Assembly (NCBI RefSeq): GCF_019704555.1
Contig: NZ_AP024745.1
Coordinates: 4,410,501-4,474,500, forward strand
Length of the DNA stretch: 64,000 nt
Source of the DNA: Actinoplanes sp. L3-i22
GTDB lineage: Bacteria; Actinomycetota; Actinomycetes; Mycobacteriales; Micromonosporaceae
Direction: 5' to 3'
Shown: piece after piece, positions 1-64,000 of the stretch
How positions within the stretch are numbered: position 1 is the stretch's first letter
Layout of the letters: each line of letters starts with the position of its first letter
Notes under the pieces: generated by a model
The model's input: the letters and a program-made list of their open reading frames with translations, nothing else
Told to the model about the DNA's origin: nothing
The model's database searches: none
Program-made: the position numbers and the translations under genes

Positions 1-186
1 ATGTTTTTAACTACATGTTCACGGAATGGAGCCTCCGGAAACAGGGGCGGCGGCTAGAGTCGACGACGGTGAATGGGTTTCTTCCTGTCGGGGCGCCGGA
101 TTCGGCGGAAGGTGCGTCGGCGTCGTCGTACCTTCATCGCGCGGACCTAGCGCGGGCTTCGGCACCTGAAAGACGGGGTGTAAACA

Positions 187-846
187 ATGCATTCATTAGA
201 TGAGGACACGCCGGGTGTCATCGTCGGGTTACGCAACGAGCTGCGCCGCGCCGGGCTCGGACGGATGCTCGACTCGGTCGGCGGCTCCGGGTCGTACCGG
301 CTGATCGGCAGCCTGCACCAGGCCATCGACGCGGCCGCCGCGATCGCCTCGGCCATCCTGATCATCGCACTCGGCGAGCTCGACCCCGCCGACCTGGCGC
401 TGCTGATTCCGCTGGCGTCCTCGGTGCGGATCCTGACCCTGGTCGACGACACCGAGCTGCACCTGCTCGGCCCGCTCGCCGGGCGCAGCACCGGGGTGCT
501 TCCGCTGGCCGATCTCGACACCGAAACCCTGCGCGACGCGGTGCGCCGCGCCGAGCGCGGCGAGTTCTCCATGCCGCAGCGCATCGCCGTCAAGCTCGTC
601 GCGCAGCACCGCCCGGCCGGTACGCCGACGCCGCTGCCGAGAATGACCACGCGCGAGGAGCAGGCCGCTCAACTGCTGGTCGACGGCCTGACCAACAAAC
701 AGATCGCCCGCCGGCTCGGCATCTCCGAACACGGCGCGAAACGACTGCTGGCCAACGTCATGGCCAAGCTCGACTGCCCGAACCGCACGCTCGCGGTCGC
801 CAAACTGCTGCAGGACCGCAGCCCCGAGCCCGCCCTGCAGCACTGA
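187..846 (+). CDS. LuxR-type helix-turn-helix transcriptional regulator
   Basis: 219-residue cytoplasmic DNA-binding regulator. The last ~60 residues form a LuxR/NarL-type HTH: 'TTREEQAAQLLVDGLTNKQI' is followed by 'ARRLGISEHGAKRLLANVM', the usual pattern of a Thr-x-Arg-Glu start, Gly-x-Thr/Ser-Asn-x-x-Ile and a recognition helix. The N-terminal ~140 residues have the size and alternating hydrophobic strands of a response-regulator receiver, but I see no clear phospho-acceptor Asp/Lys set, so it may be an atypical receiver. ATG at 187 was chosen because it starts the conserved-looking reading. It is followed after 11 bp by the CinA-like gene and then by a CMD-family gene, all on the same strand, so it probably regulates its own operon. 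Target genes unknown. Confidence 0.85.
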   Translation: MHSLDEDTPGVIVGLRNELRRAGLGRMLDSVGGSGSYRLIGSLHQAIDAAAAIASAILIIALGELDPADLALLIPLASSVRILTLVDDTELHLLGPLAGRSTGVLPLADLDTETLRDAVRRAERGEFSMPQRIAVKLVAQHRPAGTPTPLPRMTTREEQAAQLLVDGLTNKQIARRLGISEHGAKRLLANVMAKLDCPNRTLAVAKLLQDRSPEPALQH

Positions 847-857
847 GAGGAATCCGG

Positions 858-1361
858 ATGACGTTCGTGTCCACCGAACAGGCCCGGTTGGTGACCGAGA
901 TCGCCGAGGCGCTGATCGATCGCGACGAACAGGTCGCGATCGCCGAGAGCAGCACCGGCGGCCTGGTCAGCGCCTGCCTGCTCACCTATCCGGGGGCGTC
1001 GCGGTTCGTGGTCGGCGCCGGCGTGCTCTACAGCTATCCGATCCGCGAGGCGCTGCTCGGCATGGGCGAGGCCGAGCACAAGCCGTACGGCGGCTCCACC
1101 CCGGAGCTGGTGCTGCGCCTGGCCGAGCTGTTCCGCGACCGGGTCGGCGCGCAGTGGGGCATCGGCGAGGGCGGCGCGGCCGGGCCGGCGCTGAGCCCGT
1201 ACGGGCATCCGGCCGGATACACCGCGCTGGCGATCGCCGGGCCGGGGACCATCCGTACCGAAATCGTGGAGACCGGATCCGATCAGCGGGCGCAGAACAT
1301 GTCGGCGTTCACCACCGCACTGCTGGATCTGTTCGCCCGCACACTGCGCGAGACCACGTGA
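858..1361 (+). CDS. CinA C-terminal-domain protein (nicotinamide-nucleotide amidase family)
   Basis: 167 residues, the length of stand-alone CinA-C/PncC proteins, which hydrolyse NMN to nicotinate mononucleotide and ammonia in pyridine nucleotide salvage. The hallmark 'AESSTGG' (usual form AESxTGG, with the catalytic Ser) is near residue 33, followed by 'YPGAS' and a C-terminal 'AIAGPG' loop (family consensus GIAGPGG). Two family regions are less usual: 'GVLYSYPIREALLGM' replaces the common Y-N-x-x-K-x-x-LGV segment, and the linker is 'GEGGAAGPALSPYG', so activity is not assured. A GAGAGGAATCC stretch ahead of the ATG provides a ribosome binding site. Second gene of the LuxR-CinA-CMD operon. 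Confidence 0.8.
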   Translation: MTFVSTEQARLVTEIAEALIDRDEQVAIAESSTGGLVSACLLTYPGASRFVVGAGVLYSYPIREALLGMGEAEHKPYGGSTPELVLRLAELFRDRVGAQWGIGEGGAAGPALSPYGHPAGYTALAIAGPGTIRTEIVETGSDQRAQNMSAFTTALLDLFARTLRETT

Positions 1362-1381
1362 GCCCAGAAGGAGAACCCATC

Positions 1382-2104
1382 GTGACCGCACCGGCCGACC
1401 AGGACTCGCCGCAGCTGCGGGGCATGCGACTGCTGAGCGAGATCGCCGGTACCGAACGGCCGGCGATCCTCGACGCGCTCGCGCCGATCGCGCCCGACCT
1501 GGGCCGCTACATCGTCGAGTTCGCCTACGGCGAGGTCTACCACCGGCCCGGTCTCAGCCTGGCGACCCGGCAGCTGGTGACCGTGGCCGTGCTGGCCGCG
1601 CTCGGCACCGCGGGCCCCCAGTTCGGCTTCCACGTCAACGGCGCGCTGAACGTCGGCTGCGACCCGCACGACATCCTCGCGAGCGTGCTGGAGTCGGCCG
1701 CGCCGGCCGGCGACGCGGCAGTGATCAGCGGGTTGACGGTGACGCTCGATGTTTTCGACGCTCGCGGGATCACCTCGGTGTCCGCCGCTGCCGGGGCGCC
1801 GGTCGTGGCGCTCGCCGGGGCACCGGAGCTGGGCCGGCGCCTGGCCGACCTCGGCTTCGGCGGCCGTGACCTCGAAGCGCGCACCCGGGCGCTGATCGGC
1901 ATCGCGGCGCACGGGGTGCACGGCCCCGCCACGGCGCAGGGCCGCGCCCAGGTGCGCGAGCTGCTGGCCAGTGGCGGGCAGGCGCAGGAAGCGGTGGAGG
2001 CGGCGATGCAGATCGCGGTCTACGCCGGCTTCCCCGCGGCGATCAACACGATCACGGTGATCGGCCAGACCCTCGCGGCAAGCGCGGCCGAACCCCGGGC
2101 CTGA
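1382..2104 (+). CDS. Carboxymuconolactone decarboxylase (CMD)-family protein, two CMD domains
   Basis: 240 residues from GTG 1382, chosen because AGAAGGAG lies about 7 bp upstream; longer in-frame starts would run deep into the previous gene. The protein is all-helical, with two CMD-like halves: 'SLATRQLVTVAVLAALGTAGPQ' (cut here at its family-typical core) with 'GALNVGCDPHDIL' in the first, and 'EARTRALIGIAAHGVHG' with 'AMQIAVYAGFPAAINT' in the second. These match the R-x-L-x-x-I/V...E-A/I-x-x-x-Y-x-G-x-P pattern of gamma-CMD proteins. The CxxC pair of AhpD-type peroxidases is absent, so a non-redox role is more likely. The substrate is unknown. It is the last gene of the operon; a strong hairpin lies at 2258-2289. 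Confidence 0.85.
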   Translation: MTAPADQDSPQLRGMRLLSEIAGTERPAILDALAPIAPDLGRYIVEFAYGEVYHRPGLSLATRQLVTVAVLAALGTAGPQFGFHVNGALNVGCDPHDILASVLESAAPAGDAAVISGLTVTLDVFDARGITSVSAAAGAPVVALAGAPELGRRLADLGFGGRDLEARTRALIGIAAHGVHGPATAQGRAQVRELLASGGQAQEAVEAAMQIAVYAGFPAAINTITVIGQTLAASAAEPRA

Positions 2105-2120
2105 ACCCGCGTCGACAAAG

Positions 2121-2241
2121 CCGCCGGGATCAGATCAAGACCATTGAAACCGACAAGCTCGCTTTGGTACGTCGATGCCAATCGGTGCACCAGAGGTTGG
2201 TCCTCAAAGGCGAAGTGGCGTCCCGCTCGCCATCCGGGCGA
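2121..2241 (+). repeat. 2H-phosphoesterase gene fragment, copy A
   Basis: About 120 bp nearly identical to part of the intact 2'-5' RNA ligase-like gene at 7627-8256 (copy C at 8063-8205), in the same orientation. On the minus strand it still spells the amino-acid run 'HRLASTYQSELVGFNGLDLI'. Relative to copy C it lacks about 15 bp between two GAAGTGGC direct repeats, as expected from slipped-strand deletion. It shares with copy B two diagnostic differences from C (GGATCAG against GGATGAG; CGATGCC against CGAGACC), so A and B come from a common source distinct from C. It cannot encode a functional protein. Confidence 0.85.
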
Positions 2242-2257
2242 TCGGGGTTCTCGTCAG

Positions 2258-2289
2258 GGTCCGGCCCACCCCGGGAGGTGGGCCGGACC
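2258..2289. terminator. Perfect 13-bp stem hairpin, likely bidirectional terminator
   Basis: Arms GGTCCGGCCCACC (2258-2270) and GGTGGGCCGGACC (2277-2289) are exact reverse complements around a 6-nt loop. It lies between the end of the CMD gene (+ strand, 2104) and the end of the secreted propeller gene (- strand, 2307), so it can stop transcription from both sides. There is no T-tract, which is common for actinobacterial terminators. Confidence 0.8.
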
Positions 2290-2306
2290 GTGGTTGCCGG
2301 CGTCGG

Positions 2307-3515
2307 TCAGGAGCGGTGCATCGCGAACGCGCGGTTGTTCCCGTCGGCCGATACGGTGTTGCCGACCGACCAGAGCTCGCTCGCCGAACCGGGCACGGCG
2401 GTGATGCCACGCAACGTGGTCGAGCCGGCCGGGCCGGTCGGGACGGTGGTGTCCTGAGCCCACGCCGTGCCGTTCCAGTGCAGCACGGTCCCGGGATCAC
2501 CCGGGCCGCCGACCGCCCAGACACTCGTCGGCGAGTTGGCGGTGACCGACGCGATCCCGCCGTTGCCGATGTTCGGCAGCGTCGTCAGCGACCACGTGGT
2601 GCCGTTCCAGTGCATCGCGATCGGCCGGGGCGGCTGGAAGCCGGAGATGTCGCTGGTGCCGCCGACCGCCCAGGCGTCGTTGGCCGAGATCGACACGACG
2701 CTGTTGAGAACCTGGGTGGTTCCGGCCGGGGTCGCAATCGCCGGGTTCGGGCTGGGCACGACCGTCCAGGCCGAGCCGTTCCAGTGCATGGTGAGCGTGA
2801 ACTTGTTGGCGTTGGTGCCCTGCGCGCCCTGGGTGTAGCCGACCGCCCAGATGTCGTTCGCGGACCGTGCCGAGATCCCGGTCAGCGTGGTGCCGACGAA
2901 CGTGTTGCCGGCCGGCACGGTGGGAACCGGTGCCGCGATGATCGTCCAGGCAGATCCGTTCCAGTGCTCGATCAGCGCCCGGTTGGCCTCGCTGCGCCCG
3001 ACCGCCCAGACGTTGCCGCCGCCCAGGTTGGCCACGCCGAACAGGATCGACTTCGACCCGCCGGTGGTGGCCGGGACCGGCACCAGGCTCCAGGCCTGCC
3101 CGTCGTAGTGCGCGGTGATCGGGTCGGTGTGCGCGAACCCGGTCATGTTGGTGGAGCCGACCGCCCAGACGTCGTTCGCGGCCGAGGCGGACACGGCGTT
3201 CAGATTCTCGTTGAACCGGACGACGTTGGGCGTGGGCAGCGCCGTCCACGCCGTGCCGTCCCAGTGCTCGGCCAGGATGGCCGAGCCGTCGTCGTCGTTG
3301 GCCCGTTCGAAGGTGCCGACCGCCCACGCGTCGGTGCCGGTCCGGGCGGTGACGGCGCGGAACACGTTGTTGAACGGCACGCCGTCCGGCACCTGGTCCG
3401 GGGTCGGTGTCGCGACCCAGGCCGGTGCGGCGAGCGCACTGCCCGCGGTCAGGGCCAGAACGGCGGCGACCGCCGGGAGCACCACGGCGAGGCGCGGGCC
3501 GATGGCTGATTTCAT
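2307..3515 (-). CDS. Secreted seven-bladed beta-propeller-like repeat protein (second of tandem pair)
   Basis: 402 residues. A Sec signal peptide is clear: MKSAIGPR, then a hydrophobic core rich in Val/Ala/Leu, and cleavage after 'GSALA-APA' near residue 30. The mature part has seven repeats of ~50 residues, each with a strand 'D-x-WAVG' (once 'ELWSVG') followed by 'HWNG-T/S-AW'. Seven units fit a closed seven-bladed propeller outside the cell. No catalytic motif is visible, so a binding or scaffold role is inferred. It starts 21 bp after the paralogue at 3537-4667 with a GAGAGGAGA ribosome binding site, so the two are co-transcribed and probably arose by tandem duplication. Both lie between 2H-phosphoesterase fragments A and B. 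Confidence 0.8.
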   Translation of the reverse strand: MKSAIGPRLAVVLPAVAAVLALTAGSALAAPAWVATPTPDQVPDGVPFNNVFRAVTARTGTDAWAVGTFERANDDDGSAILAEHWDGTAWTALPTPNVVRFNENLNAVSASAANDVWAVGSTNMTGFAHTDPITAHYDGQAWSLVPVPATTGGSKSILFGVANLGGGNVWAVGRSEANRALIEHWNGSAWTIIAAPVPTVPAGNTFVGTTLTGISARSANDIWAVGYTQGAQGTNANKFTLTMHWNGSAWTVVPSPNPAIATPAGTTQVLNSVVSISANDAWAVGGTSDISGFQPPRPIAMHWNGTTWSLTTLPNIGNGGIASVTANSPTSVWAVGGPGDPGTVLHWNGTAWAQDTTVPTGPAGSTTLRGITAVPGSASELWSVGNTVSADGNNRAFAMHRS

Positions 3516-3536
3516 GGTCTTGTCTCCTCTCCTGGC

Positions 3537-4667
3537 TCAGCCCACGACGCGGAAGGCGATCGAGGACGACTGCCCGGTGGTGCTCTCCCACTGGCTGCCC
3601 ACCGCCCATTCGGTGGTGGCGTCGGCGGTCGTGATCGCGCCGAGCGTGGGAACGCCGACGCCGCCGGTCACGGTCACCGCGGTGACCGTCCATGTGGTTC
3701 CGTCCCAGTGGGCCAGGGCGGGCTTGCCCGGGTCGTCGGAGGCTGCCCCGGTGACCCAGACGTCGGTGGCGGACCGGGCGGTCACTCCACCGAGGTTCAC
3801 CAGCGGCGGCGCCGCGACGGTGTGCCACGAGGTGCCGTCCCACCGTACGACCAGAGCCGCGCCGCTGGTGCCGACGCCGACCGCCCACACGTCCGTCGCC
3901 GAGAGCGCTGCCACGTCGTAGAGGAAGGTGCTGCCGTTGTTGGGGCTGGCGACCTGGGTCCAGGCCGTGCCGTCCCAGTGCAGGATCTGCGACTGCCGGA
4001 CCCGGTTGCCGTACGGCAGGTTCAGCGAATATCCGACGGCCCAGACGTCCCGGGACGAGACGCCGTCGACCGCGGTCAGGAAGTTGGTGCGGGTGCCCGC
4101 GCTGGGTGTCGGCACGGCGCTCCAGGAGGTGCCGTCGTAGTGCATCGCCAGGGTCTTGCGGAACGTCGAGCCGGCGGAGGCCGTCTGCCCGACCGCCCAG
4201 GCGTCGCTCGCCGAGAACGCCTTGACCGCGGCGAGCTCGGTGTCCGTGCCGGCCGGCTTGGGCAGCGTCTGCCGGCTCCAGGCCGTGCCGTTCCAGCGCA
4301 GCGCGACGGCCGACTTGGCCCCGCCGCTGGCCGCCGTCGTGTTGCCGACGGCGATCGCCGACCCGGCCGAGGTCGCGTCGACCCCGCTCAGGTCGGCCCA
4401 GCTGTTCGCGCCGCCGCCGAGCAGGTCCGGACTCGGGAACACGCTCCATCTCGTACCGTTGAAGCGCTGGATCATTCCGTTGCCGTCGCCCCCGACGGCC
4501 CACCCGTCGGACGGCGAGACGGCGTCCACCCCGAGGAACCCGCCGAAGAAGCCGGTCGACGCCACCGGTACCTGGGTCGCGGTGGCGGCCCACGCGGGAC
4601 CACCGGTCGCGGCCACCAGGCCGAGGGCCACCGCCGAACCGGCGGCGGCCATGAGTGTCTTTCTCAC
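3537..4667 (-). CDS. Secreted seven-bladed beta-propeller-like repeat protein (first of tandem pair)
   Basis: 376 residues with a signal peptide (MRKTLMAAAGSAVALGLVAA, cleaved near 'PAWA-ATA', residue ~28). Seven repeats follow, with core strands 'DGWAVG', 'SAIAVG', 'DAWAVG', 'DVWAVG' (twice), 'DVWVTG' and 'TEWAVG', most paired with 'RWNGT-x-W' or 'HWDGT-x-W'. It is a paralogue of the downstream gene but clearly diverged, so the duplication is not recent. An exported soluble propeller is inferred; ligand and enzyme activity cannot be told. GGGGGAAACGTG precedes the ATG. The 288 bp upstream hold repeat fragment B. Confidence 0.8.
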   Translation of the reverse strand: MRKTLMAAAGSAVALGLVAATGGPAWAATATQVPVASTGFFGGFLGVDAVSPSDGWAVGGDGNGMIQRFNGTRWSVFPSPDLLGGGANSWADLSGVDATSAGSAIAVGNTTAASGGAKSAVALRWNGTAWSRQTLPKPAGTDTELAAVKAFSASDAWAVGQTASAGSTFRKTLAMHYDGTSWSAVPTPSAGTRTNFLTAVDGVSSRDVWAVGYSLNLPYGNRVRQSQILHWDGTAWTQVASPNNGSTFLYDVAALSATDVWAVGVGTSGAALVVRWDGTSWHTVAAPPLVNLGGVTARSATDVWVTGAASDDPGKPALAHWDGTTWTVTAVTVTGGVGVPTLGAITTADATTEWAVGSQWESTTGQSSSIAFRVVG

Positions 4668-4802
4668 GTTTCCCCCTTACGTTCGATAGCCGGACGGTGC
4701 CACCGCGCGCTGAAGGGAGCCTGACGCGGCGCTGAAACGCCCGCGGCCGTCGTGCCCGGTTCGGGCCGCAGGGCACCTGGCCGCTGCCCGGCGTCACCAT
4801 GG

Positions 4803-4886
4803 GGTGCAGCCACGGCGCCGGGATCAGATCAAGACCAGCAAAACCGACAAGTTCGCTTTGGTACGTCGATGCCAATCGGTGCACCT
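4803..4886 (+). repeat. 2H-phosphoesterase gene fragment, copy B
   Basis: About 84 bp matching the intact 2'-5' RNA ligase-like gene (copy C) and copy A, same orientation. Read on the minus strand it gives 'HRLASTYQSELVGFAGLDLI' followed by 'PAPWLH', then diverges one residue before the catalytic HxT motif would be completed. It lies upstream of the two-gene propeller operon, while copy A lies downstream, so the operon is bracketed by direct copies of the same fragment. Not a functional gene. Confidence 0.85.
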
Positions 4887-4955
4887 GGCGCCAAGTCCGA
4901 TGGAGAACTCACATCACGCTCGGCCGGCCCCGATCAAACGGAAAGACCGGACCGC

Positions 4956-5507
4956 TCACGCGCCGAGTCCACGACGCCGAAGCTCAGAACGGATGTCCGA
5001 CGACGACCTCAGCCCCGCAATCGGCATGGAGAAGCGCAGTCGATCACCCCGGCACTTACGCAACGGACGACGGCCACGGCGGTCAAGGCGCATCACGCGC
5101 GATTCGTCAGCGGAACCTACGACAACGTCGAGCATCGCGACGGGCCACACCCACCGGACCCGGGCACTGGTCACGGCCGCATAGGGCACCACGACCACAT
5201 CGCGCCGCTCAGCAGCCAGCTCGACCCAGTCGCCGCCGAACCTCAACCCAGCCGGGCGCGCGCGGGAGAACAGCAGGGAGAACACGGCGAAGAGAATCGT
5301 ATAGACAGTTACAAAAACGGCAGCGTTGATGATGACGAGGTTGCCCGGCCCGCCGACGGGTGCCGGAAGCAGCAGGGACACGGACTCCGACCCGACCACA
5401 CCGACTACCGCCCCGACGAAGCCCATCGCGGCTGCCGCGACCAGGTAACGCCACGGCGACCACCCGAACACCACATCACCCTGCACGGGGGCGTCGCCGT
5501 TCACCAT
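4956..5507 (-). CDS. Small membrane protein, function unknown
   Basis: 183 residues. Two predicted membrane segments, at about 20-42 (WRYLVAAAAMGFVGAVVGVV) and 60-80 (IINAAVFVTVYTILFAVFSL), are followed by a ~100-residue cytoplasmic-looking beta-rich region containing 'GGDWVELAAERRDVVVVPY' and 'RLRFSMPIAG', the layout of two-TM proteins with a PH-like domain (this likeness is only an impression). ATG 5507 overlaps the stop codon (5501-5503) of the DUF4352 relic by 7 bp, so the two were probably once translationally coupled. No known family is recognised. Confidence 0.6.
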   Translation of the reverse strand: MVNGDAPVQGDVVFGWSPWRYLVAAAAMGFVGAVVGVVGSESVSLLLPAPVGGPGNLVIINAAVFVTVYTILFAVFSLLFSRARPAGLRFGGDWVELAAERRDVVVVPYAAVTSARVRWVWPVAMLDVVVGSADESRVMRLDRRGRRPLRKCRGDRLRFSMPIAGLRSSSDIRSELRRRGLGA

Positions 5508-5800
5508 AGGCTGATCATGGCAGCGGCTGCTGCGCCGATGCCAGACCAGATGGTCAACCCAACAGCGCCGCCGTCAGCGGAGTATTCGGCGCCCTTCGCG
5601 TCGTACGCCTTCTGCGACGTCGAATCCCAAGCCTCGACAGTCTTCGCGATGTTCTTGACGGTCACGTCGACAGGCAGAACTCGCCTTGCGCTTTTCGCCC
5701 GAAGTCGGTGCTGCCGACTCGCGACACATCGCAGTGCATCTCCGTGACCGTGAACTCGAACTTGCCGTCCTTGCTTGGCTTACCCCACTGGCCGGCGGCA
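5501..5800 (-). pseudogene. DUF4352 (telokin-like) protein relic, truncated and frameshifted
   Basis: The minus strand encodes 'GKPSKDGKFEFTVTEMHC' and 'GRKAQGEFCLST', then hits a stop at 5662-5664. In the frame shifted by one base the family continues directly as 'VTVKNIAKTVEAWDSTSQK' and 'YDAKGAEYSADG' down to a stop at 5501-5503. DUF4352 proteins normally read '...KAQGQFCLV-x-LTVKN-x-G...', so one missing base explains the break. The N-terminal signal/lipobox region is missing (the homology starts right after the stop of the PIN gene) and the C-terminal strands are replaced by 'SGIGAAAAMISLW', so the gene is broken at both ends. Extracellular Ig-like role in intact relatives. Confidence 0.7.
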
Positions 5801-5804
5801 GCGG

Positions 5805-6194
5805 TCAGTCCTCGATCTCGATAACCAGGTCGCCGCCGTTGATCCCCGCATACAAGCCGGCCTGCCGAGTCAGCACCCACCGGCCGGCCTCCATCGCCGC
5901 CGACGCGGCCGAAGCGGCATCAGGGCGGCCCACGATGTCCTGTGTCATCGAGTGTGCCCGCCACGACCACGGTTCGTCGGACACGATCTTGACCGCCGGA
6001 TGGGTCACCAGGTAGTCGAGGCGGTCCAGGTCGGTGATCGCGGGCAACGCCGCGGACAGGCACAGGAACGGCATACCGGCGGCTGCGGCCTCAGCGTCAA
6101 CTTCGACGAGCATTTCACCGACATGCACCGAGCCGCGGCAGTAGTCCACCACCGCGGACGTGTCGAGCACGATGCGAATCGGCCGGTAGCTCAC
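5805..6194 (-). CDS. PIN-domain protein, VapC-like toxin
   Basis: 129 residues. The start 'RIVLDTSAVVDYCRG' has the first PIN acidic residue in 'LDTSA', as in actinobacterial VapC-type ribonucleases that cleave tRNA or other RNA. A central 'LPAITDLDRLDYLVTHP' and C-terminal 'GGDLVIEIED' could contribute further acids, but the canonical third Asp is not obvious, so activity may be weak or lost. GTG 6194 overlaps the stop of the upstream small gene by 4 bp (GTGA), the tight coupling typical of toxin-antitoxin pairs. A bare regulator role is the main alternative. Confidence 0.7.
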   Translation of the reverse strand: MSYRPIRIVLDTSAVVDYCRGSVHVGEMLVEVDAEAAAAGMPFLCLSAALPAITDLDRLDYLVTHPAVKIVSDEPWSWRAHSMTQDIVGRPDAASAASAAMEAGRWVLTRQAGLYAGINGGDLVIEIED

Positions 6195-6376
6195 GTGGTG
6201 CGCGGGCCGGTGAAACCGAGCCGTCGCCGGGTCGCCTCGAACGCCTCCGGGTCGCGGCGGGCTTTCGCTTCGTCGAGCTTGCGCCGGGCGCGGGCGCGGC
6301 CTTCGTCGGTGACGTGGATGCCGAGGCGGGCCAGGCCGTCGACCAGCGTTTCGTTGGTGCTGGCGTCCTGCTCCAT
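6191..6376 (-). CDS. Putative antitoxin of the VapBC-like pair
   Basis: 61 residues, highly charged, helical: begins MEQDAST, then 'LVDGLARLGIHVTDEGRARA' and an Arg/Lys/Glu-rich C-terminal helix. No ribbon-helix-helix or AbrB signature is obvious, so the antitoxin call rests on its size, charge and 4-bp overlap with the downstream PIN gene. ATG 6376 was chosen over longer readings because it gives the usual antitoxin length and begins the charged segment. Confidence 0.6.
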   Translation of the reverse strand: MEQDASTNETLVDGLARLGIHVTDEGRARARRKLDEAKARRDPEAFEATRRRLGFTGPRTT

Positions 6377-6450
6377 GCCTTCGAAAGTAGCCGTTCCGGC
6401 ATATCGGGTACACCAAGCGCCGGCGCTTCGAGGGCGAGATGCGAGATGGC

Positions 6451-6765
6451 CTATTCCGGTTGATCCTCTGCCGGCACAAACCCGCAGTCGACGTACACCA
6501 CGTTGCCGGGCGCACCCCACGGCCCCGGATGGATCTCGTAATCGCAGACGAGCTGTAGTTCAACGAAATCGCCGCTGGTGTGGATGGCACCGGGGATCAG
6601 GGCGGTGTACCGCTCGCCGCCGCTGAGTTGCTTTCCGGCCGCTTGCGGGTTGAGCTCGCAGCGTTCCTTCCAATGCTCATAGGCTCGCTGTACCTCGCCC
6701 GAGGGCGGGCCGACATGCTCCGGGAACCCTTCGAGTTTCCACAGCCTGTCCGAGCCACTCATCAT
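6451..6765 (-). CDS. Small protein, possible RelE-like toxin partner of the Panacea-like gene
   Basis: 104 residues from ATG 6765, with a good ribosome binding site (AGGGAGG) just upstream; a second ATG follows at once. Visible pattern: 'EVQRAYEHWKERCELNPQAA', then 'LSGGERYTALIPGA', 'ELQLVCDYEIH' and 'NVVYVDCGF'. A helix with a Pro-x-x-Ala turn, then Gly and a series of short strands with 'DYEIH', recalls RelE/ParE-like small toxins, but I cannot place it in a family. It lies 35 bp downstream of the Panacea-like gene on the same strand, the expected arrangement for a toxin-antitoxin pair. Function is inferred only. Confidence 0.5.
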   Translation of the reverse strand: MMSGSDRLWKLEGFPEHVGPPSGEVQRAYEHWKERCELNPQAAGKQLSGGERYTALIPGAIHTSGDFVELQLVCDYEIHPGPWGAPGNVVYVDCGFVPAEDQPE

Positions 6766-6800
6766 GGAGCCTCCCTGGCAAGGTGCAGCGGATTGGCACG

Positions 6801-7256
6801 TCAGCTGTTGCGGGCCCCCCACGTTGCCAGTTGCTTGCGGGTGGGCCGCTCGTCGGCCGGATCGTCGGTCTCGTCGGGCCGGGTGAACCAGTCCCGCAGC
6901 CAGGCCCATTCGATGCGAGGCTCTGATGGGATTTGCATGGCGGACTTCCAGGGGGCCGACGCGAGGACCAGGGTGCGCAGGTCGGCGGGGGAGAGGTCCG
7001 CGTACCGGGTCAGGACGCCCAGGATGGTGTTCACGGCGCCGGCATCAGGCGGCTCGAGTGCATCCGGCTCGACGCCTACGTCGTCAAGGTCTACGCCTCT
7101 GTCGGTGGCGAAGAGGGCTTCGGCGAACAGTGCGTCGCCGCCGAGGGCGAGGTAGTGGCCCTGGCAGAAGTAGAGCAGCAGGTTTCGTTTGGTGTCGGAC
7201 AGACCCGGGCGGTTGATCTCTATGGTCTTGATGACGGAGTGGATGCTCGTGGTCAT
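6801..7256 (-). CDS. Panacea (SocA/DUF4065)-like antitoxin-domain protein
   Basis: 151 residues. 'SDTKRNLLLYFCQGHYLALG' followed by 'GDALFAEALFATDRG' aligns by eye to the Panacea core (family form: LQKLLYYAQGWHLAL-x-G-x-PLF-x-E-x-I-x-AW), and 'VLTRYADLSPADLRTLVLAS' with 'APWKSA' matches the later '...YG-x-LS-x-x-x-L-x-x-LTH-x-E-x-PW' part. Panacea domains neutralise many unrelated toxins, so the 104-residue protein encoded just downstream is the natural partner. ATG 7256 has no clear Shine-Dalgarno sequence, so translation may be leaderless; an upstream in-frame start would add ~50 residues of no visible conservation. Assignment by pattern memory only. Confidence 0.6.
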   Translation of the reverse strand: MTTSIHSVIKTIEINRPGLSDTKRNLLLYFCQGHYLALGGDALFAEALFATDRGVDLDDVGVEPDALEPPDAGAVNTILGVLTRYADLSPADLRTLVLASAPWKSAMQIPSEPRIEWAWLRDWFTRPDETDDPADERPTRKQLATWGARNS

Positions 7257-7626
7257 CGGCGGACGGTATCGCCACGTGTCGCCGAGGTCAGTCCCTCGAT
7301 GCGGGGCTGTTATTCCAGTTGGCATGATCCCCTCCGCACCGTAGTCGCGAGAAATACTCACCGTAGTGGGTCCCGTGGCTGAGTCTTGTCCTCGATCTGA
7401 CAACCCATCGATGTTCATCACGCAGCCGCCCTGGTGGCCGCCAGTGGATATTCGCGGACCCGCAGGTGGGCATTCCATCTGGTCAAGTCGCTACCGTGAT
7501 CCCGACGCTGCGGCCGCAGAATGGCCCGGTTCGTCAGGACAACGTTGGCGCTCGGGCAGCGGCACCGTCTGTTCCCGCCCGCCCCGGCTCCACCTTGGCC
7601 GGGTTGGTCAATGATTGCCGGGTGGA
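7257..7626. other. Intergenic region, no gene seen
   Basis: 370 bp between the start of the Panacea-like gene and the 3' end of the 2H-phosphoesterase gene, both on the minus strand. Open frames here have no recognisable product and poor codon bias. It should contain the promoter for the minus-strand run 7256 to 4956, but I could not pick out convincing -35/-10 boxes. Confidence 0.6.
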
Positions 7627-8256
7627 TCAGGCGTTTGCCCCGATGGGCAGGGCAACTGCGTGCGTCCACTCGTACATCCGCCGGTCCCGGTGAAAGTGCA
7701 GCAACTGCACGCGATCGAGGGTCACGGTGACCGGATCGAGGATCGGGAGGGCCGCGGCGATCGGGCTTGCCGGTTGCGGCCGGTTGGCGTAGGCGACGCT
7801 GACGTGTGGCGTGTAGGGCTGCGCCGGTTCGAGCGCTCCGACGATCCCGGACACCGCTGCCCGCACGATCTCGCGGATCGCGACGATCGCGCCGGCCGGC
7901 TCGACCGGCAGATACACGGCCTCGGGCCGGACCACCGCGCTGCCGAAGGTCACCACGGGGCGCTCGACTCGCCCCAGCCCGGCGGCGACCGCGTCGATGA
8001 CCCGGCGCACCTGCTCGTCCGAGACTTCGTCGACAAAGCCGATTCCCTGCATCGTGAGGTGCAACCACGGCGCGGGGATGAGATCAAGACCATTAAAACC
8101 GACAAGTTCGCTTTGGTACGTCGAGACCAATCGGTGCACCAGAGGTTGGTCCTCAAAGGTGAAGTGGCAGGCGTAGAAGTGGCGTCCCGCGCGCCATCCG
8201 GGCCGCCACCACCAGTGATCACGCATCTGCTCGGCATGCTCGACGGTGTCGTCCAT
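7627..8256 (-). CDS. 2'-5' RNA ligase family protein (2H phosphoesterase)
   Basis: 209 residues. Both catalytic motifs of the 2H superfamily are present: 'HLTM' with H66 and T68, and 'HVSV' with H151 and S153, in the expected spacing for a pseudo-two-fold fold. Members act on 2'-5' linkages or cyclic phosphates in RNA or nucleotides; the substrate here is unknown. The N-terminal region (about residues 17-64) is the segment copied as fragments A and B near 2.2 and 4.8 kb. Nothing on either side suggests an operon partner. Confidence 0.85.
   Translation of the reverse strand: MDDTVEHAEQMRDHWWWRPGWRAGRHFYACHFTFEDQPLVHRLVSTYQSELVGFNGLDLIPAPWLHLTMQGIGFVDEVSDEQVRRVIDAVAAGLGRVERPVVTFGSAVVRPEAVYLPVEPAGAIVAIREIVRAAVSGIVGALEPAQPYTPHVSVAYANRPQPASPIAAALPILDPVTVTLDRVQLLHFHRDRRMYEWTHAVALPIGANA
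8063..8205 (-). repeat. Copy C of the 2H-phosphoesterase repeat (intact gene context)
   Basis: Internal segment of the functional 2H gene that is repeated as fragments A (2121-2241) and B (4803-4886). C differs from both at GGATGAG and CGAGACC and retains the 15 bp between the two GAAGTGGC copies that A has lost. All three lie in the same direction, so recombination between them would delete the intervening DNA. Confidence 0.85.
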
Positions 8257-8433
8257 GGGTCAGCCGCTCCCTCAGATGTCGGAGAGGCCGGCAGCGTCCG
8301 AGGCGATCAGCTCGATACGATCGGCCGGCGAGATTGATTCGGACACCATGGCAGACGCCTGGCATCACGGTGCGGGAACTGCCGGCGCCTCCGACTCAGC
8401 GGTTCGCGGGAGATCGGGCCGCAGTTCGCCGAG

Positions 8434-8631
8434 CTATTCCTTCTCGTCCTCGTGAACCCGGTTGGGTCGGTTGGCGGCCCACTGCCGCACGTCAGAGGTC
8501 CGCCAGATCCGGCCCACAGATAGGTGGGCCATCGGGGCGGGAAAGTCGGGGCGTTCAACGAGTACTGCCACGCGCTGGCGGGACACGCCGAGGTAGTCGG
8601 CGATTTCAGCGGCGGCCATGACGTCGTCCAT
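8434..8631 (-). CDS. Excisionase/AlpA-like helix-turn-helix protein
   Basis: 65 residues from ATG 8631: 'MAAAEIADYLGVSRQRVAVL' then 'RPDFPAPMAHLSVGRIWRTS' and 'DVRQWA', the winged-helix pattern of MerR-like/AlpA/Xis small proteins (helix-turn-helix, then 'G-R-I/L-W-x-x-x-D-V-x-x-W'). Such proteins act as DNA-bending factors for integrative elements or as small regulators. An upstream in-frame ATG at 8679 would add 16 residues without known homology. Diverges from the 8925-9668 gene. Confidence 0.75.
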   Translation of the reverse strand: MDDVMAAAEIADYLGVSRQRVAVLVERPDFPAPMAHLSVGRIWRTSDVRQWAANRPNRVHEDEKE

Positions 8632-8924
8632 CGAACCAAACCTTGCCGCCCACGGGTCTTGGCGCAACACGGTGCGCAAAATCGTTGAGGCCGGTGCACC
8701 GGTCCTGGCCGCGTTCGTTGAGCGGCGCGAATGATTTGCTGCTGTTGCCGGTTGTTTTAGCAGCGCGAACGGTCACCAGAAGGTGGTGTTGGGCTGTTGG
8801 GGCTGTGTCGGGAAACTGGTGGCCAACCTGTTGGCGCTGTCGGGTGCGGTGTCGGCTGGGTGTGCGCGGATGGTGGTCTCGCACCGGCGACGGGCCGGGG
8901 CTGGATTCCATTCGTGAGGTTGGG

Positions 8925-9668
8925 ATGTCTGGTGAGAGGTGGCCGTCGTCGCCGCTGGACGCGGCGCAGAAGGCGTTTTCGCTGCTGGTGATACCGCCGA
9001 CGGTGCTGCTGTACGACACCGGCGGGATCGACGGGGTGGTGCCGTTGGATCGGCTTCGGGGGCTGCTGCTGAGCGCCCGGGCCGAGGCGGCAATGCGCGA
9101 TGTCGTGTGGCGGGACCTGGTGCTGCGGGCGCGCGAGGACGGCCCGGGATGGGTGATCGGCGCGGTCGGCGTGGCGATGCCCGGGCTGCGGCGCGCGGCC
9201 GGGCGCCTTGCCGCCGGCTGGGCGGGCGACCGTGAGGATGTGGACGCCGAGCTGCTGGCCGGGTTCGTGGCGGCGCTGCCGAGGGTGGACCTGGACGCGC
9301 CCCGGATCTGCGGCCGGTTGATCGATGCCGGGGTTCGGGCGGCCCGCAAGGTCCGTGACGCGCAGGCGCAGCAGCCGGTGAGGATCACGGGTGTCCCCGG
9401 GCCGTCGGCTCCGGCGCGGGCTGCGGATCATCCCGATTTCGTGCTGGCGCGGGCGGTCGCCGCGGGCGTCGTCGACGCGGACGAGGCGAATCTGATCGCC
9501 GCGACGCGTCTCGAAGGCGCCACCCTGGCGGTGGCGGGGGAGCGGCTCGGTCTGCCGGCCCGGCTGGCCTCGGCGTGGCGGGCGCGGGCGGAGGTCCGGT
9601 TGCGGGAGGCGATCCGCGACGGCGAGCTGGCGTTCGTGGCGCTGCAACCGCGCCGGCCGGCGGCGTGA
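8925..9668 (+). CDS. Sigma-70 region-4-like HTH protein, function unknown
   Basis: 247 residues from ATG 8925, with GTGAGG about 5 bp upstream. The C-terminal ~90 residues read 'DEANLIAATRLEGATLAVAG', 'ERLGLPARLASAWRARAEVR', 'LREAI', which looks like the region-4 HTH of sigma factors (acidic start, T-L-x-x-x-A-x-x-L-G-L, then a basic recognition helix). The N-terminal ~150 residues are helical and unrecognised; no region 2 is visible, so it is probably not a complete sigma factor. I have the impression that such proteins accompany actinobacterial integrative elements, but this is not shown here. Convergent with the DUF6493 gene. Confidence 0.6.
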   Translation: MSGERWPSSPLDAAQKAFSLLVIPPTVLLYDTGGIDGVVPLDRLRGLLLSARAEAAMRDVVWRDLVLRAREDGPGWVIGAVGVAMPGLRRAAGRLAAGWAGDREDVDAELLAGFVAALPRVDLDAPRICGRLIDAGVRAARKVRDAQAQQPVRITGVPGPSAPARAADHPDFVLARAVAAGVVDADEANLIAATRLEGATLAVAGERLGLPARLASAWRARAEVRLREAIRDGELAFVALQPRRPAA

Positions 9669-9735
9669 CACAAGCGGGGGCCGGAGCCACAGTGGCCCGA
9701 CAACTGCGGCCGCAGCGTAGTTCAAGACATGTTGG

Positions 9736-12345
9736 TCAGGACGCGTCCGCTGCGGCTCGGTTGTTCTCCAGGGTTCGGACGAGACGGGCTGCCTCGGTGG
9801 CGAGCCGGGTGGCGCCGCCCTGGGCGGCGATCGTCCTCACCTCGGGGATGTCGTCGGTGGCTTGAGTGGTGGCGGCTGCGGAGGCGGCGATCATCAGCAG
9901 ATCCGGTGTGCCCGCGGCTGGGCGGGGTGGAGTCAGGACGGTCGGGAGCAGAGTGCGGGTGAGGTCCCAGACGGCCGAGGCGGCGCCGGCCCGCAGCGCC
10001 TGCTGGAGGCTGTCGACCACCCGTTTCAGGACGATGACCTGGGCGGCTTCCAGCATGCCGAGTTCGTGGCCGACGATGGTGCCGTCGAGCAGGTTGCGGG
10101 CGGCCAGCGACACGAAGGCATCCACCGTGACCATCCGGCCCGCGGGTCGCCCGGCGGCCAGGCCGTACGCGAGGCACAGGGCCATCGCCGGGCCGAACGG
10201 GCCGTTGCCGGCCGCGACGGCGGGCAGGACGTGGAGCTGGTTGGCGTAGTCGCCGTCGGCGGCCATGGTGAGCAGGGGCAGCGCGTGGGCGGCGACCAGT
10301 TCGCGGTGGCCGGGCAGGATCATCGGCCACATGGTGATCGACTCGTCGTCGGGCAGGTAGCCGTAGGCGCGCTCGCGGGCGCTGGTGGCCGGCAGGCTCA
10401 ACAGCCCGTCGGGGACGGTCAGCGGCGGATGGGCGAACGCTTCGATGGCGACCGTACGTCGAAGTCGGGGTTGGTTGTAGCTGACGGGTCGTTCGGAGCT
10501 GATCGCCACGGCGGCCGGGTCGGGCAGGCCGCCGTCACGCAGCCATCCGGCGAACTGGCGGCCGGCGGGGGAGCGCAATCGCTCGGCCGCCGCCCGGGTC
10601 GGTGCGTCGACCTCGCGGGGCAGGCGGAGCAGGGCCTGTGCCAGGTCGTACGGGCCGGGCTGCCAGCCGTCGGATTCGGCGTTGGTGAGCAGGTCGAGGA
10701 CGCGGTGGGGGTCGACGTGGCCGTCGACGGTGGCGGGGGTGGCCAGCAACGCGGGTGGTGGCGTGCCGTACAGCTGCCCGGTCAGTTCGGTGACCCGGGC
10801 GTTGATCATCGTCCAGGCGGGGCTGGACAGTGGCGCCCCGCCGAACGAGGAGACCTGGTGCCGGGGTGGGCGTGGGCCGCGGTGCACGATGCCGTAGATC
10901 AGCCGGTCGACCAGCCAGCCGCCGTATTCGTCGAGCATCGGGGTGAGGATCGCGGCGAGAGCGGGCCGGTCGCCGTACGCGAATCGGGTTAAAGCGTCGA
11001 AGACGCGTTCCATCAGGATCGGGTCGAATGTTTCCCAGCGGTTGGCGGCCGCGGTCTCGCCGGCGAGTTCGCCGAGTGATGCGATCGATGGTGGCATCGC
11101 CGCCACCGGCGCGGGCGCCGGCAGCAGGACCAGCGAATCCTGCTCCTCGACGGTGGCCCCGGCCTGGCGCAGCACCTCCTGCGCCTGGCGACGCAGATCC
11201 CCCGCCAGGATCGTGGCGGCCTGGGCGAGCGGCTCCGGGCCGTAGGCGGTCAGGTGGGCGGCGGCCAGGTGCAGCGTCTGCTCGGCGAGGTCGACCGCCT
11301 CGTTGCCCAGCCCGGCCAGCAACGCCTCGTAGAGATCCGGGTCGGACCGGTCGGTCAGCACCGCGCCGATCCATTCGAGCATGGCCCGGACCAGCTTCTT
11401 CTCCTTGCGCGGCAGGACGGCGTAGGCGGCCTCGACGATCAGCTCGGGTTCGGCCCGGCCGCCGGCCTCGGCGACGCGCAGCGCCGCGAGCGCCAGGTCG
11501 GCCACCGCGACCGGCGGGCTGGACAGCATCGCCAGGTATTCCTGCCGGTGCTCGGCGCATTCCTCGAGCGTCGGCGCGAGTGCGCGGTGCAGGTCGGCCA
11601 TCGACTTGATCGACGCGGGGCGGTCCCCGGCACGTAGCCGCAGCAGGCAGCCGTCCAGGATCGTCCGGCGCGTCGCATCGTCGTCGGCGGCCAGCATGGT
11701 CAGGGCTTTCGGCCATTCCTCGTCGAGATGGGTGCCGAGGCGAGGAATGGCAAACAAATGCGGCAAAAGATCGGGGGTACGGGGATCAGCGCGCAAGCGA
11801 TCGATCAACTCCTCGGACCAGGCGCGTCCCTGCTGCTGGATCCAGCCGGTCAGGGTGGCCTCGGTCGGCGGGACCGGCAGTTGCGCCGCGTCCAGCAGGG
11901 CGCTGACGACCGGCCATTGGTCGACGGTCGTCGGTCGCATTTTCTGGGCCATGGACGTGGCGACGGCGGCGATCGAGGGCCGGCCGGGGGCCTGCAGGAC
12001 CCGCACCACCGACTCGGCGGACTCGGTATCGATGTGCAGCCAGGTGTCACGGAGCCGGGTGACGACGTCGGTGGCCCGGGGCAGCCCGGCGACGCAGGCC
12101 ACCGCGAGCGCGATCTTGCGCCGGCGCAGCAGGTCCCGATGCTCGTCGAGCGCCCGGGAGTTGGCGTGGTAGTTGGTGAAGTAGTCGCCGGTCGGCAGCG
12201 GCTCGGGCAGATGAGCCAGCTGGTGGTCCTTGAACTGCCCGGCCAGGGCACGGCGCTCGGTCTCCTGGCCGGCCACCATCAGCGCCGCTACGCCCTTGAT
12301 GTCGCCGGCCTCGATCCGCGCGAAGACCTCCTCGGCGTCGATCAC
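9736..12345 (-). CDS. DUF6493-family protein, partner of the SWIM protein
   Basis: 869 residues, alpha-helical and rich in Ala/Leu, consistent with a HEAT-like solenoid; no transmembrane segment or catalytic motif is seen. Early sequence 'DAEEVFARIEAGDIKGVAAL' and 'ALAGQFKDHQLAHLPEP' is typical of DUF6493 proteins as I know them. GTG 12345 overlaps the stop of the SWIM gene by 4 bp, and the preceding GGAAAGGAAGA provides the ribosome binding site, so the two are co-translated. The SWIM/DUF6493 pair recurs in actinobacteria; its role is unknown. The name of the family rests on memory. Confidence 0.7.
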   Translation of the reverse strand: MIDAEEVFARIEAGDIKGVAALMVAGQETERRALAGQFKDHQLAHLPEPLPTGDYFTNYHANSRALDEHRDLLRRRKIALAVACVAGLPRATDVVTRLRDTWLHIDTESAESVVRVLQAPGRPSIAAVATSMAQKMRPTTVDQWPVVSALLDAAQLPVPPTEATLTGWIQQQGRAWSEELIDRLRADPRTPDLLPHLFAIPRLGTHLDEEWPKALTMLAADDDATRRTILDGCLLRLRAGDRPASIKSMADLHRALAPTLEECAEHRQEYLAMLSSPPVAVADLALAALRVAEAGGRAEPELIVEAAYAVLPRKEKKLVRAMLEWIGAVLTDRSDPDLYEALLAGLGNEAVDLAEQTLHLAAAHLTAYGPEPLAQAATILAGDLRRQAQEVLRQAGATVEEQDSLVLLPAPAPVAAMPPSIASLGELAGETAAANRWETFDPILMERVFDALTRFAYGDRPALAAILTPMLDEYGGWLVDRLIYGIVHRGPRPPRHQVSSFGGAPLSSPAWTMINARVTELTGQLYGTPPPALLATPATVDGHVDPHRVLDLLTNAESDGWQPGPYDLAQALLRLPREVDAPTRAAAERLRSPAGRQFAGWLRDGGLPDPAAVAISSERPVSYNQPRLRRTVAIEAFAHPPLTVPDGLLSLPATSARERAYGYLPDDESITMWPMILPGHRELVAAHALPLLTMAADGDYANQLHVLPAVAAGNGPFGPAMALCLAYGLAAGRPAGRMVTVDAFVSLAARNLLDGTIVGHELGMLEAAQVIVLKRVVDSLQQALRAGAASAVWDLTRTLLPTVLTPPRPAAGTPDLLMIAASAAATTQATDDIPEVRTIAAQGGATRLATEAARLVRTLENNRAAADAS

Positions 12346-13649
12346 GTGTCTTCCTTTCCGGTGAGCCTCACCGCTCTCGTGAGCGTCACCGCGAGGACAT
12401 GTTTGCAAGGGCCGCGCGTGCCGCGGTGCTCGACCCACCAGCGGCAGGTGCAGCCCAGTTCGCCGCCGGCCGTCTCGTGGACCAGGTAGTCGCCCACGCT
12501 GGTGCCGGCCGGGCCCGGGTGTACCGCGCCTGCGGCGACCAGGGCGCGGGCGGCGACCAGCCGGGGGTTCAGGTCGGCGATCAACTCCGGCCGCAGGGGC
12601 AGCTCGCGATGGAAGTACGCGGCGTCGGCCCAGTCGTAGCCGACCTTGCCGGACATGGCCAGGGCGGCCAGGGCGCCGCGGACCTGCTCGGTGGTCATCC
12701 CGTTCGCCTGCGCGATCAGGTCCGGGTCGACGGTGCCGTCCCAGCCGAGCCGGTCGGCCAACTGTTCGGCTTCGTCCAGGCGGGTCAGCAGCGCGCCCTC
12801 GCCGGACAGGCCGCGGTCGACACCGGGGGAGAGCAGCAGGGAGAACCGGACGCCGGGCAGCTCCAGCTCCCAGCCGCTGGGGAAGGGAGGGCTGCCCGGG
12901 GTGGCCGGGGGACCGTAGAGGCGGACGAGTCGGGTCATCGGCAGCAGCGGGCGCAGGACGGCGACGCGGTGCGGGCCCGGCAGGCAGACCGCTGCGGGTG
13001 TGGCGCCGGTGGCGAGCCGGACCGAGCGGCCGGCGGGGACCAGCCATCGCACGTCGCGGTTCGGCCGCGGGGGCATCCGCTGCAGCAGTGAGGCCGCGGC
13101 GGCACCGGTCAACTCTGCGCGGGGATCGAGGCCTGACGCGATGAAACCGGCCTCGGCCAGCCCACGTAGCCAGCGGGACGGCAGCGGGACCTTCTTCTCG
13201 ACGATGTGCGCGTCGAGGGTGGTGACCGTCAGGTCGTCCGGGCCGACCGACAGGCGTAGCGGGTCCTTGCCGCCGATGCGGGACAGGGCGCGATAGAGCT
13301 CGGGGTTGATGTCGACGTTTGTCGTGCCGCGGGCGTGGATCTCGCCGTCGAGAGCCTCGGGGAGCACGTCCAGCCGTGCGTATACGCCACAGCAGCCGGA
13401 CAGCACCTCGAACCGCAGCCGGTCGCCGCCGCAGGTGACGACCGGGTCCCGCAGGTACCCGGTGTACTCCGGGCGGAAGTCGGCGGCGGCTACATCCGCC
13501 AGGACCGTCAGGCAGACCGCGGCTGGTCGCGCGGCGGTCAGGAAGCCGGTGAAGAACCGGGGGTGCAGGCCGGCGGTCTGCAATGACAGCAGACTGCCTA
13601 CCAGCTCCGACGGGCGCCGATACGCGACCGCCAGGGACTCCCCGGCCAC
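12342..13649 (-). CDS. SWIM zinc-finger protein
   Basis: 435 residues. The C-terminus carries a SWIM motif, CxCx(n)CxH: 'LGCTCRWWVEHRGTRGPCKH' (Cys-Thr-Cys ... Cys-Lys-His), which binds zinc and contacts DNA or protein. Upstream residues form an uncharacterised mixed alpha/beta region. GTG 13649 is the only in-frame start before a stop, with no Shine-Dalgarno sequence, so it may be leaderless. First gene of a two-gene operon with the DUF6493 gene. Confidence 0.8.
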   Translation of the reverse strand: MAGESLAVAYRRPSELVGSLLSLQTAGLHPRFFTGFLTAARPAAVCLTVLADVAAADFRPEYTGYLRDPVVTCGGDRLRFEVLSGCCGVYARLDVLPEALDGEIHARGTTNVDINPELYRALSRIGGKDPLRLSVGPDDLTVTTLDAHIVEKKVPLPSRWLRGLAEAGFIASGLDPRAELTGAAAASLLQRMPPRPNRDVRWLVPAGRSVRLATGATPAAVCLPGPHRVAVLRPLLPMTRLVRLYGPPATPGSPPFPSGWELELPGVRFSLLLSPGVDRGLSGEGALLTRLDEAEQLADRLGWDGTVDPDLIAQANGMTTEQVRGALAALAMSGKVGYDWADAAYFHRELPLRPELIADLNPRLVAARALVAAGAVHPGPAGTSVGDYLVHETAGGELGCTCRWWVEHRGTRGPCKHVLAVTLTRAVRLTGKEDT

Positions 13650-14112
13650 GAGGTCCGACCGTACCGGCCACGGCGTGGTGCCACTGGCAGTTCGGCCACA
13701 CCGGTGGTCCGGGGGTCGGGGACCGGCGGATGTCGCTCGGCCGGACCGGCGAACTTACTGACCGTGCACGGCGAGGGGGACTCCGTGTAGTAGCCGCCGC
13801 CGCGGGCGCTAACCCGTTGTTGCGCCGGTTGCGGCCATGGGTCAGCCACGGAACATTGCATTTACTTCATCCTAGGGACCGCGTTGGTTCGGTGAGGTAT
13901 GGGTTGGCGTTCCATCCGGTAACCGGTGGAACGTTCCGGCTCAATGTATATGGCGGGTCGATCGGGCCGGCTGGGACACTTGAAATTGGGGTTTCCAGGT
14001 CTGTTGACGCAGTGGAGGCGTGGCGCCTGAGCGGCACATAGTGGTCATGGTAATTGCGTTCTCGGGTAACTGCTGCCGTGACCTGCCCTCGGCAAGAAAG
14101 AACAACGCCGTT
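13650..14112. other. Intergenic region with a lower-GC patch
   Basis: 463 bp between the SWIM gene (minus) and the lipoprotein gene (plus). Around 13855-13995 the GC content drops visibly, and a 10-bp palindrome GGAACGTTCC sits at 13928-13937. An open frame across it ends at 14041 but has no recognisable product. It probably holds the divergent promoters. Confidence 0.5.
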
Positions 14113-14532
14113 ATGATCAGACGCATGCGAACGCTACTCGCCGCGATCGCCGCATTCGCCACCCTCACGGCTTGCACGTCGACACAGGACGCCGGAAACG
14201 ACAAGCTCCGCGCCATCGAAGTACCCGCCGAATGGTCCGAGGGGGCGTGGGGCAGCGGCGGCGACTTCGGTCTCGGCTCGTCATACCGCATGTGGACCCT
14301 CGAATACGCGCCCACTGAACAAACAGGCGACCAGATCCGCCAGATATACGACTCCGCGCTGACAAATGCGGGCTGGACCTGGCACTCCACGTGCACGACA
14401 AAACGCCTCTACTCATCCGAGGTAAAGGACGGATGCTGGCAGTTGAAAGACTATATGCTGATCTACAGGGTTGAATCAAAAGTTGGCGACACCAAGCAAT
14501 ATGTAGACGCGACAATGTTCAAAGACGACTGA
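14113..14532 (+). CDS. Small lipoprotein, function unknown
   Basis: 139 residues. Signal sequence MIRRMRTLLAAIAAFATLT, then lipobox 'L-T-A-C' with the lipidated Cys near residue 19, so it is anchored on the outer face of the membrane. The mature part has several Cys, including 'STCTTKR' and 'DGCWQLKDYM', that could form disulfides. A TATGAT box at 14112-14117 looks like a -10 element; with it, transcription would begin near the internal ATG at 14125, a plausible leaderless start (135 residues). The codon use is less GC-biased than that of its neighbours. No family recognised. Confidence 0.7.
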   Translation: MIRRMRTLLAAIAAFATLTACTSTQDAGNDKLRAIEVPAEWSEGAWGSGGDFGLGSSYRMWTLEYAPTEQTGDQIRQIYDSALTNAGWTWHSTCTTKRLYSSEVKDGCWQLKDYMLIYRVESKVGDTKQYVDATMFKDD

Positions 14533-14677
14533 TTCGCCGGATGGATGTGTGGATTCGGTGGCAGGCGCGCCATGGCCTTGGTACTGGACTTGGCGTGCGG
14601 TGGCCCGGACGACGGAGGAAGCCATGGCGGTGGCCCCGAAAGCTGCGGTGAGCAGCAGTGCTGGCGGGTCCGACCGT

Positions 14678-15274
14678 CTAGTCGACCTGTTGTCCCGGGC
14701 TGGCGCCCGGCACGGTGTCGTTCACGATCTGCTCCAGCTGGGTGCCCGTTTGGATGGCGCGGTTGCGGATCTGGTCGAGCACGTCCGGGTCCGGGGCGCG
14801 ACGTTCCAGCGTCTCGAGGTCGCGCAGCAGGGCGGCCAGTTCGAACAGGGCACCGGGGCCGTACGGGGTTTCGCTGTGGTACCAGCGGTGGTAGGTGCTC
14901 ATGATCTCGTACCCGTGGTGGATCGACAGCCGTGGCTGTTCGAGCAGGTCGGGGAGGTCCTGAACGAACGGCAGGACTGACGAGTCGACTTCCAGTATCG
15001 GGTCGTCGGGGTCGGTCGGGCCGTATGCGCGGAGCCGCTCGGCGATGCCGGCGGGGTCGGCGGACTGGCCGGCGCACCGGGCCCAGGCAAGGGTGAGGCC
15101 CTCGGCCGCGAGCGGCAGGACCGGGCGCCGCAGCTCGTTCTCCGTGGCGGAGCGGGCGAGCAGCGGCAGGCAGCGGTGGATGGCGGCGACGGAGAGGACA
15201 CGCTGGGCCTCGGGGTCGAGACGGGTGGCCCGGTCGGTGAGATCCAGCAGCAGCCGGTAGTCGGGGTTCGTCAC
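14678..15274 (-). CDS. Hypothetical protein, function unknown
   Basis: 198 residues from GTG 15274. Begins 'TNPDYRLLLDLTDRATRLDP' and continues as a helical, acidic cytoplasmic protein with 'HHGYEIMSTYHRWYHSETPY' and a Leu/Asp-rich C-terminus. No membrane segment, signal peptide or known motif. Stands alone between a plus-strand lipoprotein gene and a plus-strand methyltransferase gene. Size and composition would fit immunity-type proteins, but there is no direct support. Confidence 0.6.
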   Translation of the reverse strand: MTNPDYRLLLDLTDRATRLDPEAQRVLSVAAIHRCLPLLARSATENELRRPVLPLAAEGLTLAWARCAGQSADPAGIAERLRAYGPTDPDDPILEVDSSVLPFVQDLPDLLEQPRLSIHHGYEIMSTYHRWYHSETPYGPGALFELAALLRDLETLERRAPDPDVLDQIRNRAIQTGTQLEQIVNDTVPGASPGQQVD

Positions 15275-15562
15275 GGCCGGACGATACCGGGAGCGAAGAG
15301 CGAGGCACGGACGAGCCGTTTCGGTTTCACCGGTGGCTGTACCTGTGAGCCGAGGAGTCCTTCGACGAGGGCTTTGCAGGTCTGGGTCGTGGCGGTGCAC
15401 GACCGTCGGGTCCCGGGCGGCCGTCGGCCAACGGATGGCCAACTGTCCGGCGGCGGTGGCCACCAGACTCGTCGACGCCGGCGAGGCGCATCTGATCGCG
15501 GTCACCCGCCGGCCTTCCAGCATCGTGGACGTTGTCGGCCGGCGTAGCGGGACAATGCCCTG

Positions 15563-16300
15563 GTGCAGACCGACGAGCCGTATTACCGCCGTGACCTTGC
15601 CTACGTCTTCGACCAAGGCTACGGCTTTCACGCCGACGCCTGTGCGCCCGGCATCCTGGCCCTTCTCGAGCCCGTCCGGACACGCCAAGGCTTGGTTCTG
15701 GAGATCGGGTGCGGGTCGGGCCTGCTCACCAAGCGCCTGACCGAAGCCGGTCATCGGGTGATCGCCACTGATGCCTCACCGGCGATGCTCGATCTCACCC
15801 GCACCGCCGTAGGGGGCGCCGCCGACGTGCGGACCTTGGTCCTGCCCGACGATCCGATTCCGGCGGTGGACGCGATCGTCGGGATCGGACACGCCCTCAA
15901 CTATCTGTCCGATGCGGCCGCTGTCCGCCGTGGCCTGGTAGCGCTCGCCGACGCGTTGCTGCCCGGCGGTCTGCTGGCGGTGGATCTGTGCGACCTCGAA
16001 TGGGGTACCGCGCGCGAGGGTGCCATGGCGCAAGGACGGGTCGGTGACGACTGGGCCATCATCACCAGGTTCAGCCGGCCGGCGCCGGACCGGTTCGACC
16101 GGGACCTCACCACGTTCGTCCGCGGCGTGGACGGCAGTTACCGTCGCGAGGACGAGCACCACGGCAACGTCCTGATCGACACCTCGTCGGTGCCGGAGCT
16201 GCTGCGCGAACGTGGCGTGACGGCCACGATCGGCGACTCGTTCAATGACGACCACCATCCGCTGCCCGTCGGGCTGCGTAGCATCGTCGGCCGCCGGTGA
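15563..16300 (+). CDS. Class I SAM-dependent methyltransferase
   Basis: 245 residues, GTG start. Motif I 'VLEIGCGSGLLT' binds SAM; 'VIATDASPAML' supplies the acidic residue for the ribose; 'VDAIVGIGHALNYL' and 'LPGGLLAVDL' are motifs IV/VI of small-molecule methyltransferases. The substrate is unknown. It has no operon partner; the next gene starts 456 bp away. Upstream ATG codons are out of frame. Confidence 0.85.
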   Translation: MQTDEPYYRRDLAYVFDQGYGFHADACAPGILALLEPVRTRQGLVLEIGCGSGLLTKRLTEAGHRVIATDASPAMLDLTRTAVGGAADVRTLVLPDDPIPAVDAIVGIGHALNYLSDAAAVRRGLVALADALLPGGLLAVDLCDLEWGTAREGAMAQGRVGDDWAIITRFSRPAPDRFDRDLTTFVRGVDGSYRREDEHHGNVLIDTSSVPELLRERGVTATIGDSFNDDHHPLPVGLRSIVGRR

Positions 16301-16756
16301 AGCGTGCCATCAGCCAGCCGTTCCACCGATAGCAGCGAGGACACGATCATCTTGATACATCCGGACGCCGCCTCCGCCCGCGGATACCAGCCCTGTAGTT
16401 GATGACCTCCAGGTGCGGATGTCGGCTCGACGCCGAGTCAGAGCGGATCCCAAACTGACGCCCGATGCCTCGCGCTCAGAACCACAGCGCTTCGCTGAGG
16501 CCGGCCGAAGCTGCGGGCGGCCGCGTGGAGCGCACGGCACCTAAGGGCCGGCCGAAAGCCACGTCGGACGGCCAACAAACAGCACGGAAGGCCAACCGAA
16601 ACAGAACAGCGCTTCCGCCGTACGCAAGCGGTTGGCTCTTGTTGGGTTTTCGCCCGGTGGTGTCGGGCGGGCCGGAGCGCCCCTTGGTGGGTGCGGCATC
16701 GATCGGTGTCGCGCCCATCGTTGCGGTTCCGCGGCAGGCGGGACCGGGAGGTGCCC
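16301..16756 (+). other. Intergenic region ahead of the T4SS-like genes
   Basis: 456 bp with no supported gene. It holds a modest hairpin (CGCCCG 16651-16656 pairing with CGGGCG 16664-16669) preceded by a short T-run, which could be a terminator for upstream transcription. The pilin gene promoter should lie in the last ~100 bp. Open frames here lack any recognisable product. Confidence 0.5.
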
Positions 16757-17116
16757 ATGTTCCCCCGACGAACCATCGGACGGCTCGCCTGCGCGCTGGC
16801 CGCCGCCATCCTGATCCTCGGCATGGCCGAACCGGCACACGCCGCGCCGGCACACGCCGCGCCGGGCGTCGTGCTCGCCGTCTACCAGCTGCCGCAGATC
16901 ATCGCCAACATCCGTAACTGGGTGATCGGGATCGCGGCCGCGGTCGCCACCCTGTTCCTGAGCGTCGCCGGCATCCGATACATGCTCGCCAACGGCGACG
17001 CCAGCGAGGTCGAGCGGGCCAAGACCGCGTTTCGCACCGCGCTGCTCGGCTACGCGATCGCGCTGCTCGCACCGGTGTTCCTGGCCGTCCTGCAGGGCCT
17101 GATCGGGGCGCGGTGA
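16757..17116 (+). CDS. VirB2/TrbC-like pilin subunit of a T4SS-like system
   Basis: 119 residues from ATG 16757, with GGGAGG 6 bp upstream. A signal peptide ends near 'PAHAAPAHA-AP', followed by two hydrophobic segments ('WVIGIAAAVATLFLSVAGI' and 'LGYAIALLAPVFLAVLQG') separated by a short polar loop with 'ANGDASEVERAKTAF'. This two-helix hairpin with a processed leader is the layout of VirB2-type pilins and of the small first-gene products of actinobacterial conjugation-like clusters. Stop codon overlaps the next start (TGATG), so it is coupled to the VirB6-like gene. Confidence 0.7.
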   Translation: MFPRRTIGRLACALAAAILILGMAEPAHAAPAHAAPGVVLAVYQLPQIIANIRNWVIGIAAAVATLFLSVAGIRYMLANGDASEVERAKTAFRTALLGYAIALLAPVFLAVLQGLIGAR

Positions 17117-18042
17117 TGGGCGGCGACTGGCTGCTGACCGGCCTGCTCGGCCCGCTGCTGGGCGCGGTGTCGGCGCTGGTGCTCGCCGGGCTGGACCTGG
17201 CCTGGCGGCTGTTGTCGCTGACCGTGCTGGTGGTCCCGGACGTGACCGCCCTGCCGCAGGTCACCGACCTGATGGCGACCTCGCTGGGGGTGGTCGACAC
17301 GTGTTTCGTGCTGGCGTTCGTGTGGACCGGCGTGATGGTGATGAACCGGGAGTGGCTGGCCGCGCAGGCCGGGCTCGGTGAGCTGATCCCGCGCCTGGTG
17401 ATCGCGCTGATCGCGGCGAACAGTGCCCGGCCGATCTGTTCGGCGGTGGTGGGCACGGCCAACGCGCTGACCGTCGCGCTGGCCGGGCGCCGGGGCGCGT
17501 CGCCGGTGCCGCAGTTGCGCACGGCGGTGGCCGCGGCGACCGACGGGCTCTCGGGCAGCCGCCCGGAGGACTTCCTGATCCTGATCATCGCGGCGGTGGT
17601 CGCGGTCCTCGCGGTGCTGCTGGTCGTCCAGTGGATCACCCGGGCCGGGCTGCTGATCCTGCTGGCCGGGATCGCCCCGATTGCGCTGGCGATGCACGCC
17701 ACGATGCAGACCGAGCCGATCGCCAAGCTGTGGTGGCGCGCCGTCCTGGGCATGCCGGCCACCGTGGTGCTGCAGGCGGTCGCGTTGCACACCACGCTGC
17801 AACTGATGCTGGCGCCGGACTCGACGCTGCCGGCGCTGGGGCTGTCGGGCACGCCCGGCGCGGCGATGAACCTGCTGGTCGTCGCGTGTCTGTTGTGGGG
17901 CACGCTGCGGATCCCGGCGCTGATCGCCCGGTACGTGTTGCAGTCGCGGCCCGGCCGGATGCCGGGGCTGCTGCGGTTCGCGGTGATGCAGCAGGTGACC
18001 CGGATGATCCCGCTGCCCGGTCTGGACCGGCGCCGGCGATGA
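17116..18042 (+). CDS. VirB6/TrbL-like polytopic membrane protein
   Basis: 308 residues from ATG 17116 (a GTG three bases earlier is also possible). About six to seven transmembrane helices, including 'LLGPLLGAVSALVLAGLDLA', 'LIIAAVVAVLAVLLVVQW' and 'LLVVACLLWGTLRIPALI', with a cytoplasmic loop before the third pair. This is the topology of the VirB6/TrbL inner-membrane channel component. It follows the pilin gene with overlapping codons. The conserved order pilin, VirB6-like, then PrgI-like, VirB4-like, VirD4-like (found later in this window) supports the call. Confidence 0.7.
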   Translation: MGGDWLLTGLLGPLLGAVSALVLAGLDLAWRLLSLTVLVVPDVTALPQVTDLMATSLGVVDTCFVLAFVWTGVMVMNREWLAAQAGLGELIPRLVIALIAANSARPICSAVVGTANALTVALAGRRGASPVPQLRTAVAAATDGLSGSRPEDFLILIIAAVVAVLAVLLVVQWITRAGLLILLAGIAPIALAMHATMQTEPIAKLWWRAVLGMPATVVLQAVALHTTLQLMLAPDSTLPALGLSGTPGAAMNLLVVACLLWGTLRIPALIARYVLQSRPGRMPGLLRFAVMQQVTRMIPLPGLDRRRR

Positions 18043-18050
18043 CCGCGCGC

Positions 18051-19118
18051 TCATGTGCTGACCAGGTCGGCGACGACGCAGGCGATGTTGTCCGGCGCGC
18101 CCGCGGCGTAGGCGAGCTCGATCAGCCGTTGTGCGGTCGGTTCCGGCGCGCCGGTCTCGGCCAGCGCGGTGTGCAGCTCGCCGCGGCCCACGACCGCGGA
18201 CAGCCCGTCGGAGCACAGCAGATACCGGTCACCGGCCAGGGCGGTGCGCAGCGCCAGGTCGGCCTCGACGGGCCGGCCGCCACCACCGAGCGCCCGGGTG
18301 AGCAGCGCGCGCCGCGGGTGAGCGGCGGCCTGATCGGGGCTGAGCTTGCCGTAGTCGACCTGCTCCTGAACCCAGGTGTGGTCCTGGGTGAGCTGCGCCA
18401 GCTCACCGCCGCGCAGCAGATAGGCGCGGGTGTCGCCGACGTGCACCAGGGCCAGTTGCGAGCCGCGGCGCAGCAGCGCGGTCACGGTGGTGGCCGGCTG
18501 GTCGTCGCCGGCGCCGGTGGCGTGCACCGCGCGATCGAGCTCGTCGACGGTCGCGGCCAGCATCGCGAGCAGCTCGACGGCCGGTTTGTCGGCCAGTTCG
18601 AGCGCCTTGAGCGCGTTCACGGCCGCGGCGCTGGCGGCACCGCCGGCTCCCCGGGTGCCGTCGGCGACGGCCAGCAGCCGGTCGCCGGCGTAGGCGACGT
18701 CCTCGTTGCTGTCCCGCCCGTGGCCGGGTTCGCAGCGCACGGCGTACCGAAAGGTCAGGGTTGGTCTGTTGGCGGACATGGTGGCGCCCTCCCGGGACAG
18801 CTGCTCGACGAGGCGGGTGACGCGGTGCGCGCGGGTCGCGGTGTCGGCGCTGACCTGCTGCCAGAAGGCGGTGACCGCAGTGGCCGCGGCGCCCGGCTCC
18901 AGCTCGCACACCACGCGGATGCTCGCCAGCGGCATGCCGATGCGGCGCAGCGCGGCGATCAGCCGGGCGTGCGCCAACTGCCGCGGCTCGTAGAACCGGT
19001 ACCCGGACTCGGGGTCGACGGCCGCCGGCGCCAGCAGCCCCACCTCGGCATACAGGCGCAACGCCTTGGGTGTCAGCCGCGCCGCCCGGGCGAACGCGCC
19101 GATCGTCAGCAGCTGCAC
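18051..19118 (-). CDS. MerR-family regulator fused to a PP2C-type phosphatase domain
   Basis: 355 residues. N-terminal MerR winged helix: 'LLTIGAFARAARLTPKALRL' and 'YAEVGLLAPAAVDPESGYRF' and 'YEPRQLAHARLIAALRRIGM'. After a short helix (to ~110) comes a PP2C-type Ser/Thr phosphatase domain: 'GRDSNEDVAYAG', 'LLAVADGTRG', 'ALVHVGDTRAYLL', 'LTQDHTW', 'LLCSDGLS' and the final 'APDNIACVVADL', giving the Asp residues for the two metals. One metal-ligand motif reads ADGTRG rather than ADGMGG. It probably senses phosphorylation state or a ligand and controls its own MerR-type promoter at 19161-19191. Convergent with the VirB6-like gene. Confidence 0.85.
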   Translation of the reverse strand: MQLLTIGAFARAARLTPKALRLYAEVGLLAPAAVDPESGYRFYEPRQLAHARLIAALRRIGMPLASIRVVCELEPGAAATAVTAFWQQVSADTATRAHRVTRLVEQLSREGATMSANRPTLTFRYAVRCEPGHGRDSNEDVAYAGDRLLAVADGTRGAGGAASAAAVNALKALELADKPAVELLAMLAATVDELDRAVHATGAGDDQPATTVTALLRRGSQLALVHVGDTRAYLLRGGELAQLTQDHTWVQEQVDYGKLSPDQAAAHPRRALLTRALGGGGRPVEADLALRTALAGDRYLLCSDGLSAVVGRGELHTALAETGAPEPTAQRLIELAYAAGAPDNIACVVADLVST

Positions 19119-19160
19119 GCGGTCATCCTCCTCGCGCCGACCGGGTGGCCGGCACGCACC

Positions 19161-19191
19161 AGCCTGGGGTCTGCCCCAGGGGCAAGGTCAA
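19161..19191 (-). promoter_or_regulatory. MerR-type promoter/operator of the MerR-PP2C gene
   Basis: On the minus strand a -35 box TTGACC (19191-19186) and a -10-like CAGGCT (19166-19161) are separated by 19 bp, the long spacer typical of MerR-regulated promoters. The spacer holds the palindrome TGCCCC-A-GGGGCA (19172-19184 on the plus strand). It lies 42 bp upstream of the gene start, so autoregulation is likely. Confidence 0.65.
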
Positions 19192-19374
19192 GCCGATCGC
19201 AAACGGCCGGCCGCACCGGGCGCGGATCCCGACAGGGGCCTCGAAATGCCCTTTCTGCGGTGGTTGTCTGGGCGGTACGAGGCTGACCAGCTGCAGCGGT
19301 TTCTTTAGATCGGCAGCTGGTTGGCGCCCCGGCTCGAGGCTCCGAGCTGGGTGTGGCCTACGTCATAGTTGAGG

Positions 19375-19393
19375 TTGACCTTGGGTCAGGGTC
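19375..19393 (+). promoter_or_regulatory. MerR-type operator ahead of the serine hydrolase gene
   Basis: TTGACC (19375-19380) overlaps a near-palindrome, GACC-TTGGGTCAG-GGTC (19377-19393), like the dyad in MerR-family promoters. A -10 box at the right 19-bp spacing is not clear. The MerR gene at 20977 lies downstream of the hydrolase and could act here. Confidence 0.4.
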
Positions 19394-19452
19394 GAAGCTC
19401 GCCGCAGCGGCACGACGCCGACCGGGCAGCACGGACTCAAGGAGCAACCAGC

Positions 19453-20970
19453 ATGTCCATCGTCCTTTCCGAGCAGGACAAGAGCACCCTGCGGGCCGCC
19501 GCGTACGGCGCGGTGTCACTGGTGGCCGCCGCTACGGGCTCGCCCCAGAAGGCCGCCACAAATGCCGCGATCGTCCTGAGGTCGGCGACCGGTCTGGTCG
19601 GGCAGGCCTTCGCCACCGGCGCCAAGGACAGCGAGCTGACGGGCAGCACCGTCGCCGAACGGGTACTGCCGGCCCTGACCGCAGCCATGAAGCTGCTCGG
19701 TGCGCGCGCTCCGGCCGAGGCCGGCAACTTTTACGGCGCCGTCGTTCTCGCCATCGAAGCGGCTCAGATCGACCCGGACAACGCCAACACCGTCGCGGCC
19801 GAGATGGCCCGAAAGATCACCGCTGCCCTCGATGCCGGGGTAGCGCCGGCCACTGCTGCCGCCGGGCCGGACCGCCCGGAGTTGCAGAAGGCGATCGAGG
19901 AGATAGTCGATTCCGGGTTCGTCGGGGTCTCGCTGCGCGTGCACGACGAGCGAGGCGAGTGGGTCGGCAGCGCCGGGACGGCCGAGCTGGGCGAGACCGC
20001 GAAGCCGCCGGCCAACGGGTATCACCGCGTCGGCAGCAACACCAAGACGTTCACCGCGACCCTGGTGCTGCAGCTGGTGGCCGAAGGCAGGTTCGGGCTG
20101 GACGACCCGGTCGCCGAGCACCTGAGCGGGTTCGGGCTGGACGAGCGGATCACGGTGCGGATGCTGCTGCAGCACACCAGCGGGATGTTCAACTTCACCG
20201 GCGAGGTCTACGACGACGGGACGATCGCCACCGGGATCCCCATCCCCTACGGGACGACGAGTCAGCAATGGCTGGACAACCGGTTCAAGACCTATCGGCC
20301 GCAGGAACTGGTGGAGCTGGCGTTGGCCAAGCCGGCACGGTTCGAGCCGGGAACGGGCTGGAGCTACTCCAACACCAACTACGTGCTCGCTCGGCTGCTG
20401 ATCGAGAAAGTCACCGGCCGTTCGTACGCCGCGGAGATGCGGCGGCTGATCCTCGGGCCGCTCGGGCTGTCCGGCACCGTGGTGCCCGACGCCTCGCCGG
20501 AGCTTCCCGAGCCGCACGCCCACGCCTACTACCGCCACGCCGCCACGACCGTCGATGTCACCCGCCAGAACCCGTCCTGGGTCTCCACCGGCGGCGACCT
20601 GATCTCGACCACCCAGGACCTGCATACGTTCATCGCCGCGCTGCTGGGTGGCAAGCTCCTGCCGGCACCGCTGCTGAGCGAGATGTGCGCACCGCACCCG
20701 ACCGGCATCCCGAACATGGACTACGGCCTGGGAATATTCGTGGTGACCACGGACCGGGGCGACACCCTCCTGTCCCACAACGGCGCCGCCGTAGGCCACG
20801 CGGCGCTGATGTACAGCACACCCGGCGGACGCAAGACCCTCACCGCCGCGCTGAACTGCGTCGACGACGCCGATCTGTCCATCGGCGCAGCATTCCGCAA
20901 CGCCCAGCAACGGCTCGTCAACGAGGTCTTCGGCGGCGGGCGGGCAGATCCGGGCCAGCCGGCGAGCTGA
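19453..20970 (+). CDS. Serine hydrolase (beta-lactamase fold) with an extra N-terminal helical domain
   Basis: 505 residues. Residues 1-~135 form an Ala-rich helical domain ('TLRAAAYGAVSLVAAATGSP', 'AATNAAIVLRSATGL', 'VAAEMARKITAALDAG') that I know as a separate small actinobacterial protein. Residues ~150-500 are a class C beta-lactamase/esterase-like domain: nucleophile motif S195-N-T-K198, 'WSYSNTNYVLA' with the YxN motif, and 'LSHNGAAVGH' for the HxG motif. No signal peptide is present, so it is probably cytoplasmic, unusual for penicillin-binding-protein-like enzymes. AAGGAG precedes the ATG. The MerR gene follows after 6 bp, forming an operon. The substrate is unknown. Confidence 0.85.
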   Translation: MSIVLSEQDKSTLRAAAYGAVSLVAAATGSPQKAATNAAIVLRSATGLVGQAFATGAKDSELTGSTVAERVLPALTAAMKLLGARAPAEAGNFYGAVVLAIEAAQIDPDNANTVAAEMARKITAALDAGVAPATAAAGPDRPELQKAIEEIVDSGFVGVSLRVHDERGEWVGSAGTAELGETAKPPANGYHRVGSNTKTFTATLVLQLVAEGRFGLDDPVAEHLSGFGLDERITVRMLLQHTSGMFNFTGEVYDDGTIATGIPIPYGTTSQQWLDNRFKTYRPQELVELALAKPARFEPGTGWSYSNTNYVLARLLIEKVTGRSYAAEMRRLILGPLGLSGTVVPDASPELPEPHAHAYYRHAATTVDVTRQNPSWVSTGGDLISTTQDLHTFIAALLGGKLLPAPLLSEMCAPHPTGIPNMDYGLGIFVVTTDRGDTLLSHNGAAVGHAALMYSTPGGRKTLTAALNCVDDADLSIGAAFRNAQQRLVNEVFGGGRADPGQPAS

Positions 20971-20976
20971 GCACCG

Positions 20977-21819
20977 GTGACGGATACGGGAACCGTCACC
21001 ACGCCGAGCCGGCACACAAGGCAGGCTCGGCGGATGCGCAACGGAGTCACGATCGGGCAGGCGGCGGCGTTCGTCGGCGTCACCGTCAAGACAGTGCGGC
21101 ACTACCACAAGCTCCGCCTGGTCGAGGAGCCGGAACGCGACAGCTCCGGCTACCGACGGTACGCATCGGCCGACCTGCTGCGGCTCGTGCAGATCCGGAC
21201 TCTGGCCCAGGCGGGGGTGCCACTGGCCGAGATCAGGCCGATGCTCGACGGCGATGCCGCGCGATTCGCCACCGCGCTCGCCGACGTCGAGCGGCAGCTC
21301 ACCGAACGGATCGACGAGCTGACCGCGCGACGGGACACGCTGCACCGCCTCGCCGACGGCGACCGGACCCTGCTGCCCGACCACGCGGTCGCGCTGCTGC
21401 AGCGAATGCCCGGCCTCGGCTACACCGCGGACGAGGTGGCCGCCACCAGGGACGGCTGGGTTCTGGCCAAGGCCCTGGTCCCGCAAGGCTTCGACGCCTA
21501 CCTCACCTCGTTCGAACACGCCCTGCAGGACACCCAGCTGCTGGCCCTGGCCAGGCGCGCAGCCGACGCCGTGACCTGGGAACCGGACGACCCGCGCATC
21601 GCCGAACTCGCCACCGCCGCGGCCGAGCACTACCTGGCCGACCCCGTGCTGCTGAAGACCGTGACCGGCCTGCAAGCCCGCACCGACGCCGCGGCCCGGT
21701 ACACGCTGATCGCCCACCACGGCGAACAGCAGACGCCCGCCGCAGCGCGCCTGAGCGCGCTCTTCGAAACCAGGCTCCGCGCCGCCGGCATCCGCATCCC
21801 CAGACCAGACCCGCACTGA
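20977..21819 (+). CDS. MerR-family transcriptional regulator
   Basis: 280 residues. HTH 'GVTIGQAAAFVGVTVKTVRH' then 'YHKLRLVEEPERDSSGYRRY' and 'LLRLVQIRTLAQAGVPLAEI', the MerR wing and dimer helix pattern; the C-terminal ~150 residues are a helical effector region of the TipAS-like size without Cys clusters. GTG 20977 is 6 bp after the hydrolase stop; an alternative ATG at 21034 would begin just before the HTH and lose only the basic N-terminal tail. It likely controls the hydrolase operon through the dyad at 19375-19393. Confidence 0.85.
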   Translation: MTDTGTVTTPSRHTRQARRMRNGVTIGQAAAFVGVTVKTVRHYHKLRLVEEPERDSSGYRRYASADLLRLVQIRTLAQAGVPLAEIRPMLDGDAARFATALADVERQLTERIDELTARRDTLHRLADGDRTLLPDHAVALLQRMPGLGYTADEVAATRDGWVLAKALVPQGFDAYLTSFEHALQDTQLLALARRAADAVTWEPDDPRIAELATAAAEHYLADPVLLKTVTGLQARTDAAARYTLIAHHGEQQTPAAARLSALFETRLRAAGIRIPRPDPH

Positions 21820-21992
21820 CCGCGGGTGCCGACCCGGCCCCGCACATGCCGCCCCACGCCCGCTGCGGGACCAACCGGCCGGGCTCGGTGAACGCGCGGA
21901 CCACCCCAACGCCGGCCCGGTGCGCTCGCGCCGCGAAAACCGCACGGTCAAGCGCCGACCTTCGCATGCAGGGAAAGGGTGAGTGATCACCA

Positions 21993-22838
21993 ATGAGTCC
22001 GAAGCGCACCTTGGCTGACGAGCCGTACACGGCGCGGATCCCGGCCGACATCGACACCCCCGACAAGATCGCCTACCACCTGACCGCCCGCCAGCTGGCG
22101 GTTCTCGCGGTCGCCGCGGTCTGCGGCTACGGCCTGTTCACCGCGCTCTCGCGGGCGCTACCGATCCCGGTCGCGGCCGGCGTGCTGATCCCACCGGCCG
22201 GCGCCGCGCTCGCGCTGGCACTGGGCCGCCGCGACGGCCTGCCGCTGGACGGCTGGCTGTGGGCCGGCCTGCGGTATCTGCGGCACCCGAAACGCTCCCG
22301 CCCGCAGCCGGCGATCGCGATCGACGACGACGGCGTGCTCGACACCGGCGCGCACCGGCTCGCCCTGGTCGCCTCGACCACGGTCAACATCGGTCTGCGC
22401 AGCCAGGACGAGCAGACCGCGCTGATCGCCGGGTTCGGCCGCTGGCTCAACAGCCTGTCCGCGCCGGTGCAGATCGTCGTCTCGACCCGCCGGGTCGACC
22501 TGTCCCGGCAGGCCCAGCGGGTCAGCGACACCGCGCGCACGATCACCGATCCGGGTCTGGCCGCGCTCGCCGGCGACTACGCCGCGTTCCTGGGCCAGTT
22601 GGCGCAGCAGCGCGATCCGCTGTGGCGCACCGTGACGATCGCCCATCCGGGCCCGCGGGCGCTGCGCGACGCCGAACACACCGCGACCGCGCTGGCCACC
22701 CTCGGCGCGAGCACCGCGGTCCTCGACGGCGGCGCCGCGCTCGCGGTGCTGACCTGCGCGATCGACCCGTTCACCCCGGCCGACACCGGCTGGCCCCGAG
22801 CGATCCCCAGCCGTGCGATCACCGGAGAAAAACCATGA
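21993..22838 (+). CDS. PrgI-like T4SS-associated membrane protein
   Basis: 281 residues. N-terminus 'ARIPADIDTPDKIAYHLTAR' and two transmembrane segments ('LAVLAVAAVCGYGLF' and 'VAAGVLIPPAGAALALALG') match PrgI-type proteins of Gram-positive conjugation systems, followed by a ~170-residue soluble domain with 'SRRVDLSRQAQR'-like strands. It likely sits between the channel and the VirB4-like ATPase. The final ATGA overlaps the next gene, so the two are coupled. Third component of the cluster, after a 3.9-kb interruption by the PP2C and hydrolase genes. Confidence 0.75.
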   Translation: MSPKRTLADEPYTARIPADIDTPDKIAYHLTARQLAVLAVAAVCGYGLFTALSRALPIPVAAGVLIPPAGAALALALGRRDGLPLDGWLWAGLRYLRHPKRSRPQPAIAIDDDGVLDTGAHRLALVASTTVNIGLRSQDEQTALIAGFGRWLNSLSAPVQIVVSTRRVDLSRQAQRVSDTARTITDPGLAALAGDYAAFLGQLAQQRDPLWRTVTIAHPGPRALRDAEHTATALATLGASTAVLDGGAALAVLTCAIDPFTPADTGWPRAIPSRAITGEKP

Positions 22839-24571
22839 AAAAATCAACGGCCTGCGACGGTACGGGCGTGAACCCGCTGCCCGCCCCGGCCGCGATCACC
22901 ACGCACCCGGATCACGTCCAGGTCGCCGACGGCTACACCGCCACCCTGATCGTCACCGGCTACCCGGCGCAGGTCGGCCCGGCCTGGCTGGAACCCCTGC
23001 TGTCCTGGCCCGGCCGCCTGGACGTGGTGCTGTTCATCGACCCGCTGTCCGCACCGGCCGCCGCGACCCGGCTGCGCCGCCAGCGCGCCCGCCTGGAATC
23101 GAGCCGGCTCAGCGACGCCGGCCGTGGCCGGGTCAGCGATCCGCTCACCGACGCGGCCGCCGACGACGCCGCCGAACTCGCCGACCGGGTCGCCCGCGGC
23201 GAGTCCAAACTGTTCCGGGTCGGGCTGTACCTGTGCGTGACCGCATCCACCCCGCCGGAGCTGCGCGAAGCCCTCGCGCAGGTGCGCGCCACCGCCGCCG
23301 CCGTACTGCTGGACACCCAGCCGGCGACCTGGCGGCAGCTGGCGGGCTGGCAGTGCGGCCTGCCGCTGGCCACCGACGGCCTGCGGATGCGCCGGGTGAT
23401 GGACACCGGCGCGCTGGCCGCCGCGTTCCCCCTGGCCGGCGCGGACCTGCCGGCGCCGCTGCCCGGCCGGCCGGGCCCGTCCGGCGGCGTGCTCTACGGA
23501 CTCAACCGGGCCTCGCACGGCGTGGTCTGGTGGGATCGCTGGTCGCAGGACAACGCCAACGGGGTGGTGCTGGCCCGCAGCGGCAGCGGCAAGTCGTACT
23601 TCGTCAAACTCGAGATCCTGCGCTCGCTCGCCGACGGCGTGCACATCGCGGTCATCGACCCGGAGAACGAATACCTGCGCCTGGCCCAGGCGGTCGGCGG
23701 TGCAGGCATCGTGCTCGGCGCCGGCGGGGTGCGCCTGAACCCGCTGGACATTCCGGCCACCGACCGCCGCGATCAGGCCCGGACCCGGCGCGCACTGTTC
23801 CTGCACACCCTGGTCGCGGTGCTGCTCGGCGAGCAGCCACCCCCGGCGGAACGGGCGGCGCTGGACCGGGCGGTCGTCGACGCCTACGAGCGCGCCGGGA
23901 TCAGCACCGACCCGGGCACCTGGCATCGCCCGGCACCGCTGCTGCGCGACGTCACCGCCGCCATGAGCCGCCAGCACGGCACGGCCGGGGAGAACCTGGC
24001 GGCCCGGCTGAGCCCGTGGACGCACGGCTCGTTCCGCGAACTGTTCGACGGGCCGACCAGCACCGTGCCGGCCGGACAGCTGGTCTGCTGGTCGACCCGG
24101 GCGCTGGCCGACGAGCTGCGCCCGGCCGCCATGCTGCTGGCCCTGGACGCGATCTGGCGCGACGTCGACAACCCGCTCGACGATCCGCCGCGCCGGCTGG
24201 TGGTCGTCGACGAGGCGTGGACGCTGATGCAGCACAGCGACGGCGCACGCTTCCTGGCCCGGCTGGCCAAACAGGCCCGCAAACGCCGTGCCGGTCTGCT
24301 GATCGCCTCCCAGGACGTGCTCGACGTGCTGGGCAGCGACCTGGGCCAGATCGTCATCGCGAACGCGGCCACCCAGGTCCTGCTGCGCCAGGCACCCCAG
24401 TCGATCGACCTGGTCACCACGGCGTTCGCACTCAGCGCCGGCGAGGCCCGCACCCTGCTGACCGCACGCCGCGGCGAGGCCCTGCTGCTCTCGGGCACCC
24501 ACCGCGTCGGCTTCCAGGTGGTCGCCGCCCCCACCGAACACCGCCTCTGCACCGGCGACCACGACCGTTGA
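22835..24571 (+). CDS. VirB4/TraC-like T4SS ATPase
   Basis: 578 residues from ATG 22835, which overlaps the preceding stop (ATGA). Walker A 'ARSGSGKSYFVKLE' with GSGKS at residues 250-254, Walker B 'RRLVVVDEAWTLM', and the family's 'KQARKRRAGLLIASQDVLDV' and C-terminal 'LLLSGTHRVGFQV' segments. The N-terminal ~230 residues form the VirB4 N-domain. The enzyme powers substrate transport and pilus assembly at the inner membrane. Length is typical of short actinobacterial VirB4 homologues. Confidence 0.85.
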   Translation: MKKSTACDGTGVNPLPAPAAITTHPDHVQVADGYTATLIVTGYPAQVGPAWLEPLLSWPGRLDVVLFIDPLSAPAAATRLRRQRARLESSRLSDAGRGRVSDPLTDAAADDAAELADRVARGESKLFRVGLYLCVTASTPPELREALAQVRATAAAVLLDTQPATWRQLAGWQCGLPLATDGLRMRRVMDTGALAAAFPLAGADLPAPLPGRPGPSGGVLYGLNRASHGVVWWDRWSQDNANGVVLARSGSGKSYFVKLEILRSLADGVHIAVIDPENEYLRLAQAVGGAGIVLGAGGVRLNPLDIPATDRRDQARTRRALFLHTLVAVLLGEQPPPAERAALDRAVVDAYERAGISTDPGTWHRPAPLLRDVTAAMSRQHGTAGENLAARLSPWTHGSFRELFDGPTSTVPAGQLVCWSTRALADELRPAAMLLALDAIWRDVDNPLDDPPRRLVVVDEAWTLMQHSDGARFLARLAKQARKRRAGLLIASQDVLDVLGSDLGQIVIANAATQVLLRQAPQSIDLVTTAFALSAGEARTLLTARRGEALLLSGTHRVGFQVVAAPTEHRLCTGDHDR

Positions 24572-24636
24572 CCGTGACCGTCCACCGGGGCTGGGCGGCC
24601 TTCGTTCGGGGCCGGACAGCTACAACGACGACGGAA

Positions 24637-25788
24637 CTATCGGCCGCGGCCAGCGGAGGGGATGGGAATGGCGGGGCTGAGCCCGATCACGACCGTCAGG
24701 AGCAGTCCTGGCAGGACCGGCGTCGAGGCCAGCACGGGAACCGAGGTCGCCGCCAGCAGCGCGGCAATCCCTCGGGCCGGCGCCGTCCGCCCGGTCATGA
24801 CCCGCTCGTACCATCCCGTGGCGGCCAGATGGACAGCGAGGCCGCCGCCGAGCGTGACAGCGCCGAAGGCACCGAGCGCGGCGGTTGCCTCGGCTTCGTG
24901 CATCGCCGTTGCCAGGCCGACGGCGACGATCAGAATGCCGCCGACGATGCCGGCGTGCAGGTAGGTGCCGACGGTGGCCAGGGAGGTCCGGCTCTCGCCG
25001 GCCCGGTCGGCCACCGCGCGTTGGGCCGCCCCCGCGAGGCGGGAGAAGTAGTTCCACCACATGGCCACGGACAGCCCGACGGCGAGCAGTGCCGCGGTCA
25101 AGACGCCCGCGTCGAGGTGGTGCGAGCGCGTACCGGAGCCGATCGAGATGATGGACTCGCCCAGGGCCAGGATCACGACGAGCTGGTGGCGCTCGGCGAA
25201 ATGGGCAGCGGACGGTAGCCGCCAGGCACCGCCACGCGAGGTCAGTCGGATGGTCACCCCCTCGACCACCACTGCGGCGAGCCACAGCACGAGCTGCGGC
25301 GTGCCGGCGAGGAAGGCGCCGGCAAGCAGCGCCGCGGACACCGGGAGCATCGTGGCGCCCATGGTGCGCAGAACCTGCCGACGGAGCCGGGCGTCGGCGC
25401 CGGCTGCGACCAGCGTGACCACGGTGTAGACGACGGAGACCGCGATGAAGCCCACGGCGAAGATCAACGGTCCGGCGAGTCCGTGGAACGCCTCCGGAAT
25501 GGCCAGGGCCAGCACGAAGACCAGCACGACCGCTGCCAGTGTCCCGAGCCTGCCGATGCCCCGACCGACGTGCACCTGATTCGCCAGCCAGGCGTAGGAC
25601 GCCCACGACCACCACAGGACGCCGAAGACCGCCAGGGCCCGCAGCACGCCGAGCAGGTTCGCGTTCTCCACCGCCAGGTGGGTGACCTCGGTGAACGCGA
25701 ACACGTAGACCACGTCGAGGAACAGTTCGAGCGGGGTGACCCGGTGTTCCTCCGAGATCGCCGGCGTCGAGGCTGATGTCGTCTGCAT
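24637..25788 (-). CDS. ltrA: LtrA-family low temperature requirement membrane protein
   Basis: 383 residues with about ten transmembrane helices. Family marks: 'VTPLELFLDVVYVFAFTEVT' near the N-terminus and 'FAERHQLVVILALGESIISI' in the middle. LtrA-like proteins are polytopic proteins of unknown biochemical role first linked to growth at low temperature in Listeria. ATG 25788 was chosen because family homology begins just after it; longer in-frame starts add unsupported sequence. Convergent with the VirB4-like gene, 65 bp between the stops. Confidence 0.9.
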   Translation of the reverse strand: MQTTSASTPAISEEHRVTPLELFLDVVYVFAFTEVTHLAVENANLLGVLRALAVFGVLWWSWASYAWLANQVHVGRGIGRLGTLAAVVLVFVLALAIPEAFHGLAGPLIFAVGFIAVSVVYTVVTLVAAGADARLRRQVLRTMGATMLPVSAALLAGAFLAGTPQLVLWLAAVVVEGVTIRLTSRGGAWRLPSAAHFAERHQLVVILALGESIISIGSGTRSHHLDAGVLTAALLAVGLSVAMWWNYFSRLAGAAQRAVADRAGESRTSLATVGTYLHAGIVGGILIVAVGLATAMHEAEATAALGAFGAVTLGGGLAVHLAATGWYERVMTGRTAPARGIAALLAATSVPVLASTPVLPGLLLTVVIGLSPAIPIPSAGRGR

Positions 25789-25908
25789 AGGCACGATGCC
25801 GAGTGTGGCCAGCACGGACGGGCGGGAGAAGGTCACCGCTTCCTGGGTGGCCCGCACCCCGGAAGACGCGACCTTCCCGGCCCGTGAGCCGAGCGCCAAG
25901 CTCGGCGC

Positions 25909-26271
25909 ATGAACATTTCTGAGCAGCGGGTGACGGACTGGGTCGACGGATACCTCAAGGCGTGGCGCAGCACCGATGAGAAGGACATCGCCGCACTGTT
26001 CGCCGACGACGGCGAGTCGCACGAATGGCCGTACCAGACGGACTGGATCGGTCTGGACGCGATCGTCCGCGGCTGGCGGTCGCGGGCGGCCTGGCAGGAA
26101 GGTGGCTGGACGTTCACCTGGGAACTGCTCGCGATCAACGGCGACACGTTCGCGGTCAAGGGCACCGGCGCCTACCGGGAGCTCGGCAACTTCGACAACC
26201 TGTGGGTCGTGACCCTGAACGACGCCGGCAAGTGCACCGTCATGCGCATGTGGAACAACGAGACCAAGTAG
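25909..26271 (+). CDS. NTF2-like / SnoaL-like fold protein
   Basis: 120 residues: 'VTDWVDGYLKAWRSTDEKDI', 'AALFADDGESHEWPY', 'GLDAIVRGWRSR' and a C-terminal strand set ending 'GKCTVMRMWNNETK'. This is the cone-shaped NTF2 fold, with an alpha helix and then 'ALFADD-x-x-x-x-x-x-P'. Members are isomerases, dehydratases or ligand binders; no catalytic residues can be assigned here. The next gene starts 6 bp downstream. Confidence 0.8.
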   Translation: MNISEQRVTDWVDGYLKAWRSTDEKDIAALFADDGESHEWPYQTDWIGLDAIVRGWRSRAAWQEGGWTFTWELLAINGDTFAVKGTGAYRELGNFDNLWVVTLNDAGKCTVMRMWNNETK

Positions 26272-26277
26272 CCGGTC

Positions 26278-27027
26278 GTGACCTACGCGGACGACCTTCT
26301 GGGCGCGCGCACCGTCCGGGAACTGGTCCGTGCCTTCACCGCCGTCTCGCCCGGGCTGTCGCTACACACGCTCGCAGCGACGGCTCGCAGGTCAGAGGCC
26401 GGGACTCTGCGTGCGCGCAGTGACCTGTTACAGCGAGCGTTGCTGGCCGATATTCCGCACGGATACGCCTCTCTGGCTGCGATCATCCGTTCGGCGCACC
26501 GGGCGCCGGTGCTGTTTCGGGGCTGGATGCTGCTGCCGGTCACCATGGCCGTCGCGGCGCGGGCGTGCCAGGACGGCACGCGGGCGGCCTACGACGACGC
26601 GATGGCCCTGCTCGGCGAGGTCTCGGGACGGTTCACGTCGGAGTTCGCGGTGCGGCCGATGCTCGTTCACGACCTGTCGCGTGGCCTGCGGATCGCGCGG
26701 GACTGGGCGCGGTCGCAGGATGAGGATGTGCGCCGGCTCGCGGTGGCTGGCACCCGCCCGCACCTACCCTGGGCTCAACGTGTGCCAGCGATCCTGGCCG
26801 ATCCGGGTAGCACGGTACCGATCCTTGATCTGTTGCATCACGACCCGACCGAATATGTCCGCCGCTCAGTGGCCGATCACCTCGCCGATCTGGGCCGCCA
26901 GGATCCGCAGCTAGCGTTGCAGGTGGCGGGTCGGTGGCTGCGGAACCCGGATGACGACCTCCACCGCCTGGTCGCGCGAGGGTTGCGGCGGGTGCGTCAC
27001 GCGGAAGCGTGCACCGAGCCGAGGTAG
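26278..27027 (+). CDS. AlkD-like DNA alkylation repair HEAT protein, C-terminally short
   Basis: 249 residues from GTG 26278. Helical HEAT repeats with 'VRRLAVAGTRPHLPWAQRVP', 'PILDLLHHDPTEYVRRSVAD' and 'HLADLGRQDP', the signature of AlkD-type DNA alkylation repair proteins, which remove N3/N7 alkylated bases without flipping them. Family members usually continue past '...RWL-x-x-x...' into one more helical repeat ('T...V-x-H-A-L-R-T-L-V-K-x-G'); here the reading ends at 'VRHAEACTEPR', 31 bp inside the convergent XRE gene, so the C-terminus looks truncated. Activity uncertain. Confidence 0.7.
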   Translation: MTYADDLLGARTVRELVRAFTAVSPGLSLHTLAATARRSEAGTLRARSDLLQRALLADIPHGYASLAAIIRSAHRAPVLFRGWMLLPVTMAVAARACQDGTRAAYDDAMALLGEVSGRFTSEFAVRPMLVHDLSRGLRIARDWARSQDEDVRRLAVAGTRPHLPWAQRVPAILADPGSTVPILDLLHHDPTEYVRRSVADHLADLGRQDPQLALQVAGRWLRNPDDDLHRLVARGLRRVRHAEACTEPR

Positions 27028-27815
27028 GTCAGGGCCTGTTCGCTGCGGCTGCCCGGTTGCGCCGTCCCCACCTGCAACTGCTGGCCGGGCGCGTCGCGGA
27101 CATCGAAGGTCTGATAGACCAGTTCGATGCGGCCGGCCTCGGGATGGTGGAAGGTCTTGTCCATCCGCGGGAGCGCGCCGACGCGTTGCCGGCCCCAGCG
27201 CTGCGCGAATTCGGGGTTTTCCGCGAGGTCGTCCAGCACCGTGCGGACGTCCGGGTCGGCCGGGAACAGTCCGGCGTTGAGGCGCAGCGCGTGCACTACG
27301 GCGTCGGCGGCCGCCGGCCAGTCGTCGAAGAACGTTCTGGCCCGCGGGTCGGTGAACACGACCCGCACCATGCTGGGACGTTCCCCGAACTGGGCCAGCA
27401 GCGCCGCGCCGAGCGGGTTCGCTGCCAGCACGTCGAAGGCCGGCCCGAAGACGTAGGCGACCGCATGGGGGAAGCCGTCCATCAGATTCAGCAACGCCGG
27501 GTGCACCACATCGCCGGCCGCGGTCGGGGTGAGGCCCGGGTTGAGTCCGGCGAGCCGATAGAGGTGGCCCCGGGTATCCGCGTCGAATCGGAAGGCCCGC
27601 GCGATCGCGTCGAGGATCTGCGCCGAGGGGTTGCGCTCGCGGCCCTGCTCCAGCCTGGCGTAGTAGTCGGCGCTGACCCCGGCCAGCACGGCGACCTCTT
27701 CGCGCCGCAGCCCCGGCACCCGGCGATCCCCGCCCGTGAGCAGTCCGGTGTCAGCCGGGTCGACCTGCGCGCGACGCGTCCGCAGGAACTGCCCGAGAGG
27801 GCTCGCGTGTGCCAT
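26997..27815 (-). CDS. XRE-family regulator with MmyB-like ligand domain
   Basis: 272 residues. N-terminal HTH 'VPGLRREEVAVLAGVSADYY' and 'ARLEQGRERNPSAQILDAIA', then a PAS-like MmyB domain with 'FPHAVAYVFGPAFDVLAANP', 'DWPAAADAVVHALRLNAGLF' and a final 'GTAQPGSRSEQALTYLGS'. Such regulators commonly sit beside oxidoreductase genes they control; here the aldo/keto reductase at 27884-28945 lies just upstream on the same strand. Its 3' end overlaps the AlkD-like gene by 31 bp. Confidence 0.9.
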   Translation of the reverse strand: MAHASPLGQFLRTRRAQVDPADTGLLTGGDRRVPGLRREEVAVLAGVSADYYARLEQGRERNPSAQILDAIARAFRFDADTRGHLYRLAGLNPGLTPTAAGDVVHPALLNLMDGFPHAVAYVFGPAFDVLAANPLGAALLAQFGERPSMVRVVFTDPRARTFFDDWPAAADAVVHALRLNAGLFPADPDVRTVLDDLAENPEFAQRWGRQRVGALPRMDKTFHHPEAGRIELVYQTFDVRDAPGQQLQVGTAQPGSRSEQALTYLGSVHASA

Positions 27816-27840
27816 TCGACGAGCCTATTGCGGCTGCGCA

Positions 27841-27875
27841 GCGCCTGCCAGGGTGCGGCACTCCCTGGCAGGCGC
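27841..27875 (-). terminator. Perfect 13-bp stem hairpin after the aldo/keto reductase
   Basis: GCGCCTGCCAGGG (27841-27853) pairs exactly with CCCTGGCAGGCGC (27863-27875) around a 9-nt loop. It lies 9 bp beyond the stop of the minus-strand aldo/keto reductase, in the position of a transcription terminator, and separates it from the XRE gene. Confidence 0.8.
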
Positions 27876-27883
27876 GGGGTCTC

Positions 27884-28945
27884 TCAGGCGCGGGCGAAGG
27901 CCGTCGAGTTGACGCCGTTGATGGTGGTGTCGCCCTGTTGAAAGCCCAGGCCGAAGCTGCGGATGACGTTCATCGGGTACTCGAGAACCGGTTCGGTCAG
28001 CGCGGCGAGCCGGTCGATCTCCTGCTGCTCCAGCGAGAGGTCCGCCGAGGCCAGGTTGGCGTTCAGCTGCTCGATCGTCCGGGCGCCGATCAGCGTCGAG
28101 GTGACCTCCGAGCGCTGCCGGACCCAGGCCAGCGCGACCGCCGCGACGGCTGTCCGGTGCTCGGCGGCGATCTCGGCGAGCACCTCGAGCAAGACGAACG
28201 TGGACTCGGTCAGCTGCGGGGCGGCGTACCCCGCCCGGGAGGAATCCTCGACCGAGCGCACCTTGCGGGAGTACTTGCCGGACAGCACCCCGGAGGCGAG
28301 CGGGCTCCACGGGGTCACCCCGAGGCCGAGGGCACGGGCGGCGCCGAACTGCTCACCCTCGGGCGTTCGTGTCAGCAGGGAGTACTCGACCTGAAGTGCG
28401 GCGAGGCTTTCCCAGCCGCGGGAGCGGGCGATCCCGACGGCCTGGCCGACCCACCAGGCGGGAGTGTTGGAAACCCCTACCGCACGGATCTTTCCGGTGC
28501 GTACGAGATCGTCGAGCGTCGACATGGTCTCCTCGATCGGGGTGTGCCGGTCCCACTGATGCATCCAGTAGAGGTCGATGTAGTCAGTGTTGAGCCGGCG
28601 CAACGACTCGTCGAGCTGGGCGTGGATGGCCTTGCGGCCGGCGCCGCCCGCGTTCGGGTCGGTGGGATGGAGCGTGCCGCCGAACTTGGTGGCGAGCACG
28701 ATCCGGTCGCGGCGGCTCGGCTGCTTGCCGAAGTACCGCCCGAGCGTCTCCTCCGACTTTCCGCCGTTGTACTGGTTGGCGGTGTCGATGAAGTTGCCGC
28801 CGGCGTCGAGGTAGCGCTCGAGGATCGCGAACGACGCCTCGGGCGTGGAACCCCAGCTGCCGTCGTCGAAGGTCATGGCGCCCAGCGCGAGCGGGCTGAC
28901 ACGCAGGCCGGAAGTCCCAAGGGTGCGGTATGCGGTGAGAGACAT
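27884..28945 (-). CDS. Aldo/keto reductase
   Basis: 353 residues from ATG 28945. Family marks of NAD(P)H-dependent (beta/alpha)8 reductases: 'FIDTANQYNGGKSEETLGRY' (catalytic Asp and Tyr), 'IVLATKFGG' (catalytic Lys), 'YIDLYWMHQWDRHTPIEETM' (catalytic His) and 'IRAVGVSNTPAWWVGQA'. The physiological substrate is unknown; the family reduces aldehydes and ketones. The XRE/MmyB gene downstream may regulate it. A strong terminator follows its stop. Confidence 0.9.
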   Translation of the reverse strand: MSLTAYRTLGTSGLRVSPLALGAMTFDDGSWGSTPEASFAILERYLDAGGNFIDTANQYNGGKSEETLGRYFGKQPSRRDRIVLATKFGGTLHPTDPNAGGAGRKAIHAQLDESLRRLNTDYIDLYWMHQWDRHTPIEETMSTLDDLVRTGKIRAVGVSNTPAWWVGQAVGIARSRGWESLAALQVEYSLLTRTPEGEQFGAARALGLGVTPWSPLASGVLSGKYSRKVRSVEDSSRAGYAAPQLTESTFVLLEVLAEIAAEHRTAVAAVALAWVRQRSEVTSTLIGARTIEQLNANLASADLSLEQQEIDRLAALTEPVLEYPMNVIRSFGLGFQQGDTTINGVNSTAFARA

Positions 28946-29113
28946 GAAAGGCAGTTTGCGGCCGGATTCGCACTCGTAGAAGGGCGCGTCTACCGGGGTG
29001 TGCGACACCTACTCGGAGTAGCCGTCAGCCGTGCAAGGACTTGGCGGCACGAACGTCCACCACAGCGACTCGGCGAGCTTGTGGGCCGGCCTTCCCCGGT
29101 GCGCCGCGCCCCG

Positions 29114-31124
<2,011 letters not shown>

Positions 31125-31131
31125 CCGAGCT

Positions 31132-31173
31132 GAAGGGGCCGTCCCTCCACATCCGTGGCGGGACGGCCCCTTC
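31132..31173 (+). terminator. Perfect 14-bp stem hairpin terminator
   Basis: GAAGGGGCCGTCCC (31132-31145) pairs exactly with GGGACGGCCCCTTC (31160-31173), loop 14 nt, starting 8 bp after the aldo/keto reductase stop. No T-run, as is usual in GC-rich actinomycetes. It isolates the reductase from the VirD4-like gene. Confidence 0.85.
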
Positions 31174-31267
31174 ACGCTGCCCGCCCAGGTGCTCGGCCAA
31201 CCCGTCACCGGTGGAGAACTGCGCAAACCCCGATCAAAACCTTCCTTGCGTACGACGGGAGCCAACA

Positions 31268-33523
31268 GTGATCACGATGTGTGTTGTGTTGTCCGGCGTG
31301 CTCGCGGCCCTGTTGGGTGCCGGCGCGCTGGTGTCGGGCCGGCGTCGGGTGTACCGGCTCGCCGCGGGTGGGCGTGAAGTGCTGATCAGTGCGCCGCCCG
31401 CGGTGGATGCGGCCGGGGCGGGCGTGTTCTGGGCGACGCTGACCGAAGTGTTGCGCACCGGATGGCGGCAACGGCTGCGGCATGGCCGCGGCTGGACCTG
31501 CTACGAATACCGCTGGGACGGGCGGCGGCTGCGCCTGGTGGTCTGGCTGCCCCGTACCGTCGCCATTGATCCTGTCCTTGCCGCGATTCGCGGCGCCTGG
31601 CCCGGCGCCGCCTGCACCGTGCAACCGGCGGCCGCGCCATTGCCGCAGGATGCCGCGGCGGCTGCCGGCGCATCGCTGGCCACCGCGCTGCCGGGCTGGT
31701 ATCCGCTGCGCACCGAGCACCGCGACGATCCGCTGCGCACTCTGATCAGCGCGGCGTCCGCACTGCGCACCGGCGAGCAGGCGTGCGTGCAGATCCTGGC
31801 CCGGCCGGCCAGCGGCCGGGCCCGGCGGCGGCTGATCCGCGGCGTGCGGGCCCTGCGCGCCGGCCCGGGCGCGCGCGGGCTGCTCGACCCGGCCGGCTGG
31901 CTGCTGGAGGTTCTCGACCTGCTGACCGGCGCGCCGGCCCGGCCGCAGGCCAAGCCGCAGGCAAGCGCCGACCCGCAGCGCGAACGTGACGCCCGCGCCG
32001 GGCTCGACCAGCTCGCCGGGCCGCACTGGGAGGTCGCGGTGCGCTGCGCGGTCGCCTCCACCCGCGATGATCAGGCGCGGCTGAGCGTGCTGGCCCGTTC
32101 GATCGCGACCGCGTTCGGGCCGTTCACCGGCCGCAACCGGCTGCGGGCGCGCCGGCTGAGGCATCCGGTGGCGCTGGTCAACGGGCGGCGGCTGTGGCGC
32201 GGGTTCGTGCTCACCCCGGTCGAGCTGGCGATGCTGGCCGGGCTGCCGCGCGACATCGCCGTACCGGGAATGGAACGTGCCCGGGCCAAAGCGATGCCGG
32301 CGCCGGTGGGGATCGCGACCGGAGGTCGCGGCACGAAAGTCCTCGGCCGCGCCGAGGTCGGCGGGCACGCGGTCGCGTTGCGCGCCACTGATGCCCGCCA
32401 TCACCTGCATGTGCTCGGCTCGACCGGCTCCGGCAAGAGCACGCTGCTGACCAACCTGATCCTCGACGACATCCACGCCGGCCGCGGCACGGTGGTCATC
32501 GACCCGAAAGGTGACCTGGTCACCGACCTGCTCGACCGGATCCCGGTCGCCTACGCGCGGCGGCTGGTGCTGCTCGACCCGGACCAGCCGGACGGGCCGA
32601 CGCTCAATCCGTTGCAGGGCGACGACCATGATCTGCTGGTCGACAACGTGGTCAGCATCTTCGGCCGGATCTTCGCCAAACACTGGGGTCCGCGCATCGA
32701 CGACACGCTGCGGGTGGCCTGCCTGACCCTGCTGCGGCTGCCGGGCGCCACCCTGACCATGGTGCCCCAGCTGCTCAACGAACACGGGTTCCGCCGCAAA
32801 TACCTCCAGAACCTCGAGGATCCGGCCGGGCTCGGCGGCTACTGGAGCTGGTACGAGAGCAGCCCGCTGCCGCTGCGCTCGGCGGTGATCGCGCCGGTGC
32901 TGGCCCGGCTGCGCTCGCTGCTGCTGCGCGACTTCGTGCGGCACACGTTCGGCTCACCGCACTCCAGCTTCGACATGCGCCGGGTGCTCGACGGCGGGAT
33001 CCTGCTGGCCCGGCTGCCCAAGGGCCAGCTCGGCGAGGAGGCCGCCCGGGTGATGGGCTCGTTCGTGCTGGCCAGCGCCTGGCAGGCGGCCACCGCCCGG
33101 GCCCGGCTGCCGCAGGACAAGCGCCGCGACGCGAGCGTGTACGTCGACGAGGCGCACAACTTTCTCAACCTGCCCGGCTCGGTGGCCGACATGCTCGCCG
33201 AAGCCCGCGGCTACGCGCTCGGGCTGGTGCTCGCGCACCAGAACCTGGCGCAGATGCCGCGCGACACGCAGCTGGCGGTCTCCGCGAACGCCCGCAACAA
33301 GGTGTTCTTCTCCTGCGCGCCCGAGGACGCCGTCCAGCTGGCCCGGCACACCGCGCCCGAACTCGACGAGCACGACCTGTCGCACCTGGACGCCTACACC
33401 GCCGGGTGCCGGCTGGTGGCCGGGGGACGGGAGACGGCCGCGTTCACACTGCGCAGCGCGCCGCCGCGGCCCGCGCTCGGCACCGCCGCCGCACTGCGGG
33501 AGGCCCTGGCCCAGGCTCGGTGA
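31268..33523 (+). CDS. VirD4/TraD-like coupling ATPase (HerA/DUF87 type)
   Basis: 751 residues from GTG 31268, with CGGGAG 7 bp upstream. One N-terminal membrane segment ('CVVLSGVLAALLGAGALVSG'), a ~350-residue linker domain, then Walker A 'GSTGSGKSTLLTNLILDDIH' (GSGKS 387-391), 'TVVIDPKGDLVTDLLDRIP', Walker B 'ASVYVDEAHNFL', and 'LGLVLAHQNLAQMP' with the sensor region 'NARNKVFFSC'. These are the features of T4SS coupling proteins that deliver DNA or protein to the channel. Fourth component of the dispersed cluster. Confidence 0.85.
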   Translation: MITMCVVLSGVLAALLGAGALVSGRRRVYRLAAGGREVLISAPPAVDAAGAGVFWATLTEVLRTGWRQRLRHGRGWTCYEYRWDGRRLRLVVWLPRTVAIDPVLAAIRGAWPGAACTVQPAAAPLPQDAAAAAGASLATALPGWYPLRTEHRDDPLRTLISAASALRTGEQACVQILARPASGRARRRLIRGVRALRAGPGARGLLDPAGWLLEVLDLLTGAPARPQAKPQASADPQRERDARAGLDQLAGPHWEVAVRCAVASTRDDQARLSVLARSIATAFGPFTGRNRLRARRLRHPVALVNGRRLWRGFVLTPVELAMLAGLPRDIAVPGMERARAKAMPAPVGIATGGRGTKVLGRAEVGGHAVALRATDARHHLHVLGSTGSGKSTLLTNLILDDIHAGRGTVVIDPKGDLVTDLLDRIPVAYARRLVLLDPDQPDGPTLNPLQGDDHDLLVDNVVSIFGRIFAKHWGPRIDDTLRVACLTLLRLPGATLTMVPQLLNEHGFRRKYLQNLEDPAGLGGYWSWYESSPLPLRSAVIAPVLARLRSLLLRDFVRHTFGSPHSSFDMRRVLDGGILLARLPKGQLGEEAARVMGSFVLASAWQAATARARLPQDKRRDASVYVDEAHNFLNLPGSVADMLAEARGYALGLVLAHQNLAQMPRDTQLAVSANARNKVFFSCAPEDAVQLARHTAPELDEHDLSHLDAYTAGCRLVAGGRETAAFTLRSAPPRPALGTAAALREALAQAR

Positions 33524-33552
33524 TTTTTCGGCAGGCCCTGGCCCAGGCCCGG
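33501..33552 (+). repeat. Short tandem-type duplication at the end of the coupling ATPase gene
   Basis: A 20-bp unit, AGGCCCTGGCCCAGGCTCGG, at 33501-33520 is repeated with one difference at 33533-33552, just after the stop codon. It repeats the last codons of the gene and is likely a slippage or recombination scar. Confidence 0.7.
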
Positions 33553-33648
33553 ACCTGACCCCGGCCCGCACCCCGGCCGCGCCCCAGCCTCGTACGGCCG
33601 GGTCGCGGTCTGTTTCTTTTTGCCCAACACCACAGCTGGGAGGCCATC

Positions 33649-34584
33649 GTGAACGCGGCCATGCCGCCCCGACAGTTTCCTGAAGGGGAAACTCCCGAAC
33701 GGGGGAGCAGCCTTCTCACCATTTCGCACCGCCTGCGGGTGCGCGACTACACCATCGCGAACCTGCTCGACGAACACACCACCCTGACCACCGACCAGCT
33801 CACCGCGCTGCTGTTCGAGCACCGCACCACCTGCCGGCACCGGCTGCACACGCTGCGCCGGATCGGCTTCATCGACCGGTTCGTGCGCAACCGGCCCGGC
33901 GAGCCGAACCCGGCCTGCTGGGTGCCGGGCACCCTGTCGGCCCGGTATGTGGCCCTGGCCCGCGACGAGAACCCGCCGAGCCCGCGGGCGTTGCGGGATC
34001 GGCAGGACCGCACGTACGCCAGCCCCTATCTGGATCACCTGCTGGAGGCCAACCAGTTCTTCGTCGAGCTGCTCCTCGACGCCCGCGAGCGGCCGGGGGT
34101 GGATCTGGTGCGCTGGTGGTCGGAGCGGACCACGGTGGCCGCGTTCGGGCGGCGCGTGCACCCGGACGGGCACGGGGTGTGGCGTGAACCGGCGGGGGAG
34201 ACCGGGTTCTTCCTCGAACTCGACCGGGGGACCGAGTCGCTGACCCGGCTGGTCGACAAACTCGGCGCGTACCGGCGGTTGCGTGTCGACGGCGGGCCGG
34301 CGTATCCGGTGCTGTTCGCGTTGCCGAGCCGGGCCCGGGAGGAGCATCTGCACGCCAAGCTGGCCGGGCAGCTGCTGGGCGGGGTGCGCGTGGCGACGTG
34401 TGTGAGCACGCCGGGGGTGAGCCCGGCCGGGCCGGTGTGGCGGCTGGTCGGCGATGTCCGGCGGCGGCTCACGCTGGTGCAGATCCCGGGTGAGCACGGG
34501 GCGGCCGGTCCGCTGAGCCCGGGCCCGGCGGCGCCCGAGCACCACCCGCTCGCCCTGCTCACCGGGGTCCCGCTGCTGCCGTAG
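33649..34584 (+). CDS. Replication-relaxation family protein
   Basis: 311 residues from GTG 33649. 'RVRDYTIANLLDEHTTLTTD', 'QLTALLFEHRTTCRHRLHTL', 'RRIGFIDRFVRN', then 'YASPYLDHLLEANQFFVELL' and 'FFLELDRGTESLTRLVDKLG' with 'Y-x-x-L' are the winged-helix and nuclease-like segments of the replication-relaxation family found on actinobacterial plasmids and integrative elements. It starts 126 bp after the VirD4-like gene. Its exact role (initiation or relaxation of DNA) is taken from the family name and not shown here. Confidence 0.85.
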   Translation: MNAAMPPRQFPEGETPERGSSLLTISHRLRVRDYTIANLLDEHTTLTTDQLTALLFEHRTTCRHRLHTLRRIGFIDRFVRNRPGEPNPACWVPGTLSARYVALARDENPPSPRALRDRQDRTYASPYLDHLLEANQFFVELLLDARERPGVDLVRWWSERTTVAAFGRRVHPDGHGVWREPAGETGFFLELDRGTESLTRLVDKLGAYRRLRVDGGPAYPVLFALPSRAREEHLHAKLAGQLLGGVRVATCVSTPGVSPAGPVWRLVGDVRRRLTLVQIPGEHGAAGPLSPGPAAPEHHPLALLTGVPLLP

Positions 34585-34760
34585 GCCGCACCGCTAAGGC
34601 CAGACGTACATGGTCACATTCTTCGGCTGGATGTCATGGTCTGCGAGCCTATGGAGATCATCGGCGCCGGGCTTGAGTCAACCGACGCTGAACGCCGCAC
34701 CATGATCCGCAGTCGTCCGACTCAAGAAACGCGCTGACCTGGGCCCCAGACTCCGAAACC

Positions 34761-36209
34761 ATGTATACCGACTTTGATCTGATGCCGCTGGCCGGCAAGT
34801 GGCGGCACGGTTCCTCGACCACCGTGCTGAACGACACCGACCCGTACCGTGGCGATCTTCTCCTGGAAATCCCGCAGGCAACCGTCGAGGACGTCGACGC
34901 GGCCTACACCGCCGCCCGCGAAGCGCAACCCGGCTGGGCCTCGACCCCCGCGTCCGAGCGCTCGGCGATCTTCCTGCGCGCCGCCGAGATCATCGACGCC
35001 CGCCAGGAGGAGCTGGTGGACTGGCTGACCCGCGAGGCCGGCACCACCCGCGTCCGTGCCCTGGTCGAGATCGGGATCGTGCGGGCCACCACGATGGCCG
35101 CCGTCACCCACACCAGCCTGGGTCGCGAGACCGTGGCCAGCGACGTGCCCGGCAAGGAGAACCGGGTCTACCGCCGGCCGGTCGGCGTCGTCGCGGTGAT
35201 CAGCCCGTGGAACTTCCCGATGCACCTGTCCTACCGCACGGTCGCCCCGGCCCTGGCCGTCGGCAACACCGTGGTGCTCAAGCCGGCCGAGGACACCCCG
35301 GTCACCGGCGGCCTGCTGATCGCCAAGATCCTGGAGGAGGCCGGCCTGCCCGCGGGCGTGCTCAGCGTGCTGGTCGGCCCGGGCTCCGAGATCGGCGACG
35401 CGATAATCGAGCACCCGATCCCGCGGGTCATCTCGTTCACCGGCTCCACCGGCGTCGGCCAGGGCATCACCCGCAAGGCCGGCGTGAAACGGCTCGCCCT
35501 GGAGCTCGGCGGCAACGGCCCGTTCGTGGTGCTCGACGACGCCGACCTGGACCGGGCCGTGGAGGCCGCGGTGTTCAGCAGCTATTGGCACCAGGGCCAG
35601 ATCTGCATGGCCACCAACCGGGTGATCGTCGACGCGGGCATCCACGACGAGTTCGTCGAGCGCTTCGTCGCCGCGGCCGGCGCGCTGGTCACCGGCGACC
35701 CCCGGCAGGCAACCACCCAGATCGGCCCGATAATCAACCACAAACAACTATTGAGCGTACGCAACAAGGTCGCCCGTTCGGTCGCGGCCGGCGCCCGCCT
35801 GCTGCTCTCCGGGGAGCCGCACGGCCCGACCGGACGGGTGCTGCCGCCACACGTGCTGCTGGGCACCAACGACGTGGCCACCGCCGCCGAGGAGGTGTTC
35901 GGCCCGGTCGCCACCATCATCAAGGCCGACGGGGAACAGGACGCCCTGCGCATCGCCAACGACACCACCTACGGGCTGTCCAGCGCGGTGTTCACCGAGG
36001 ACGTCGAACGCGGGATCGCCTTCGCGCTGCGCGTCGAGGCCGGCATGACCCACGTCAACGACACCACCGTGCACGACGACGTGCACGTCGCCTTCGGCGG
36101 CGAGAAACAGTCCGGCCTGGGCCGCTTCGGCGGCGACTGGGTCCTCGACGACCTGACCACCCAGCACTGGATCAGCGTCCAGCACGTACGCCGCAATCTG
36201 CCGTACTGA
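34761..36209 (+). CDS. NAD(P)-dependent aldehyde dehydrogenase
   Basis: 482 residues. 'VISPWNFPMHLSYRTVAPAL', 'FTGSTGVGQGI', catalytic base E248 in 'LELGGNGP' and nucleophile C282 in 'GQICMATNR', and 'EVFGPVATI' near the C-terminus. All active-site residues of the aldehyde dehydrogenase superfamily are present. Closest by impression to aromatic (benzaldehyde/vanillin) dehydrogenases, but the substrate is not certain. It stands alone; a hairpin at 36229-36251 follows. Confidence 0.92.
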   Translation: MYTDFDLMPLAGKWRHGSSTTVLNDTDPYRGDLLLEIPQATVEDVDAAYTAAREAQPGWASTPASERSAIFLRAAEIIDARQEELVDWLTREAGTTRVRALVEIGIVRATTMAAVTHTSLGRETVASDVPGKENRVYRRPVGVVAVISPWNFPMHLSYRTVAPALAVGNTVVLKPAEDTPVTGGLLIAKILEEAGLPAGVLSVLVGPGSEIGDAIIEHPIPRVISFTGSTGVGQGITRKAGVKRLALELGGNGPFVVLDDADLDRAVEAAVFSSYWHQGQICMATNRVIVDAGIHDEFVERFVAAAGALVTGDPRQATTQIGPIINHKQLLSVRNKVARSVAAGARLLLSGEPHGPTGRVLPPHVLLGTNDVATAAEEVFGPVATIIKADGEQDALRIANDTTYGLSSAVFTEDVERGIAFALRVEAGMTHVNDTTVHDDVHVAFGGEKQSGLGRFGGDWVLDDLTTQHWISVQHVRRNLPY

Positions 36210-36228
36210 TCGGCAGTCCTTCGACGTA

Positions 36229-36251
36229 GGCCGCGGACGACACCCGCGGCC
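36229..36251 (+). terminator. 8-bp stem hairpin after the aldehyde dehydrogenase gene
   Basis: GGCCGCGG (36229-36236) pairs with CCGCGGCC (36244-36251) around ACGACAC, 20 bp past the stop codon at 36209. Confidence 0.6.
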
Positions 36252-36339
36252 CAACGTCCCGGCCCCGGGCGAGCCAATGCCGGGCCGCCACCAATGTCTC
36301 CAGCAAACCCGGGGCGGACAGTGAGTTTGGGTCCCGAGG

Positions 36340-37287
36340 TCAGTTCGCGGAGGCGGGTATCGCCATGGTCACAGACTGTTGCTCGCGGATACGGGCGCGG
36401 TAGCGAAGCGGCGACTCACCGACCTCGCGTTTGAACGCTGTACTGAACGCACTCTCCGACGTGTAGCCCAGGTCTGCCGCGATAGTCCCCACCCGCACGT
36501 CGCGCTCGCCCAGCGCACGCTGGGCGAGCAGCATGCGCCAGCCGTTCAGGTAGGTCAGCGGCGGTACGCCCGCCACCGCCCGGAAGCGTTCCGCGAAGGA
36601 GGTGCGCGACATCGCCGCGGCGTGCGCCAACTCCGCCAGCTTCCAGGCCCTGCCCGGTTCGGCGTGCATGCGGCTGACCGCCGGGCGCAGGCGCGTGTCG
36701 GTCAACACCCGCAACCGTCCCGGTGGCAGCTGCGCCTGCCCCACATATGCCCGTAGCACTTCAAGGACCAGCAGTTGCGCGTACTGCCGGATGGCGAAGC
36801 CCGATCCCATCCGTGCGGCGCTCACCTCATCGACCAGCTGAGCGACGATGACACGTAGCCGGGTCGCCTCCGCAGCCTCCGCGCGGACATGCCCGACCGG
36901 CGGAAGCGCCTGCAGCAGCAAGTCCTCACCAGCCCGGTTGAGCAGCACCCGGCCACCCACGACAAGATCGCAATCCGGGTCGGTGCTCAGAACGCCGGTG
37001 GTCAGGTCCGTGATCTCCGGCTCGATCTCCCGCACCGGGCCGTCGCCGGTGCCGCCTTCGAGCTCAAGCCAGGAACGGCCGTTCAAGATGGCGACGTCGC
37101 CCTCTTCGAGGTACACGGGCGCCTCAAGGCCGTCGGCCGACAGCCGAGCACGCCCGCGCACCATCACCGCGAGCTTCAGCGGGGTCCGGCTGAACGAGCG
37201 GGCTACCCAACGCCCGCGCGCCGCGAACGCACCAGTCACCTGCCCGCGCGCCTCAACGACATCGAATACCTCGGAGAACTCGTCCAT
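36340..37287 (-). CDS. AraC-family regulator with cupin-like sensor domain
   Basis: 315 residues from ATG 37287. N-terminal cupin_6-like part ('RTPLKLAVMVRGRARLSADG', 'LEEGDVAILNGRSWLELEGG') and C-terminal double HTH 'AWKLAELAHAAAMSRTSFAE', 'RFRAVAGVPPLTYLNGWRML', 'VGTIAADLGYTSESAFSTAF'. These regulators usually control a neighbouring short-chain dehydrogenase; here the SDR gene diverges from it with 72 bp between the starts. Confidence 0.92.
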   Translation of the reverse strand: MDEFSEVFDVVEARGQVTGAFAARGRWVARSFSRTPLKLAVMVRGRARLSADGLEAPVYLEEGDVAILNGRSWLELEGGTGDGPVREIEPEITDLTTGVLSTDPDCDLVVGGRVLLNRAGEDLLLQALPPVGHVRAEAAEATRLRVIVAQLVDEVSAARMGSGFAIRQYAQLLVLEVLRAYVGQAQLPPGRLRVLTDTRLRPAVSRMHAEPGRAWKLAELAHAAAMSRTSFAERFRAVAGVPPLTYLNGWRMLLAQRALGERDVRVGTIAADLGYTSESAFSTAFKREVGESPLRYRARIREQQSVTMAIPASAN

Positions 37288-37293
37288 GCCCGG

Positions 37294-37320
37294 ACTATCG
37301 CAAAGAAAAAATGAACTATC
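37294..37320. promoter_or_regulatory. Direct repeats in the AraC/SDR divergent promoter
   Basis: ACTATC occurs at 37294-37299 and 37315-37320, 21 bp apart (two helical turns), within an A-rich, low-GC stretch between the AraC-type gene and the SDR gene. Spacing on one DNA face is typical of AraC-family half-sites. No perfect -10/-35 was identified. Confidence 0.4.
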
Positions 37321-37359
37321 AACCATTCTCCGTACGGCGGATGCGCCTACCGTTGAATC

Positions 37360-38364
37360 ATGACCATCGAACAGCAGCACCCCATCGAAACCCCGTTCAC
37401 CGCCGCATCGACGGCGGACGACGTCTTGGCCGGCCTCGACCTGACCGGTAAGAACGTCATCATCACCGGGGGTGCCGGCGGCCTCGGCCTGGAGGTCACC
37501 CGCGCGCTGAGCAAGGCCGGCGCCTCGATCACCGTCGCTGCCCGCAACGCTGAACGAGCCACCGTCACCCTCGCCGGCATCGACCACGTCGAGGTCAGCG
37601 AACTGGACCTGCTCGAGCCCGCCTCAATCGACGCCTTCGCGAACCGCTACCTGGCCACCGGCCGCCCGCTGCACATCCTCATCAACAACGCCGGCAACGC
37701 CTACGGCAAGCTCACCCTCGACGCCCGCGGCTACGAGGCGGGTTTCGCGGCGTTCCATCTCGGCCACTTCCAGCTCACCCTTGCCCTGCACCCGGCGTTG
37801 CAGGCCGCGCACGGCGCCCGGATCGTCAACGTCTCCTCCGGCGCGCACCGCACCAGCGACATCCGCTGGGACGACCTGCACTTCTCGCAGGGCTACCACG
37901 GCAACCTCGCCTACGGGCAGGTCAAGACCGCCGGCGTCCTGTTCGCCGTCGAACTCGACCGGTGCTGGGCCGGCGAGGACATCCGCGCCTTCGCCGTGCA
38001 TCCCGGCATCTCCGTCGCTTCGAACCTGGCCCACCTGGAACAGGGCACCTTCACCATGCGGCAGCTGCAGGCTATGGGCTTGGTCGATGAGAGCGAACAG
38101 CCGATCATCGACCCCGAACACGAGAAGAAGACACCCCAGCAGGCCGCCGCGACGATCGTGTTCGGCGCGACCAGCCCGCTGCTCGACGGCATCGGCGGCG
38201 TCTACCTGAAGAACAGCAATGTCGCGCCCGTGGACCCGACTCCGTGGGGACCCACCCCGGTGGGCGAGAAGCCGATCGTGCTGTCCGACGCCGCACCCCA
38301 CGCGCTCGACCCGAAGTCCGCGCAGCGGCTCTGGGAACTCAGCGAGAAGCTGCTGACCAGGTAG
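37360..38364 (+). CDS. Short-chain dehydrogenase/reductase
   Basis: 334 residues. NAD(P)-binding 'VIITGGAGGLGLEVTRALSK', 'ILINNAGNAYG', catalytic Ser in 'IVNVSSGAHRTSD', and the Y-x-x-x-K pair in 'NLAYGQVKTAG'. The ~30-residue N-terminal tail before the Rossmann fold and the C-terminal extension past ~300 fit the large SDR group related to retinol dehydrogenases/oxidoreductases of actinomycetes. Substrate unknown; probably controlled by the divergent AraC regulator. Confidence 0.92.
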   Translation: MTIEQQHPIETPFTAASTADDVLAGLDLTGKNVIITGGAGGLGLEVTRALSKAGASITVAARNAERATVTLAGIDHVEVSELDLLEPASIDAFANRYLATGRPLHILINNAGNAYGKLTLDARGYEAGFAAFHLGHFQLTLALHPALQAAHGARIVNVSSGAHRTSDIRWDDLHFSQGYHGNLAYGQVKTAGVLFAVELDRCWAGEDIRAFAVHPGISVASNLAHLEQGTFTMRQLQAMGLVDESEQPIIDPEHEKKTPQQAAATIVFGATSPLLDGIGGVYLKNSNVAPVDPTPWGPTPVGEKPIVLSDAAPHALDPKSAQRLWELSEKLLTR

Positions 38365-38465
38365 CCCCATCATGCCGAGTAACGCGAGAAGCGATTGTCC
38401 AAGGTTCCAGTCGCCGTGTTGACAGCAACGTGGTTCCGTCGCGGATCTTGTCGTACCTCCCGAGC

Positions 38466-39527
38466 ATGATCAACGTTGTGGATGACGATGCGCACTCGGG
38501 AAGACGGCCTCGAACGGAGGAGGAGTGGAAAGCGGCAGAGCAGCAGTGGGACGCGTTGAGTGTGGCCAACGATGTTCGCGTGTGGTCGGCCGGGTGGCGG
38601 GCGGCGGGTGATCCTGACCTCGAGCGGGTTGAGTGGGGCCGGTTCCATCACTGGCGCGGTCCTGCCGACGATGTGCCCGGCCTGCTGCGTTGCCTGGCCG
38701 GTCCGGATCCGCAAGAGGCCCGCCAGGCGCTGCGCGGGTTGCGGGATCGGTTGATCCAGGAGATGGCCACGTCGGCTCCGGCCGCGCTCGCGGTGCCGTT
38801 CTTGCTGCGGATGGCTGCCGACTCGGCCGCACACTGCCGCGCTGGAGCGTTGTATCTGGCGGCTTGGGCCGGGCATCGGGTGAACTTCGTCGTCGAGACC
38901 CGCTCGACGCTGTTCTGGGTGGAATGGCCGGTGGACGAGTTCACGTTCGGGCCGGGTGAGGCGGACCGCAGCGACTGGTCCATTCAGGCGGCGCGTGAGG
39001 CGCTCGGCGCTGATGCGGGGATTCTGATCGACCTTGTCGACGACGACGATCCGGAGGTGCGCATCGCTGCGGTGTTCGCGCTCGCCACTGCTCTGGATTT
39101 GCCGCGGTCCGCCGACGGCGCGCTGCGGGCCCGGCTGGCCGTCGAGCCTGATCCTGCCGTCCGGGTCAGTCTGGTACTGGCCATCGGGCAGCTCGGCGGC
39201 GACGCGGGCGAGGCCGAGCGACGCTGGCGCGATCCGGCCCTGCCCGGCGACGTCCGGTTCGCGGCGGCTCTCGCCTGGCTCTGTGTGACGGATCTGCCCG
39301 CACCCGCCGACCTGACCGGGCTGCTGACCGAGCTCACGACGCCCGAGACGGAGCAGGTAATGCTGCGCGTGCCATGGGCCGAGTTCACCTCGCTCGAGGC
39401 GCAACAGCGGCTCCCGGCCTCGCCCTGGCCGGCTGACAACCTCACCGGCGGGCTGGCCGGATGGCTGGCCGAGCTGCTCGCCGACGCGTTCGGAAAGCGG
39501 TATTGGGTGCCCTTCCCGCGTAAATGA
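38466..39527 (+). CDS. HEAT-repeat protein, function unknown
   Basis: 353 residues from ATG 38466 (an earlier in-frame start would overlap the SDR gene). Opens with a charged N-terminus and then helical repeats: 'DVPGLLRCLAGPDPQEARQA', 'LVDDDDPEVRIAAVFALATA' and 'VEPDPAVRVSLVLAIGQLGG', the D-x-x-P-x-V-R pattern of HEAT/PBS-lyase-type repeats. A protein-binding scaffold is inferred. No membrane or catalytic features. Confidence 0.75.
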   Translation: MINVVDDDAHSGRRPRTEEEWKAAEQQWDALSVANDVRVWSAGWRAAGDPDLERVEWGRFHHWRGPADDVPGLLRCLAGPDPQEARQALRGLRDRLIQEMATSAPAALAVPFLLRMAADSAAHCRAGALYLAAWAGHRVNFVVETRSTLFWVEWPVDEFTFGPGEADRSDWSIQAAREALGADAGILIDLVDDDDPEVRIAAVFALATALDLPRSADGALRARLAVEPDPAVRVSLVLAIGQLGGDAGEAERRWRDPALPGDVRFAAALAWLCVTDLPAPADLTGLLTELTTPETEQVMLRVPWAEFTSLEAQQRLPASPWPADNLTGGLAGWLAELLADAFGKRYWVPFPRK

Positions 39528-39752
39528 GAGCGCGCCACAAATCAGGCAAGGACCACGGCACTGATTGAACGTGCGTTTCGGCATCGATTGTTTCGACACC
39601 ATCGCTTGCCAAGGATGCGTTGGGTTGCTGGGCTGCATATAGCAGCCTTCGTGGCGGCATGCGTTATCGTCCGCTTTGGGTGGGTGTGCGATCATCTCTG
39701 CGGTTGGTGCAGGCAGTTGCCTGCGGTCGCGGAGACGGGTTTAGGGTGGGGC

Positions 39753-40496
39753 ATGGCGGACAACGAGGCGGCTGGCGAGGTTGAACCCGTTTTTCGCCAG
39801 GACGTCACCGTGGAACTTGTGCGGGGCAGCGCCCAGGACGCCGATGTGCTTTTCGCGGCGCGGGTGTCGACGATGGGCGAGCAGTCCCTTGATGAGCTGC
39901 AGAAGGATCCCGAGCGTTCCCGGGGATTGATCAACTATCTGATGCGTGACCGGCATGGGACGCCGTTCGAGCACAACTCCATGACCTTCTTCGTCAGCGC
40001 GCCGATCTTTGTGTTCCGCGAGTTCCAGCGGCACCGTGTCGGCTTCTCCTACAACGAGGAAAGCGGCCGTTACCGGGAGCTGCAGCCGGTCTTCTACGTT
40101 CCCGGCCCGGATCGCAGGCTGGTCCAGCGTGGCCGCCCCGGTAAGTACGAGTTCTTCGAGGGTTCGGTTGAGCAGCACCAACTGGTGACCAAGACCATGG
40201 AAGCCTCCTATACCCAGGCTTACCTGGCTTATCAGGAGATGCTTGCCGCCGGCATCGCCCGTGAGGTGGCGCGGGCGGTGCTGCCGGTGGGCCTCTTCTC
40301 CTCGATGTATGTCACTTGCAACGCCCGATCGCTGATGGCGTTCCTCTCGTTGCGTACGAAGGACGATCGGGCGACCGTCCCGTCCTTCCCGCAGCGCGAG
40401 ATCGAGATGGTCGCCGAGGCGATGGAAGCGCTCTGGGCCGAGAGGATGCCGTTGACGCACGCCGCGTTCAACGCCAACGGCCGCGTCGGACCATAG
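39753..40496 (+). CDS. thyX: Flavin-dependent thymidylate synthase
   Basis: 247 residues from ATG 39753. The ThyX signature RHR-x(3)-S-x-NEES-x-RY is seen as 'RHRVGFSYNEESGRY' at residues 93-107, with 'HGTPFEHNSMTFF' upstream and 'CNARSLMAFLSLR' downstream. ThyX makes dTMP from dUMP using FAD, NADPH and methylenetetrahydrofolate. Length is normal. An essential housekeeping gene sitting inside an otherwise accessory-looking stretch, so this part is core chromosome. Longer in-frame starts add unrelated sequence. Confidence 0.95.
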   Translation: MADNEAAGEVEPVFRQDVTVELVRGSAQDADVLFAARVSTMGEQSLDELQKDPERSRGLINYLMRDRHGTPFEHNSMTFFVSAPIFVFREFQRHRVGFSYNEESGRYRELQPVFYVPGPDRRLVQRGRPGKYEFFEGSVEQHQLVTKTMEASYTQAYLAYQEMLAAGIAREVARAVLPVGLFSSMYVTCNARSLMAFLSLRTKDDRATVPSFPQREIEMVAEAMEALWAERMPLTHAAFNANGRVGP

Positions 40497-40646
40497 GCAG
40501 GCAGCGGACTCGGGCCGGGCCACCACGACGTCTCCGCCCTTTTGCGGACGGGCCGGCCGTACAAGGCGAGCTGGCGAAGTAGTGATCGACCGTCGACAGG
40601 ATTGCCGCGGTTCGGGGGGCGTCGGGCGGGCCGAGGCCCTGTCACA

Positions 40647-41414
40647 ATGTCCGGCGTGACACACCCCTCGGGGCACGAGCCGCCGGCCGGACAGCCGGCC
40701 GACTCTGCCTATTCACCGCCTGATCAATCGCCACCGCCCGGATACGCCCCGCCCGGATACGCCCCGCCCGGATACGCCCCGCCCGGTTATCCACCGCCTG
40801 GATATGGGCCGCCCGGATATGGGCCGCCCGGATATGGGCCGCCCGGTTATCCGCCGGGACCGGCGGGTGGATACGCGCCGCACGGTGGGTACTGGCCTTC
40901 GCCGGTCAGCCCGTCCGGTCAGCCGCTGAGCGACTTCGGTACGCGCTTGGTCGCGTACCTTATCGATTCGGTCGTTCTGGGTTTTGCTGTGGGCATCGTC
41001 GTCTTCCCGCTTCTGTTCCTGGTCGTCTTCCGGTTTGCCGACGGGATGGCGGACCCGGACCAGTTGGCAGACGATCAGTTCCCCGCGGCGTTCTTCATCA
41101 CGGTCTTCGCTGCGGAGTTCGGGCTGTTCCTGTTCAGCCTGCTCTGTCAGTACCTCTATACGGTCGAGCTGCTGGTGCGCTGGAACGGCCAGACACTCGG
41201 CAAGCGGATCATGAAGATCCGGGTGGTCAGCCTCCACCCCGGCGTGCCATTGACCAGGGGCATCGCGGCCAGGCGTTTCCTGTTGGTCGTCGCCGGCGTC
41301 TTCGTGCCGGTGCTGCCGCTGCTCGACGGTCTGTGGCAGCTCTGGGACAAGCCGTTCCGGCAGTGCCTGCATGACAAGGCGGCCGAGACAGTGGTCGTCA
41401 CGACCTCGGCGTGA
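40647..41414 (+). CDS. RDD-family membrane protein with Pro/Gly/Tyr-rich N-terminus
   Basis: 255 residues. The first ~100 residues are a disordered PPGY-type repeat tail; from ~105 an RDD domain has 'LSDFGTRLVAYLIDSVVLGF', three to four transmembrane helices and 'WNGQTLGKRIMKIRVVSLHP', with the Arg-Asp-Asp-type pattern partly kept as 'RLVAYLID'. RDD proteins are small polytopic proteins, probably transporters; the tail may bind proteins. ATG 40647 was preferred to GTG 40656. Confidence 0.85.
   Translation: MSGVTHPSGHEPPAGQPADSAYSPPDQSPPPGYAPPGYAPPGYAPPGYPPPGYGPPGYGPPGYGPPGYPPGPAGGYAPHGGYWPSPVSPSGQPLSDFGTRLVAYLIDSVVLGFAVGIVVFPLLFLVVFRFADGMADPDQLADDQFPAAFFITVFAAEFGLFLFSLLCQYLYTVELLVRWNGQTLGKRIMKIRVVSLHPGVPLTRGIAARRFLLVVAGVFVPVLPLLDGLWQLWDKPFRQCLHDKAAETVVVTTSA
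40735..40860 (+). repeat. 15-bp tandem repeat encoding PPGYA/PPGYG
   Basis: About eight imperfect 15-bp units (core CCGCCCGGATA plus CGCC or TGGG) run in frame in the RDD gene. Two sub-arrays differ in codon 5: one encodes PPGYA, the next PPGYG. Such arrays expand and contract by slippage, so length is likely to vary between strains. Confidence 0.85.
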
Positions 41415-41427
41415 GCTGACCGACCGT

Positions 41428-41486
41428 ACCTCGGCAGGGTTTTTGTTGGTTGGTTTACCAATTTGCCAACGAGGCCTTGCCGAGGT
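41428..41486. terminator. Large bidirectional terminator with T-tract
   Basis: ACCTCGGCAGGG (41428-41439) pairs, with one mismatch, to CCTTGCCGAGGT (41475-41486); inside it TTGGT-TT-ACCAA forms a second palindrome and a GGTTTTTG run follows the first arm. It lies between the convergent RDD gene (stop 41414) and aminotransferase gene (stop 41497). Confidence 0.8.
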
Positions 41487-41496
41487 GGTCAGCGCA

Positions 41497-42288
41497 TCAG
41501 AGGGCGTCGAACGGGACTGATTCCCAGGCGTCGCGCAGCAGGGACACCAGTTTGTCGTCGGCCGGGAAGGGCATGCCGTCGATGCTGCCGATCGGCTGGG
41601 CCGGGCAGATCGAGTTGACCGCGGCCGCACCGGCCAGCAGCGGCAACTCGACCGCGTCGACGGGGCGCAGGGTCCACGGCGTCCCGTTCATGGTCAGCGC
41701 CAGCTGCAGCAGCACCATGGTCACGCCCTTGAGCATCGGCGCCTGCGGCCAGATCACCCGGTCGCCGTCGAAGAACGCCACGTTCCACGTTGTGCCCTCG
41801 CTGACCAGGTTGTCCGGGGCGACGAAGAGGGCATCGTCGTAGCCCGCCAGGCGCGCCTGCTGCACGGCGTACGTCAGTCCCATGGTCGCCGCGTGCTTCT
41901 GCGCCGGCCAATCGCGCCGATAGCCGTCGGTCCGGACCCGAAGCGGCGAGGCGGCGGTGTCGTCCCTGGGTTCGCTCACCGAGATCAGGATGTCCGGCGC
42001 TGCCCCGCGAGTGCTCGGCGGCACGAACCCGACCCGCACCGAGGCGTCCGTCTCGTCGCCGAGCGCGTGCCGGATGAGCGCGAGCAGCCGCTGCTCGTCG
42101 TCGATGCCCATCCGGTAGTTGAAGAATTCCTCGTTGCCGTCGGAGAGCCGGGCCAGGTGCAGGGCCAGACCGCGGACGGCCAGGCCACGCACCTGCATCG
42201 AGGTGAAATGTCCGTAGTTCGCGGACGTCAGTCGCTGGAGGTCGGCGATGTCGGACGGTACGCGGCCGTTCAGCTCGATGTTCAGCAC
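41497..42288 (-). CDS. Class IV aminotransferase-fold PLP protein
   Basis: 263 residues from GTG 42288. Marks: 'NYGHFTSMQVRGLAVRGLAL' with 'HLARL', the Lys candidate in 'DWPAQKHAATMGL', 'YDDALFVAPDNLVSEGTTWN' and 'VAFFDGDRVIWPQAP'. These are the fold-type IV PLP enzymes (aminodeoxychorismate lyase, branched-chain or D-amino acid aminotransferases); the usual K-x-x-N-Y is replaced, so it belongs to a divergent group. Starts 5 bp after the serine hydrolase gene, so the two are likely co-transcribed. Confidence 0.8.
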   Translation of the reverse strand: MLNIELNGRVPSDIADLQRLTSANYGHFTSMQVRGLAVRGLALHLARLSDGNEEFFNYRMGIDDEQRLLALIRHALGDETDASVRVGFVPPSTRGAAPDILISVSEPRDDTAASPLRVRTDGYRRDWPAQKHAATMGLTYAVQQARLAGYDDALFVAPDNLVSEGTTWNVAFFDGDRVIWPQAPMLKGVTMVLLQLALTMNGTPWTLRPVDAVELPLLAGAAAVNSICPAQPIGSIDGMPFPADDKLVSLLRDAWESVPFDAL

Positions 42289-42293
42289 AGCGT

Positions 42294-44219
42294 TCAGCCT
42301 AGGGGGAGCCAACCGATGAGGTTGTAGAGGAAGGCCACGCCCAGGTAGCCGAGGGCGGCCACGGTCGTGACCGTGTACGCCAGCCGGCCCTTGACCGTCC
42401 ACCAGCCCCGGGTCCACGCCGCGCCGGTGCCCACGAGCAGCACCGCCGTGGTCCCGGCTGCGACCGTGTTCAGCGCGAGCATGGCCGTCAGCGCCGGCGT
42501 GCCCAGCAGGACCGTCTCGGTCAGCGCGTTGAAGTCCGTGGCCATCATCAGGAACCATCCGGTGAACCCGGCCGCGAGCGCGCCGGTGAGCCACGCCGCC
42601 AGCCGGGCTCCCTGCGCCCATCGCGAGTGGCGTTGCCGGCCCCGCGAGCGCCGCACCAGCGCCATGACCGGGAACCACACGACGGCAAGCAGCAGCACCA
42701 GCAGGCCGGTGACCAGCACGATCTGATGCGCGACGGGCGAGGAGTACCAGGCCAGTCGCTGGTACGCGACGCTCGGATCCTGCGTCGAGAACAGGTTGCC
42801 CTTGCCGTCGAAAGCGATCCGCGCCTGCCCGCCGACCTGCTGGAACAGCCGCGGCCCGATCGGATACCAACGCTGTTGCTGGGCGTTGGGGTCGAGCGCG
42901 ATGCCGTCGGTGGTCACCGTGCCGTCGTCGTGCACGGCCACGGTGATCGGCGAGACGAGCGCGACGACCCGGGTCACCTGGGTGTGGCTGGTGCGGTCGA
43001 TGCGGTACTGGCCGGCCAGACCCGACGTGTCGGTTCCGCTGACCGCTTTCGGCGCGGCGGGGCTGCCGGGCACGTACCGGTCAATGATCTGGTTTATGAG
43101 GTCTTTGCCGTCCCAATTGGCGAGGCCGCCGGTCCCGTCGCCGTTGTAGACCACGTAGACGCCCAGGTCCTGCTCGGGCAGCATCTCCAGATTGGTGTGG
43201 AAGCCCGGCAGGTCGCCGTCCTTGAACAGCAGGGGCCGGCCGTTGCGCGGCTCCTCCTGCAGCATCCACGCCATCCCGGGTAGCCGGGGATCCATCGTGA
43301 AATGCTGCTGCTTCACCGCCTGGGCGACGCCGGCGCCGAGGCTGGGGGAGTCGTCGAGCAGCGCGGTCATCAGGCGGCCGATGTCGGTCGCGGTGGCCAC
43401 GGTGCCCGCCCCGGTCGGCGACCACGCGCCGTACTGGCCCTGCTCGGCGATCTGCTTGTCGCCCACCGGGCGGTAACCCTGGGCCAGGCGGGCCTGGATC
43501 GTGGCTGGATGCGGCTGTACGAAGGTGGTGTCGTTCATGGCCAGTGGCGTCAGGATGTGGTGCTGCACGTACTCGGCGAACGGCTCGCCGGAGACCGTTT
43601 CGACCAGGTAGCCGGCGAGGGCGACACCGTAGTTGTCGTACTGGGCCAGCAGCCCCGGCGGCCGGATCCGTTCGGGCTGGTGCGCGGCCAGGTAGGCGCC
43701 CAGCTCAGGCACGTCGGCCGGGTCGGCCACGGCGGCGCCGGTCGGTGCGTCGTCGAAGCCCGCGGTGTGGGTCAGCAGGCTCTGTGCCGTGACCGGATGC
43801 CCGGGAAAGGTGTTGCGCACCTGGAAGGTCTTCAAATACTTGTTCACGTCGGCGTCCGGGTCGATCCGGCCCTGCTGGATCAGCTGAGCCATGGCCGTCG
43901 CCGTGAACACCTTGGCCACCGAGGCGGTGAAGAACGCCGTCGAGTCCGCGTCGACCGGCGTCCCGGCGGCGACGTTCGACACGCCGTAGCCCTTGGCGAA
44001 GACCTGCTTGCCGCCGGCCACGACGACGACCGCGGCGCCGGGGATCCGGTCGCGGCTCAGCTGCTCGGCGACGACCCGGTCGACCAGCTGCCCGACGCCG
44101 GTCAGATCGGGGGTGACCGCCCTTGCCGGTGCCGCCGAGGCCGCCGGGACCGCCGCGACGGACAGCGCCGCGGCGAGCACGCCGATGGTCAGCGCCCGTT
44201 GAAGACCTACGTTTCGCAT
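42294..44219 (-). CDS. Exported serine hydrolase with C-terminal membrane domain
   Basis: 641 residues. Signal peptide MRNVGLQRALTIGVLAA... cleaved near 'ASAAPA' (residue ~32). A beta-lactamase/penicillin-binding-like domain follows with S100-V-A-K103, the YxN motif in 'QYDNYGVALAGYL' and 'LLTHTAGFDD'. From ~510 on there are four to five transmembrane helices ending 'LYNLIGWLPLG'. The catalytic domain is therefore outside the cell and tethered to the membrane. Peptidoglycan- or D-amino-acid-peptide-related chemistry is likely; the exact substrate is not known. Confidence 0.88.
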   Translation of the reverse strand: MRNVGLQRALTIGVLAAALSVAAVPAASAAPARAVTPDLTGVGQLVDRVVAEQLSRDRIPGAAVVVVAGGKQVFAKGYGVSNVAAGTPVDADSTAFFTASVAKVFTATAMAQLIQQGRIDPDADVNKYLKTFQVRNTFPGHPVTAQSLLTHTAGFDDAPTGAAVADPADVPELGAYLAAHQPERIRPPGLLAQYDNYGVALAGYLVETVSGEPFAEYVQHHILTPLAMNDTTFVQPHPATIQARLAQGYRPVGDKQIAEQGQYGAWSPTGAGTVATATDIGRLMTALLDDSPSLGAGVAQAVKQQHFTMDPRLPGMAWMLQEEPRNGRPLLFKDGDLPGFHTNLEMLPEQDLGVYVVYNGDGTGGLANWDGKDLINQIIDRYVPGSPAAPKAVSGTDTSGLAGQYRIDRTSHTQVTRVVALVSPITVAVHDDGTVTTDGIALDPNAQQQRWYPIGPRLFQQVGGQARIAFDGKGNLFSTQDPSVAYQRLAWYSSPVAHQIVLVTGLLVLLLAVVWFPVMALVRRSRGRQRHSRWAQGARLAAWLTGALAAGFTGWFLMMATDFNALTETVLLGTPALTAMLALNTVAAGTTAVLLVGTGAAWTRGWWTVKGRLAYTVTTVAALGYLGVAFLYNLIGWLPLG

Positions 44220-44518
44220 GACGAGAGCCTGTCGAAACGGCGGCCGGCTCTCGATCCCGCAGACACCCGGCCGCCAGGTAGGGCCAGCCTCACCTCGCAC
44301 TCGCCGGTCCATGCCGCCCGACACCGCCGGCAAGACCCAAAAGATCAAAATCCGCTTACGGTACGACCGGTGCCCGCGCCCGGCCGACGCCGGAAATCGT
44401 GGGCCTGGGAGTGGGTGCCGATCCAAGGCTGGCCGCGGAGCCGGTCGGCTCGACGGATTGTGGCCTGGGTCACATCGCTTCGGCTATCCGTCGGGCGGCC
44501 GGCACCGTCCTACTGAGC
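44220..44518. other. Divergent promoter region between serine hydrolase and sigma operon
   Basis: 299 bp with no supported gene. It should hold the promoters of the serine hydrolase (minus) and of the sigma/ABC operon (plus). No clear operator was recognised. Confidence 0.5.
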
Positions 44519-45064
44519 GTGGATGATCGGGAAGCGGAGACCGAGGTGCAGCTGGTTCGCCGCTGCGCGCGCGGTGAGCATGCCGCTTTCGACGAGTTGT
44601 ACCGGCGTACGGCGCCGTGGCTGGCCACCCGGTTGCGGCGGCGCTGTTCCGACGACGAGGTCGTGGCCGAGGTCCTGCAGGAGACCTACCTGGCGGTGTG
44701 GCGCTCGGCGGGCTCGTTCACCGGCACCGCGCAGAGCGGCGCGACCGGCTGGATCTGGACGATCGCGGCACGCCGGCTGGTGGACGCTTTCCGGCACCGG
44801 GCCCGCGCGGCCGAGCTCCCGGCGGCGATCGCCGCCGAGGCGCCGGCGCCCGCCGCCGAGGACGAGGTGCTGGCCGGCCGGGTCGAGGCGGACCTGCTGC
44901 GGGCCCTGCACACCCTGGCTCCGGAGGTCCGGCGGGTGCTGCAGGCGATGGTTCTGGACGGGCTCTCGGTCCGCGACACCTCGGCTCTGCTCGGCGTGCC
45001 GGAAAGCACCGTGAAGATGCGCGCCAGGATGGCACGCATCCGGCTTCGGGAGGCGCTGTCATGA
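44519..45064 (+). CDS. ECF-type RNA polymerase sigma factor
   Basis: 181 residues from GTG 44519. Region 2: 'GEHAAFDELYRRTAPWLATR', 'EVVAEVLQETYLAVWRSAGS', 'SGATGWIWTIAARRLVDAFR'; region 4: 'APEVRRVLQAMVLDGLSVRD', 'TSALLGVPESTVKMRARMAR'. Overlaps the anti-sigma gene by 4 bp (ATGA), the normal arrangement for ECF sigma/anti-sigma pairs. It probably directs transcription of the ABC genes downstream as well as its own. Confidence 0.92.
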   Translation: MDDREAETEVQLVRRCARGEHAAFDELYRRTAPWLATRLRRRCSDDEVVAEVLQETYLAVWRSAGSFTGTAQSGATGWIWTIAARRLVDAFRHRARAAELPAAIAAEAPAPAAEDEVLAGRVEADLLRALHTLAPEVRRVLQAMVLDGLSVRDTSALLGVPESTVKMRARMARIRLREALS

Positions 45065-45849
45065 CCGCGCACATCGACGACGACCTGTTGGCGCGCTATG
45101 CCGGGATCAGCGAGAGCCTGCCGGATGCCGCCGTCTGGGACGTGGAGATGCACTTGGACACCTGCTCGGGCTGCCGTGGCCGGCTCGGCGCGGTCGTGCA
45201 CCCCGGCACGGCGGCGATGGTCGCCCAGGTCGGTGGGGAACTGACCGGCTCGTTGCCCGCGGTGGTGCCGTACCGGCGGCTCGGGGCGTTGCGCCGGTGG
45301 TCGACCTGGTCGTTGGTGCCGCGGCTGATGGTCAGCGTCGGCGCGCTGCTGGCGGCGCTGCTGCTGCAGGTGGTCAATCCGCACTATCCGTCGCCGGTGC
45401 TGCTGATCGCCCCGGTCGTGCCGCTGTTCGGCGTCGCGGCGGCGTGCTCGCGCCGCGACGATCCGGCGTGGGAGCTCGTGGTCGCCTCCCCGCAGGGCGG
45501 CGTGCTGATGGTGCTGCGCCGCACCGTGACGGTGCTTGCCGCGCTGCTGCCGGTGCTCGCGCTGGTCGGCTGGGCGTCCGGGACCTCGGTGGCGTTGTGG
45601 CTGCTGCCCTGCCTGACCGTCACCTCGGCCACGATCGCGCTGGGCAGCCTGCTCGGCGTCCGGCGCGCTGCCGGTGTCGTCGCCGCCGCCTGGATCGCCG
45701 TGGTGACGGCGCCGGCGATGCTGACCCACCAGGTGCCCGGCGTGCTGGCCGCCGACAAGGCGCCGCTCTGGGCGATCACCGGACTGCTTCTGACCGCGCT
45801 GGCCTGGGCCCGCGCCGACACCTTCCAACGACTGGCCAGCGGCAACTGA
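45061..45849 (+). CDS. Zinc-finger anti-sigma factor-like membrane protein
   Basis: 262 residues. An H-x3-C-x2-C anti-sigma motif is present as 'VEMHLDTCSGCRGRL' near residue 30, followed by about six transmembrane segments beginning 'LVPRLMVSVGALLAALLLQV'. It should hold the sigma factor inactive at the membrane until a signal arrives. Coupled to the sigma gene by ATGA. Confidence 0.85.
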   Translation: MTAHIDDDLLARYAGISESLPDAAVWDVEMHLDTCSGCRGRLGAVVHPGTAAMVAQVGGELTGSLPAVVPYRRLGALRRWSTWSLVPRLMVSVGALLAALLLQVVNPHYPSPVLLIAPVVPLFGVAAACSRRDDPAWELVVASPQGGVLMVLRRTVTVLAALLPVLALVGWASGTSVALWLLPCLTVTSATIALGSLLGVRRAAGVVAAAWIAVVTAPAMLTHQVPGVLAADKAPLWAITGLLLTALAWARADTFQRLASGN

Positions 45850-45915
45850 TCAACCTGCACCCGCTGTTGTCCCGCTGCCTGCCGGCAGCTGATGAGCCCT
45901 GCCCAAGGAGCGATT

Positions 45916-46722
45916 ATGGTACGAAGTCTGTCCGAGCCCGAGGTGCGACCGGCCGCGTGGGCGCACGCGGTGCAGGCACACGGCCTGCAGGTGCGGGCCG
46001 GCCGGCACCTGGCGGTCACCGGCCTCGACCTGCGCCTCGGTGTCGGCGTCCACGGCCTGCTGGGCCCCAACGGCGCCGGAAAGACCACGCTGATGCGCGC
46101 GCTGGCCACCGTGCTGAGGCCGGCCGCCGGCCGCCTGGAACTGCTGGGCCGGCCGGTGCACGAGCGCCGGGCCGATCTGCGGCCGGTCCGGCGCATGACG
46201 GGCTATCTGCCGCAGGAGTTCGGCTATTACCCGAAGTTCACCGTCCGCGAGTTCGTCGAATACATGGCCTGGCTCAAGGAGATGCCCAGGGCCGGCGTCG
46301 CCGTGGCCGCCGAACGGGCGATCGCGCGGGTCGGGCTCACCGGCCGCGCCGACAGCAAGCTCAAACAGCTGTCCGGCGGGATGCTGCGCCGCGCCGGCGT
46401 CGCCCAGGCCATCGTCAACGACCCGGCGTTGCTGCTTCTCGACGAGCCCACCGTGGGTCTGGACCCGGAGCAGCGGCTGAGCTTCCGCGAGCTGCTGCGC
46501 GAGCTCGGCGCCGACACCTGCGTGCTGGTCTCCACCCACCTGGTCGAGGACGTGGTGGCCTCGTGCACCGAGGTGGTCGTCGTCCATACCGGCCGGCTGG
46601 TGTGGCAGGGCACGCCCGCCGAACTGGCCGACCGCGGCGGCACCGGTGACCCCGGGGACAGCGCCGCTGAACGTGGCTACTCCGCGCTGGTCGGCCAGGC
46701 CCGGCGGGAGGCCGGCGAATGA
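45916..46722 (+). CDS. ABC transporter ATP-binding protein
   Basis: 268 residues from ATG 45916, with AAGGAG 5 bp upstream. Walker A 'GLLGPNGAGKTTLMRAL' (residues ~48-60), signature 'LKQLSGGMLRRAGVAQAIVN', Walker B 'ALLLLDEPTVGLD', H-loop 'VLVSTH'. Resembles single-domain exporters of the peptide/antibiotic type. Its stop overlaps the start of the membrane partner (ATGA). Confidence 0.93.
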   Translation: MVRSLSEPEVRPAAWAHAVQAHGLQVRAGRHLAVTGLDLRLGVGVHGLLGPNGAGKTTLMRALATVLRPAAGRLELLGRPVHERRADLRPVRRMTGYLPQEFGYYPKFTVREFVEYMAWLKEMPRAGVAVAAERAIARVGLTGRADSKLKQLSGGMLRRAGVAQAIVNDPALLLLDEPTVGLDPEQRLSFRELLRELGADTCVLVSTHLVEDVVASCTEVVVVHTGRLVWQGTPAELADRGGTGDPGDSAAERGYSALVGQARREAGE

Positions 46723-48047
46723 TCCGCGCGCTCGCCATCGACCTGCGCCGCAGCGCCGCGCTCGGCAGCGGCCTGATCGTGCTTCTGCTCGGCCTGGCCG
46801 CGATGTATCTGCTCTTCGGAGTCGAGGCGTGGAGCAGCCGATGGTCCCCGCTGGCCGAGACACTGCGCAGTGCGATGGGCTTCACCTGGCCCCTCACCGT
46901 CGCCGCCGGCGCCTGGCTGAGCGACCGCGACCGGCGCGGGCGCGTCGGCGAGTTGTTCACCAGCACTGCCCGGCCCGGCTGGCAACGCGCCGCGTCCCCG
47001 GCTCTTGCGCTGAGTCTCACCGTCACCGTCGCCTACCTGCTGACGGTTTTCGCATGCCTGCCGCTGGTGGTCGGCTCGGCGACCTACTTCAACCCCGCCG
47101 CGATCGCCGTCATCGCCACCGGCCTGCCGATGCTGCTCGCCGCCGGCCTGCTCGGCATGGGTCTGGGCGTCGTCGTACCGTCGCGGTTCACCGCGCCCGC
47201 GCTGGCCATCGCCGGGCTGACGCTGGCCAGCGCCCCCGGTCTGCTGTCCGCCTACGACGCCGGCCGCATTCAGCAGTACGTCGCTCTGCTGTCGCCGGTG
47301 CTCGGCCAGAGCGGCGACTTCGTCATCGTGCCGGCCCGGTTGAGCCTGGCCCAGTCCATCTGGGCGCTCGCCCTGGCCGCCACCGGATTCCTGCTGCTGT
47401 CGGCCATCGGCGGGCGCGCCCGTACGGCTGCCGTTCTTCCGGCCGTGTCCGGTGCCGTGACCGCGCTGCTTCTGCTGGCCCCGACCGGACCGGCCAGCAG
47501 CGTCGACGCCGCCGACGCCGGTGCCCGCGAACTGGTCTGCGCCGACGCAACGCCGCGCGTCTGTGTCCGACGGGTACACGCCGGCATGCTCGCCGACGCG
47601 GTCGCACCCGCTCGCGACGCCCTGCACCGGCTCAGTCGCCTGCCGGATCCACCCACCGCCGTCGAAGAAGGCGTCGAGGTGATCAGCGGTGACCCCGACG
47701 AGCAGGACACGCCGTCCGCGCAGACCGCGCGGTTCTACCTGCAGACCGGACTGGCCGCGCAGATCGACGCCGAGCAGGTCAGGCTGCAACTGCTCAGCGG
47801 TGCCGGGGTCATCAGCTGCGGAGACACCGGCAACTGGGAGACGTACGCCGCCGCCCGGCTGGCCGCCGCGTACTGGCTGCTCGAAACCGCGCCACCGGCC
47901 ACCGAGCCGAAAGCGGTCGAGGCGTGGCAGCGGCTGACCGCACTGCCCGCAGCCGAACAGCTGGCCCGCATCGGCGCGCTCCGTGAAGCCGGCCTCGCCT
48001 GCAACGCCGACGCCCTGTGGGGCATCCTGATGGACGGCCCGCGATGA
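46719..48047 (+). CDS. ABC transporter membrane protein
   Basis: 442 residues; about six N-terminal transmembrane segments ('LGSGLIVLLLGLAAMYLLFG', 'LPMLLAAGLLGMGLGVVV', 'ALALAATGFLLLSAIGG', etc.) and a C-terminal ~180-residue extracytoplasmic-like domain with three Cys ('ELVCADATPRVCVRRVHAGM', 'ISCGDTGNWE'). Coupled at both ends by 4-bp overlaps. Substrate not known; antimicrobial export or self-protection is one possibility in operons with this layout. Confidence 0.8.
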   Translation: MIRALAIDLRRSAALGSGLIVLLLGLAAMYLLFGVEAWSSRWSPLAETLRSAMGFTWPLTVAAGAWLSDRDRRGRVGELFTSTARPGWQRAASPALALSLTVTVAYLLTVFACLPLVVGSATYFNPAAIAVIATGLPMLLAAGLLGMGLGVVVPSRFTAPALAIAGLTLASAPGLLSAYDAGRIQQYVALLSPVLGQSGDFVIVPARLSLAQSIWALALAATGFLLLSAIGGRARTAAVLPAVSGAVTALLLLAPTGPASSVDAADAGARELVCADATPRVCVRRVHAGMLADAVAPARDALHRLSRLPDPPTAVEEGVEVISGDPDEQDTPSAQTARFYLQTGLAAQIDAEQVRLQLLSGAGVISCGDTGNWETYAAARLAAAYWLLETAPPATEPKAVEAWQRLTALPAAEQLARIGALREAGLACNADALWGILMDGPR

Positions 48048-48658
48048 CGGGACTGGCCCACCACCTTCGAGCACGCCGGGTACCCGCCGCCATGATCGGC
48101 GCCGCGGGCCTGGTCTGGGGTCTCTGGGCGATCTGGACCGCGATCTCGCCGTCCGGATTCCTGCCGGCTCCACTGTCCATGGCCGCCATCGGCTTCGCGG
48201 CCATCGCGGTCGGCACCACGCTCACCGGTCCTGACCCCGACCTGGACCGCACCGCCGCACTGCCCTGGCCGACTCGGCGTGCCCTGCACCTGACGCTCGC
48301 CGCCCTCGCCATCCTCGCTCTGCTGTTGTCGGTGGCCGGCACGGCGCACGGATACGGCGAGCCGGTCGTGCTTGCGCGCAACTGCGCCGGGGCGCTCGGT
48401 CTGATCAGTCTTGGCGCCGCCACCCTTGGCAGCGCACGCACGTGGTTCTTCCTGGTCCCCTTCCTGACCATCCCGCCGTTTCTGCCGGTCACTCGCACCG
48501 CCGGCGACAGCGTCCTCGGCCAGATATTGAGCTGGCCGCTGCAGCCCGCCGAGTCCGGCGCAGCCGGCACGACCGCTGCGGTGCTGCTGGTCCTCGGCAC
48601 AGCCGACTACATCCTGCGCGGATCACGGCCGACCACGTCACCACGAGCCGCCGTCTGA
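48044..48658 (+). CDS. Small polytopic membrane protein of the ABC operon
   Basis: 204 residues, five to six transmembrane segments ('AMIGAAGLVWGLWAIWTAI', 'LTLAALAILALLLSVAGTAH', 'TWFFLVPFLTIPPFLPV' and others). ATG overlaps the previous stop (ATGA). Probably a second permease-type subunit or accessory of the transporter. Last gene of the sigma/anti-sigma/ABC operon; a weak hairpin (CTCGGT 48717-48722, ACCGAG 48729-48734) follows. Confidence 0.75.
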   Translation: MTGLAHHLRARRVPAAMIGAAGLVWGLWAIWTAISPSGFLPAPLSMAAIGFAAIAVGTTLTGPDPDLDRTAALPWPTRRALHLTLAALAILALLLSVAGTAHGYGEPVVLARNCAGALGLISLGAATLGSARTWFFLVPFLTIPPFLPVTRTAGDSVLGQILSWPLQPAESGAAGTTAAVLLVLGTADYILRGSRPTTSPRAAV

Positions 48659-48904
48659 CATCGCTGTCGGTCGCGTCGGCAATGCCGCAGATTCAATTGG
48701 ACCGATAATCTTCCGCCTCGGTCTTGGCACCGAGAGGACCCAGCACTCCCAGCCCGCGGAACACCCGAAACCGCCCTCGATCCCACGTACCAAACGGGGC
48801 ATCGAGGGTGTGCCGGCGGAGGTCATCTAGGTGCAGCTACGCCCGTCCGCCTCAACACGCGAGGCGTGTCCATCGCAGCTCCTCTGCATCGTTGGGGCGG
48901 TGCG

Positions 48905-49378
48905 TCAGGGCCGCTCGAAGCAGGGCGAATGGATGAGGACCGCGAAGCCGTCCGGGATGGCGCGCTCGATGTCCAGGTCGTAGCCGTCTGGGGTCTTGGC
49001 CGCGACAACGCCGTCATCCGTGCCGACAGTGCGGTCGTCGGTAATGGTGTAGCCCTTGGCCACCCAGTCGGCCTTGACTCTGGCCAGCGATGCCAGGTGT
49101 TGGTCCTTCTGCGGGGGATCGACGTTGTAGGCGCCCTGGACGGTGAAAATCTTGTCGCTGCTCTCGTCGCCTCGGCCGGTGCACCGGCGGGCACTGAGAC
49201 TCGGGTTGACCAGCGGATTTCCCACAAGTGAGGCGATCGTCTCAGCGTGCTTCTGAACCTGAGCGTTCACGTCGTTCTCGGACTTGGTCTGCACGTCGTC
49301 TCCTGAGCAACTGGAAAGGAACAGCGTCGAGGCGGCCAGCACGAGAGCCGCTGATCGAACCTTGCTGCGAATAGTCAT
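48905..49378 (-). CDS. Small lipoprotein, DUF1023-associated
   Basis: 157 residues. Signal sequence MTIRSKVRSAALVLAASTLF with lipobox 'LSSC' (Cys ~24). The mature part contains 'DVNAQVQKHAETIASLVGNP' and 'YTITDDRTVGTDDGVVAAKT'; no enzyme motif. Its ATG overlaps the stop of the upstream DUF1023 hydrolase relic (ATGA), so the two formed a translationally coupled pair before the hydrolase broke. The upstream gene is a pseudogene, so expression of this gene may be impaired. Confidence 0.75.
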   Translation of the reverse strand: MTIRSKVRSAALVLAASTLFLSSCSGDDVQTKSENDVNAQVQKHAETIASLVGNPLVNPSLSARRCTGRGDESSDKIFTVQGAYNVDPPQKDQHLASLARVKADWVAKGYTITDDRTVGTDDGVVAAKTPDGYDLDIERAIPDGFAVLIHSPCFERP

Positions 49379-49870
49379 CGCCAGTCCTCCGGAACCTGAC
49401 CACTGTCGGCAAAGGTGACCTTGTTGTAGGCACCAGCGAGGACGCGAGCCTGGTTGTTCAAGCTTTCGCTGCCGTTGTCCCAGTAGTGGGTGTGACCGGG
49501 AGTATCGGCCTTTCACACGTTGCCGCCGAAGGCCGAGTCGCTGGGTGCCAGCCCGTGTGTGGCATCGGCCTTGGTCTCCGCGAACTCGATCAATGGCGAG
49601 CTGTCTGTCACCTCGTTGTTGGAATCCAACCATGCACCGGCACGCGCAACCGGGTCGCTGTCGGAGGCGCCGGCCCAGACGTGCCGCGGGTCGTCCATGA
49701 GCTGACTCGCGGTATCGACATGCATACCGGGACTGCCGGCCACGACGATGTCGTCGACAGGGAGGCCGCCAGTCTTCGCCGCTTCACCGACCACGGTAGA
49801 GCCGTACGAGTGACCCATCGCTACGAGGTGGCCGACCGCGCCGGCCACGCCGTGGAGGTCTTGGTCAAGG
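49375..49870 (-). pseudogene. DUF1023 alpha/beta hydrolase relic (5'-truncated, in-frame stop)
   Basis: Minus strand reads 'DLDQDLHGVAGAVGHLVAMG' then 'HSYGSTVVGEAA' (nucleophile elbow G-H-S-Y-G), 'GSPGMHVDTASQLMDDPRHV' and 'GLAPSDSAFGGNV', then a TGA at 49513-49515. In the same frame the family continues: 'KADTPGHTHYWDNGSESLNN' and 'VTFADSGQVPEDWR', to the true stop at 49375. The stop may be a CGA-to-TGA change. The N-terminal half is missing: homology starts exactly at the end of the NERD gene at 49871. Intact relatives are secreted hydrolases. Confidence 0.8.
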
Positions 49871-50707
49871 TCAGGCCGGTCTTGGCTGGCTGTTGTGGCG
49901 CTGGGCCTGCAGCCGATGGTCGCGGATGGTCAGGTGAAGCAGGTCGCGGCACTCGGCCGGGCTGAGTACCGTGCCGGAGCGCTCGATGGCCCACAACAGG
50001 TGCGCCGGGCGGGTTCCGATGACGTTGACCGTGGGGTTGTCGCAGCGGCCGATGGTCGCCTGGTCGTGCATCAGCATCACCGCGGTGCGCACCGGAACCT
50101 GGTAGCCGTTGCGGGACAGCCAACTGGTGAGGTCGGCGGCGACGTCGAGGACCTGGCGGCCCCAGGTGCGGCCGGTGGCGTCGACCGCCCAGCCGCTGCC
50201 GACGGTGTGGCCCCGGGCGTCGAGTTTCTCGTACCACCACTGCTCGCCGGCCACGTGCAGGCGGACCCGGCGGCGTTTGACCTCGATGGCCCAGATGCCG
50301 GCCGGGCCGATCAGGACGTGGTCGGTTTCGCCGCGGCGGTTGTGGTAGCCGCGCAGCATCGTCCACGAGTCGTCCAGGGTGGCCAGGCCGTCGACCAGGG
50401 CCTGTTCGCCGAGCACTCCGGCGGCCTGCTGGCGGGCGCGGTCGGTGATCTGCTGGCGGTCCAGTTCGGCGTCGGTGACGCCCTGTGACGCGAACTGGAT
50501 GCGGGCGGCGGCCTGCTGCTCGGCGCCGCTGTTCAGGTGCAGGGCCCGGCGCCACCAGGACTTCGTACGCCGCAATTGTTGTAGGTCTTGATAGGCGTCG
50601 TAGTACTCCTCGCGGGCGGCGGCAACCGTCGTTTCCGCGCTGCGCAGGCGGCGGACCAGGCGGTGCAGCTGCTCGCCGCCGTGGTCGGACAGGACGTGGA
50701 TCTGCAT
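49871..50707 (-). CDS. NERD-domain (nuclease-related) protein
   Basis: 278 residues. After a charged coiled N-terminus (residues 1-~95) comes a NERD domain with 'VLGEQALVDGLATLDDSWTM', 'HVLIGPAGIWAIEVKRRRVR' (nuclease-like D...E-x-K), and 'TWGRQVLDVAADLTSW'. NERD proteins are thought to act on DNA or to bind it in mobile elements. The 3' end abuts the hydrolase relic. It starts 11 bp after the LysM-BTAD gene, same operon. Component of the dispersed element-like cluster. Confidence 0.8.
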   Translation of the reverse strand: MQIHVLSDHGGEQLHRLVRRLRSAETTVAAAREEYYDAYQDLQQLRRTKSWWRRALHLNSGAEQQAAARIQFASQGVTDAELDRQQITDRARQQAAGVLGEQALVDGLATLDDSWTMLRGYHNRRGETDHVLIGPAGIWAIEVKRRRVRLHVAGEQWWYEKLDARGHTVGSGWAVDATGRTWGRQVLDVAADLTSWLSRNGYQVPVRTAVMLMHDQATIGRCDNPTVNVIGTRPAHLLWAIERSGTVLSPAECRDLLHLTIRDHRLQAQRHNSQPRPA

Positions 50708-50718
50708 CGGGGCGCTCC

Positions 50719-52953
50719 TCACGGGTGGGTGAAGGTCAGGTTCTGCAGCAGGGCGGCGGCGAACCGGTCGGTGTCGGTGTCCGCGTCGATGCCGGCGTCG
50801 GCGAGCGCGCGGTGCAGCTGCTCGCGGCGGTGCCGCACGCCGTCGGCGTCGCCGAGGTCGGCGGCGGCCTGCATGGCGTGCCGGGCGAGCTCTTCGGACA
50901 TCGGGTCGTAGTCGCTGGCGGTCTCGTGCCACCCGCGGGCGGTCTGCGCGTCGGTGCCGGCGAGCAGGCCTGCGGCCTGCAGATGGATGCGGATCAGCAG
51001 GCGGCGGGCTCGCTCGCGGTCGGTGTCGATCCATTCGTACGCGGTGTCGGCGCCCAGCGTTCGCCCGGCGGCCGCGGTGATCGCCGTGCGCAGGTGCCGC
51101 AGCCGGGTCTGGTCGTCGCCGGCGGTGGTGGCGGCGCGGTGGGCGTCGACGATGCGCCACCAGTCGACGTCGACGAGTTCGGCGTTGAGGTGGTACCGGC
51201 CGCCGGTGTTGATCACCGGGTCGACGCGTGCGCCAGTGCGGTGGATCCCGCCGCGGATGATGTTGCGCAGGTTGGTGACGCAGGTGGAGAGCCGTTCGGT
51301 GGCGCGCGCGACGGTGACCTCGGGCCAGAGGGCTTCCATGATGTCGCCGAGGGCGATGCCGTCGCGGTTGAGCACCAGCAGCACGCACAGTTCGAGGCTT
51401 TTGGCGCGCAGGCCGCGCACCGGGTTGGCGTCGGCGCCCAGGATCGCGGGTTTGCCGAGGACCCGGATGCTGACCCGGTCCGGTGTGGGCGGCGGCGTGT
51501 GGACCGGGTCGGCGGGCGGCTTCGCGGCCTCGAGGAGGCCCGCGGCGGTGCCGGCGTCGAGCACGGCCAGTTCGCCGGCTTCGGTGCTGCCGTCGGCGGC
51601 GACGTTCAGGGTCAGCCCGGAGGGCCAGGCGCCGAGCAGGGTGACGTCGATGCCCAGCGGTTCGCCCTGGCGGGCGGCGGTGGCCAGCCGGGTGTGCCAG
51701 GCCGGGCCGGGCACCTCGGCCAGCAGCAGCATCGCCGGTGCGGGCGCGGCGCGCTCGTCGTCGCGTTCGTCGGCGAGCCGGGTGCGGCGGATGATCTCCT
51801 CGTCGAGCCGGGCCAGGGCGGCGGCGAAGTCGTCGGCGACGGTGATCCGGTCCGAGCTCGGGGCGTTGTCGAGCAGGCCGGCCAGCGTGGCGGTGGTGGT
51901 GACGGCGGTCGTGCCTTCCAGGGCGCCGGTGAGCACGGCGACCAGTGCGGCTCGGGCGGCGTCTTGGGCGCCGGGGCCGATCAGCGCGGTCGCCGGGTTG
52001 CGCGGCGGCAGGAACTGCGCCGGCCGGCCGGGTTCGCTCGGGACGGGCGTCTCGGGGGCCGGGTTCGCGGTGGTCGCGGTGGCTGCTTCGGCGGCGGGCC
52101 GTGGGCGGCGCCTGCGGCGCCAGAGCAGACCTGCGCCGTACGCGAAACCGGCCGTGAGCGTGAGTGCGGCGATGCTGGAGGTCGGCGCGGACCCGGTGTG
52201 GCTGCGGCCCGGCGATGCCGAAGGCGAGGCGGTCGTGGTCGTGGGTGCCGGGGTGGCCGGGGAGGCGTCGGGATCCGGCGTGTGCCGCGGTGGCTGGTGT
52301 GTGACGGTGGCGGGTTTGCCGGTGCAGTCGCCGGAGTCGGTGGTGGTGGCGCCGGTGGGCAGGCGCAGCTGCCAGCCGGGGTAGATCAGGTCCGGGTCGG
52401 TGAGCCGGCCGCCGACCGCCGGGAACTTCTTGCCGTGGTTGAGCTTGAAGATGGTCGGCCAGCGGTCCGGGTCGCCGAGGCGCTGTTTGGCGATCCTCGA
52501 CAGGGTGTCGCCCTTGGTGACCGTGCAGGCCGGGTCGGTCTGGGCCTTCTCGACGGCCGGCGTGTGGAAGGTGGCGGGCGCCGTGGGTGCGGCGGTGGCC
52601 GTCGGCGGGGCAGCGGCCGCGGCGGGGGAGTAGCTGGCGGTGACCGCGGCGGCGCCGAGAACGGTGGCGGCCAGGCTCTGCAGCGGTCCCGGCAGCTGCT
52701 GGATCAGGCGGCTGAGCCGGCCGGCCGAGCGGGCCGCGGCGAGCCGGACGGTGCCGGCGGCGGCCAGGGCCCAGCACAGCCAGGCGAGGGTGGCCAGCAG
52801 CCCGGGCAGGAACTGCGTCGCGGTCGGGTTCGCCAGCCAGGCCTGCAGATCGGCCGAGGTGGGTGCACGGGCGGGCAGCGGTGAGCCGGCCAGCGCGACG
52901 AGCCCGGCCGGCAGACCGGTGAGGATGACGAACAGGGTCAGGCCGGTGCGCAC
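50719..52953 (-). CDS. Membrane-anchored LysM protein with SARP/BTAD-like C-terminus
   Basis: 744 residues. GTG 52953 was chosen because GGGGGGAA precedes it by 5 bp; a longer reading has no ribosome binding site. Order: two to three membrane segments ('VILTGLPAGLVALAG', 'FLPGLLATLAWLCWALAAAG'), Pro/Ala-rich linker, LysM ('CTVTKGDTLSRIAKQRLGDP', 'RLTDPDLIYPGWQLRLP', residues ~150-210), Thr/Pro-rich linker with another TM ('AALTLTAGFAYGAGLLW'), then ~400 residues ending in a BTAD-type helix-turn-helix/TPR part ('VRGLRAKSLELCVLLVLNRD', 'LWPEVTVARATERLSTCVTN'). Such proteins are common in actinobacterial integrative elements; peptidoglycan sensing linked to transcription is inferred. Confidence 0.8.
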   Translation of the reverse strand: MRTGLTLFVILTGLPAGLVALAGSPLPARAPTSADLQAWLANPTATQFLPGLLATLAWLCWALAAAGTVRLAAARSAGRLSRLIQQLPGPLQSLAATVLGAAAVTASYSPAAAAAPPTATAAPTAPATFHTPAVEKAQTDPACTVTKGDTLSRIAKQRLGDPDRWPTIFKLNHGKKFPAVGGRLTDPDLIYPGWQLRLPTGATTTDSGDCTGKPATVTHQPPRHTPDPDASPATPAPTTTTASPSASPGRSHTGSAPTSSIAALTLTAGFAYGAGLLWRRRRRPRPAAEAATATTANPAPETPVPSEPGRPAQFLPPRNPATALIGPGAQDAARAALVAVLTGALEGTTAVTTTATLAGLLDNAPSSDRITVADDFAAALARLDEEIIRRTRLADERDDERAAPAPAMLLLAEVPGPAWHTRLATAARQGEPLGIDVTLLGAWPSGLTLNVAADGSTEAGELAVLDAGTAAGLLEAAKPPADPVHTPPPTPDRVSIRVLGKPAILGADANPVRGLRAKSLELCVLLVLNRDGIALGDIMEALWPEVTVARATERLSTCVTNLRNIIRGGIHRTGARVDPVINTGGRYHLNAELVDVDWWRIVDAHRAATTAGDDQTRLRHLRTAITAAAGRTLGADTAYEWIDTDRERARRLLIRIHLQAAGLLAGTDAQTARGWHETASDYDPMSEELARHAMQAAADLGDADGVRHRREQLHRALADAGIDADTDTDRFAAALLQNLTFTHP

Positions 52954-52980
52954 GAGACGTTCCCCCCAGCGTCGGCGACC

Positions 52981-53017
52981 GGGGCCGCTTCGGCCCCGCC
53001 TAGCCGACGACGCTAGG
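52981..53017. promoter_or_regulatory. Paired hairpins upstream of the LysM-BTAD gene
   Basis: GGGGCCG (52981-52987) pairs with CGGCCCC (52991-52997), and CCTAGC (52999-53004) with GCTAGG (53012-53017). They lie 28-64 bp upstream of the GTG start of the LysM-BTAD gene, in its leader. They could be a terminator/attenuator or regulator sites. Confidence 0.4.
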
Positions 53018-53101
53018 TGCGGATCAGTCGTAATGGCTGGTCCGGGCACCTGACAGCACCCTTACAAACTGCCGGATCCGGTCCCCGTCACGCGGCGGTG
53101 T

Positions 53102-54895
53102 TCAGCGCGGGAAGCCGGGACAGCTCCAGGCGGCGAGCTGGTCCGCCTGCGGGGCGCGGCCCTGGGCTCGCAGTGCCAGGTAGACGGCACGCACCAGATC
53201 GGGACGGGTGGTCAAGGCGGTGGCGGCCGCCCGCTCGCCCAGTTCTCCGCAGGACAGTCCCAGGCCGGTCCACGACACGAGATCATCGGGGTCGGTGGTG
53301 ATGCCGGTGAGAAACTCGGCTTTGGCGGCGGCGGCGTCGCCGGCGATGAGTGCGCCCACGGGTGTATCGGCGACCGTCGGCTCGATGACCGCCGCGCGCA
53401 GGGGCCGGCTCCAGGTTCGCGAAACCTGGGGCGCTTCGGTGGGCGCTTGGATGACGGCGGCGTCGGTATCGCTCTGGTCGGCCGGCTCGCCCGCCGACCA
53501 GCAGCGCACGAGTGCCGCGATCGCCTGCGGCGCGGGTCTTCGATGGTGCAGCAGCCACGTGCTGCGGTGCGCGTGCAGGGCCAGGGCGACCAGCCGGCTC
53601 ACATCATCGGGTATCCGGTCGTCGAACCATGGGCGCATCGCTGCGGCCAGGCCGGCGAAGAATTGCTCGCCCACCTCGGTGAGCCCGCCCGAGCGCCGGG
53701 CGACCTCGAGGCCGGTGGCGGTCTGTGCTCGGCTGAGGGCGTAGGCGAACTGGGCCACCCGACGTTCGGGACCCTCGGTCACGCGGGTGTGCTTGCGGTA
53801 GAAGGCGGCGATGCCGTGGAACGCGAAGACCCCTTGGACCAGTCCGCCGAGCGGCCGGGGGTCGTCACGCCAGGGCGCATACAGCTCGGCGCGGCCCTCC
53901 TGGCGGTGCAGCGGGCACAAGTGCATGAGTCCACCCAGCTTGATGTGCTGGTATTCATGCACGAGCGTGGCTGCCAGATCAACCGGGTTGGTCGGCGATG
54001 ACAGCACCACCGCGCCGAAGGCCTCCGCCGTGGAGGCACTACGGATCTCCTCGTCGTCGTCCTGATCGGCTCGGGCCAGCGGCGCGAAGGAGCGGACCCC
54101 GCACACGATGGCCTGGGCGGTCGGTGGATCGGTTTCGGACAGCAGGGTCCAGGCCTGGTCGAGCATCGTCTGCCAATGCGCGACCTCGTTCGCGGTCAGC
54201 CGTTCGGGTTCGACCGGATCGGCGAGATTGCGGAACGGGTCAAGATCATCCAGGACCAGCTCCAGGGTGGGCTTCGCGCCGGTGGTCAATCTGCGCAGCC
54301 CGTGCCAGCCGTCGTCGTCGCGTCGCGGATCGTCCGGTACCGCGACGGTCCTGGCGTCGTGGGTCAGCCGGATGCGTCCGCCGGAGGTCATCGCGGTGAC
54401 CGAGTCCCAGGGTCGGTGCGTTTCGAAAGCGGCTTGCCCCAGACCGGGCAACGTCGCCCGGCCGCGGCGCAGTGGTATCCGGGTCCGCCAGCTCTGCCCG
54501 CAGCGGGCCGCCACGACCAGGGCGACGGCGTGGATCTGCCCGAAGTCCACCCAGGCCGGTGCCGGATCGGTTCCGGATCGTGCGTGCTGCTGGCGGATCG
54601 CATAGGCGGCCCAGTTGCCGATCTGGGGATGCATGAGAGCGGACCGGAAATTTTCCGGGTCGTCGGCCTTGGCCCGGTCCATGACCGCCCAGGCCTCGTC
54701 GATCGGGGGAAGCGGCCCGAGCAGCGCGGTCCCCATGTCGCGTACGGCCAGCAGCAGGAGCAGCCGGCGACTGTACTGGGTGTCGGCCAGGAACTGAACG
54801 GTCTGTGGGCTGCCGCCGCCAGTTGCAAGATCAGCCAGCAGTGCACGAGAGAGTCGATGGTTGGCCGGGGCAGCCCAATCATTGATCATCGTCAC
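53102..54895 (-). CDS. aKG-HExxH-type peptide beta-hydroxylase (FxSxx-type system), stand-alone
   Basis: 597 residues. The N-terminus 'HRLSRALLADLATGGGSPQT' and 'YSRRLLLLLAVRDM' and the middle 'ANEVAHWQTMLDQAWTLLSE' match the HExxH domain often fused to FxsB-type radical SAM enzymes. The metal motif is H313-E-Y-Q-H317 in 'LAATLVHEYQHIKLGGLMHL', followed by 'ELYAPWRDDPRPLGGLVQGV' with 'FAFHGIAAFYR', all family marks. Such proteins use iron and 2-oxoglutarate to beta-hydroxylate residues of ribosomal peptides. No radical SAM domain is fused. The C-terminal ~100 residues look TPR-like. Diverges from the NB-ARC/TPR gene (207 bp apart). Confidence 0.9.
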   Translation of the reverse strand: MTMINDWAAPANHRLSRALLADLATGGGSPQTVQFLADTQYSRRLLLLLAVRDMGTALLGPLPPIDEAWAVMDRAKADDPENFRSALMHPQIGNWAAYAIRQQHARSGTDPAPAWVDFGQIHAVALVVAARCGQSWRTRIPLRRGRATLPGLGQAAFETHRPWDSVTAMTSGGRIRLTHDARTVAVPDDPRRDDDGWHGLRRLTTGAKPTLELVLDDLDPFRNLADPVEPERLTANEVAHWQTMLDQAWTLLSETDPPTAQAIVCGVRSFAPLARADQDDDEEIRSASTAEAFGAVVLSSPTNPVDLAATLVHEYQHIKLGGLMHLCPLHRQEGRAELYAPWRDDPRPLGGLVQGVFAFHGIAAFYRKHTRVTEGPERRVAQFAYALSRAQTATGLEVARRSGGLTEVGEQFFAGLAAAMRPWFDDRIPDDVSRLVALALHAHRSTWLLHHRRPAPQAIAALVRCWSAGEPADQSDTDAAVIQAPTEAPQVSRTWSRPLRAAVIEPTVADTPVGALIAGDAAAAKAEFLTGITTDPDDLVSWTGLGLSCGELGERAAATALTTRPDLVRAVYLALRAQGRAPQADQLAAWSCPGFPR

Positions 54896-54944
54896 AGGTC
54901 CAATCTGCTGTTCAGCCGTTATTCGGTCATGTTTTCCGGCGCCT

Positions 54945-54961
54945 GATCACCGATCGTGATC
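54945..54961. promoter_or_regulatory. Palindrome in the divergent promoter of the HExxH and NB-ARC genes
   Basis: GATCAC (54945-54950) and GTGATC (54956-54961) around CGATC, inside the 206-bp region between the two divergent starts at 54895 and 55102. A shared operator is possible. Confidence 0.4.
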
Positions 54962-55101
54962 GTACGGCTGGGCGAACTTTCTTCGACGATCATCCACGTC
55001 CGCCGGTACCGAATTGCGGAGGCGAAACGGGCGGCTGTCTTCGCTAGTCTGGGGCGATGGAGAAGTGAGCGGCATGTGATCTTGTTTTCGATGGAGTCGT
55101 G

Positions 55102-58100
55102 ATGGTGCAGGTGACAAGATCCACCGATGGTGGCTTTGCCACGCCGCCATATTCCGAGGTCACGATCGGCATCGTCGCCGCGTTGTGGATCGAGGGGCTG
55201 GCGATGCGAGCGCTCATTCCGGACGTCATCCCGCTGCCTCCGATTGCCAGTGACCCGAATCATTATCACGTCGGCCGGCTGCCGAGCAGTCAGGGAAATC
55301 GTCAGCACACCGTTGTCCTGACCACGATGCCGCGCGACAGCACGCGCAATGCCGCGGCGATCTGTACGAACCTGATTCGCAGCTTTCCGCAGGTCCAGTG
55401 CGTGATAATGGTGGGTATCGCGGGTGGCATACCGGTGCCCGGCCGGCCGCACCGGCATGTGCGGCTGGGCGACATCGTGGTGGCCACCGACGGGGTGGTC
55501 GACTGCAGTCACGTCCGGCAGGTCGACGGCGTCGCCACGCCGCGTCGGCACCTGGAAGGCATGTCGGAGGCGATGGCGCGGGCCGTGATGGAGTTGCGCG
55601 GCGACGAGTTCCGCGGCGAACCGCGCTGGCGCACGTGGCTGGAGGTCGGGCACCGCCGCGACCTGATGAACTTCGCGCGGCCCAAACCCGGTACCGACGT
55701 GCTCAATGTGCGCGGGGAACGCGCGCGTCATCCCAGCCGGGCGGCTTCCGGCCATGAGCCCGGCTGGCCGAAGGTGCACTACGGCTCGATCGCCAGCGGC
55801 GACATCCTGCTGCGCGACGAGGTCAAACGTGACCAGCTGGCCGCCGAGCACGGTGTGCTGGCCGTCGAGATGGAAGCCTCGGGAATCGCGGCCGGCGCGG
55901 CCACCCTCGGCAAGCACTGGTTCATGATCAGAGGCGTCGTCGACTACTGCGACAACGCCGGCAAGAGCGATCTGTGGCATCCGTACGCGTCGCTGGCCGC
56001 CGCCGCCTATCTACGCGCGATGCTTGCTGCTTGCCACCCGTTCGAGTCGGGCGCGCCAACCGGGGCCGGCAACGGCGCCGAGATCGATGTGCTCGGTGAG
56101 CGACGCGTGGTGCGTACCGGCCTGCGTTGCCAGGACGCCGCCCAAGACCTGGTGAAGAGTGACTTCTGGGAGAGTCTGTCCAACCGGCGTAGCTTCATCA
56201 ACGTCTTGCGCACCAAGGTCCCGCTCGACCTGCCCACGCTCGCGGAGTCCGACCCGGCCACCCACCTGAATACGGCGTTCACCCAGGCGCTGGACCGGCC
56301 CGAAGGGGTGGTGGCGGTCCTCGACTCGCTGGAGGCCATGCCGGCGCAGGCGCAGGTCGAGACGGCCGTGCACATCCTGGAGCAGTTGACTGTTCGGGAT
56401 CTGCTACCCGGGCAGGCCGGGCCCGAGCTGATGCGTATCCTGTCCGAGGCTCCGCCGGTGGATATGACCGATGTTGCGGCGTCCCACAACGACGTCCAGG
56501 TGCATGCCGGTGCTGTGCCGGCGTCGCCACAAGCGGCGTTTGACCAGGTGCTGGACTCTTTCGCGCATCGAAGGAACGCCAGGACCCTGCTAGCGATGGC
56601 CGATCAGCTCGGCCAGGCGGTCAGCGATGAGGCGTTGCGCGCCAGGCTCGTTCGGTGGCGCAAACAGATCGCGACACACCTGGGTGTCGAGGGCGCCGTT
56701 GTCTGGAATCCGATCCACAGGGGCCGCCTGGTTTCCGCGTTGAGCGATCCCGGTACCCCTGCCGTAGATACGAGGGCCGTGGGAGTTGTCCAAGAGGTGA
56801 CGGATATTATGGCAAAATCGGACGTTGTGCGCGAAACACAAGTCTCGACCCTCACGGCGGCGCCCGTCGACCTCCTCGGCCCCAACCCGGCCGAGGCAGC
56901 GATTCCGGCCGGAAGCCAGCCGCCTGGAATCGCACCGCGGGCGTTGCCGCCGGTTTGGGGAAATGTGCCCCCGAGAAATCCTCATTTCACCGGGCGGAGA
57001 GCCCTGCTCGATGATCTAGCCGACCGCTTGCGTAGAACCGAGATGACAGCGGTTCTCCCGCAAGCAATTCATGGCATGGGTGGCGTCGGTAAGTCGCAAC
57101 TCGCCATTGAATACGTTTATCGCTACCAAAGCCAGTACGACGTCATCTGGTGGATTTCGGCCGAACAGCCGCAACAGATTCTTGCCGCGCTGACGGACCT
57201 GGCGCGATATCTCGACCTTCCGGTCGGGCCTGAGGCGAATGCGGCAGTTCCCGCTGTCCGGGAAGCGCTTCGTCTCGGCCGGCCGTACAGCAATTGGCTA
57301 CTTGTCTTCGACAACGCCGAGGACCTGGACGCCGTCCAGAATGTTGTTCCCACCGGCGGCCGCGGGAAGGTGCTGGTCACCTCACGCAACGCCGACTGGT
57401 CACTGCAGGCCAACACCCTTGAGGTTGACGTCTTCGACCGCGACGAAAGCGTCAACCTGCTGCGCCGCCGCGATCCCGACATCACCGACAACGACGCCGT
57501 GCAGCTGGCTGAGGCGCTCGGCGACCTGCCGCTGGCCATCGAGCAGGCGGCCGCGTGGCGGGTCGCGACCGGAATGACCGCCGCCGAGTATCTGAGCCTG
57601 CTCAAGAGCCGGGTCGAGCTGCTCGGCGCCACCGCGTCACCCGGATACGAGCCGTCGGTCGCGGCAGCGTGGAAGATGTCGCTGGACCGGCTGCGCAACA
57701 CCAGCCCGGCGGCCATGCGACTGCTGGAGATCTGCGCCTTCCTGGCTCCGGAGCCGATCATCCGGGCCCTGTTCTCCAACGCTGGAGCATCCGGGCGCGC
57801 CGATGACGCCGACGAGTTCGAGCTGGCGCTGCGGGACCCGATCAAACTCAACAAAGCCATCCGTGACATCCAGCGATATGCGCTGGCCCGGATCAATCAC
57901 CGCGCGGGAACCATCGAGATCCACCGATTGGTGCAGGCCGTGGTTCGCGATGGCGTCGAGGCCGATCGCCTCGATGAGGTGCGCCACCGGGGACACCAGC
58001 TGCTCGCCGCCGCAGATCCGCGCGAGCCCGACACGGTCGCCCACTGGGACCGGTACCAGGCGCTGATCTCGCACGTGCTGGCCTCGAACGCGGTTCAGTG

Positions 58101-59436
58101 CGACGACCCGTGGGTTCGCGACCTCGTCTTCGACATCGTGAAATTCCTCTACCGGTGGGGAGATCACGAGGGCTGCGAACGACTGGCCCGAGACGTCTAC
58201 GAGGCCTGGCGGATCAGTCTCGGCGCCGATTCGCCGGAAACGCTGAAGGTCGCGAAATACTACGGCTACATCCTGTGGGCGAACGGAAAATTCCGTGCGG
58301 CGCGAAAGATCGGAGAAGAGACGCTACGCCTGTATGAGGAGGGCGGTTTCGATCCCGGTGACGAGGACCTGATCGACGCAAAACTGCAGTTCGCCCGCGA
58401 CCTGCACACTGCCGGCCGATTCGCCGAGGCGACCGCGGCGGTCCGCGAGGCGTTCGCCGCGGCCCGGCGCGCGTTGACCCCGGAGGACCCGAAGACCCTC
58501 TACGCCGCACACCAGCTGGGCCTCAGTCTCCGGCTCGAGGGCAGGTTCGAGGACGCGCGCGTGATCGATGAGGAGACCCTGCGCCTGCGTATCGAGGTGC
58601 TCGGCGCCGACGATTTCGAAACGCTGAATACGCACAATGGGCTGACCATCGACCAGCGCGAGTGCGGCGACTACACCGGTGCCCGGCAGAACCAGGAGAA
58701 CGTGTTCGCCCAGCATCGCCTCAAATGGGGAGAATACAACCCCGCAACGACAAGAGCCGGCCGAAATCTGGCCGTTGCCCGGCGTAAGGCCGGCGAACAC
58801 GCCAGTGCTCTTGAACTCAGCCGGGAAATCGAGAAACGCTTCCGCGACCGATATGGCGAGCGTTACCCCGACACCGTCGCCTCCGCCATGAATCTTGCCG
58901 TGGATCTACGGCAGAACGGCGACCTGATCGGAGCGAAAGCCCTCGGTGAAAAGACCCTGGGGATCTACGAGTCGCTGTTCAGCCGGGATCACCCGTTCGC
59001 GTTGTCGGCGCGTACCAACCTTGCCATCACCTTGCGGCTGCTCGGTGAGACCGCCAAAGCGAAGAGCTTTGACCACGAGGCGCTCGAAGGTCTGCAGGCC
59101 GCGATCGGCGCCGACCATCCGCTGGCCATCACCGCCGCCACCAACCTGGCCAGTGACCACTACGCGTTGGGTGAGTATCAGATCGCCTTCGAACTCGACA
59201 CCGACACTCTTGATCATTCTCGCCGGGTTTCCGGCGACGAACATCCCTCGACCTTGGCGGTCATGGCCAACCTGGCCCTCGATCTGCGGGCGCTGGGTCG
59301 AGTCGGGGAAGCCGACGCGCAGCACCAGGATGTCGTCGACAAATACCGGCGCAAACTCGGTGTGGGGCACCCTGCCACGGTGGCGGTGAGCCGGCACCTG
59401 CGGGCGGACTGCGACATCGACCCGATGCCGATCTGA
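55102..59436 (+). CDS. MTAN/PNP-like nucleosidase fused to FxsT-like NB-ARC ATPase and TPR array
   Basis: 1444 residues; GGAG 5 bp before ATG 55102. Residues 1-~310: nucleoside phosphorylase/nucleosidase fold with 'TIGIVAALWIEGLAMRAL', 'CVIMVGIAGGIPVPG', 'VEMEASGIAAGAA' and 'MIRGVVDYCDNAG'. Residues ~330-600: helical linker/effector-associated-like. Residues ~630-960: NB-ARC STAND ATPase, 'FTGRRALLDDLADRLR', Walker A 'HGMGGVGKSQLAIEY' (GMGGVGKS 658-665), Walker B 'NWLLVFDNAEDLD', 'LPLAIEQAAAWRV'. Residues ~1000-1440: TPR repeats with 'LGL-x-LR-x-x-GR' units. NB-ARC and TPR look like FxsT of FxSxx-COOH systems; the nucleosidase head is extra and resembles effector domains of NLR-like antiphage proteins. 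Next to the HExxH hydroxylase (divergent) and a precursor-like peptide gene (convergent). Confidence 0.88.
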   Translation: MVQVTRSTDGGFATPPYSEVTIGIVAALWIEGLAMRALIPDVIPLPPIASDPNHYHVGRLPSSQGNRQHTVVLTTMPRDSTRNAAAICTNLIRSFPQVQCVIMVGIAGGIPVPGRPHRHVRLGDIVVATDGVVDCSHVRQVDGVATPRRHLEGMSEAMARAVMELRGDEFRGEPRWRTWLEVGHRRDLMNFARPKPGTDVLNVRGERARHPSRAASGHEPGWPKVHYGSIASGDILLRDEVKRDQLAAEHGVLAVEMEASGIAAGAATLGKHWFMIRGVVDYCDNAGKSDLWHPYASLAAAAYLRAMLAACHPFESGAPTGAGNGAEIDVLGERRVVRTGLRCQDAAQDLVKSDFWESLSNRRSFINVLRTKVPLDLPTLAESDPATHLNTAFTQALDRPEGVVAVLDSLEAMPAQAQVETAVHILEQLTVRDLLPGQAGPELMRILSEAPPVDMTDVAASHNDVQVHAGAVPASPQAAFDQVLDSFAHRRNARTLLAMADQLGQAVSDEALRARLVRWRKQIATHLGVEGAVVWNPIHRGRLVSALSDPGTPAVDTRAVGVVQEVTDIMAKSDVVRETQVSTLTAAPVDLLGPNPAEAAIPAGSQPPGIAPRALPPVWGNVPPRNPHFTGRRALLDDLADRLRRTEMTAVLPQAIHGMGGVGKSQLAIEYVYRYQSQYDVIWWISAEQPQQILAALTDLARYLDLPVGPEANAAVPAVREALRLGRPYSNWLLVFDNAEDLDAVQNVVPTGGRGKVLVTSRNADWSLQANTLEVDVFDRDESVNLLRRRDPDITDNDAVQLAEALGDLPLAIEQAAAWRVATGMTAAEYLSLLKSRVELLGATASPGYEPSVAAAWKMSLDRLRNTSPAAMRLLEICAFLAPEPIIRALFSNAGASGRADDADEFELALRDPIKLNKAIRDIQRYALARINHRAGTIEIHRLVQAVVRDGVEADRLDEVRHRGHQLLAAADPREPDTVAHWDRYQALISHVLASNAVQCDDPWVRDLVFDIVKFLYRWGDHEGCERLARDVYEAWRISLGADSPETLKVAKYYGYILWANGKFRAARKIGEETLRLYEEGGFDPGDEDLIDAKLQFARDLHTAGRFAEATAAVREAFAAARRALTPEDPKTLYAAHQLGLSLRLEGRFEDARVIDEETLRLRIEVLGADDFETLNTHNGLTIDQRECGDYTGARQNQENVFAQHRLKWGEYNPATTRAGRNLAVARRKAGEHASALELSREIEKRFRDRYGERYPDTVASAMNLAVDLRQNGDLIGAKALGEKTLGIYESLFSRDHPFALSARTNLAITLRLLGETAKAKSFDHEALEGLQAAIGADHPLAITAATNLASDHYALGEYQIAFELDTDTLDHSRRVSGDEHPSTLAVMANLALDLRALGRVGEADAQHQDVVDKYRRKLGVGHPATVAVSRHLRADCDIDPMPI

Positions 59437-59459
59437 CGGTATCGGTGGCGTGGTGCTGT

Positions 59460-59495
59460 CCCGGGCCGGTTCACACCAGTGTGAGCAGGCCCGGG
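59460..59495. terminator. Long imperfect hairpin between NB-ARC gene and peptide gene
   Basis: CCCGGGCC (59460-59467) pairs with GGCCCGGG (59488-59495), and an inner TCACAC (59471-59476) pairs with GTGTGA (59479-59484). It lies between the convergent stops at 59436 and 59508, so it terminates both transcripts. Confidence 0.75.
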
Positions 59496-59507
59496 CCCCA
59501 CGCCGGA

Positions 59508-59684
59508 TCAGTCCACCCGGCCCGGCGGGCCCGTGCTGAGGTTGTACCGCGGGCGGGTGACTTGCCGTAGAAGTTCTTCGAGGTACGGCTCGAACTGCGT
59601 GCGATCACGCTTGCTCAGCTCCCCGAGCGGGACATCTCGGATGTCAACCACCTGGGTCTCGATATCGGCTTGCGGCTCATCCAC
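59508..59684 (-). CDS. Small FxsA-like RiPP precursor candidate
   Basis: 58 residues from GTG 59684, with AGAAGGG 9 bp upstream, a good ribosome binding site. The N-terminal part 'TQVVDIRDVPLGELSKRDRT' resembles FxSxx-COOH precursors in its D-x-x-V-P-L-x-x-L-x-x-x-D pattern; then an acidic/leucine helix and the C-terminal 'PRYNLSTGPPGRVD' in place of the usual F-x-S-x-x end. Size, leader pattern and location beside the HExxH hydroxylase and FxsT-like ATPase suggest it is the substrate peptide. Family assignment is by eye and not proved; it could also be a small regulatory protein. Confidence 0.65.
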   Translation of the reverse strand: MDEPQADIETQVVDIRDVPLGELSKRDRTQFEPYLEELLRQVTRPRYNLSTGPPGRVD

Positions 59685-60274
59685 GCAGCTGCACCCTTCT
59701 ACGTGACTGTCGTACTGCCCGCCTTCCCTAGCATCATGCCCACAACCACCGCGGTTGCGGTAGGTGCGGCTGCGCCGGCGACCGGCGGATCGATCCGGGC
59801 ACCGGGCCTGACCTGGCATTCACGCTGGTGAACCTGGCTGCGTGGGGGCGCCCGACGATCGCGCCCGATCGCGATCGTCAGCTGTCGGGGTCCTTGCGGC
59901 GGCGAAGCCACCACGAACGGGAGCCGGCGACGACAGCAGCGGCCGGCGGCACCGGAACACCCGGTGCAACGTCGGCCGAGCGGACGATCTCGTAGGCCAG
60001 ACCGAGAACGAACATCAACTCGGCGACCGAAATGCGCATCCTGCGCCCACGAATGCAGAACCCGGTGTCTACTCGATCGGTATTGCCGCGCGCAATGAAC
60101 CGCCGGGTGGGCGCTCGGCCGGCGCGGGCCGCGATCCGCTGCTGTTGGTGCCTTGACCTGCGCAGAACTGGCTCTGCGACATTGCCGTGCACGGTTTGAG
60201 GAGATCACCAAGAGGAAGGCGGCGGTCGATCTCGGGACTGACGCCGGTGGCGTTCATCTGTTTGACTGTGATCT
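59685..60274. other. Intergenic region with only one weak small ORF
   Basis: 590 bp between the peptide gene (minus) and the Hsp70-like gene (plus). It should contain the promoters of both. Apart from the 53-codon frame at 59878-60039, described separately, nothing coding is supported. Confidence 0.5.
59878..60039 (-). CDS. Possible small membrane-associated peptide
   Basis: 53 residues from ATG 60039, preceded by GCAGG. 'RISVAELMFVLGLAYEIVRS' is a hydrophobic helix; the tail is Pro/Ala/Val-rich and ends 'SRSWWLRRRKDPDS' with a Trp pair followed by Arg/Lys. It lies on the same strand as the precursor-like peptide gene, which begins about 190 bp further downstream. Its codon bias is acceptable, but no homologue is recognised, so it may be spurious. 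Confidence 0.3.
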   Translation of the reverse strand: MRISVAELMFVLGLAYEIVRSADVAPGVPVPPAAAVVAGSRSWWLRRRKDPDS

Positions 60275-62095
60275 ATGCAGTTCGGAGCGCCGCGTTTGGC
60301 GATCGACTACGGCACCGCCTGCACCCGTGCGGTTGTCGCCGGCCCGGACCGGTCCTGGCAGGCCCTCACGATCGACGGTGCGCCGGAACCGGCCAACGTC
60401 GCACACATCGATGCCGGCGGGCAGATCACCGTCGGCAACCCGGCCTGGCGGCTGGCGCTCAGCGACCCGGACGGTTTCGTCGGCGCCCCGCTGAGCGAGG
60501 GCAGCGCCACCATCACCCGCAACGGCCGCGAGGTCGAGGTGTGCGAGCTGGTCGCGGCGATGCTGCGGCTGGTCGCCGACGAGGCGACCCGGGTGCTGGG
60601 TGAGCTGCCCGCCGACATCCGGCTGACCGTGCCCGCCGGGTGGGGGCCGCGCCGGCGCACCTGGCTGCGCAAGGCCGCGTATCAGGCCGGACTCGGGCAG
60701 CCGAGCATGATCGAGGCGCCGGTCGCGGCCGCCAACCATCAGCTGCTGGCCGGCAACCAGCTGCCGGTCGGCGCGTTCGTGCTGGTCTGTGACCTGGGCG
60801 CGACGGCCGAGGCGAGCGTGTTGCGGCGCGGGCCGCTGGGCTTCGAGGTGCTCTCCACCCTGGCCGACGCGCACGCCGGCGGGCAGGCCATCGACGAACT
60901 GCTGGCCGGCGCGCTGCTCGTGCCGGCGGGCACGGCCAACGGCCGACCGTCGTGGCCGGTGCTGGCCAGTGTCCGTACGGGAAAGGAAGCTGTTTCTTTT
61001 GAAGCGGCCGTCAGCGTGCCGTTGCCGCCGCCGGATCCCGCCGTCGTGATCAACGCCGCGCAGGTCGAGCAGGTCGCCGAGCCGGTGCTGCGCCGCGCCG
61101 CCGACCTGGCCGCGGCCGCCGTGCAGGCCGCCGAGCTCACCACCGCCGACCTGGCCGCGGTCTACGCCGTCGGCGGCACCGCCACCATGCCGGCCACACA
61201 GCGGATCCTGCAAGAACGGCTCGCCGTCGCGGTGCAGACGGTGGCAATGCCGGGCGCGGCGGCCGTGCTCGGCGCCGCCGACGCGGCCGGCACCACCGCC
61301 GCGGCCGGCGACGTGGCGCCACCGCCGGCCCCGACGCTGCGCGGCCTGCTCGCCCTGCTGGTGCCCGGGGTGCTGTCGCTGACCCTGTTCACCCACTTCG
61401 TGTTCTCCGCCGAGTTCAGCGGCTCCCGGGTGCTGCACCTGCGGCCCTGGTGGGTGTGGGCCAACTACGGCGAACTGGCCATCGCCGGGCTGCTGGCGCT
61501 GATCGTGTGCCTGGGCTTCGGTCCGCTGGCCGGCACGATCCTGGCTCGCGACCAGCGGCTGCGGGGCCGCTTCGACGGCGCCGGGCAACTGTCGGCCGGC
61601 ATGTTCACCGCGGTCGCCGTCACCGCGGCGATCTGCGCGGTGTACGCGGTGCTGGCCAGCCTGTACTTCGTCCTGCCGTTCGGCCTGCAACTGCGCTGGG
61701 CGCTGCTGCCGATCCTGCCGGCCGCGCTGCTCGCGCTCGCCGTCACCGTGCTGGTGCGCCGGCGCCCCGCCGTGCTCGCCGAGAGCTTCCCGATGCTGCC
61801 GGTCCTGCTGATCGGCGGCGGCGACCTGCTGTTCGCCTACACCATCAGCTCCCGGCATCTGCCCTGGCTGCACGTGCTGTACCTGGTCGGCGAACGCGCC
61901 GGCGTCGCCCTGGTCGGGGTCGGCATCGCGATCCTGCTGTTGCGGATCGTGCTGCTGCGCGCGATCGCGGCGGTGATCCTCGGCGGTCTGGGCTTCTTCA
62001 TCGCCGACTACCGGATGAGCAACGTCCTGGGTGTCGCGGTCGCGCTCGCCGTCGCCGGCTGGTGGGCGCAGCGCCTGTGGAGCATGCTGCGGTGA
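60275..62095 (+). CDS. Membrane-anchored Hsp70/actin-fold ATPase-like protein
   Basis: 606 residues. N-terminal Hsp70/actin-like ATPase: 'RLAIDYGTACTRAVVAGPD' (phosphate 1), 'DIRLTVPAGWGPRRRTWLRK', 'VLVCDLGATAEASVLRRGPL' (phosphate 2) and 'VYAVGGTATMPATQRILQE' (adenosine loop). From ~350 on come about seven transmembrane helices ('LRGLLALLVPGVLSLTLF', 'LLALIVCLGFGPLAGTI', and so on) instead of a substrate-binding domain. No nucleotide-exchange or J-protein partner is in the window. It overlaps the next gene by GTGA and ends the dispersed element-like cluster together with it. Confidence 0.8.
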   Translation: MQFGAPRLAIDYGTACTRAVVAGPDRSWQALTIDGAPEPANVAHIDAGGQITVGNPAWRLALSDPDGFVGAPLSEGSATITRNGREVEVCELVAAMLRLVADEATRVLGELPADIRLTVPAGWGPRRRTWLRKAAYQAGLGQPSMIEAPVAAANHQLLAGNQLPVGAFVLVCDLGATAEASVLRRGPLGFEVLSTLADAHAGGQAIDELLAGALLVPAGTANGRPSWPVLASVRTGKEAVSFEAAVSVPLPPPDPAVVINAAQVEQVAEPVLRRAADLAAAAVQAAELTTADLAAVYAVGGTATMPATQRILQERLAVAVQTVAMPGAAAVLGAADAAGTTAAAGDVAPPPAPTLRGLLALLVPGVLSLTLFTHFVFSAEFSGSRVLHLRPWWVWANYGELAIAGLLALIVCLGFGPLAGTILARDQRLRGRFDGAGQLSAGMFTAVAVTAAICAVYAVLASLYFVLPFGLQLRWALLPILPAALLALAVTVLVRRRPAVLAESFPMLPVLLIGGGDLLFAYTISSRHLPWLHVLYLVGERAGVALVGVGIAILLLRIVLLRAIAAVILGGLGFFIADYRMSNVLGVAVALAVAGWWAQRLWSMLR

Positions 62096-63735
62096 TCCGC
62101 GCCGTCCGCGGCATCGGCATCCTGCTGACCGCCCTCGCCGTCGTCGCCGGACCACCCGCGCTCGCCGCGCTCTGGTTGCTGCATCACCGGCCGCACTGGC
62201 CAGGCGCCGACGACCTGGCCACCGGCGGGCCGCTGAGCGCGAACACCATGCTGGCGCTGGGCGCCCTGCTGGCCACCCTGATCTGGGTGCTGATCAGCGC
62301 GGCCGTGCTGCGCCGCGGCATCCGGCAGGCCCGCGCCCACCTGCGCATGCCGACGCCTTCGCAGGTGACCGCCGGGTCGATGGCCGGCGCGATCGTGCTC
62401 GGCGGCCCGGCCGTCGTCGCGATCACCGCCCCGGCCACTCCGGCGGTCGCCGCGACCGAAGCCCAGGACACGCTCAGCGCACCCGGGGTGAACCTGCCCG
62501 ACGGCGCCGGCTGGGTGCCGGTCGCGGTCGGGCAGGCGGTGGCCACCACCGCCGCCGCGCTCTGGCTGCGCCGGCGCCGCGACTACCGGCCCTCGACGCC
62601 CGAGAGCGGCGACCTGCAACCCCTGCCGGTCACCGTCAACGCGCTGACCACGCTCGTCGACCCCGCCGCGCCGGCCGGCGCGCTGGTCGAGCACCTGCCG
62701 GCCGGCGGTCTGGCCCTGACCGGTCCCGGCGCCCGCGACGCGCTGCGCGGACTGCTGATCAGCCAGCTGCTCGGCGGCCGCCCACTGGTCATGACCTGGG
62801 CCGATCTGGGCGAGCTGCTCGGTGACGCGTACCTGAGCGGGCCGCTGCCGGCCGGGCTGCGCGCCGTCGACGAACTCACCGGGATCGCCGCGGACGAGGT
62901 GGCGCTGGCGCTGCAGCCGCCGGCCGCGGCCGGGACCTGGGTGTGCGCGGGACCCGCGAGCGCCGCGACCAGCTGGCAGGTCGGCGCGGACGGTGTCGTC
63001 TGCGGCGCCCGGCGGCTGTGCATGCTCAACGTGCGGGCCGCGGCCGACCTGTTCGCCCTGCTCACCCTCGCCCGGCCGGAACCGGAACCGCCGATGGTCG
63101 CGGCAAGCCCGGCGGTGGCCCGGCTGCGGCTGCTCGGCGGCTGCGAACTGAGCATCGACGAGGTGCCGGTGACCGTGCGGCGCAGCGCCGGCCTGCAGGT
63201 GCTGGCCTATCTCGGCCTGCATCCGGGCGGGGCCGGCGGGCACGAGCTCACCGCCGCGATCTGGCCGGGTCTGCCGCCGGCCCGCATCGCCAACCGCCTG
63301 CACGTGACGGTCAGTGAACTTCGCAAAGACCTTATTTCCCGTACGGCGATCGAGCTGTTGCGTCACGAGCCGGGCCGATACGTGCTCACCGGCGCGGTCG
63401 AGGTCGACCTGAGCCGGGTGCGAGACGCCCTCGCCGCGCTGGAGCAGGCGGTCACGGCGGGACAGCGGCGGCAGGCGCAGCAGGCGATCGTGGACTCCTA
63501 CACCGGGGAACTGGCCGCCGGCGGCGACTGGCCGTGGATCGTGCCGGCGCGCGAGAAGCTGCGCCGGCAGGTGCTGGCGGCCTGCGTGGAACTGGCCGAC
63601 GGCGCCGCGCCGGCCGAGCAGGCGGTGCTGCTGCGCTCGGCGATGGCCGTCGACCCGTACAACGAGCAGGTCAGGTCCCGGGTCGCTGCCGTGCAGCAGC
63701 GGCGCCGGCCGCGCCCGCACGCCGCTCCCGAGTGA
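62092..63735 (+). CDS. Membrane-anchored SARP/BTAD-family regulator
   Basis: 547 residues from GTG 62092 (GTGA overlap with the Hsp70-like gene). Membrane segments near the N-terminus ('IGILLTALAVVAGPPALAAL', 'MLALGALLATLIWVLISAAV' and 'GSMAGAIVLGGPAVVAITA'), a ~200-residue middle domain, then a SARP-type winged helix 'ARLRLLGGCELSIDEVPVTV', 'LQVLAYLGLHPGGAGGHELT', 'ANRLHVTVSELRKDL' and BTAD/TPR repeats ending 'AVDPYNEQVRSRVAAVQQRR'. Same architecture type as the LysM-BTAD protein at 50719-52953: a membrane sensor joined to a DNA-binding/TPR output. Confidence 0.82.
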   Translation: MIRAVRGIGILLTALAVVAGPPALAALWLLHHRPHWPGADDLATGGPLSANTMLALGALLATLIWVLISAAVLRRGIRQARAHLRMPTPSQVTAGSMAGAIVLGGPAVVAITAPATPAVAATEAQDTLSAPGVNLPDGAGWVPVAVGQAVATTAAALWLRRRRDYRPSTPESGDLQPLPVTVNALTTLVDPAAPAGALVEHLPAGGLALTGPGARDALRGLLISQLLGGRPLVMTWADLGELLGDAYLSGPLPAGLRAVDELTGIAADEVALALQPPAAAGTWVCAGPASAATSWQVGADGVVCGARRLCMLNVRAAADLFALLTLARPEPEPPMVAASPAVARLRLLGGCELSIDEVPVTVRRSAGLQVLAYLGLHPGGAGGHELTAAIWPGLPPARIANRLHVTVSELRKDLISRTAIELLRHEPGRYVLTGAVEVDLSRVRDALAALEQAVTAGQRRQAQQAIVDSYTGELAAGGDWPWIVPAREKLRRQVLAACVELADGAAPAEQAVLLRSAMAVDPYNEQVRSRVAAVQQRRRPRPHAAPE

Positions 63736-63789
63736 AACCAGGGCCCGGCTAGTGCGGTGTCCACCAACGTTCGCCGGGTTCGTTCTTGT

Positions 63790-63818
63790 CATACCCGCGT
63801 GCTGGAATACCGGGTATG
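63790..63818 (+). repeat. 8-bp inverted repeat at the TnpB start
   Basis: CATACCCG (63790-63797) and CGGGTATG (63811-63818) are exact reverse complements, and the second arm contains the ATG of the TnpB-like gene. It may be part of the left end of the transposon or a translation-control hairpin. Confidence 0.5.
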
Positions 63819-64000
63819 CCCCGACGCCGGGATCCCGCGAGCCCACCCGTGGTGGTGCGCACCGCCCGGGTCGGGTTGCGCCTGACGCGTGGCCGGCGGG
63901 AACGCTGTTTCGGGTTGCTGCGCTCGGCCGGTGACGTGTGGGCCTGCGTCCTGGAACTCAACGGATGGCGGCGCCGTCGGCAGGACGCCCCGGTCGTGGG
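63816..64000 (+). CDS. TnpB-family transposon protein, start only (runs off window)
   Basis: First 61 codons: 'MPRRRDPASPPVVVRTARVG', then 'LRLTRGRRERCFGLLRSAGD', 'VWACVLELNGWRRRRQDAPV'. This is the conserved N-terminus of actinobacterial IS605/IS607-type TnpB, RNA-guided endonucleases with an OrfB_IS605 domain. No TnpA is seen on the left, so it may be an autonomous tnpB-only unit. The nuclease domain and right end are outside the window. Confidence 0.75.
   Translation, partial: MPRRRDPASPPVVVRTARVGLRLTRGRRERCFGLLRSAGDVWACVLELNGWRRRRQDAPVV

Follow-up and report, generated by a model that had tools for sequence, protein, structure and literature searches.

A three-gene locus lacking a radical SAM gene in Actinoplanes sp. 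L3-i22 pairs an RxD-ending peptide with an HExxH enzyme and a nucleosidase-NB-ARC-TPR fusion protein

Analysis of a 64,000-nucleotide stretch of the Actinoplanes sp. L3-i22 genome (the window) revealed a three-gene set encoding an aKG-HExxH-type peptide hydroxylase, a fusion of nucleosidase (PNP), NB-ARC and TPR parts, and a 58-residue precursor peptide. We give an even chance to the reading that this set is a radical-SAM-independent, stripped-down RxD-type peptide-processing conflict system, in which an NLR-like protein carries a PNP effector and the HExxH-modified peptide C-terminus acts as the switch. The hydroxylase gene (597 aa, positions 53102..54895, minus strand) harbors its HExxH motif at residues 313-317 and encodes a helical C-terminal region; a divergent intergenic region (54896..55101), presumably a shared promoter region, separates it from the fusion gene (1444 aa, 55102..59436, plus strand). 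Convergent with the latter is the peptide gene (59508..59684, minus strand), which encodes an FxsA-like leader and the C-terminus NLSTGPPGRVD. Orthologs of all three genes occur in identical layout in Actinoplanes sp. NBRC 103695, and neighborhood comparison upheld the proposal of an initial annotation that the three genes form a single conserved unit, whose sole recognised modifying enzyme is, as also proposed, the HExxH enzyme of the hydroxylase family. Searches of the window returned no Rfam family and no tRNA. The HExxH gene is adjoined by one for a LysM protein, whose BTAD match stays below the cut-off.

HExxH-family loci are distributed in actinobacteria. The comparison covered 80 loci, namely the window and 79 relatives; the latter were the 80 top-ranking (79 distinct) among 351 confirmed ones, a choice that by design leaves the radical-SAM-fused subfamily under-represented. 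Within this set (the window and the best 79 distinct of 351 relatives), members of the peptide family occur in 77 of the 80 loci, the exceptions being L026, L054 and L070, and lies less than 2 kb from the HExxH gene in 75; in the window and in the related locus L011 the distance is 4.6 kb, with the large gene in between. An NB-ARC-TPR match is present in 71 of the same 80 loci, and the remaining nine have none in the sequence covered, which in four of them (L032, L045, L050 and L060) reaches the full 10 kb to either side. The PNP domain is the non-constant part, with a match in 28 of these 80 loci, and the other loci must therefore rely on something other than PNP.

The 58-residue peptide gene is real, beyond chance. 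Its GTG start codon recurs at the homologous codon of the L011 ortholog, as does an AGAAGG-like ribosome-binding site (AGAAGG at 59695..59700, minus strand, in the window). The two peptides are identical at 39 of 58 residues, and changes between the genes fall 14/7/33 over the three codon positions (NG86 dN 0.22, dS 1.90). With the window and L011 both kept out of the family profile, the open reading frame was retrieved from 8006 small ORFs with an E value of 9.3e-17, and still with 1.4e-4 when the last 18 residues were cut from every ORF. Other profiles gave 2.8e-18 and 1.4e-10, values that are in part circular, since their ten seeds included the window peptide. The codon pattern against L011 and the profile matches together ruled out a chance ORF. 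In a set of 5.8 billion proteins the only match was the peptide itself, and its relatives were found as ORFs in the related loci. With a profile of the leader only, 59 of 82 distinct matches end in R.D, whereas among the remaining 7924 small ORFs 21 do; 29 of 91 peptides (from the window and its best 79 distinct of 351 relatives) have no R.D end.

The genes of FxSxx-COOH systems are named fxsA, fxsB, fxsC and fxsT. The locus resembles the FxSxx-COOH system (TIGR04268, TIGR04269, NF040586) in its FxsT-like NB-ARC-TPR protein, its HExxH domain family and the FxsA-like leader, the last of which had been anticipated and was borne out, but differs from it in that FxsB and the FxSxx end are absent, the HExxH enzyme is stand-alone and a PNP domain is N-terminal. 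At E ≤ 10, neither TIGR04268 nor any other NCBIfam model matched the peptide, and the TIGR04268 matches in the same genome all lie outside the locus. FxsB queries matched none of the 80 loci (window plus best 79 distinct of 351), in agreement with the earlier claim that the unit has no radical SAM gene, and the same search detected four FxsB-type loci (L116-L119). The further suggestion of a variant FxSxx system whose radical SAM enzyme is missing did not hold, and an FxSxx locus after radical SAM loss was dropped, given a peptide with no FxSxx end, no TIGR04268 match and the RVD end of the RxD type.

Four FxsB genes over the cut-off are nevertheless present elsewhere in the genome, none of them in the window, and FxsB occurs in 55 of 70 carrier genomes of the family versus 170 of 284 non-carriers (p 0.0035, a value not corrected for phylogeny; a genome counted as a carrier if HExxH matched in it at E ≤ 1e-60, the peptides not being checked individually). 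The initial annotation had named co-occurrence of an fxsB-like gene in the genome as an argument against its proposal, and this argument partly applies because of the four genes and the FxsB-richer carriers. The same two observations would fit an FxsB that cross-links the peptide in trans, making the locus a satellite of an FxSxx system. Against this, 15 of the 70 carriers have no FxsB at E ≤ 1e-60, on which ground FxsB in trans was dropped as a requirement; one of these genomes (G053) has, in locus L092, PNP-EAD2 and a GPPGRVD peptide. As the peptide has no TIGR04268 match and the FxsB loci L003 and L004 already carry their own peptides, we regard cross-linking in trans as very improbable.

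A radical-SAM-less arrangement is already known from the RxD type described in silico by Kaur et al. (2020, PMC7159879), in whose section on such systems no radical SAM gene is named. The window peptide, a small precursor that ends in RVD and is encoded near an HExxH gene with no radical SAM gene, fits this type, with which the locus shares, as far as that section describes it, the HExxH gene, the small variable RxD-ending precursor and an AP-ATPase with C-terminal TPRs. According to the section, the RxD type goes strictly with VMAP, and its AP-ATPase is fused to vWA. In contrast, the window has neither the vWA-MoxR-VMAP association nor the AP-ATPase-vWA fusion: phmmer searches of the window, L011 and 12 split-gene loci, with parts of L017 as queries, found no vWA, MoxR or VMAP-C in the window or L011 at E ≤ 1e-6, and VMAP-C is represented in the whole genome by one sub-threshold piece. 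The gene order is also rearranged, and PNP is joined to the AP-ATPase-TPR part via an EAD2/VMAP-M0-like segment. The same section mentions standalone actinobacterial systems with similar AP-ATPase and peptide-processing genes and no VMAP system, and the present locus may overlap with these, whose peptide type the passage omits; Pfam showed no counterpart at our locus of the inactive MinD/ParA-like domain that these systems carry, and the section describes no PNP fusion. What is apparently new is an RxD-peptide locus devoid of the vWA-MoxR-VMAP machinery to which Kaur et al. linked RxD peptides.

The HExxH protein matches TIGR04267 (mod_HExxH) with 164.5 bits (cut-off 40) and retains an intact motif; among 37 aligned sequences, its own included, neither the H, E and H nor the APWRDDPRP stretch that comes after them varies. 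Its AlphaFold model (pLDDT 90.7) matches the solved HExxH structures SjiH (22ob, E 1e-21) and ChlH (8s5f, E 5e-8), with no further match at E 0.001; a literature search on SjiH found no pertinent paper. The peptide is probably the substrate of this iron-type enzyme, and its conserved C-terminal PPGRVD (59511..59528, minus strand) is the predicted modification site, by comparison with PMC12636437 and PMC13060819. Because the STGPP-GRVD end resembles characterised aKG-HExxH substrates, proline hydroxylation and/or oxidative loss of GRVD is predicted. The sections of PMC12636437 on PflC and PosC describe aKG-HExxH enzymes acting on a C-terminal small residue-R-x-D tail, as here, in systems that have a nitrile-hydratase-like leader and an MNIO-nitroreductase partner and for which those sections report no NB-ARC protein. 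One such enzyme cleaves at ARMD, leaving an amide, and on the A91G variant with a GRMD end PosC gives partial backbone cleavage together with an alpha-hydroxy-Gly product. In PosC none of the three residues Arg, Met and Asp in ARMD is individually required, so the enzyme may be reading something other than RxD.

Alternatively, the enzyme may only beta-hydroxylate residues such as Pro or Asn of an intact tail, a reading that we place somewhat short of even. PesO hydroxylates the Pro preceding R(V/T)DN, in precursors whose Asp and Asn of that motif are also targeted by other enzymes (PMC13060819), a ChlBH-type enzyme hydroxylates Asp and His in the excerpt that describes it, and the window core contains Pro-Pro and Asn; the partial cleavage of the GRMD variant speaks against it, as the window peptide has Gly at that very position. 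That hydroxylation is the only core modification, as first suggested, is accordingly not established, oxidative tail cleavage being about equally plausible. The view taken in the section by Kaur et al. (PMC7159879, citing Haft and Basu 2011), in which the protein is a zinc metallopeptidase and releases a C-terminal peptide by hydrolysis of the precursor, would agree with the HExxH motif and with the hydrolysis of ARMD by PflC when the leader is missing, but the aKG requirement of PflC and PosC on the full precursor (as described in PMC12636437) and the closest solved folds, SjiH and the aKG oxygenase ChlH, make it improbable.

In the 1444-residue protein, Pfam recognised PNP_UDP_1 (48.8 bits, cut-off 25.1), NB-ARC, DUF7779 and TPR, and NF040586 (FxSxx_TPR) matched end to end over the NB-ARC-to-TPR stretch (56965..59433, plus strand, as for all parts of this protein) with 870 bits (cut-off 300), as expected of an FxsT-type protein. 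The NB-ARC (AP-ATPase/STAND) domain (57004..57468) carries the P-loop GMGGVGKS and DUF7779 lies at 57691..57966. The PNP/MTAN-like nucleosidase domain (55153..56037; Pfam match at residues 54-288) has the MTAN/futalosine hydrolase fold and the Glu/Glu/Asp set of the PF01048 superfamily, E31, E258 and D281 being invariant in 23 aligned sequences, the window included. From an alignment by eye, we take these residues to be E12, E174 and D197 of MTAN (E12 and D197 stand in the titles of 1z5n and 1z5o). PADLOC assigned the PNP part to a PN-superfamily effector model (1.6e-13) and matched no other model at the locus. Detocs-type PNP ATP nucleosidases are anti-phage effectors with two-component-like sensing; they have the PNP domain in common with the present protein, which instead pairs it with NB-ARC-TPR and a peptide. 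Fungal PNP_UDP NLR proteins (PMC4986451) likewise place a PNP effector N-terminal to a STAND NTPase and repeats, whereas the system here is bacterial, includes an adaptor segment and has a peptide gene linked to it. A literature search combining PNP, NLR and phage found no paper.

Between the PNP and NB-ARC domains lie a degenerate EAD2-like adaptor domain (56140..56376) and a VMAP-M0-like region (56377..56703), both recognised by profile matches to split-gene relatives, the former to their N-termini. Pfam found no EAD2 (PF19956) in the window protein at E ≤ 1, and in the L011 protein it scored 12.5 bits, below the cut-off of 23.8. With a query of two sequences only, hhalign aligned this middle region to the EAD2-VMAP-M0 N-terminus of the split-gene relatives at 99.5% probability locally (E 4e-22) and 99.8% globally (E 5e-28), and on this profile evidence it is homologous to EAD2-VMAP-M0. 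Relatives encode PNP-EAD2 and EAD2-VMAP-M0-NB-ARC-TPR as two separate genes. Their PNP sits either on a separate protein sharing EAD2 with the NB-ARC protein or within the VMAP protein; here it is covalently fused. The single fused protein is apparently new as well, and our literature searches, of largely open-access coverage, found no PNP-EAD2-NB-ARC-TPR protein with an RxD peptide.

In the mechanism that we propose, the HExxH enzyme would recognise the FxsA-like leader and oxidise the peptide C-terminus at Pro-Pro-Gly beside Arg-Val-Asp; the TPR end of the NB-ARC protein would then read the processed C-terminus, by which the protein is either held off or switched on. Assembly of NB-ARC would activate the N-terminal PNP nucleosidase, which may deplete or convert a nucleotide pool and thereby stop the infected or stressed cell. 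Regulatory or developmental signalling rather than defence, with the modified peptide as the signal and the NB-ARC-TPR protein as an AfsR-like regulator, seems rather unlikely to us. The actinobacterial distribution, the LysM/BTAD neighbor and an NB-ARC part that weakly resembles AfsR (36 bits, cut-off 1430) are consistent with it; the fused protein, however, has no DNA-binding domain recognised by NCBIfam or Pfam, the effector modularity (PNP-EAD2, VMAP) is typical of conflict systems, and none of the 79 relative loci contains a match to the neighbor at E ≤ 1e-20.

A hint only that peptide and receptor covary comes from the penultimate peptide residue: of the 32 loci whose tails are PPGR-like, 31 have V/I or A there in keeping with their receptor type, a pattern noticed post hoc that reflects few evolutionary events and one independent pair; two AU tests, both post hoc, gave p values of 0.016 and 5.7e-5. 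Trees were built for 50 of the 80 loci, for 28 of the 32 loci with PPGR, PPTR or PGQR tails (omitting L016, L025, L042 and L047, which have no usable NB-ARC-TPR ORF) and for all 32.

The locus looks like a minimal three-gene version of a larger, little-studied class of actinobacterial conflict systems, on which our literature searches found no experiment. Reconstitution in laboratory strains could make do with a single enzyme, a peptide and an NLR-like protein, so the role of modified peptides becomes directly testable, and the tail sequence yields a sharp chemical prediction that links the family to recently characterised aKG-HExxH enzymes. The locus runs counter to the strict link between RxD peptides and VMAP systems stated in print, though the section concerned also mentions standalone systems (Kaur et al. 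2020, PMC7159879). On a bolder reading that we hold to be unlikely, the RxD tail is a processing mark: the enzyme would hydroxylate the alpha carbon of Gly55, and possibly the prolines, freeing a C-terminal amide, an O2-, Fe- and 2-oxoglutarate-dependent state that the TPR sensor of a PNP-armed NLR would read. If this were true, the cell would link a nucleotide-depleting immune response to its metabolism or oxygen supply, or to their disturbance by phage, and the RxD peptides found throughout actinobacteria would act as endogenous ligands of NLRs.

The cassette comprises an aKG-HExxH enzyme gene (53102-54895, minus strand; TIGR04267, 164.5 bits, cut-off 40), a large gene (55102-59436, plus strand; NF040586, the FxSxx-system TPR protein, 870 bits, cut-off 300) and, convergent with the latter, a gene for a 58-residue peptide (59508-59684, minus strand), in a window (4410501-4474500) situated within a single 12.01-Mb contig. 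The large protein has Pfam matches to PNP_UDP_1, NB-ARC, DUF7779 and TPRs, and its NB-ARC P-loop, GMGGVGKS, is intact. When the window's flanking ORFs were compared by BLASTP with 79 related loci (E ≤ 1e-20, at most five matches per ORF), the matches listed included no ORF of the Actinoplanes sp. NBRC 103695 locus (L011) for the cassette's neighbors, which do not seem to be shared with that locus. These neighbors include a LysM protein with a sub-cut-off BTAD match (50719-53049, minus strand), 52 bases downstream of the HExxH gene on the same strand and without a match at E ≤ 1e-20 in the 79 loci, followed by a NERD nuclease-related protein (49871-50608, minus strand). Past the peptide gene, on the opposite strand, lies a protein with an Hsp70-like ATPase domain and a hydrophobic, membrane-like C-terminal region (60275-62095, plus strand), of which L052 has a weak relative. 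Farther away, about eight copies of the 15-base unit CCGCCCGGATATGCG (40734-40856) are perhaps a Pro/Gly/Tyr-rich coding repeat.

A shared-word database search with the peptide returned nothing beyond the peptide itself. The 79 loci were collected by alignment with the window's HExxH enzyme, and hence chosen by similarity to it, with flanks of up to 10 kb; some contigs stop sooner, as in L011, whose sequence breaks off 421 bases past the end of the large gene. L011 encodes an HExxH enzyme 61% identical to that of the window and a 59-residue peptide homolog, positioned relative to the fused large-gene homolog as in the window. Both peptide genes start with GTG, preceded by a ribosome-site-like AGAAGG (window) or AGAAAGG (L011); 39 of 58 residues are identical, and the nucleotide changes are third-position-rich (14/7/33 by codon position; NG86 dN 0.22, dS 1.90, the latter near saturation). 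An iterated profile identified 91 family members in 77 of the 80 loci (window included) and none in L026, L054 and L070; an HExxH gene is no more than 2 kb away from 89 of these members, the exceptions being the two in the window and L011, which the large gene separates from the enzyme gene. An R-x-D end occurs in 62 of the 91 distinct peptides vs 0.74 after shuffling of the last 14 residues. As a control, the last 18 residues were cut from every small ORF, and the leader-only profile then gave 82 matches in 72 loci, with an R-x-D end in 59 of 82 distinct matches vs 21 of the 7924 remaining small ORFs. Because the original profiles had the window peptide among their ten seeds, they were rebuilt without the window and L011, and recovered the peptide among 8006 ORFs with E values of 9.3e-17 (full) and 1.4e-4 (leader-only). 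The small peptide gene claimed in the initial annotation is thus, on sequence evidence, real, as borne out by the L011 homolog, the substitution pattern and the family profile built without the window.

The available sections of Kaur et al. (2020, PMC7159879) describe peptide-processing systems in which an HExxH-type protein, there termed a zincin-like metallopeptidase, is paired with a small diverging protein. Four types are distinguished by the C-terminus of the latter (FxSxx, RxD, acidic and FtsH-linked), the first and last being those for which a radical SAM gene is named; systems associated with VMAP invariably include an AP-ATPase with TPRs. The window fits the RxD type, since its peptide ends in PPGRVD and it has both an HExxH gene and an NB-ARC-TPR protein. 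The proposal that the locus lacks a radical SAM gene held: queries with FxsB, the radical SAM enzyme of FxSxx-COOH systems, matched in none of the 80 loci (phmmer E ≤ 1e-6, ORFs of at least 90 residues) while matching strongly in the FxsB-type loci L116-L119, so that this absence is a rule of the subfamily. An FxsB gene elsewhere in the genome, co-occurring with the peptide family, had been named as grounds for rejecting the proposal, and on this point the evidence is divided. The host genome carries four FxsB genes, outside the cassette, and FxsB (E ≤ 1e-60) is commoner in carriers, the genomes with an HExxH match at E ≤ 1e-60, than in other genomes of the family (55/70 vs 170/284; Fisher p 0.0035, phylogeny ignored). 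However, 15 of the 70 carriers lack FxsB at E ≤ 1e-60, among them G053, in which the enzyme of locus L092 has a GPPGRVD peptide and a PNP-EAD2 gene close by; an FxsB-type radical SAM in trans is therefore not required.

The host genome harbors a second set without a radical SAM gene (L137, G000:C1:1061000-1080900, 3107-9540). Its members are a stand-alone HExxH gene (7667-9340, minus strand), a peptide that ends in AGFNSAL and scores above the FxSxx-COOH cut-off (9352-9540, minus strand), an FxSxx_TPR gene (783 bits) and a GGDEF-EAL gene. FxsB queries had no match in the 19.9 kb of this locus, and the four over-cut-off FxsB genes are all more than 100 kb from it. In the FxSxx type, per the available sections of Kaur et al. 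(PMC7159879), a radical SAM gene accompanies the peptide.

Those sections also describe RxD peptides as strictly linked to VMAP ternary systems, with the AP-ATPase then fused to the vWA protein, and mention standalone actinobacterial systems whose AP-ATPase has an inactive MinD/ParA-like domain, the peptide type not being stated there. The window variant differs from that RxD type in being VMAP-free, with PNP fused to NB-ARC-TPR; its own genome holds just one sub-threshold piece of VMAP-C. Homologs of vWA and/or VMAP-C occur in 55 of the 80 loci, and in L017 and L021, for example, PNP-VMAP-M0-VMAP-C is a single gene. Twelve loci encode an EAD2-bearing NB-ARC-TPR protein, with vWA, MoxR and VMAP-C not found in the flank examined. 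Ten of these split-gene loci have a PNP gene, which is PNP-EAD2 in L012, L014 and L033 (the three run against Pfam); the NB-ARC proteins of L012 and L014 (the two run) are EAD2-VMAP-M0-NB-ARC-DUF7779-TPR. Split-gene locus L063 gave no PNP match, and L015 has a small PNP-less EAD2-only gene (11708-12016, minus strand) at its relatives' PNP-EAD2 site, either effector loss or a bare adaptor. The window and L011 represent a third form, with PNP and NB-ARC-TPR in a single protein; L016 and L041 have the NB-ARC-TPR part alone, and nine of the 80 loci lack an NB-ARC-TPR match within flanks of up to 10 kb. Pfam gave no EAD2 match in the middle part of the window protein and one below cut-off in that of L011; when this part of the window protein was compared by profile with the N-terminal ends of all twelve split-gene proteins, the probability was 99.5% (local) and 99.8% (global) across EAD2 and VMAP-M0. 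This is most simply read as the joining into one chain of two proteins that share EAD2 in relatives, and such a fusion lends Rosetta-stone support to the EAD recruitment principle (available text of PMC7159879 and PMC8195603). Two further EAD2 domains of the host genome are found no more than 5 kb from FxsB genes.

In the NB-ARC tree, a single branch (SH-aLRT 99) separates the 14 split and fused forms from the others. The enzyme tree sets the split-type L033, L052 (a long branch) and L063 apart, and a single group of split/fused enzymes is disfavored (AU p 0.016; test chosen after seeing the tree), which suggests that enzymes and receptors have exchanged partners.

The model of the HExxH enzyme (pLDDT 90.7) matched SjiH and ChlH as the sole solved structures at E ≤ 0.001, making an iron/2-oxoglutarate oxygenase more likely than a protease. 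According to the available text of one preprint (PMC12636437), PflC/PosC hydroxylate Gln and remove a C-terminal ARMD to leave an amide; with an A91G variant, GRMD was partly removed and an alpha-hydroxy-Gly form was obtained, and R, M and D of ARMD were dispensable one by one. In that of another (PMC13060819), PesO hydroxylates the Pro ahead of a conserved R(V/T)DN end, a Pro present only alongside an HExxH gene. The window peptide, ending S-T-G-P-P-G-R-V-D, combines Gly at the PosC cleavage place, a preceding Pro and a final R-x-D; by analogy, PPG would therefore be expected to be oxidized, and GRVD would perhaps be lost. Gly occupies that place in 30 of 66 peptides ending R-x-D or R-x-E, the remainder having Gln, Glu, Lys, Ser and others, so tail cleavage may be limited to this branch.

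Seven Streptomyces loci (L055, L061, L062, L066, L085, L086 and L089) carry two HExxH-peptide pairs that are encoded on opposite strands, at a distance of a few kb, and differ in their tails within a locus (e.g., GGYNPQRDA and AERFD ends in L062 and L066). L060 and L050 have three and two Gly-rich precursor ORFs, respectively, ending AERIG or AERID ahead of a single HExxH gene, and no NB-ARC-TPR match in the flank.

The PNP part has a fold like MTAN and futalosine hydrolase, and its E31, E258 and D281 do not vary across 23 aligned sequences; it is therefore likely an active N-glycosidase. It is not constant, matching in 28 of the 80 loci. PNP domains are N-terminal effectors in Detocs. They are likewise so described in fungal NLRs (PMC4986451, available text). 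In 31 of 32 loci with PPGR-like tails, V/I vs A in the peptide tail tracks receptor type (V or I in 13/14 split or fused forms, A in 18/18 others). This pattern requires two changes when mapped on the receptor tree (28 loci) and four when mapped on the enzyme tree (32 loci). It hints that the receptor reads the peptide tail, the events being too few for a test.

The cassette is a real, conserved three-gene system and an apparently new, VMAP-free, fused variant of a class that an in silico study described in 2020. Its interest lies in a size that would permit reconstitution and in the sharp chemical prediction that its tail gives.
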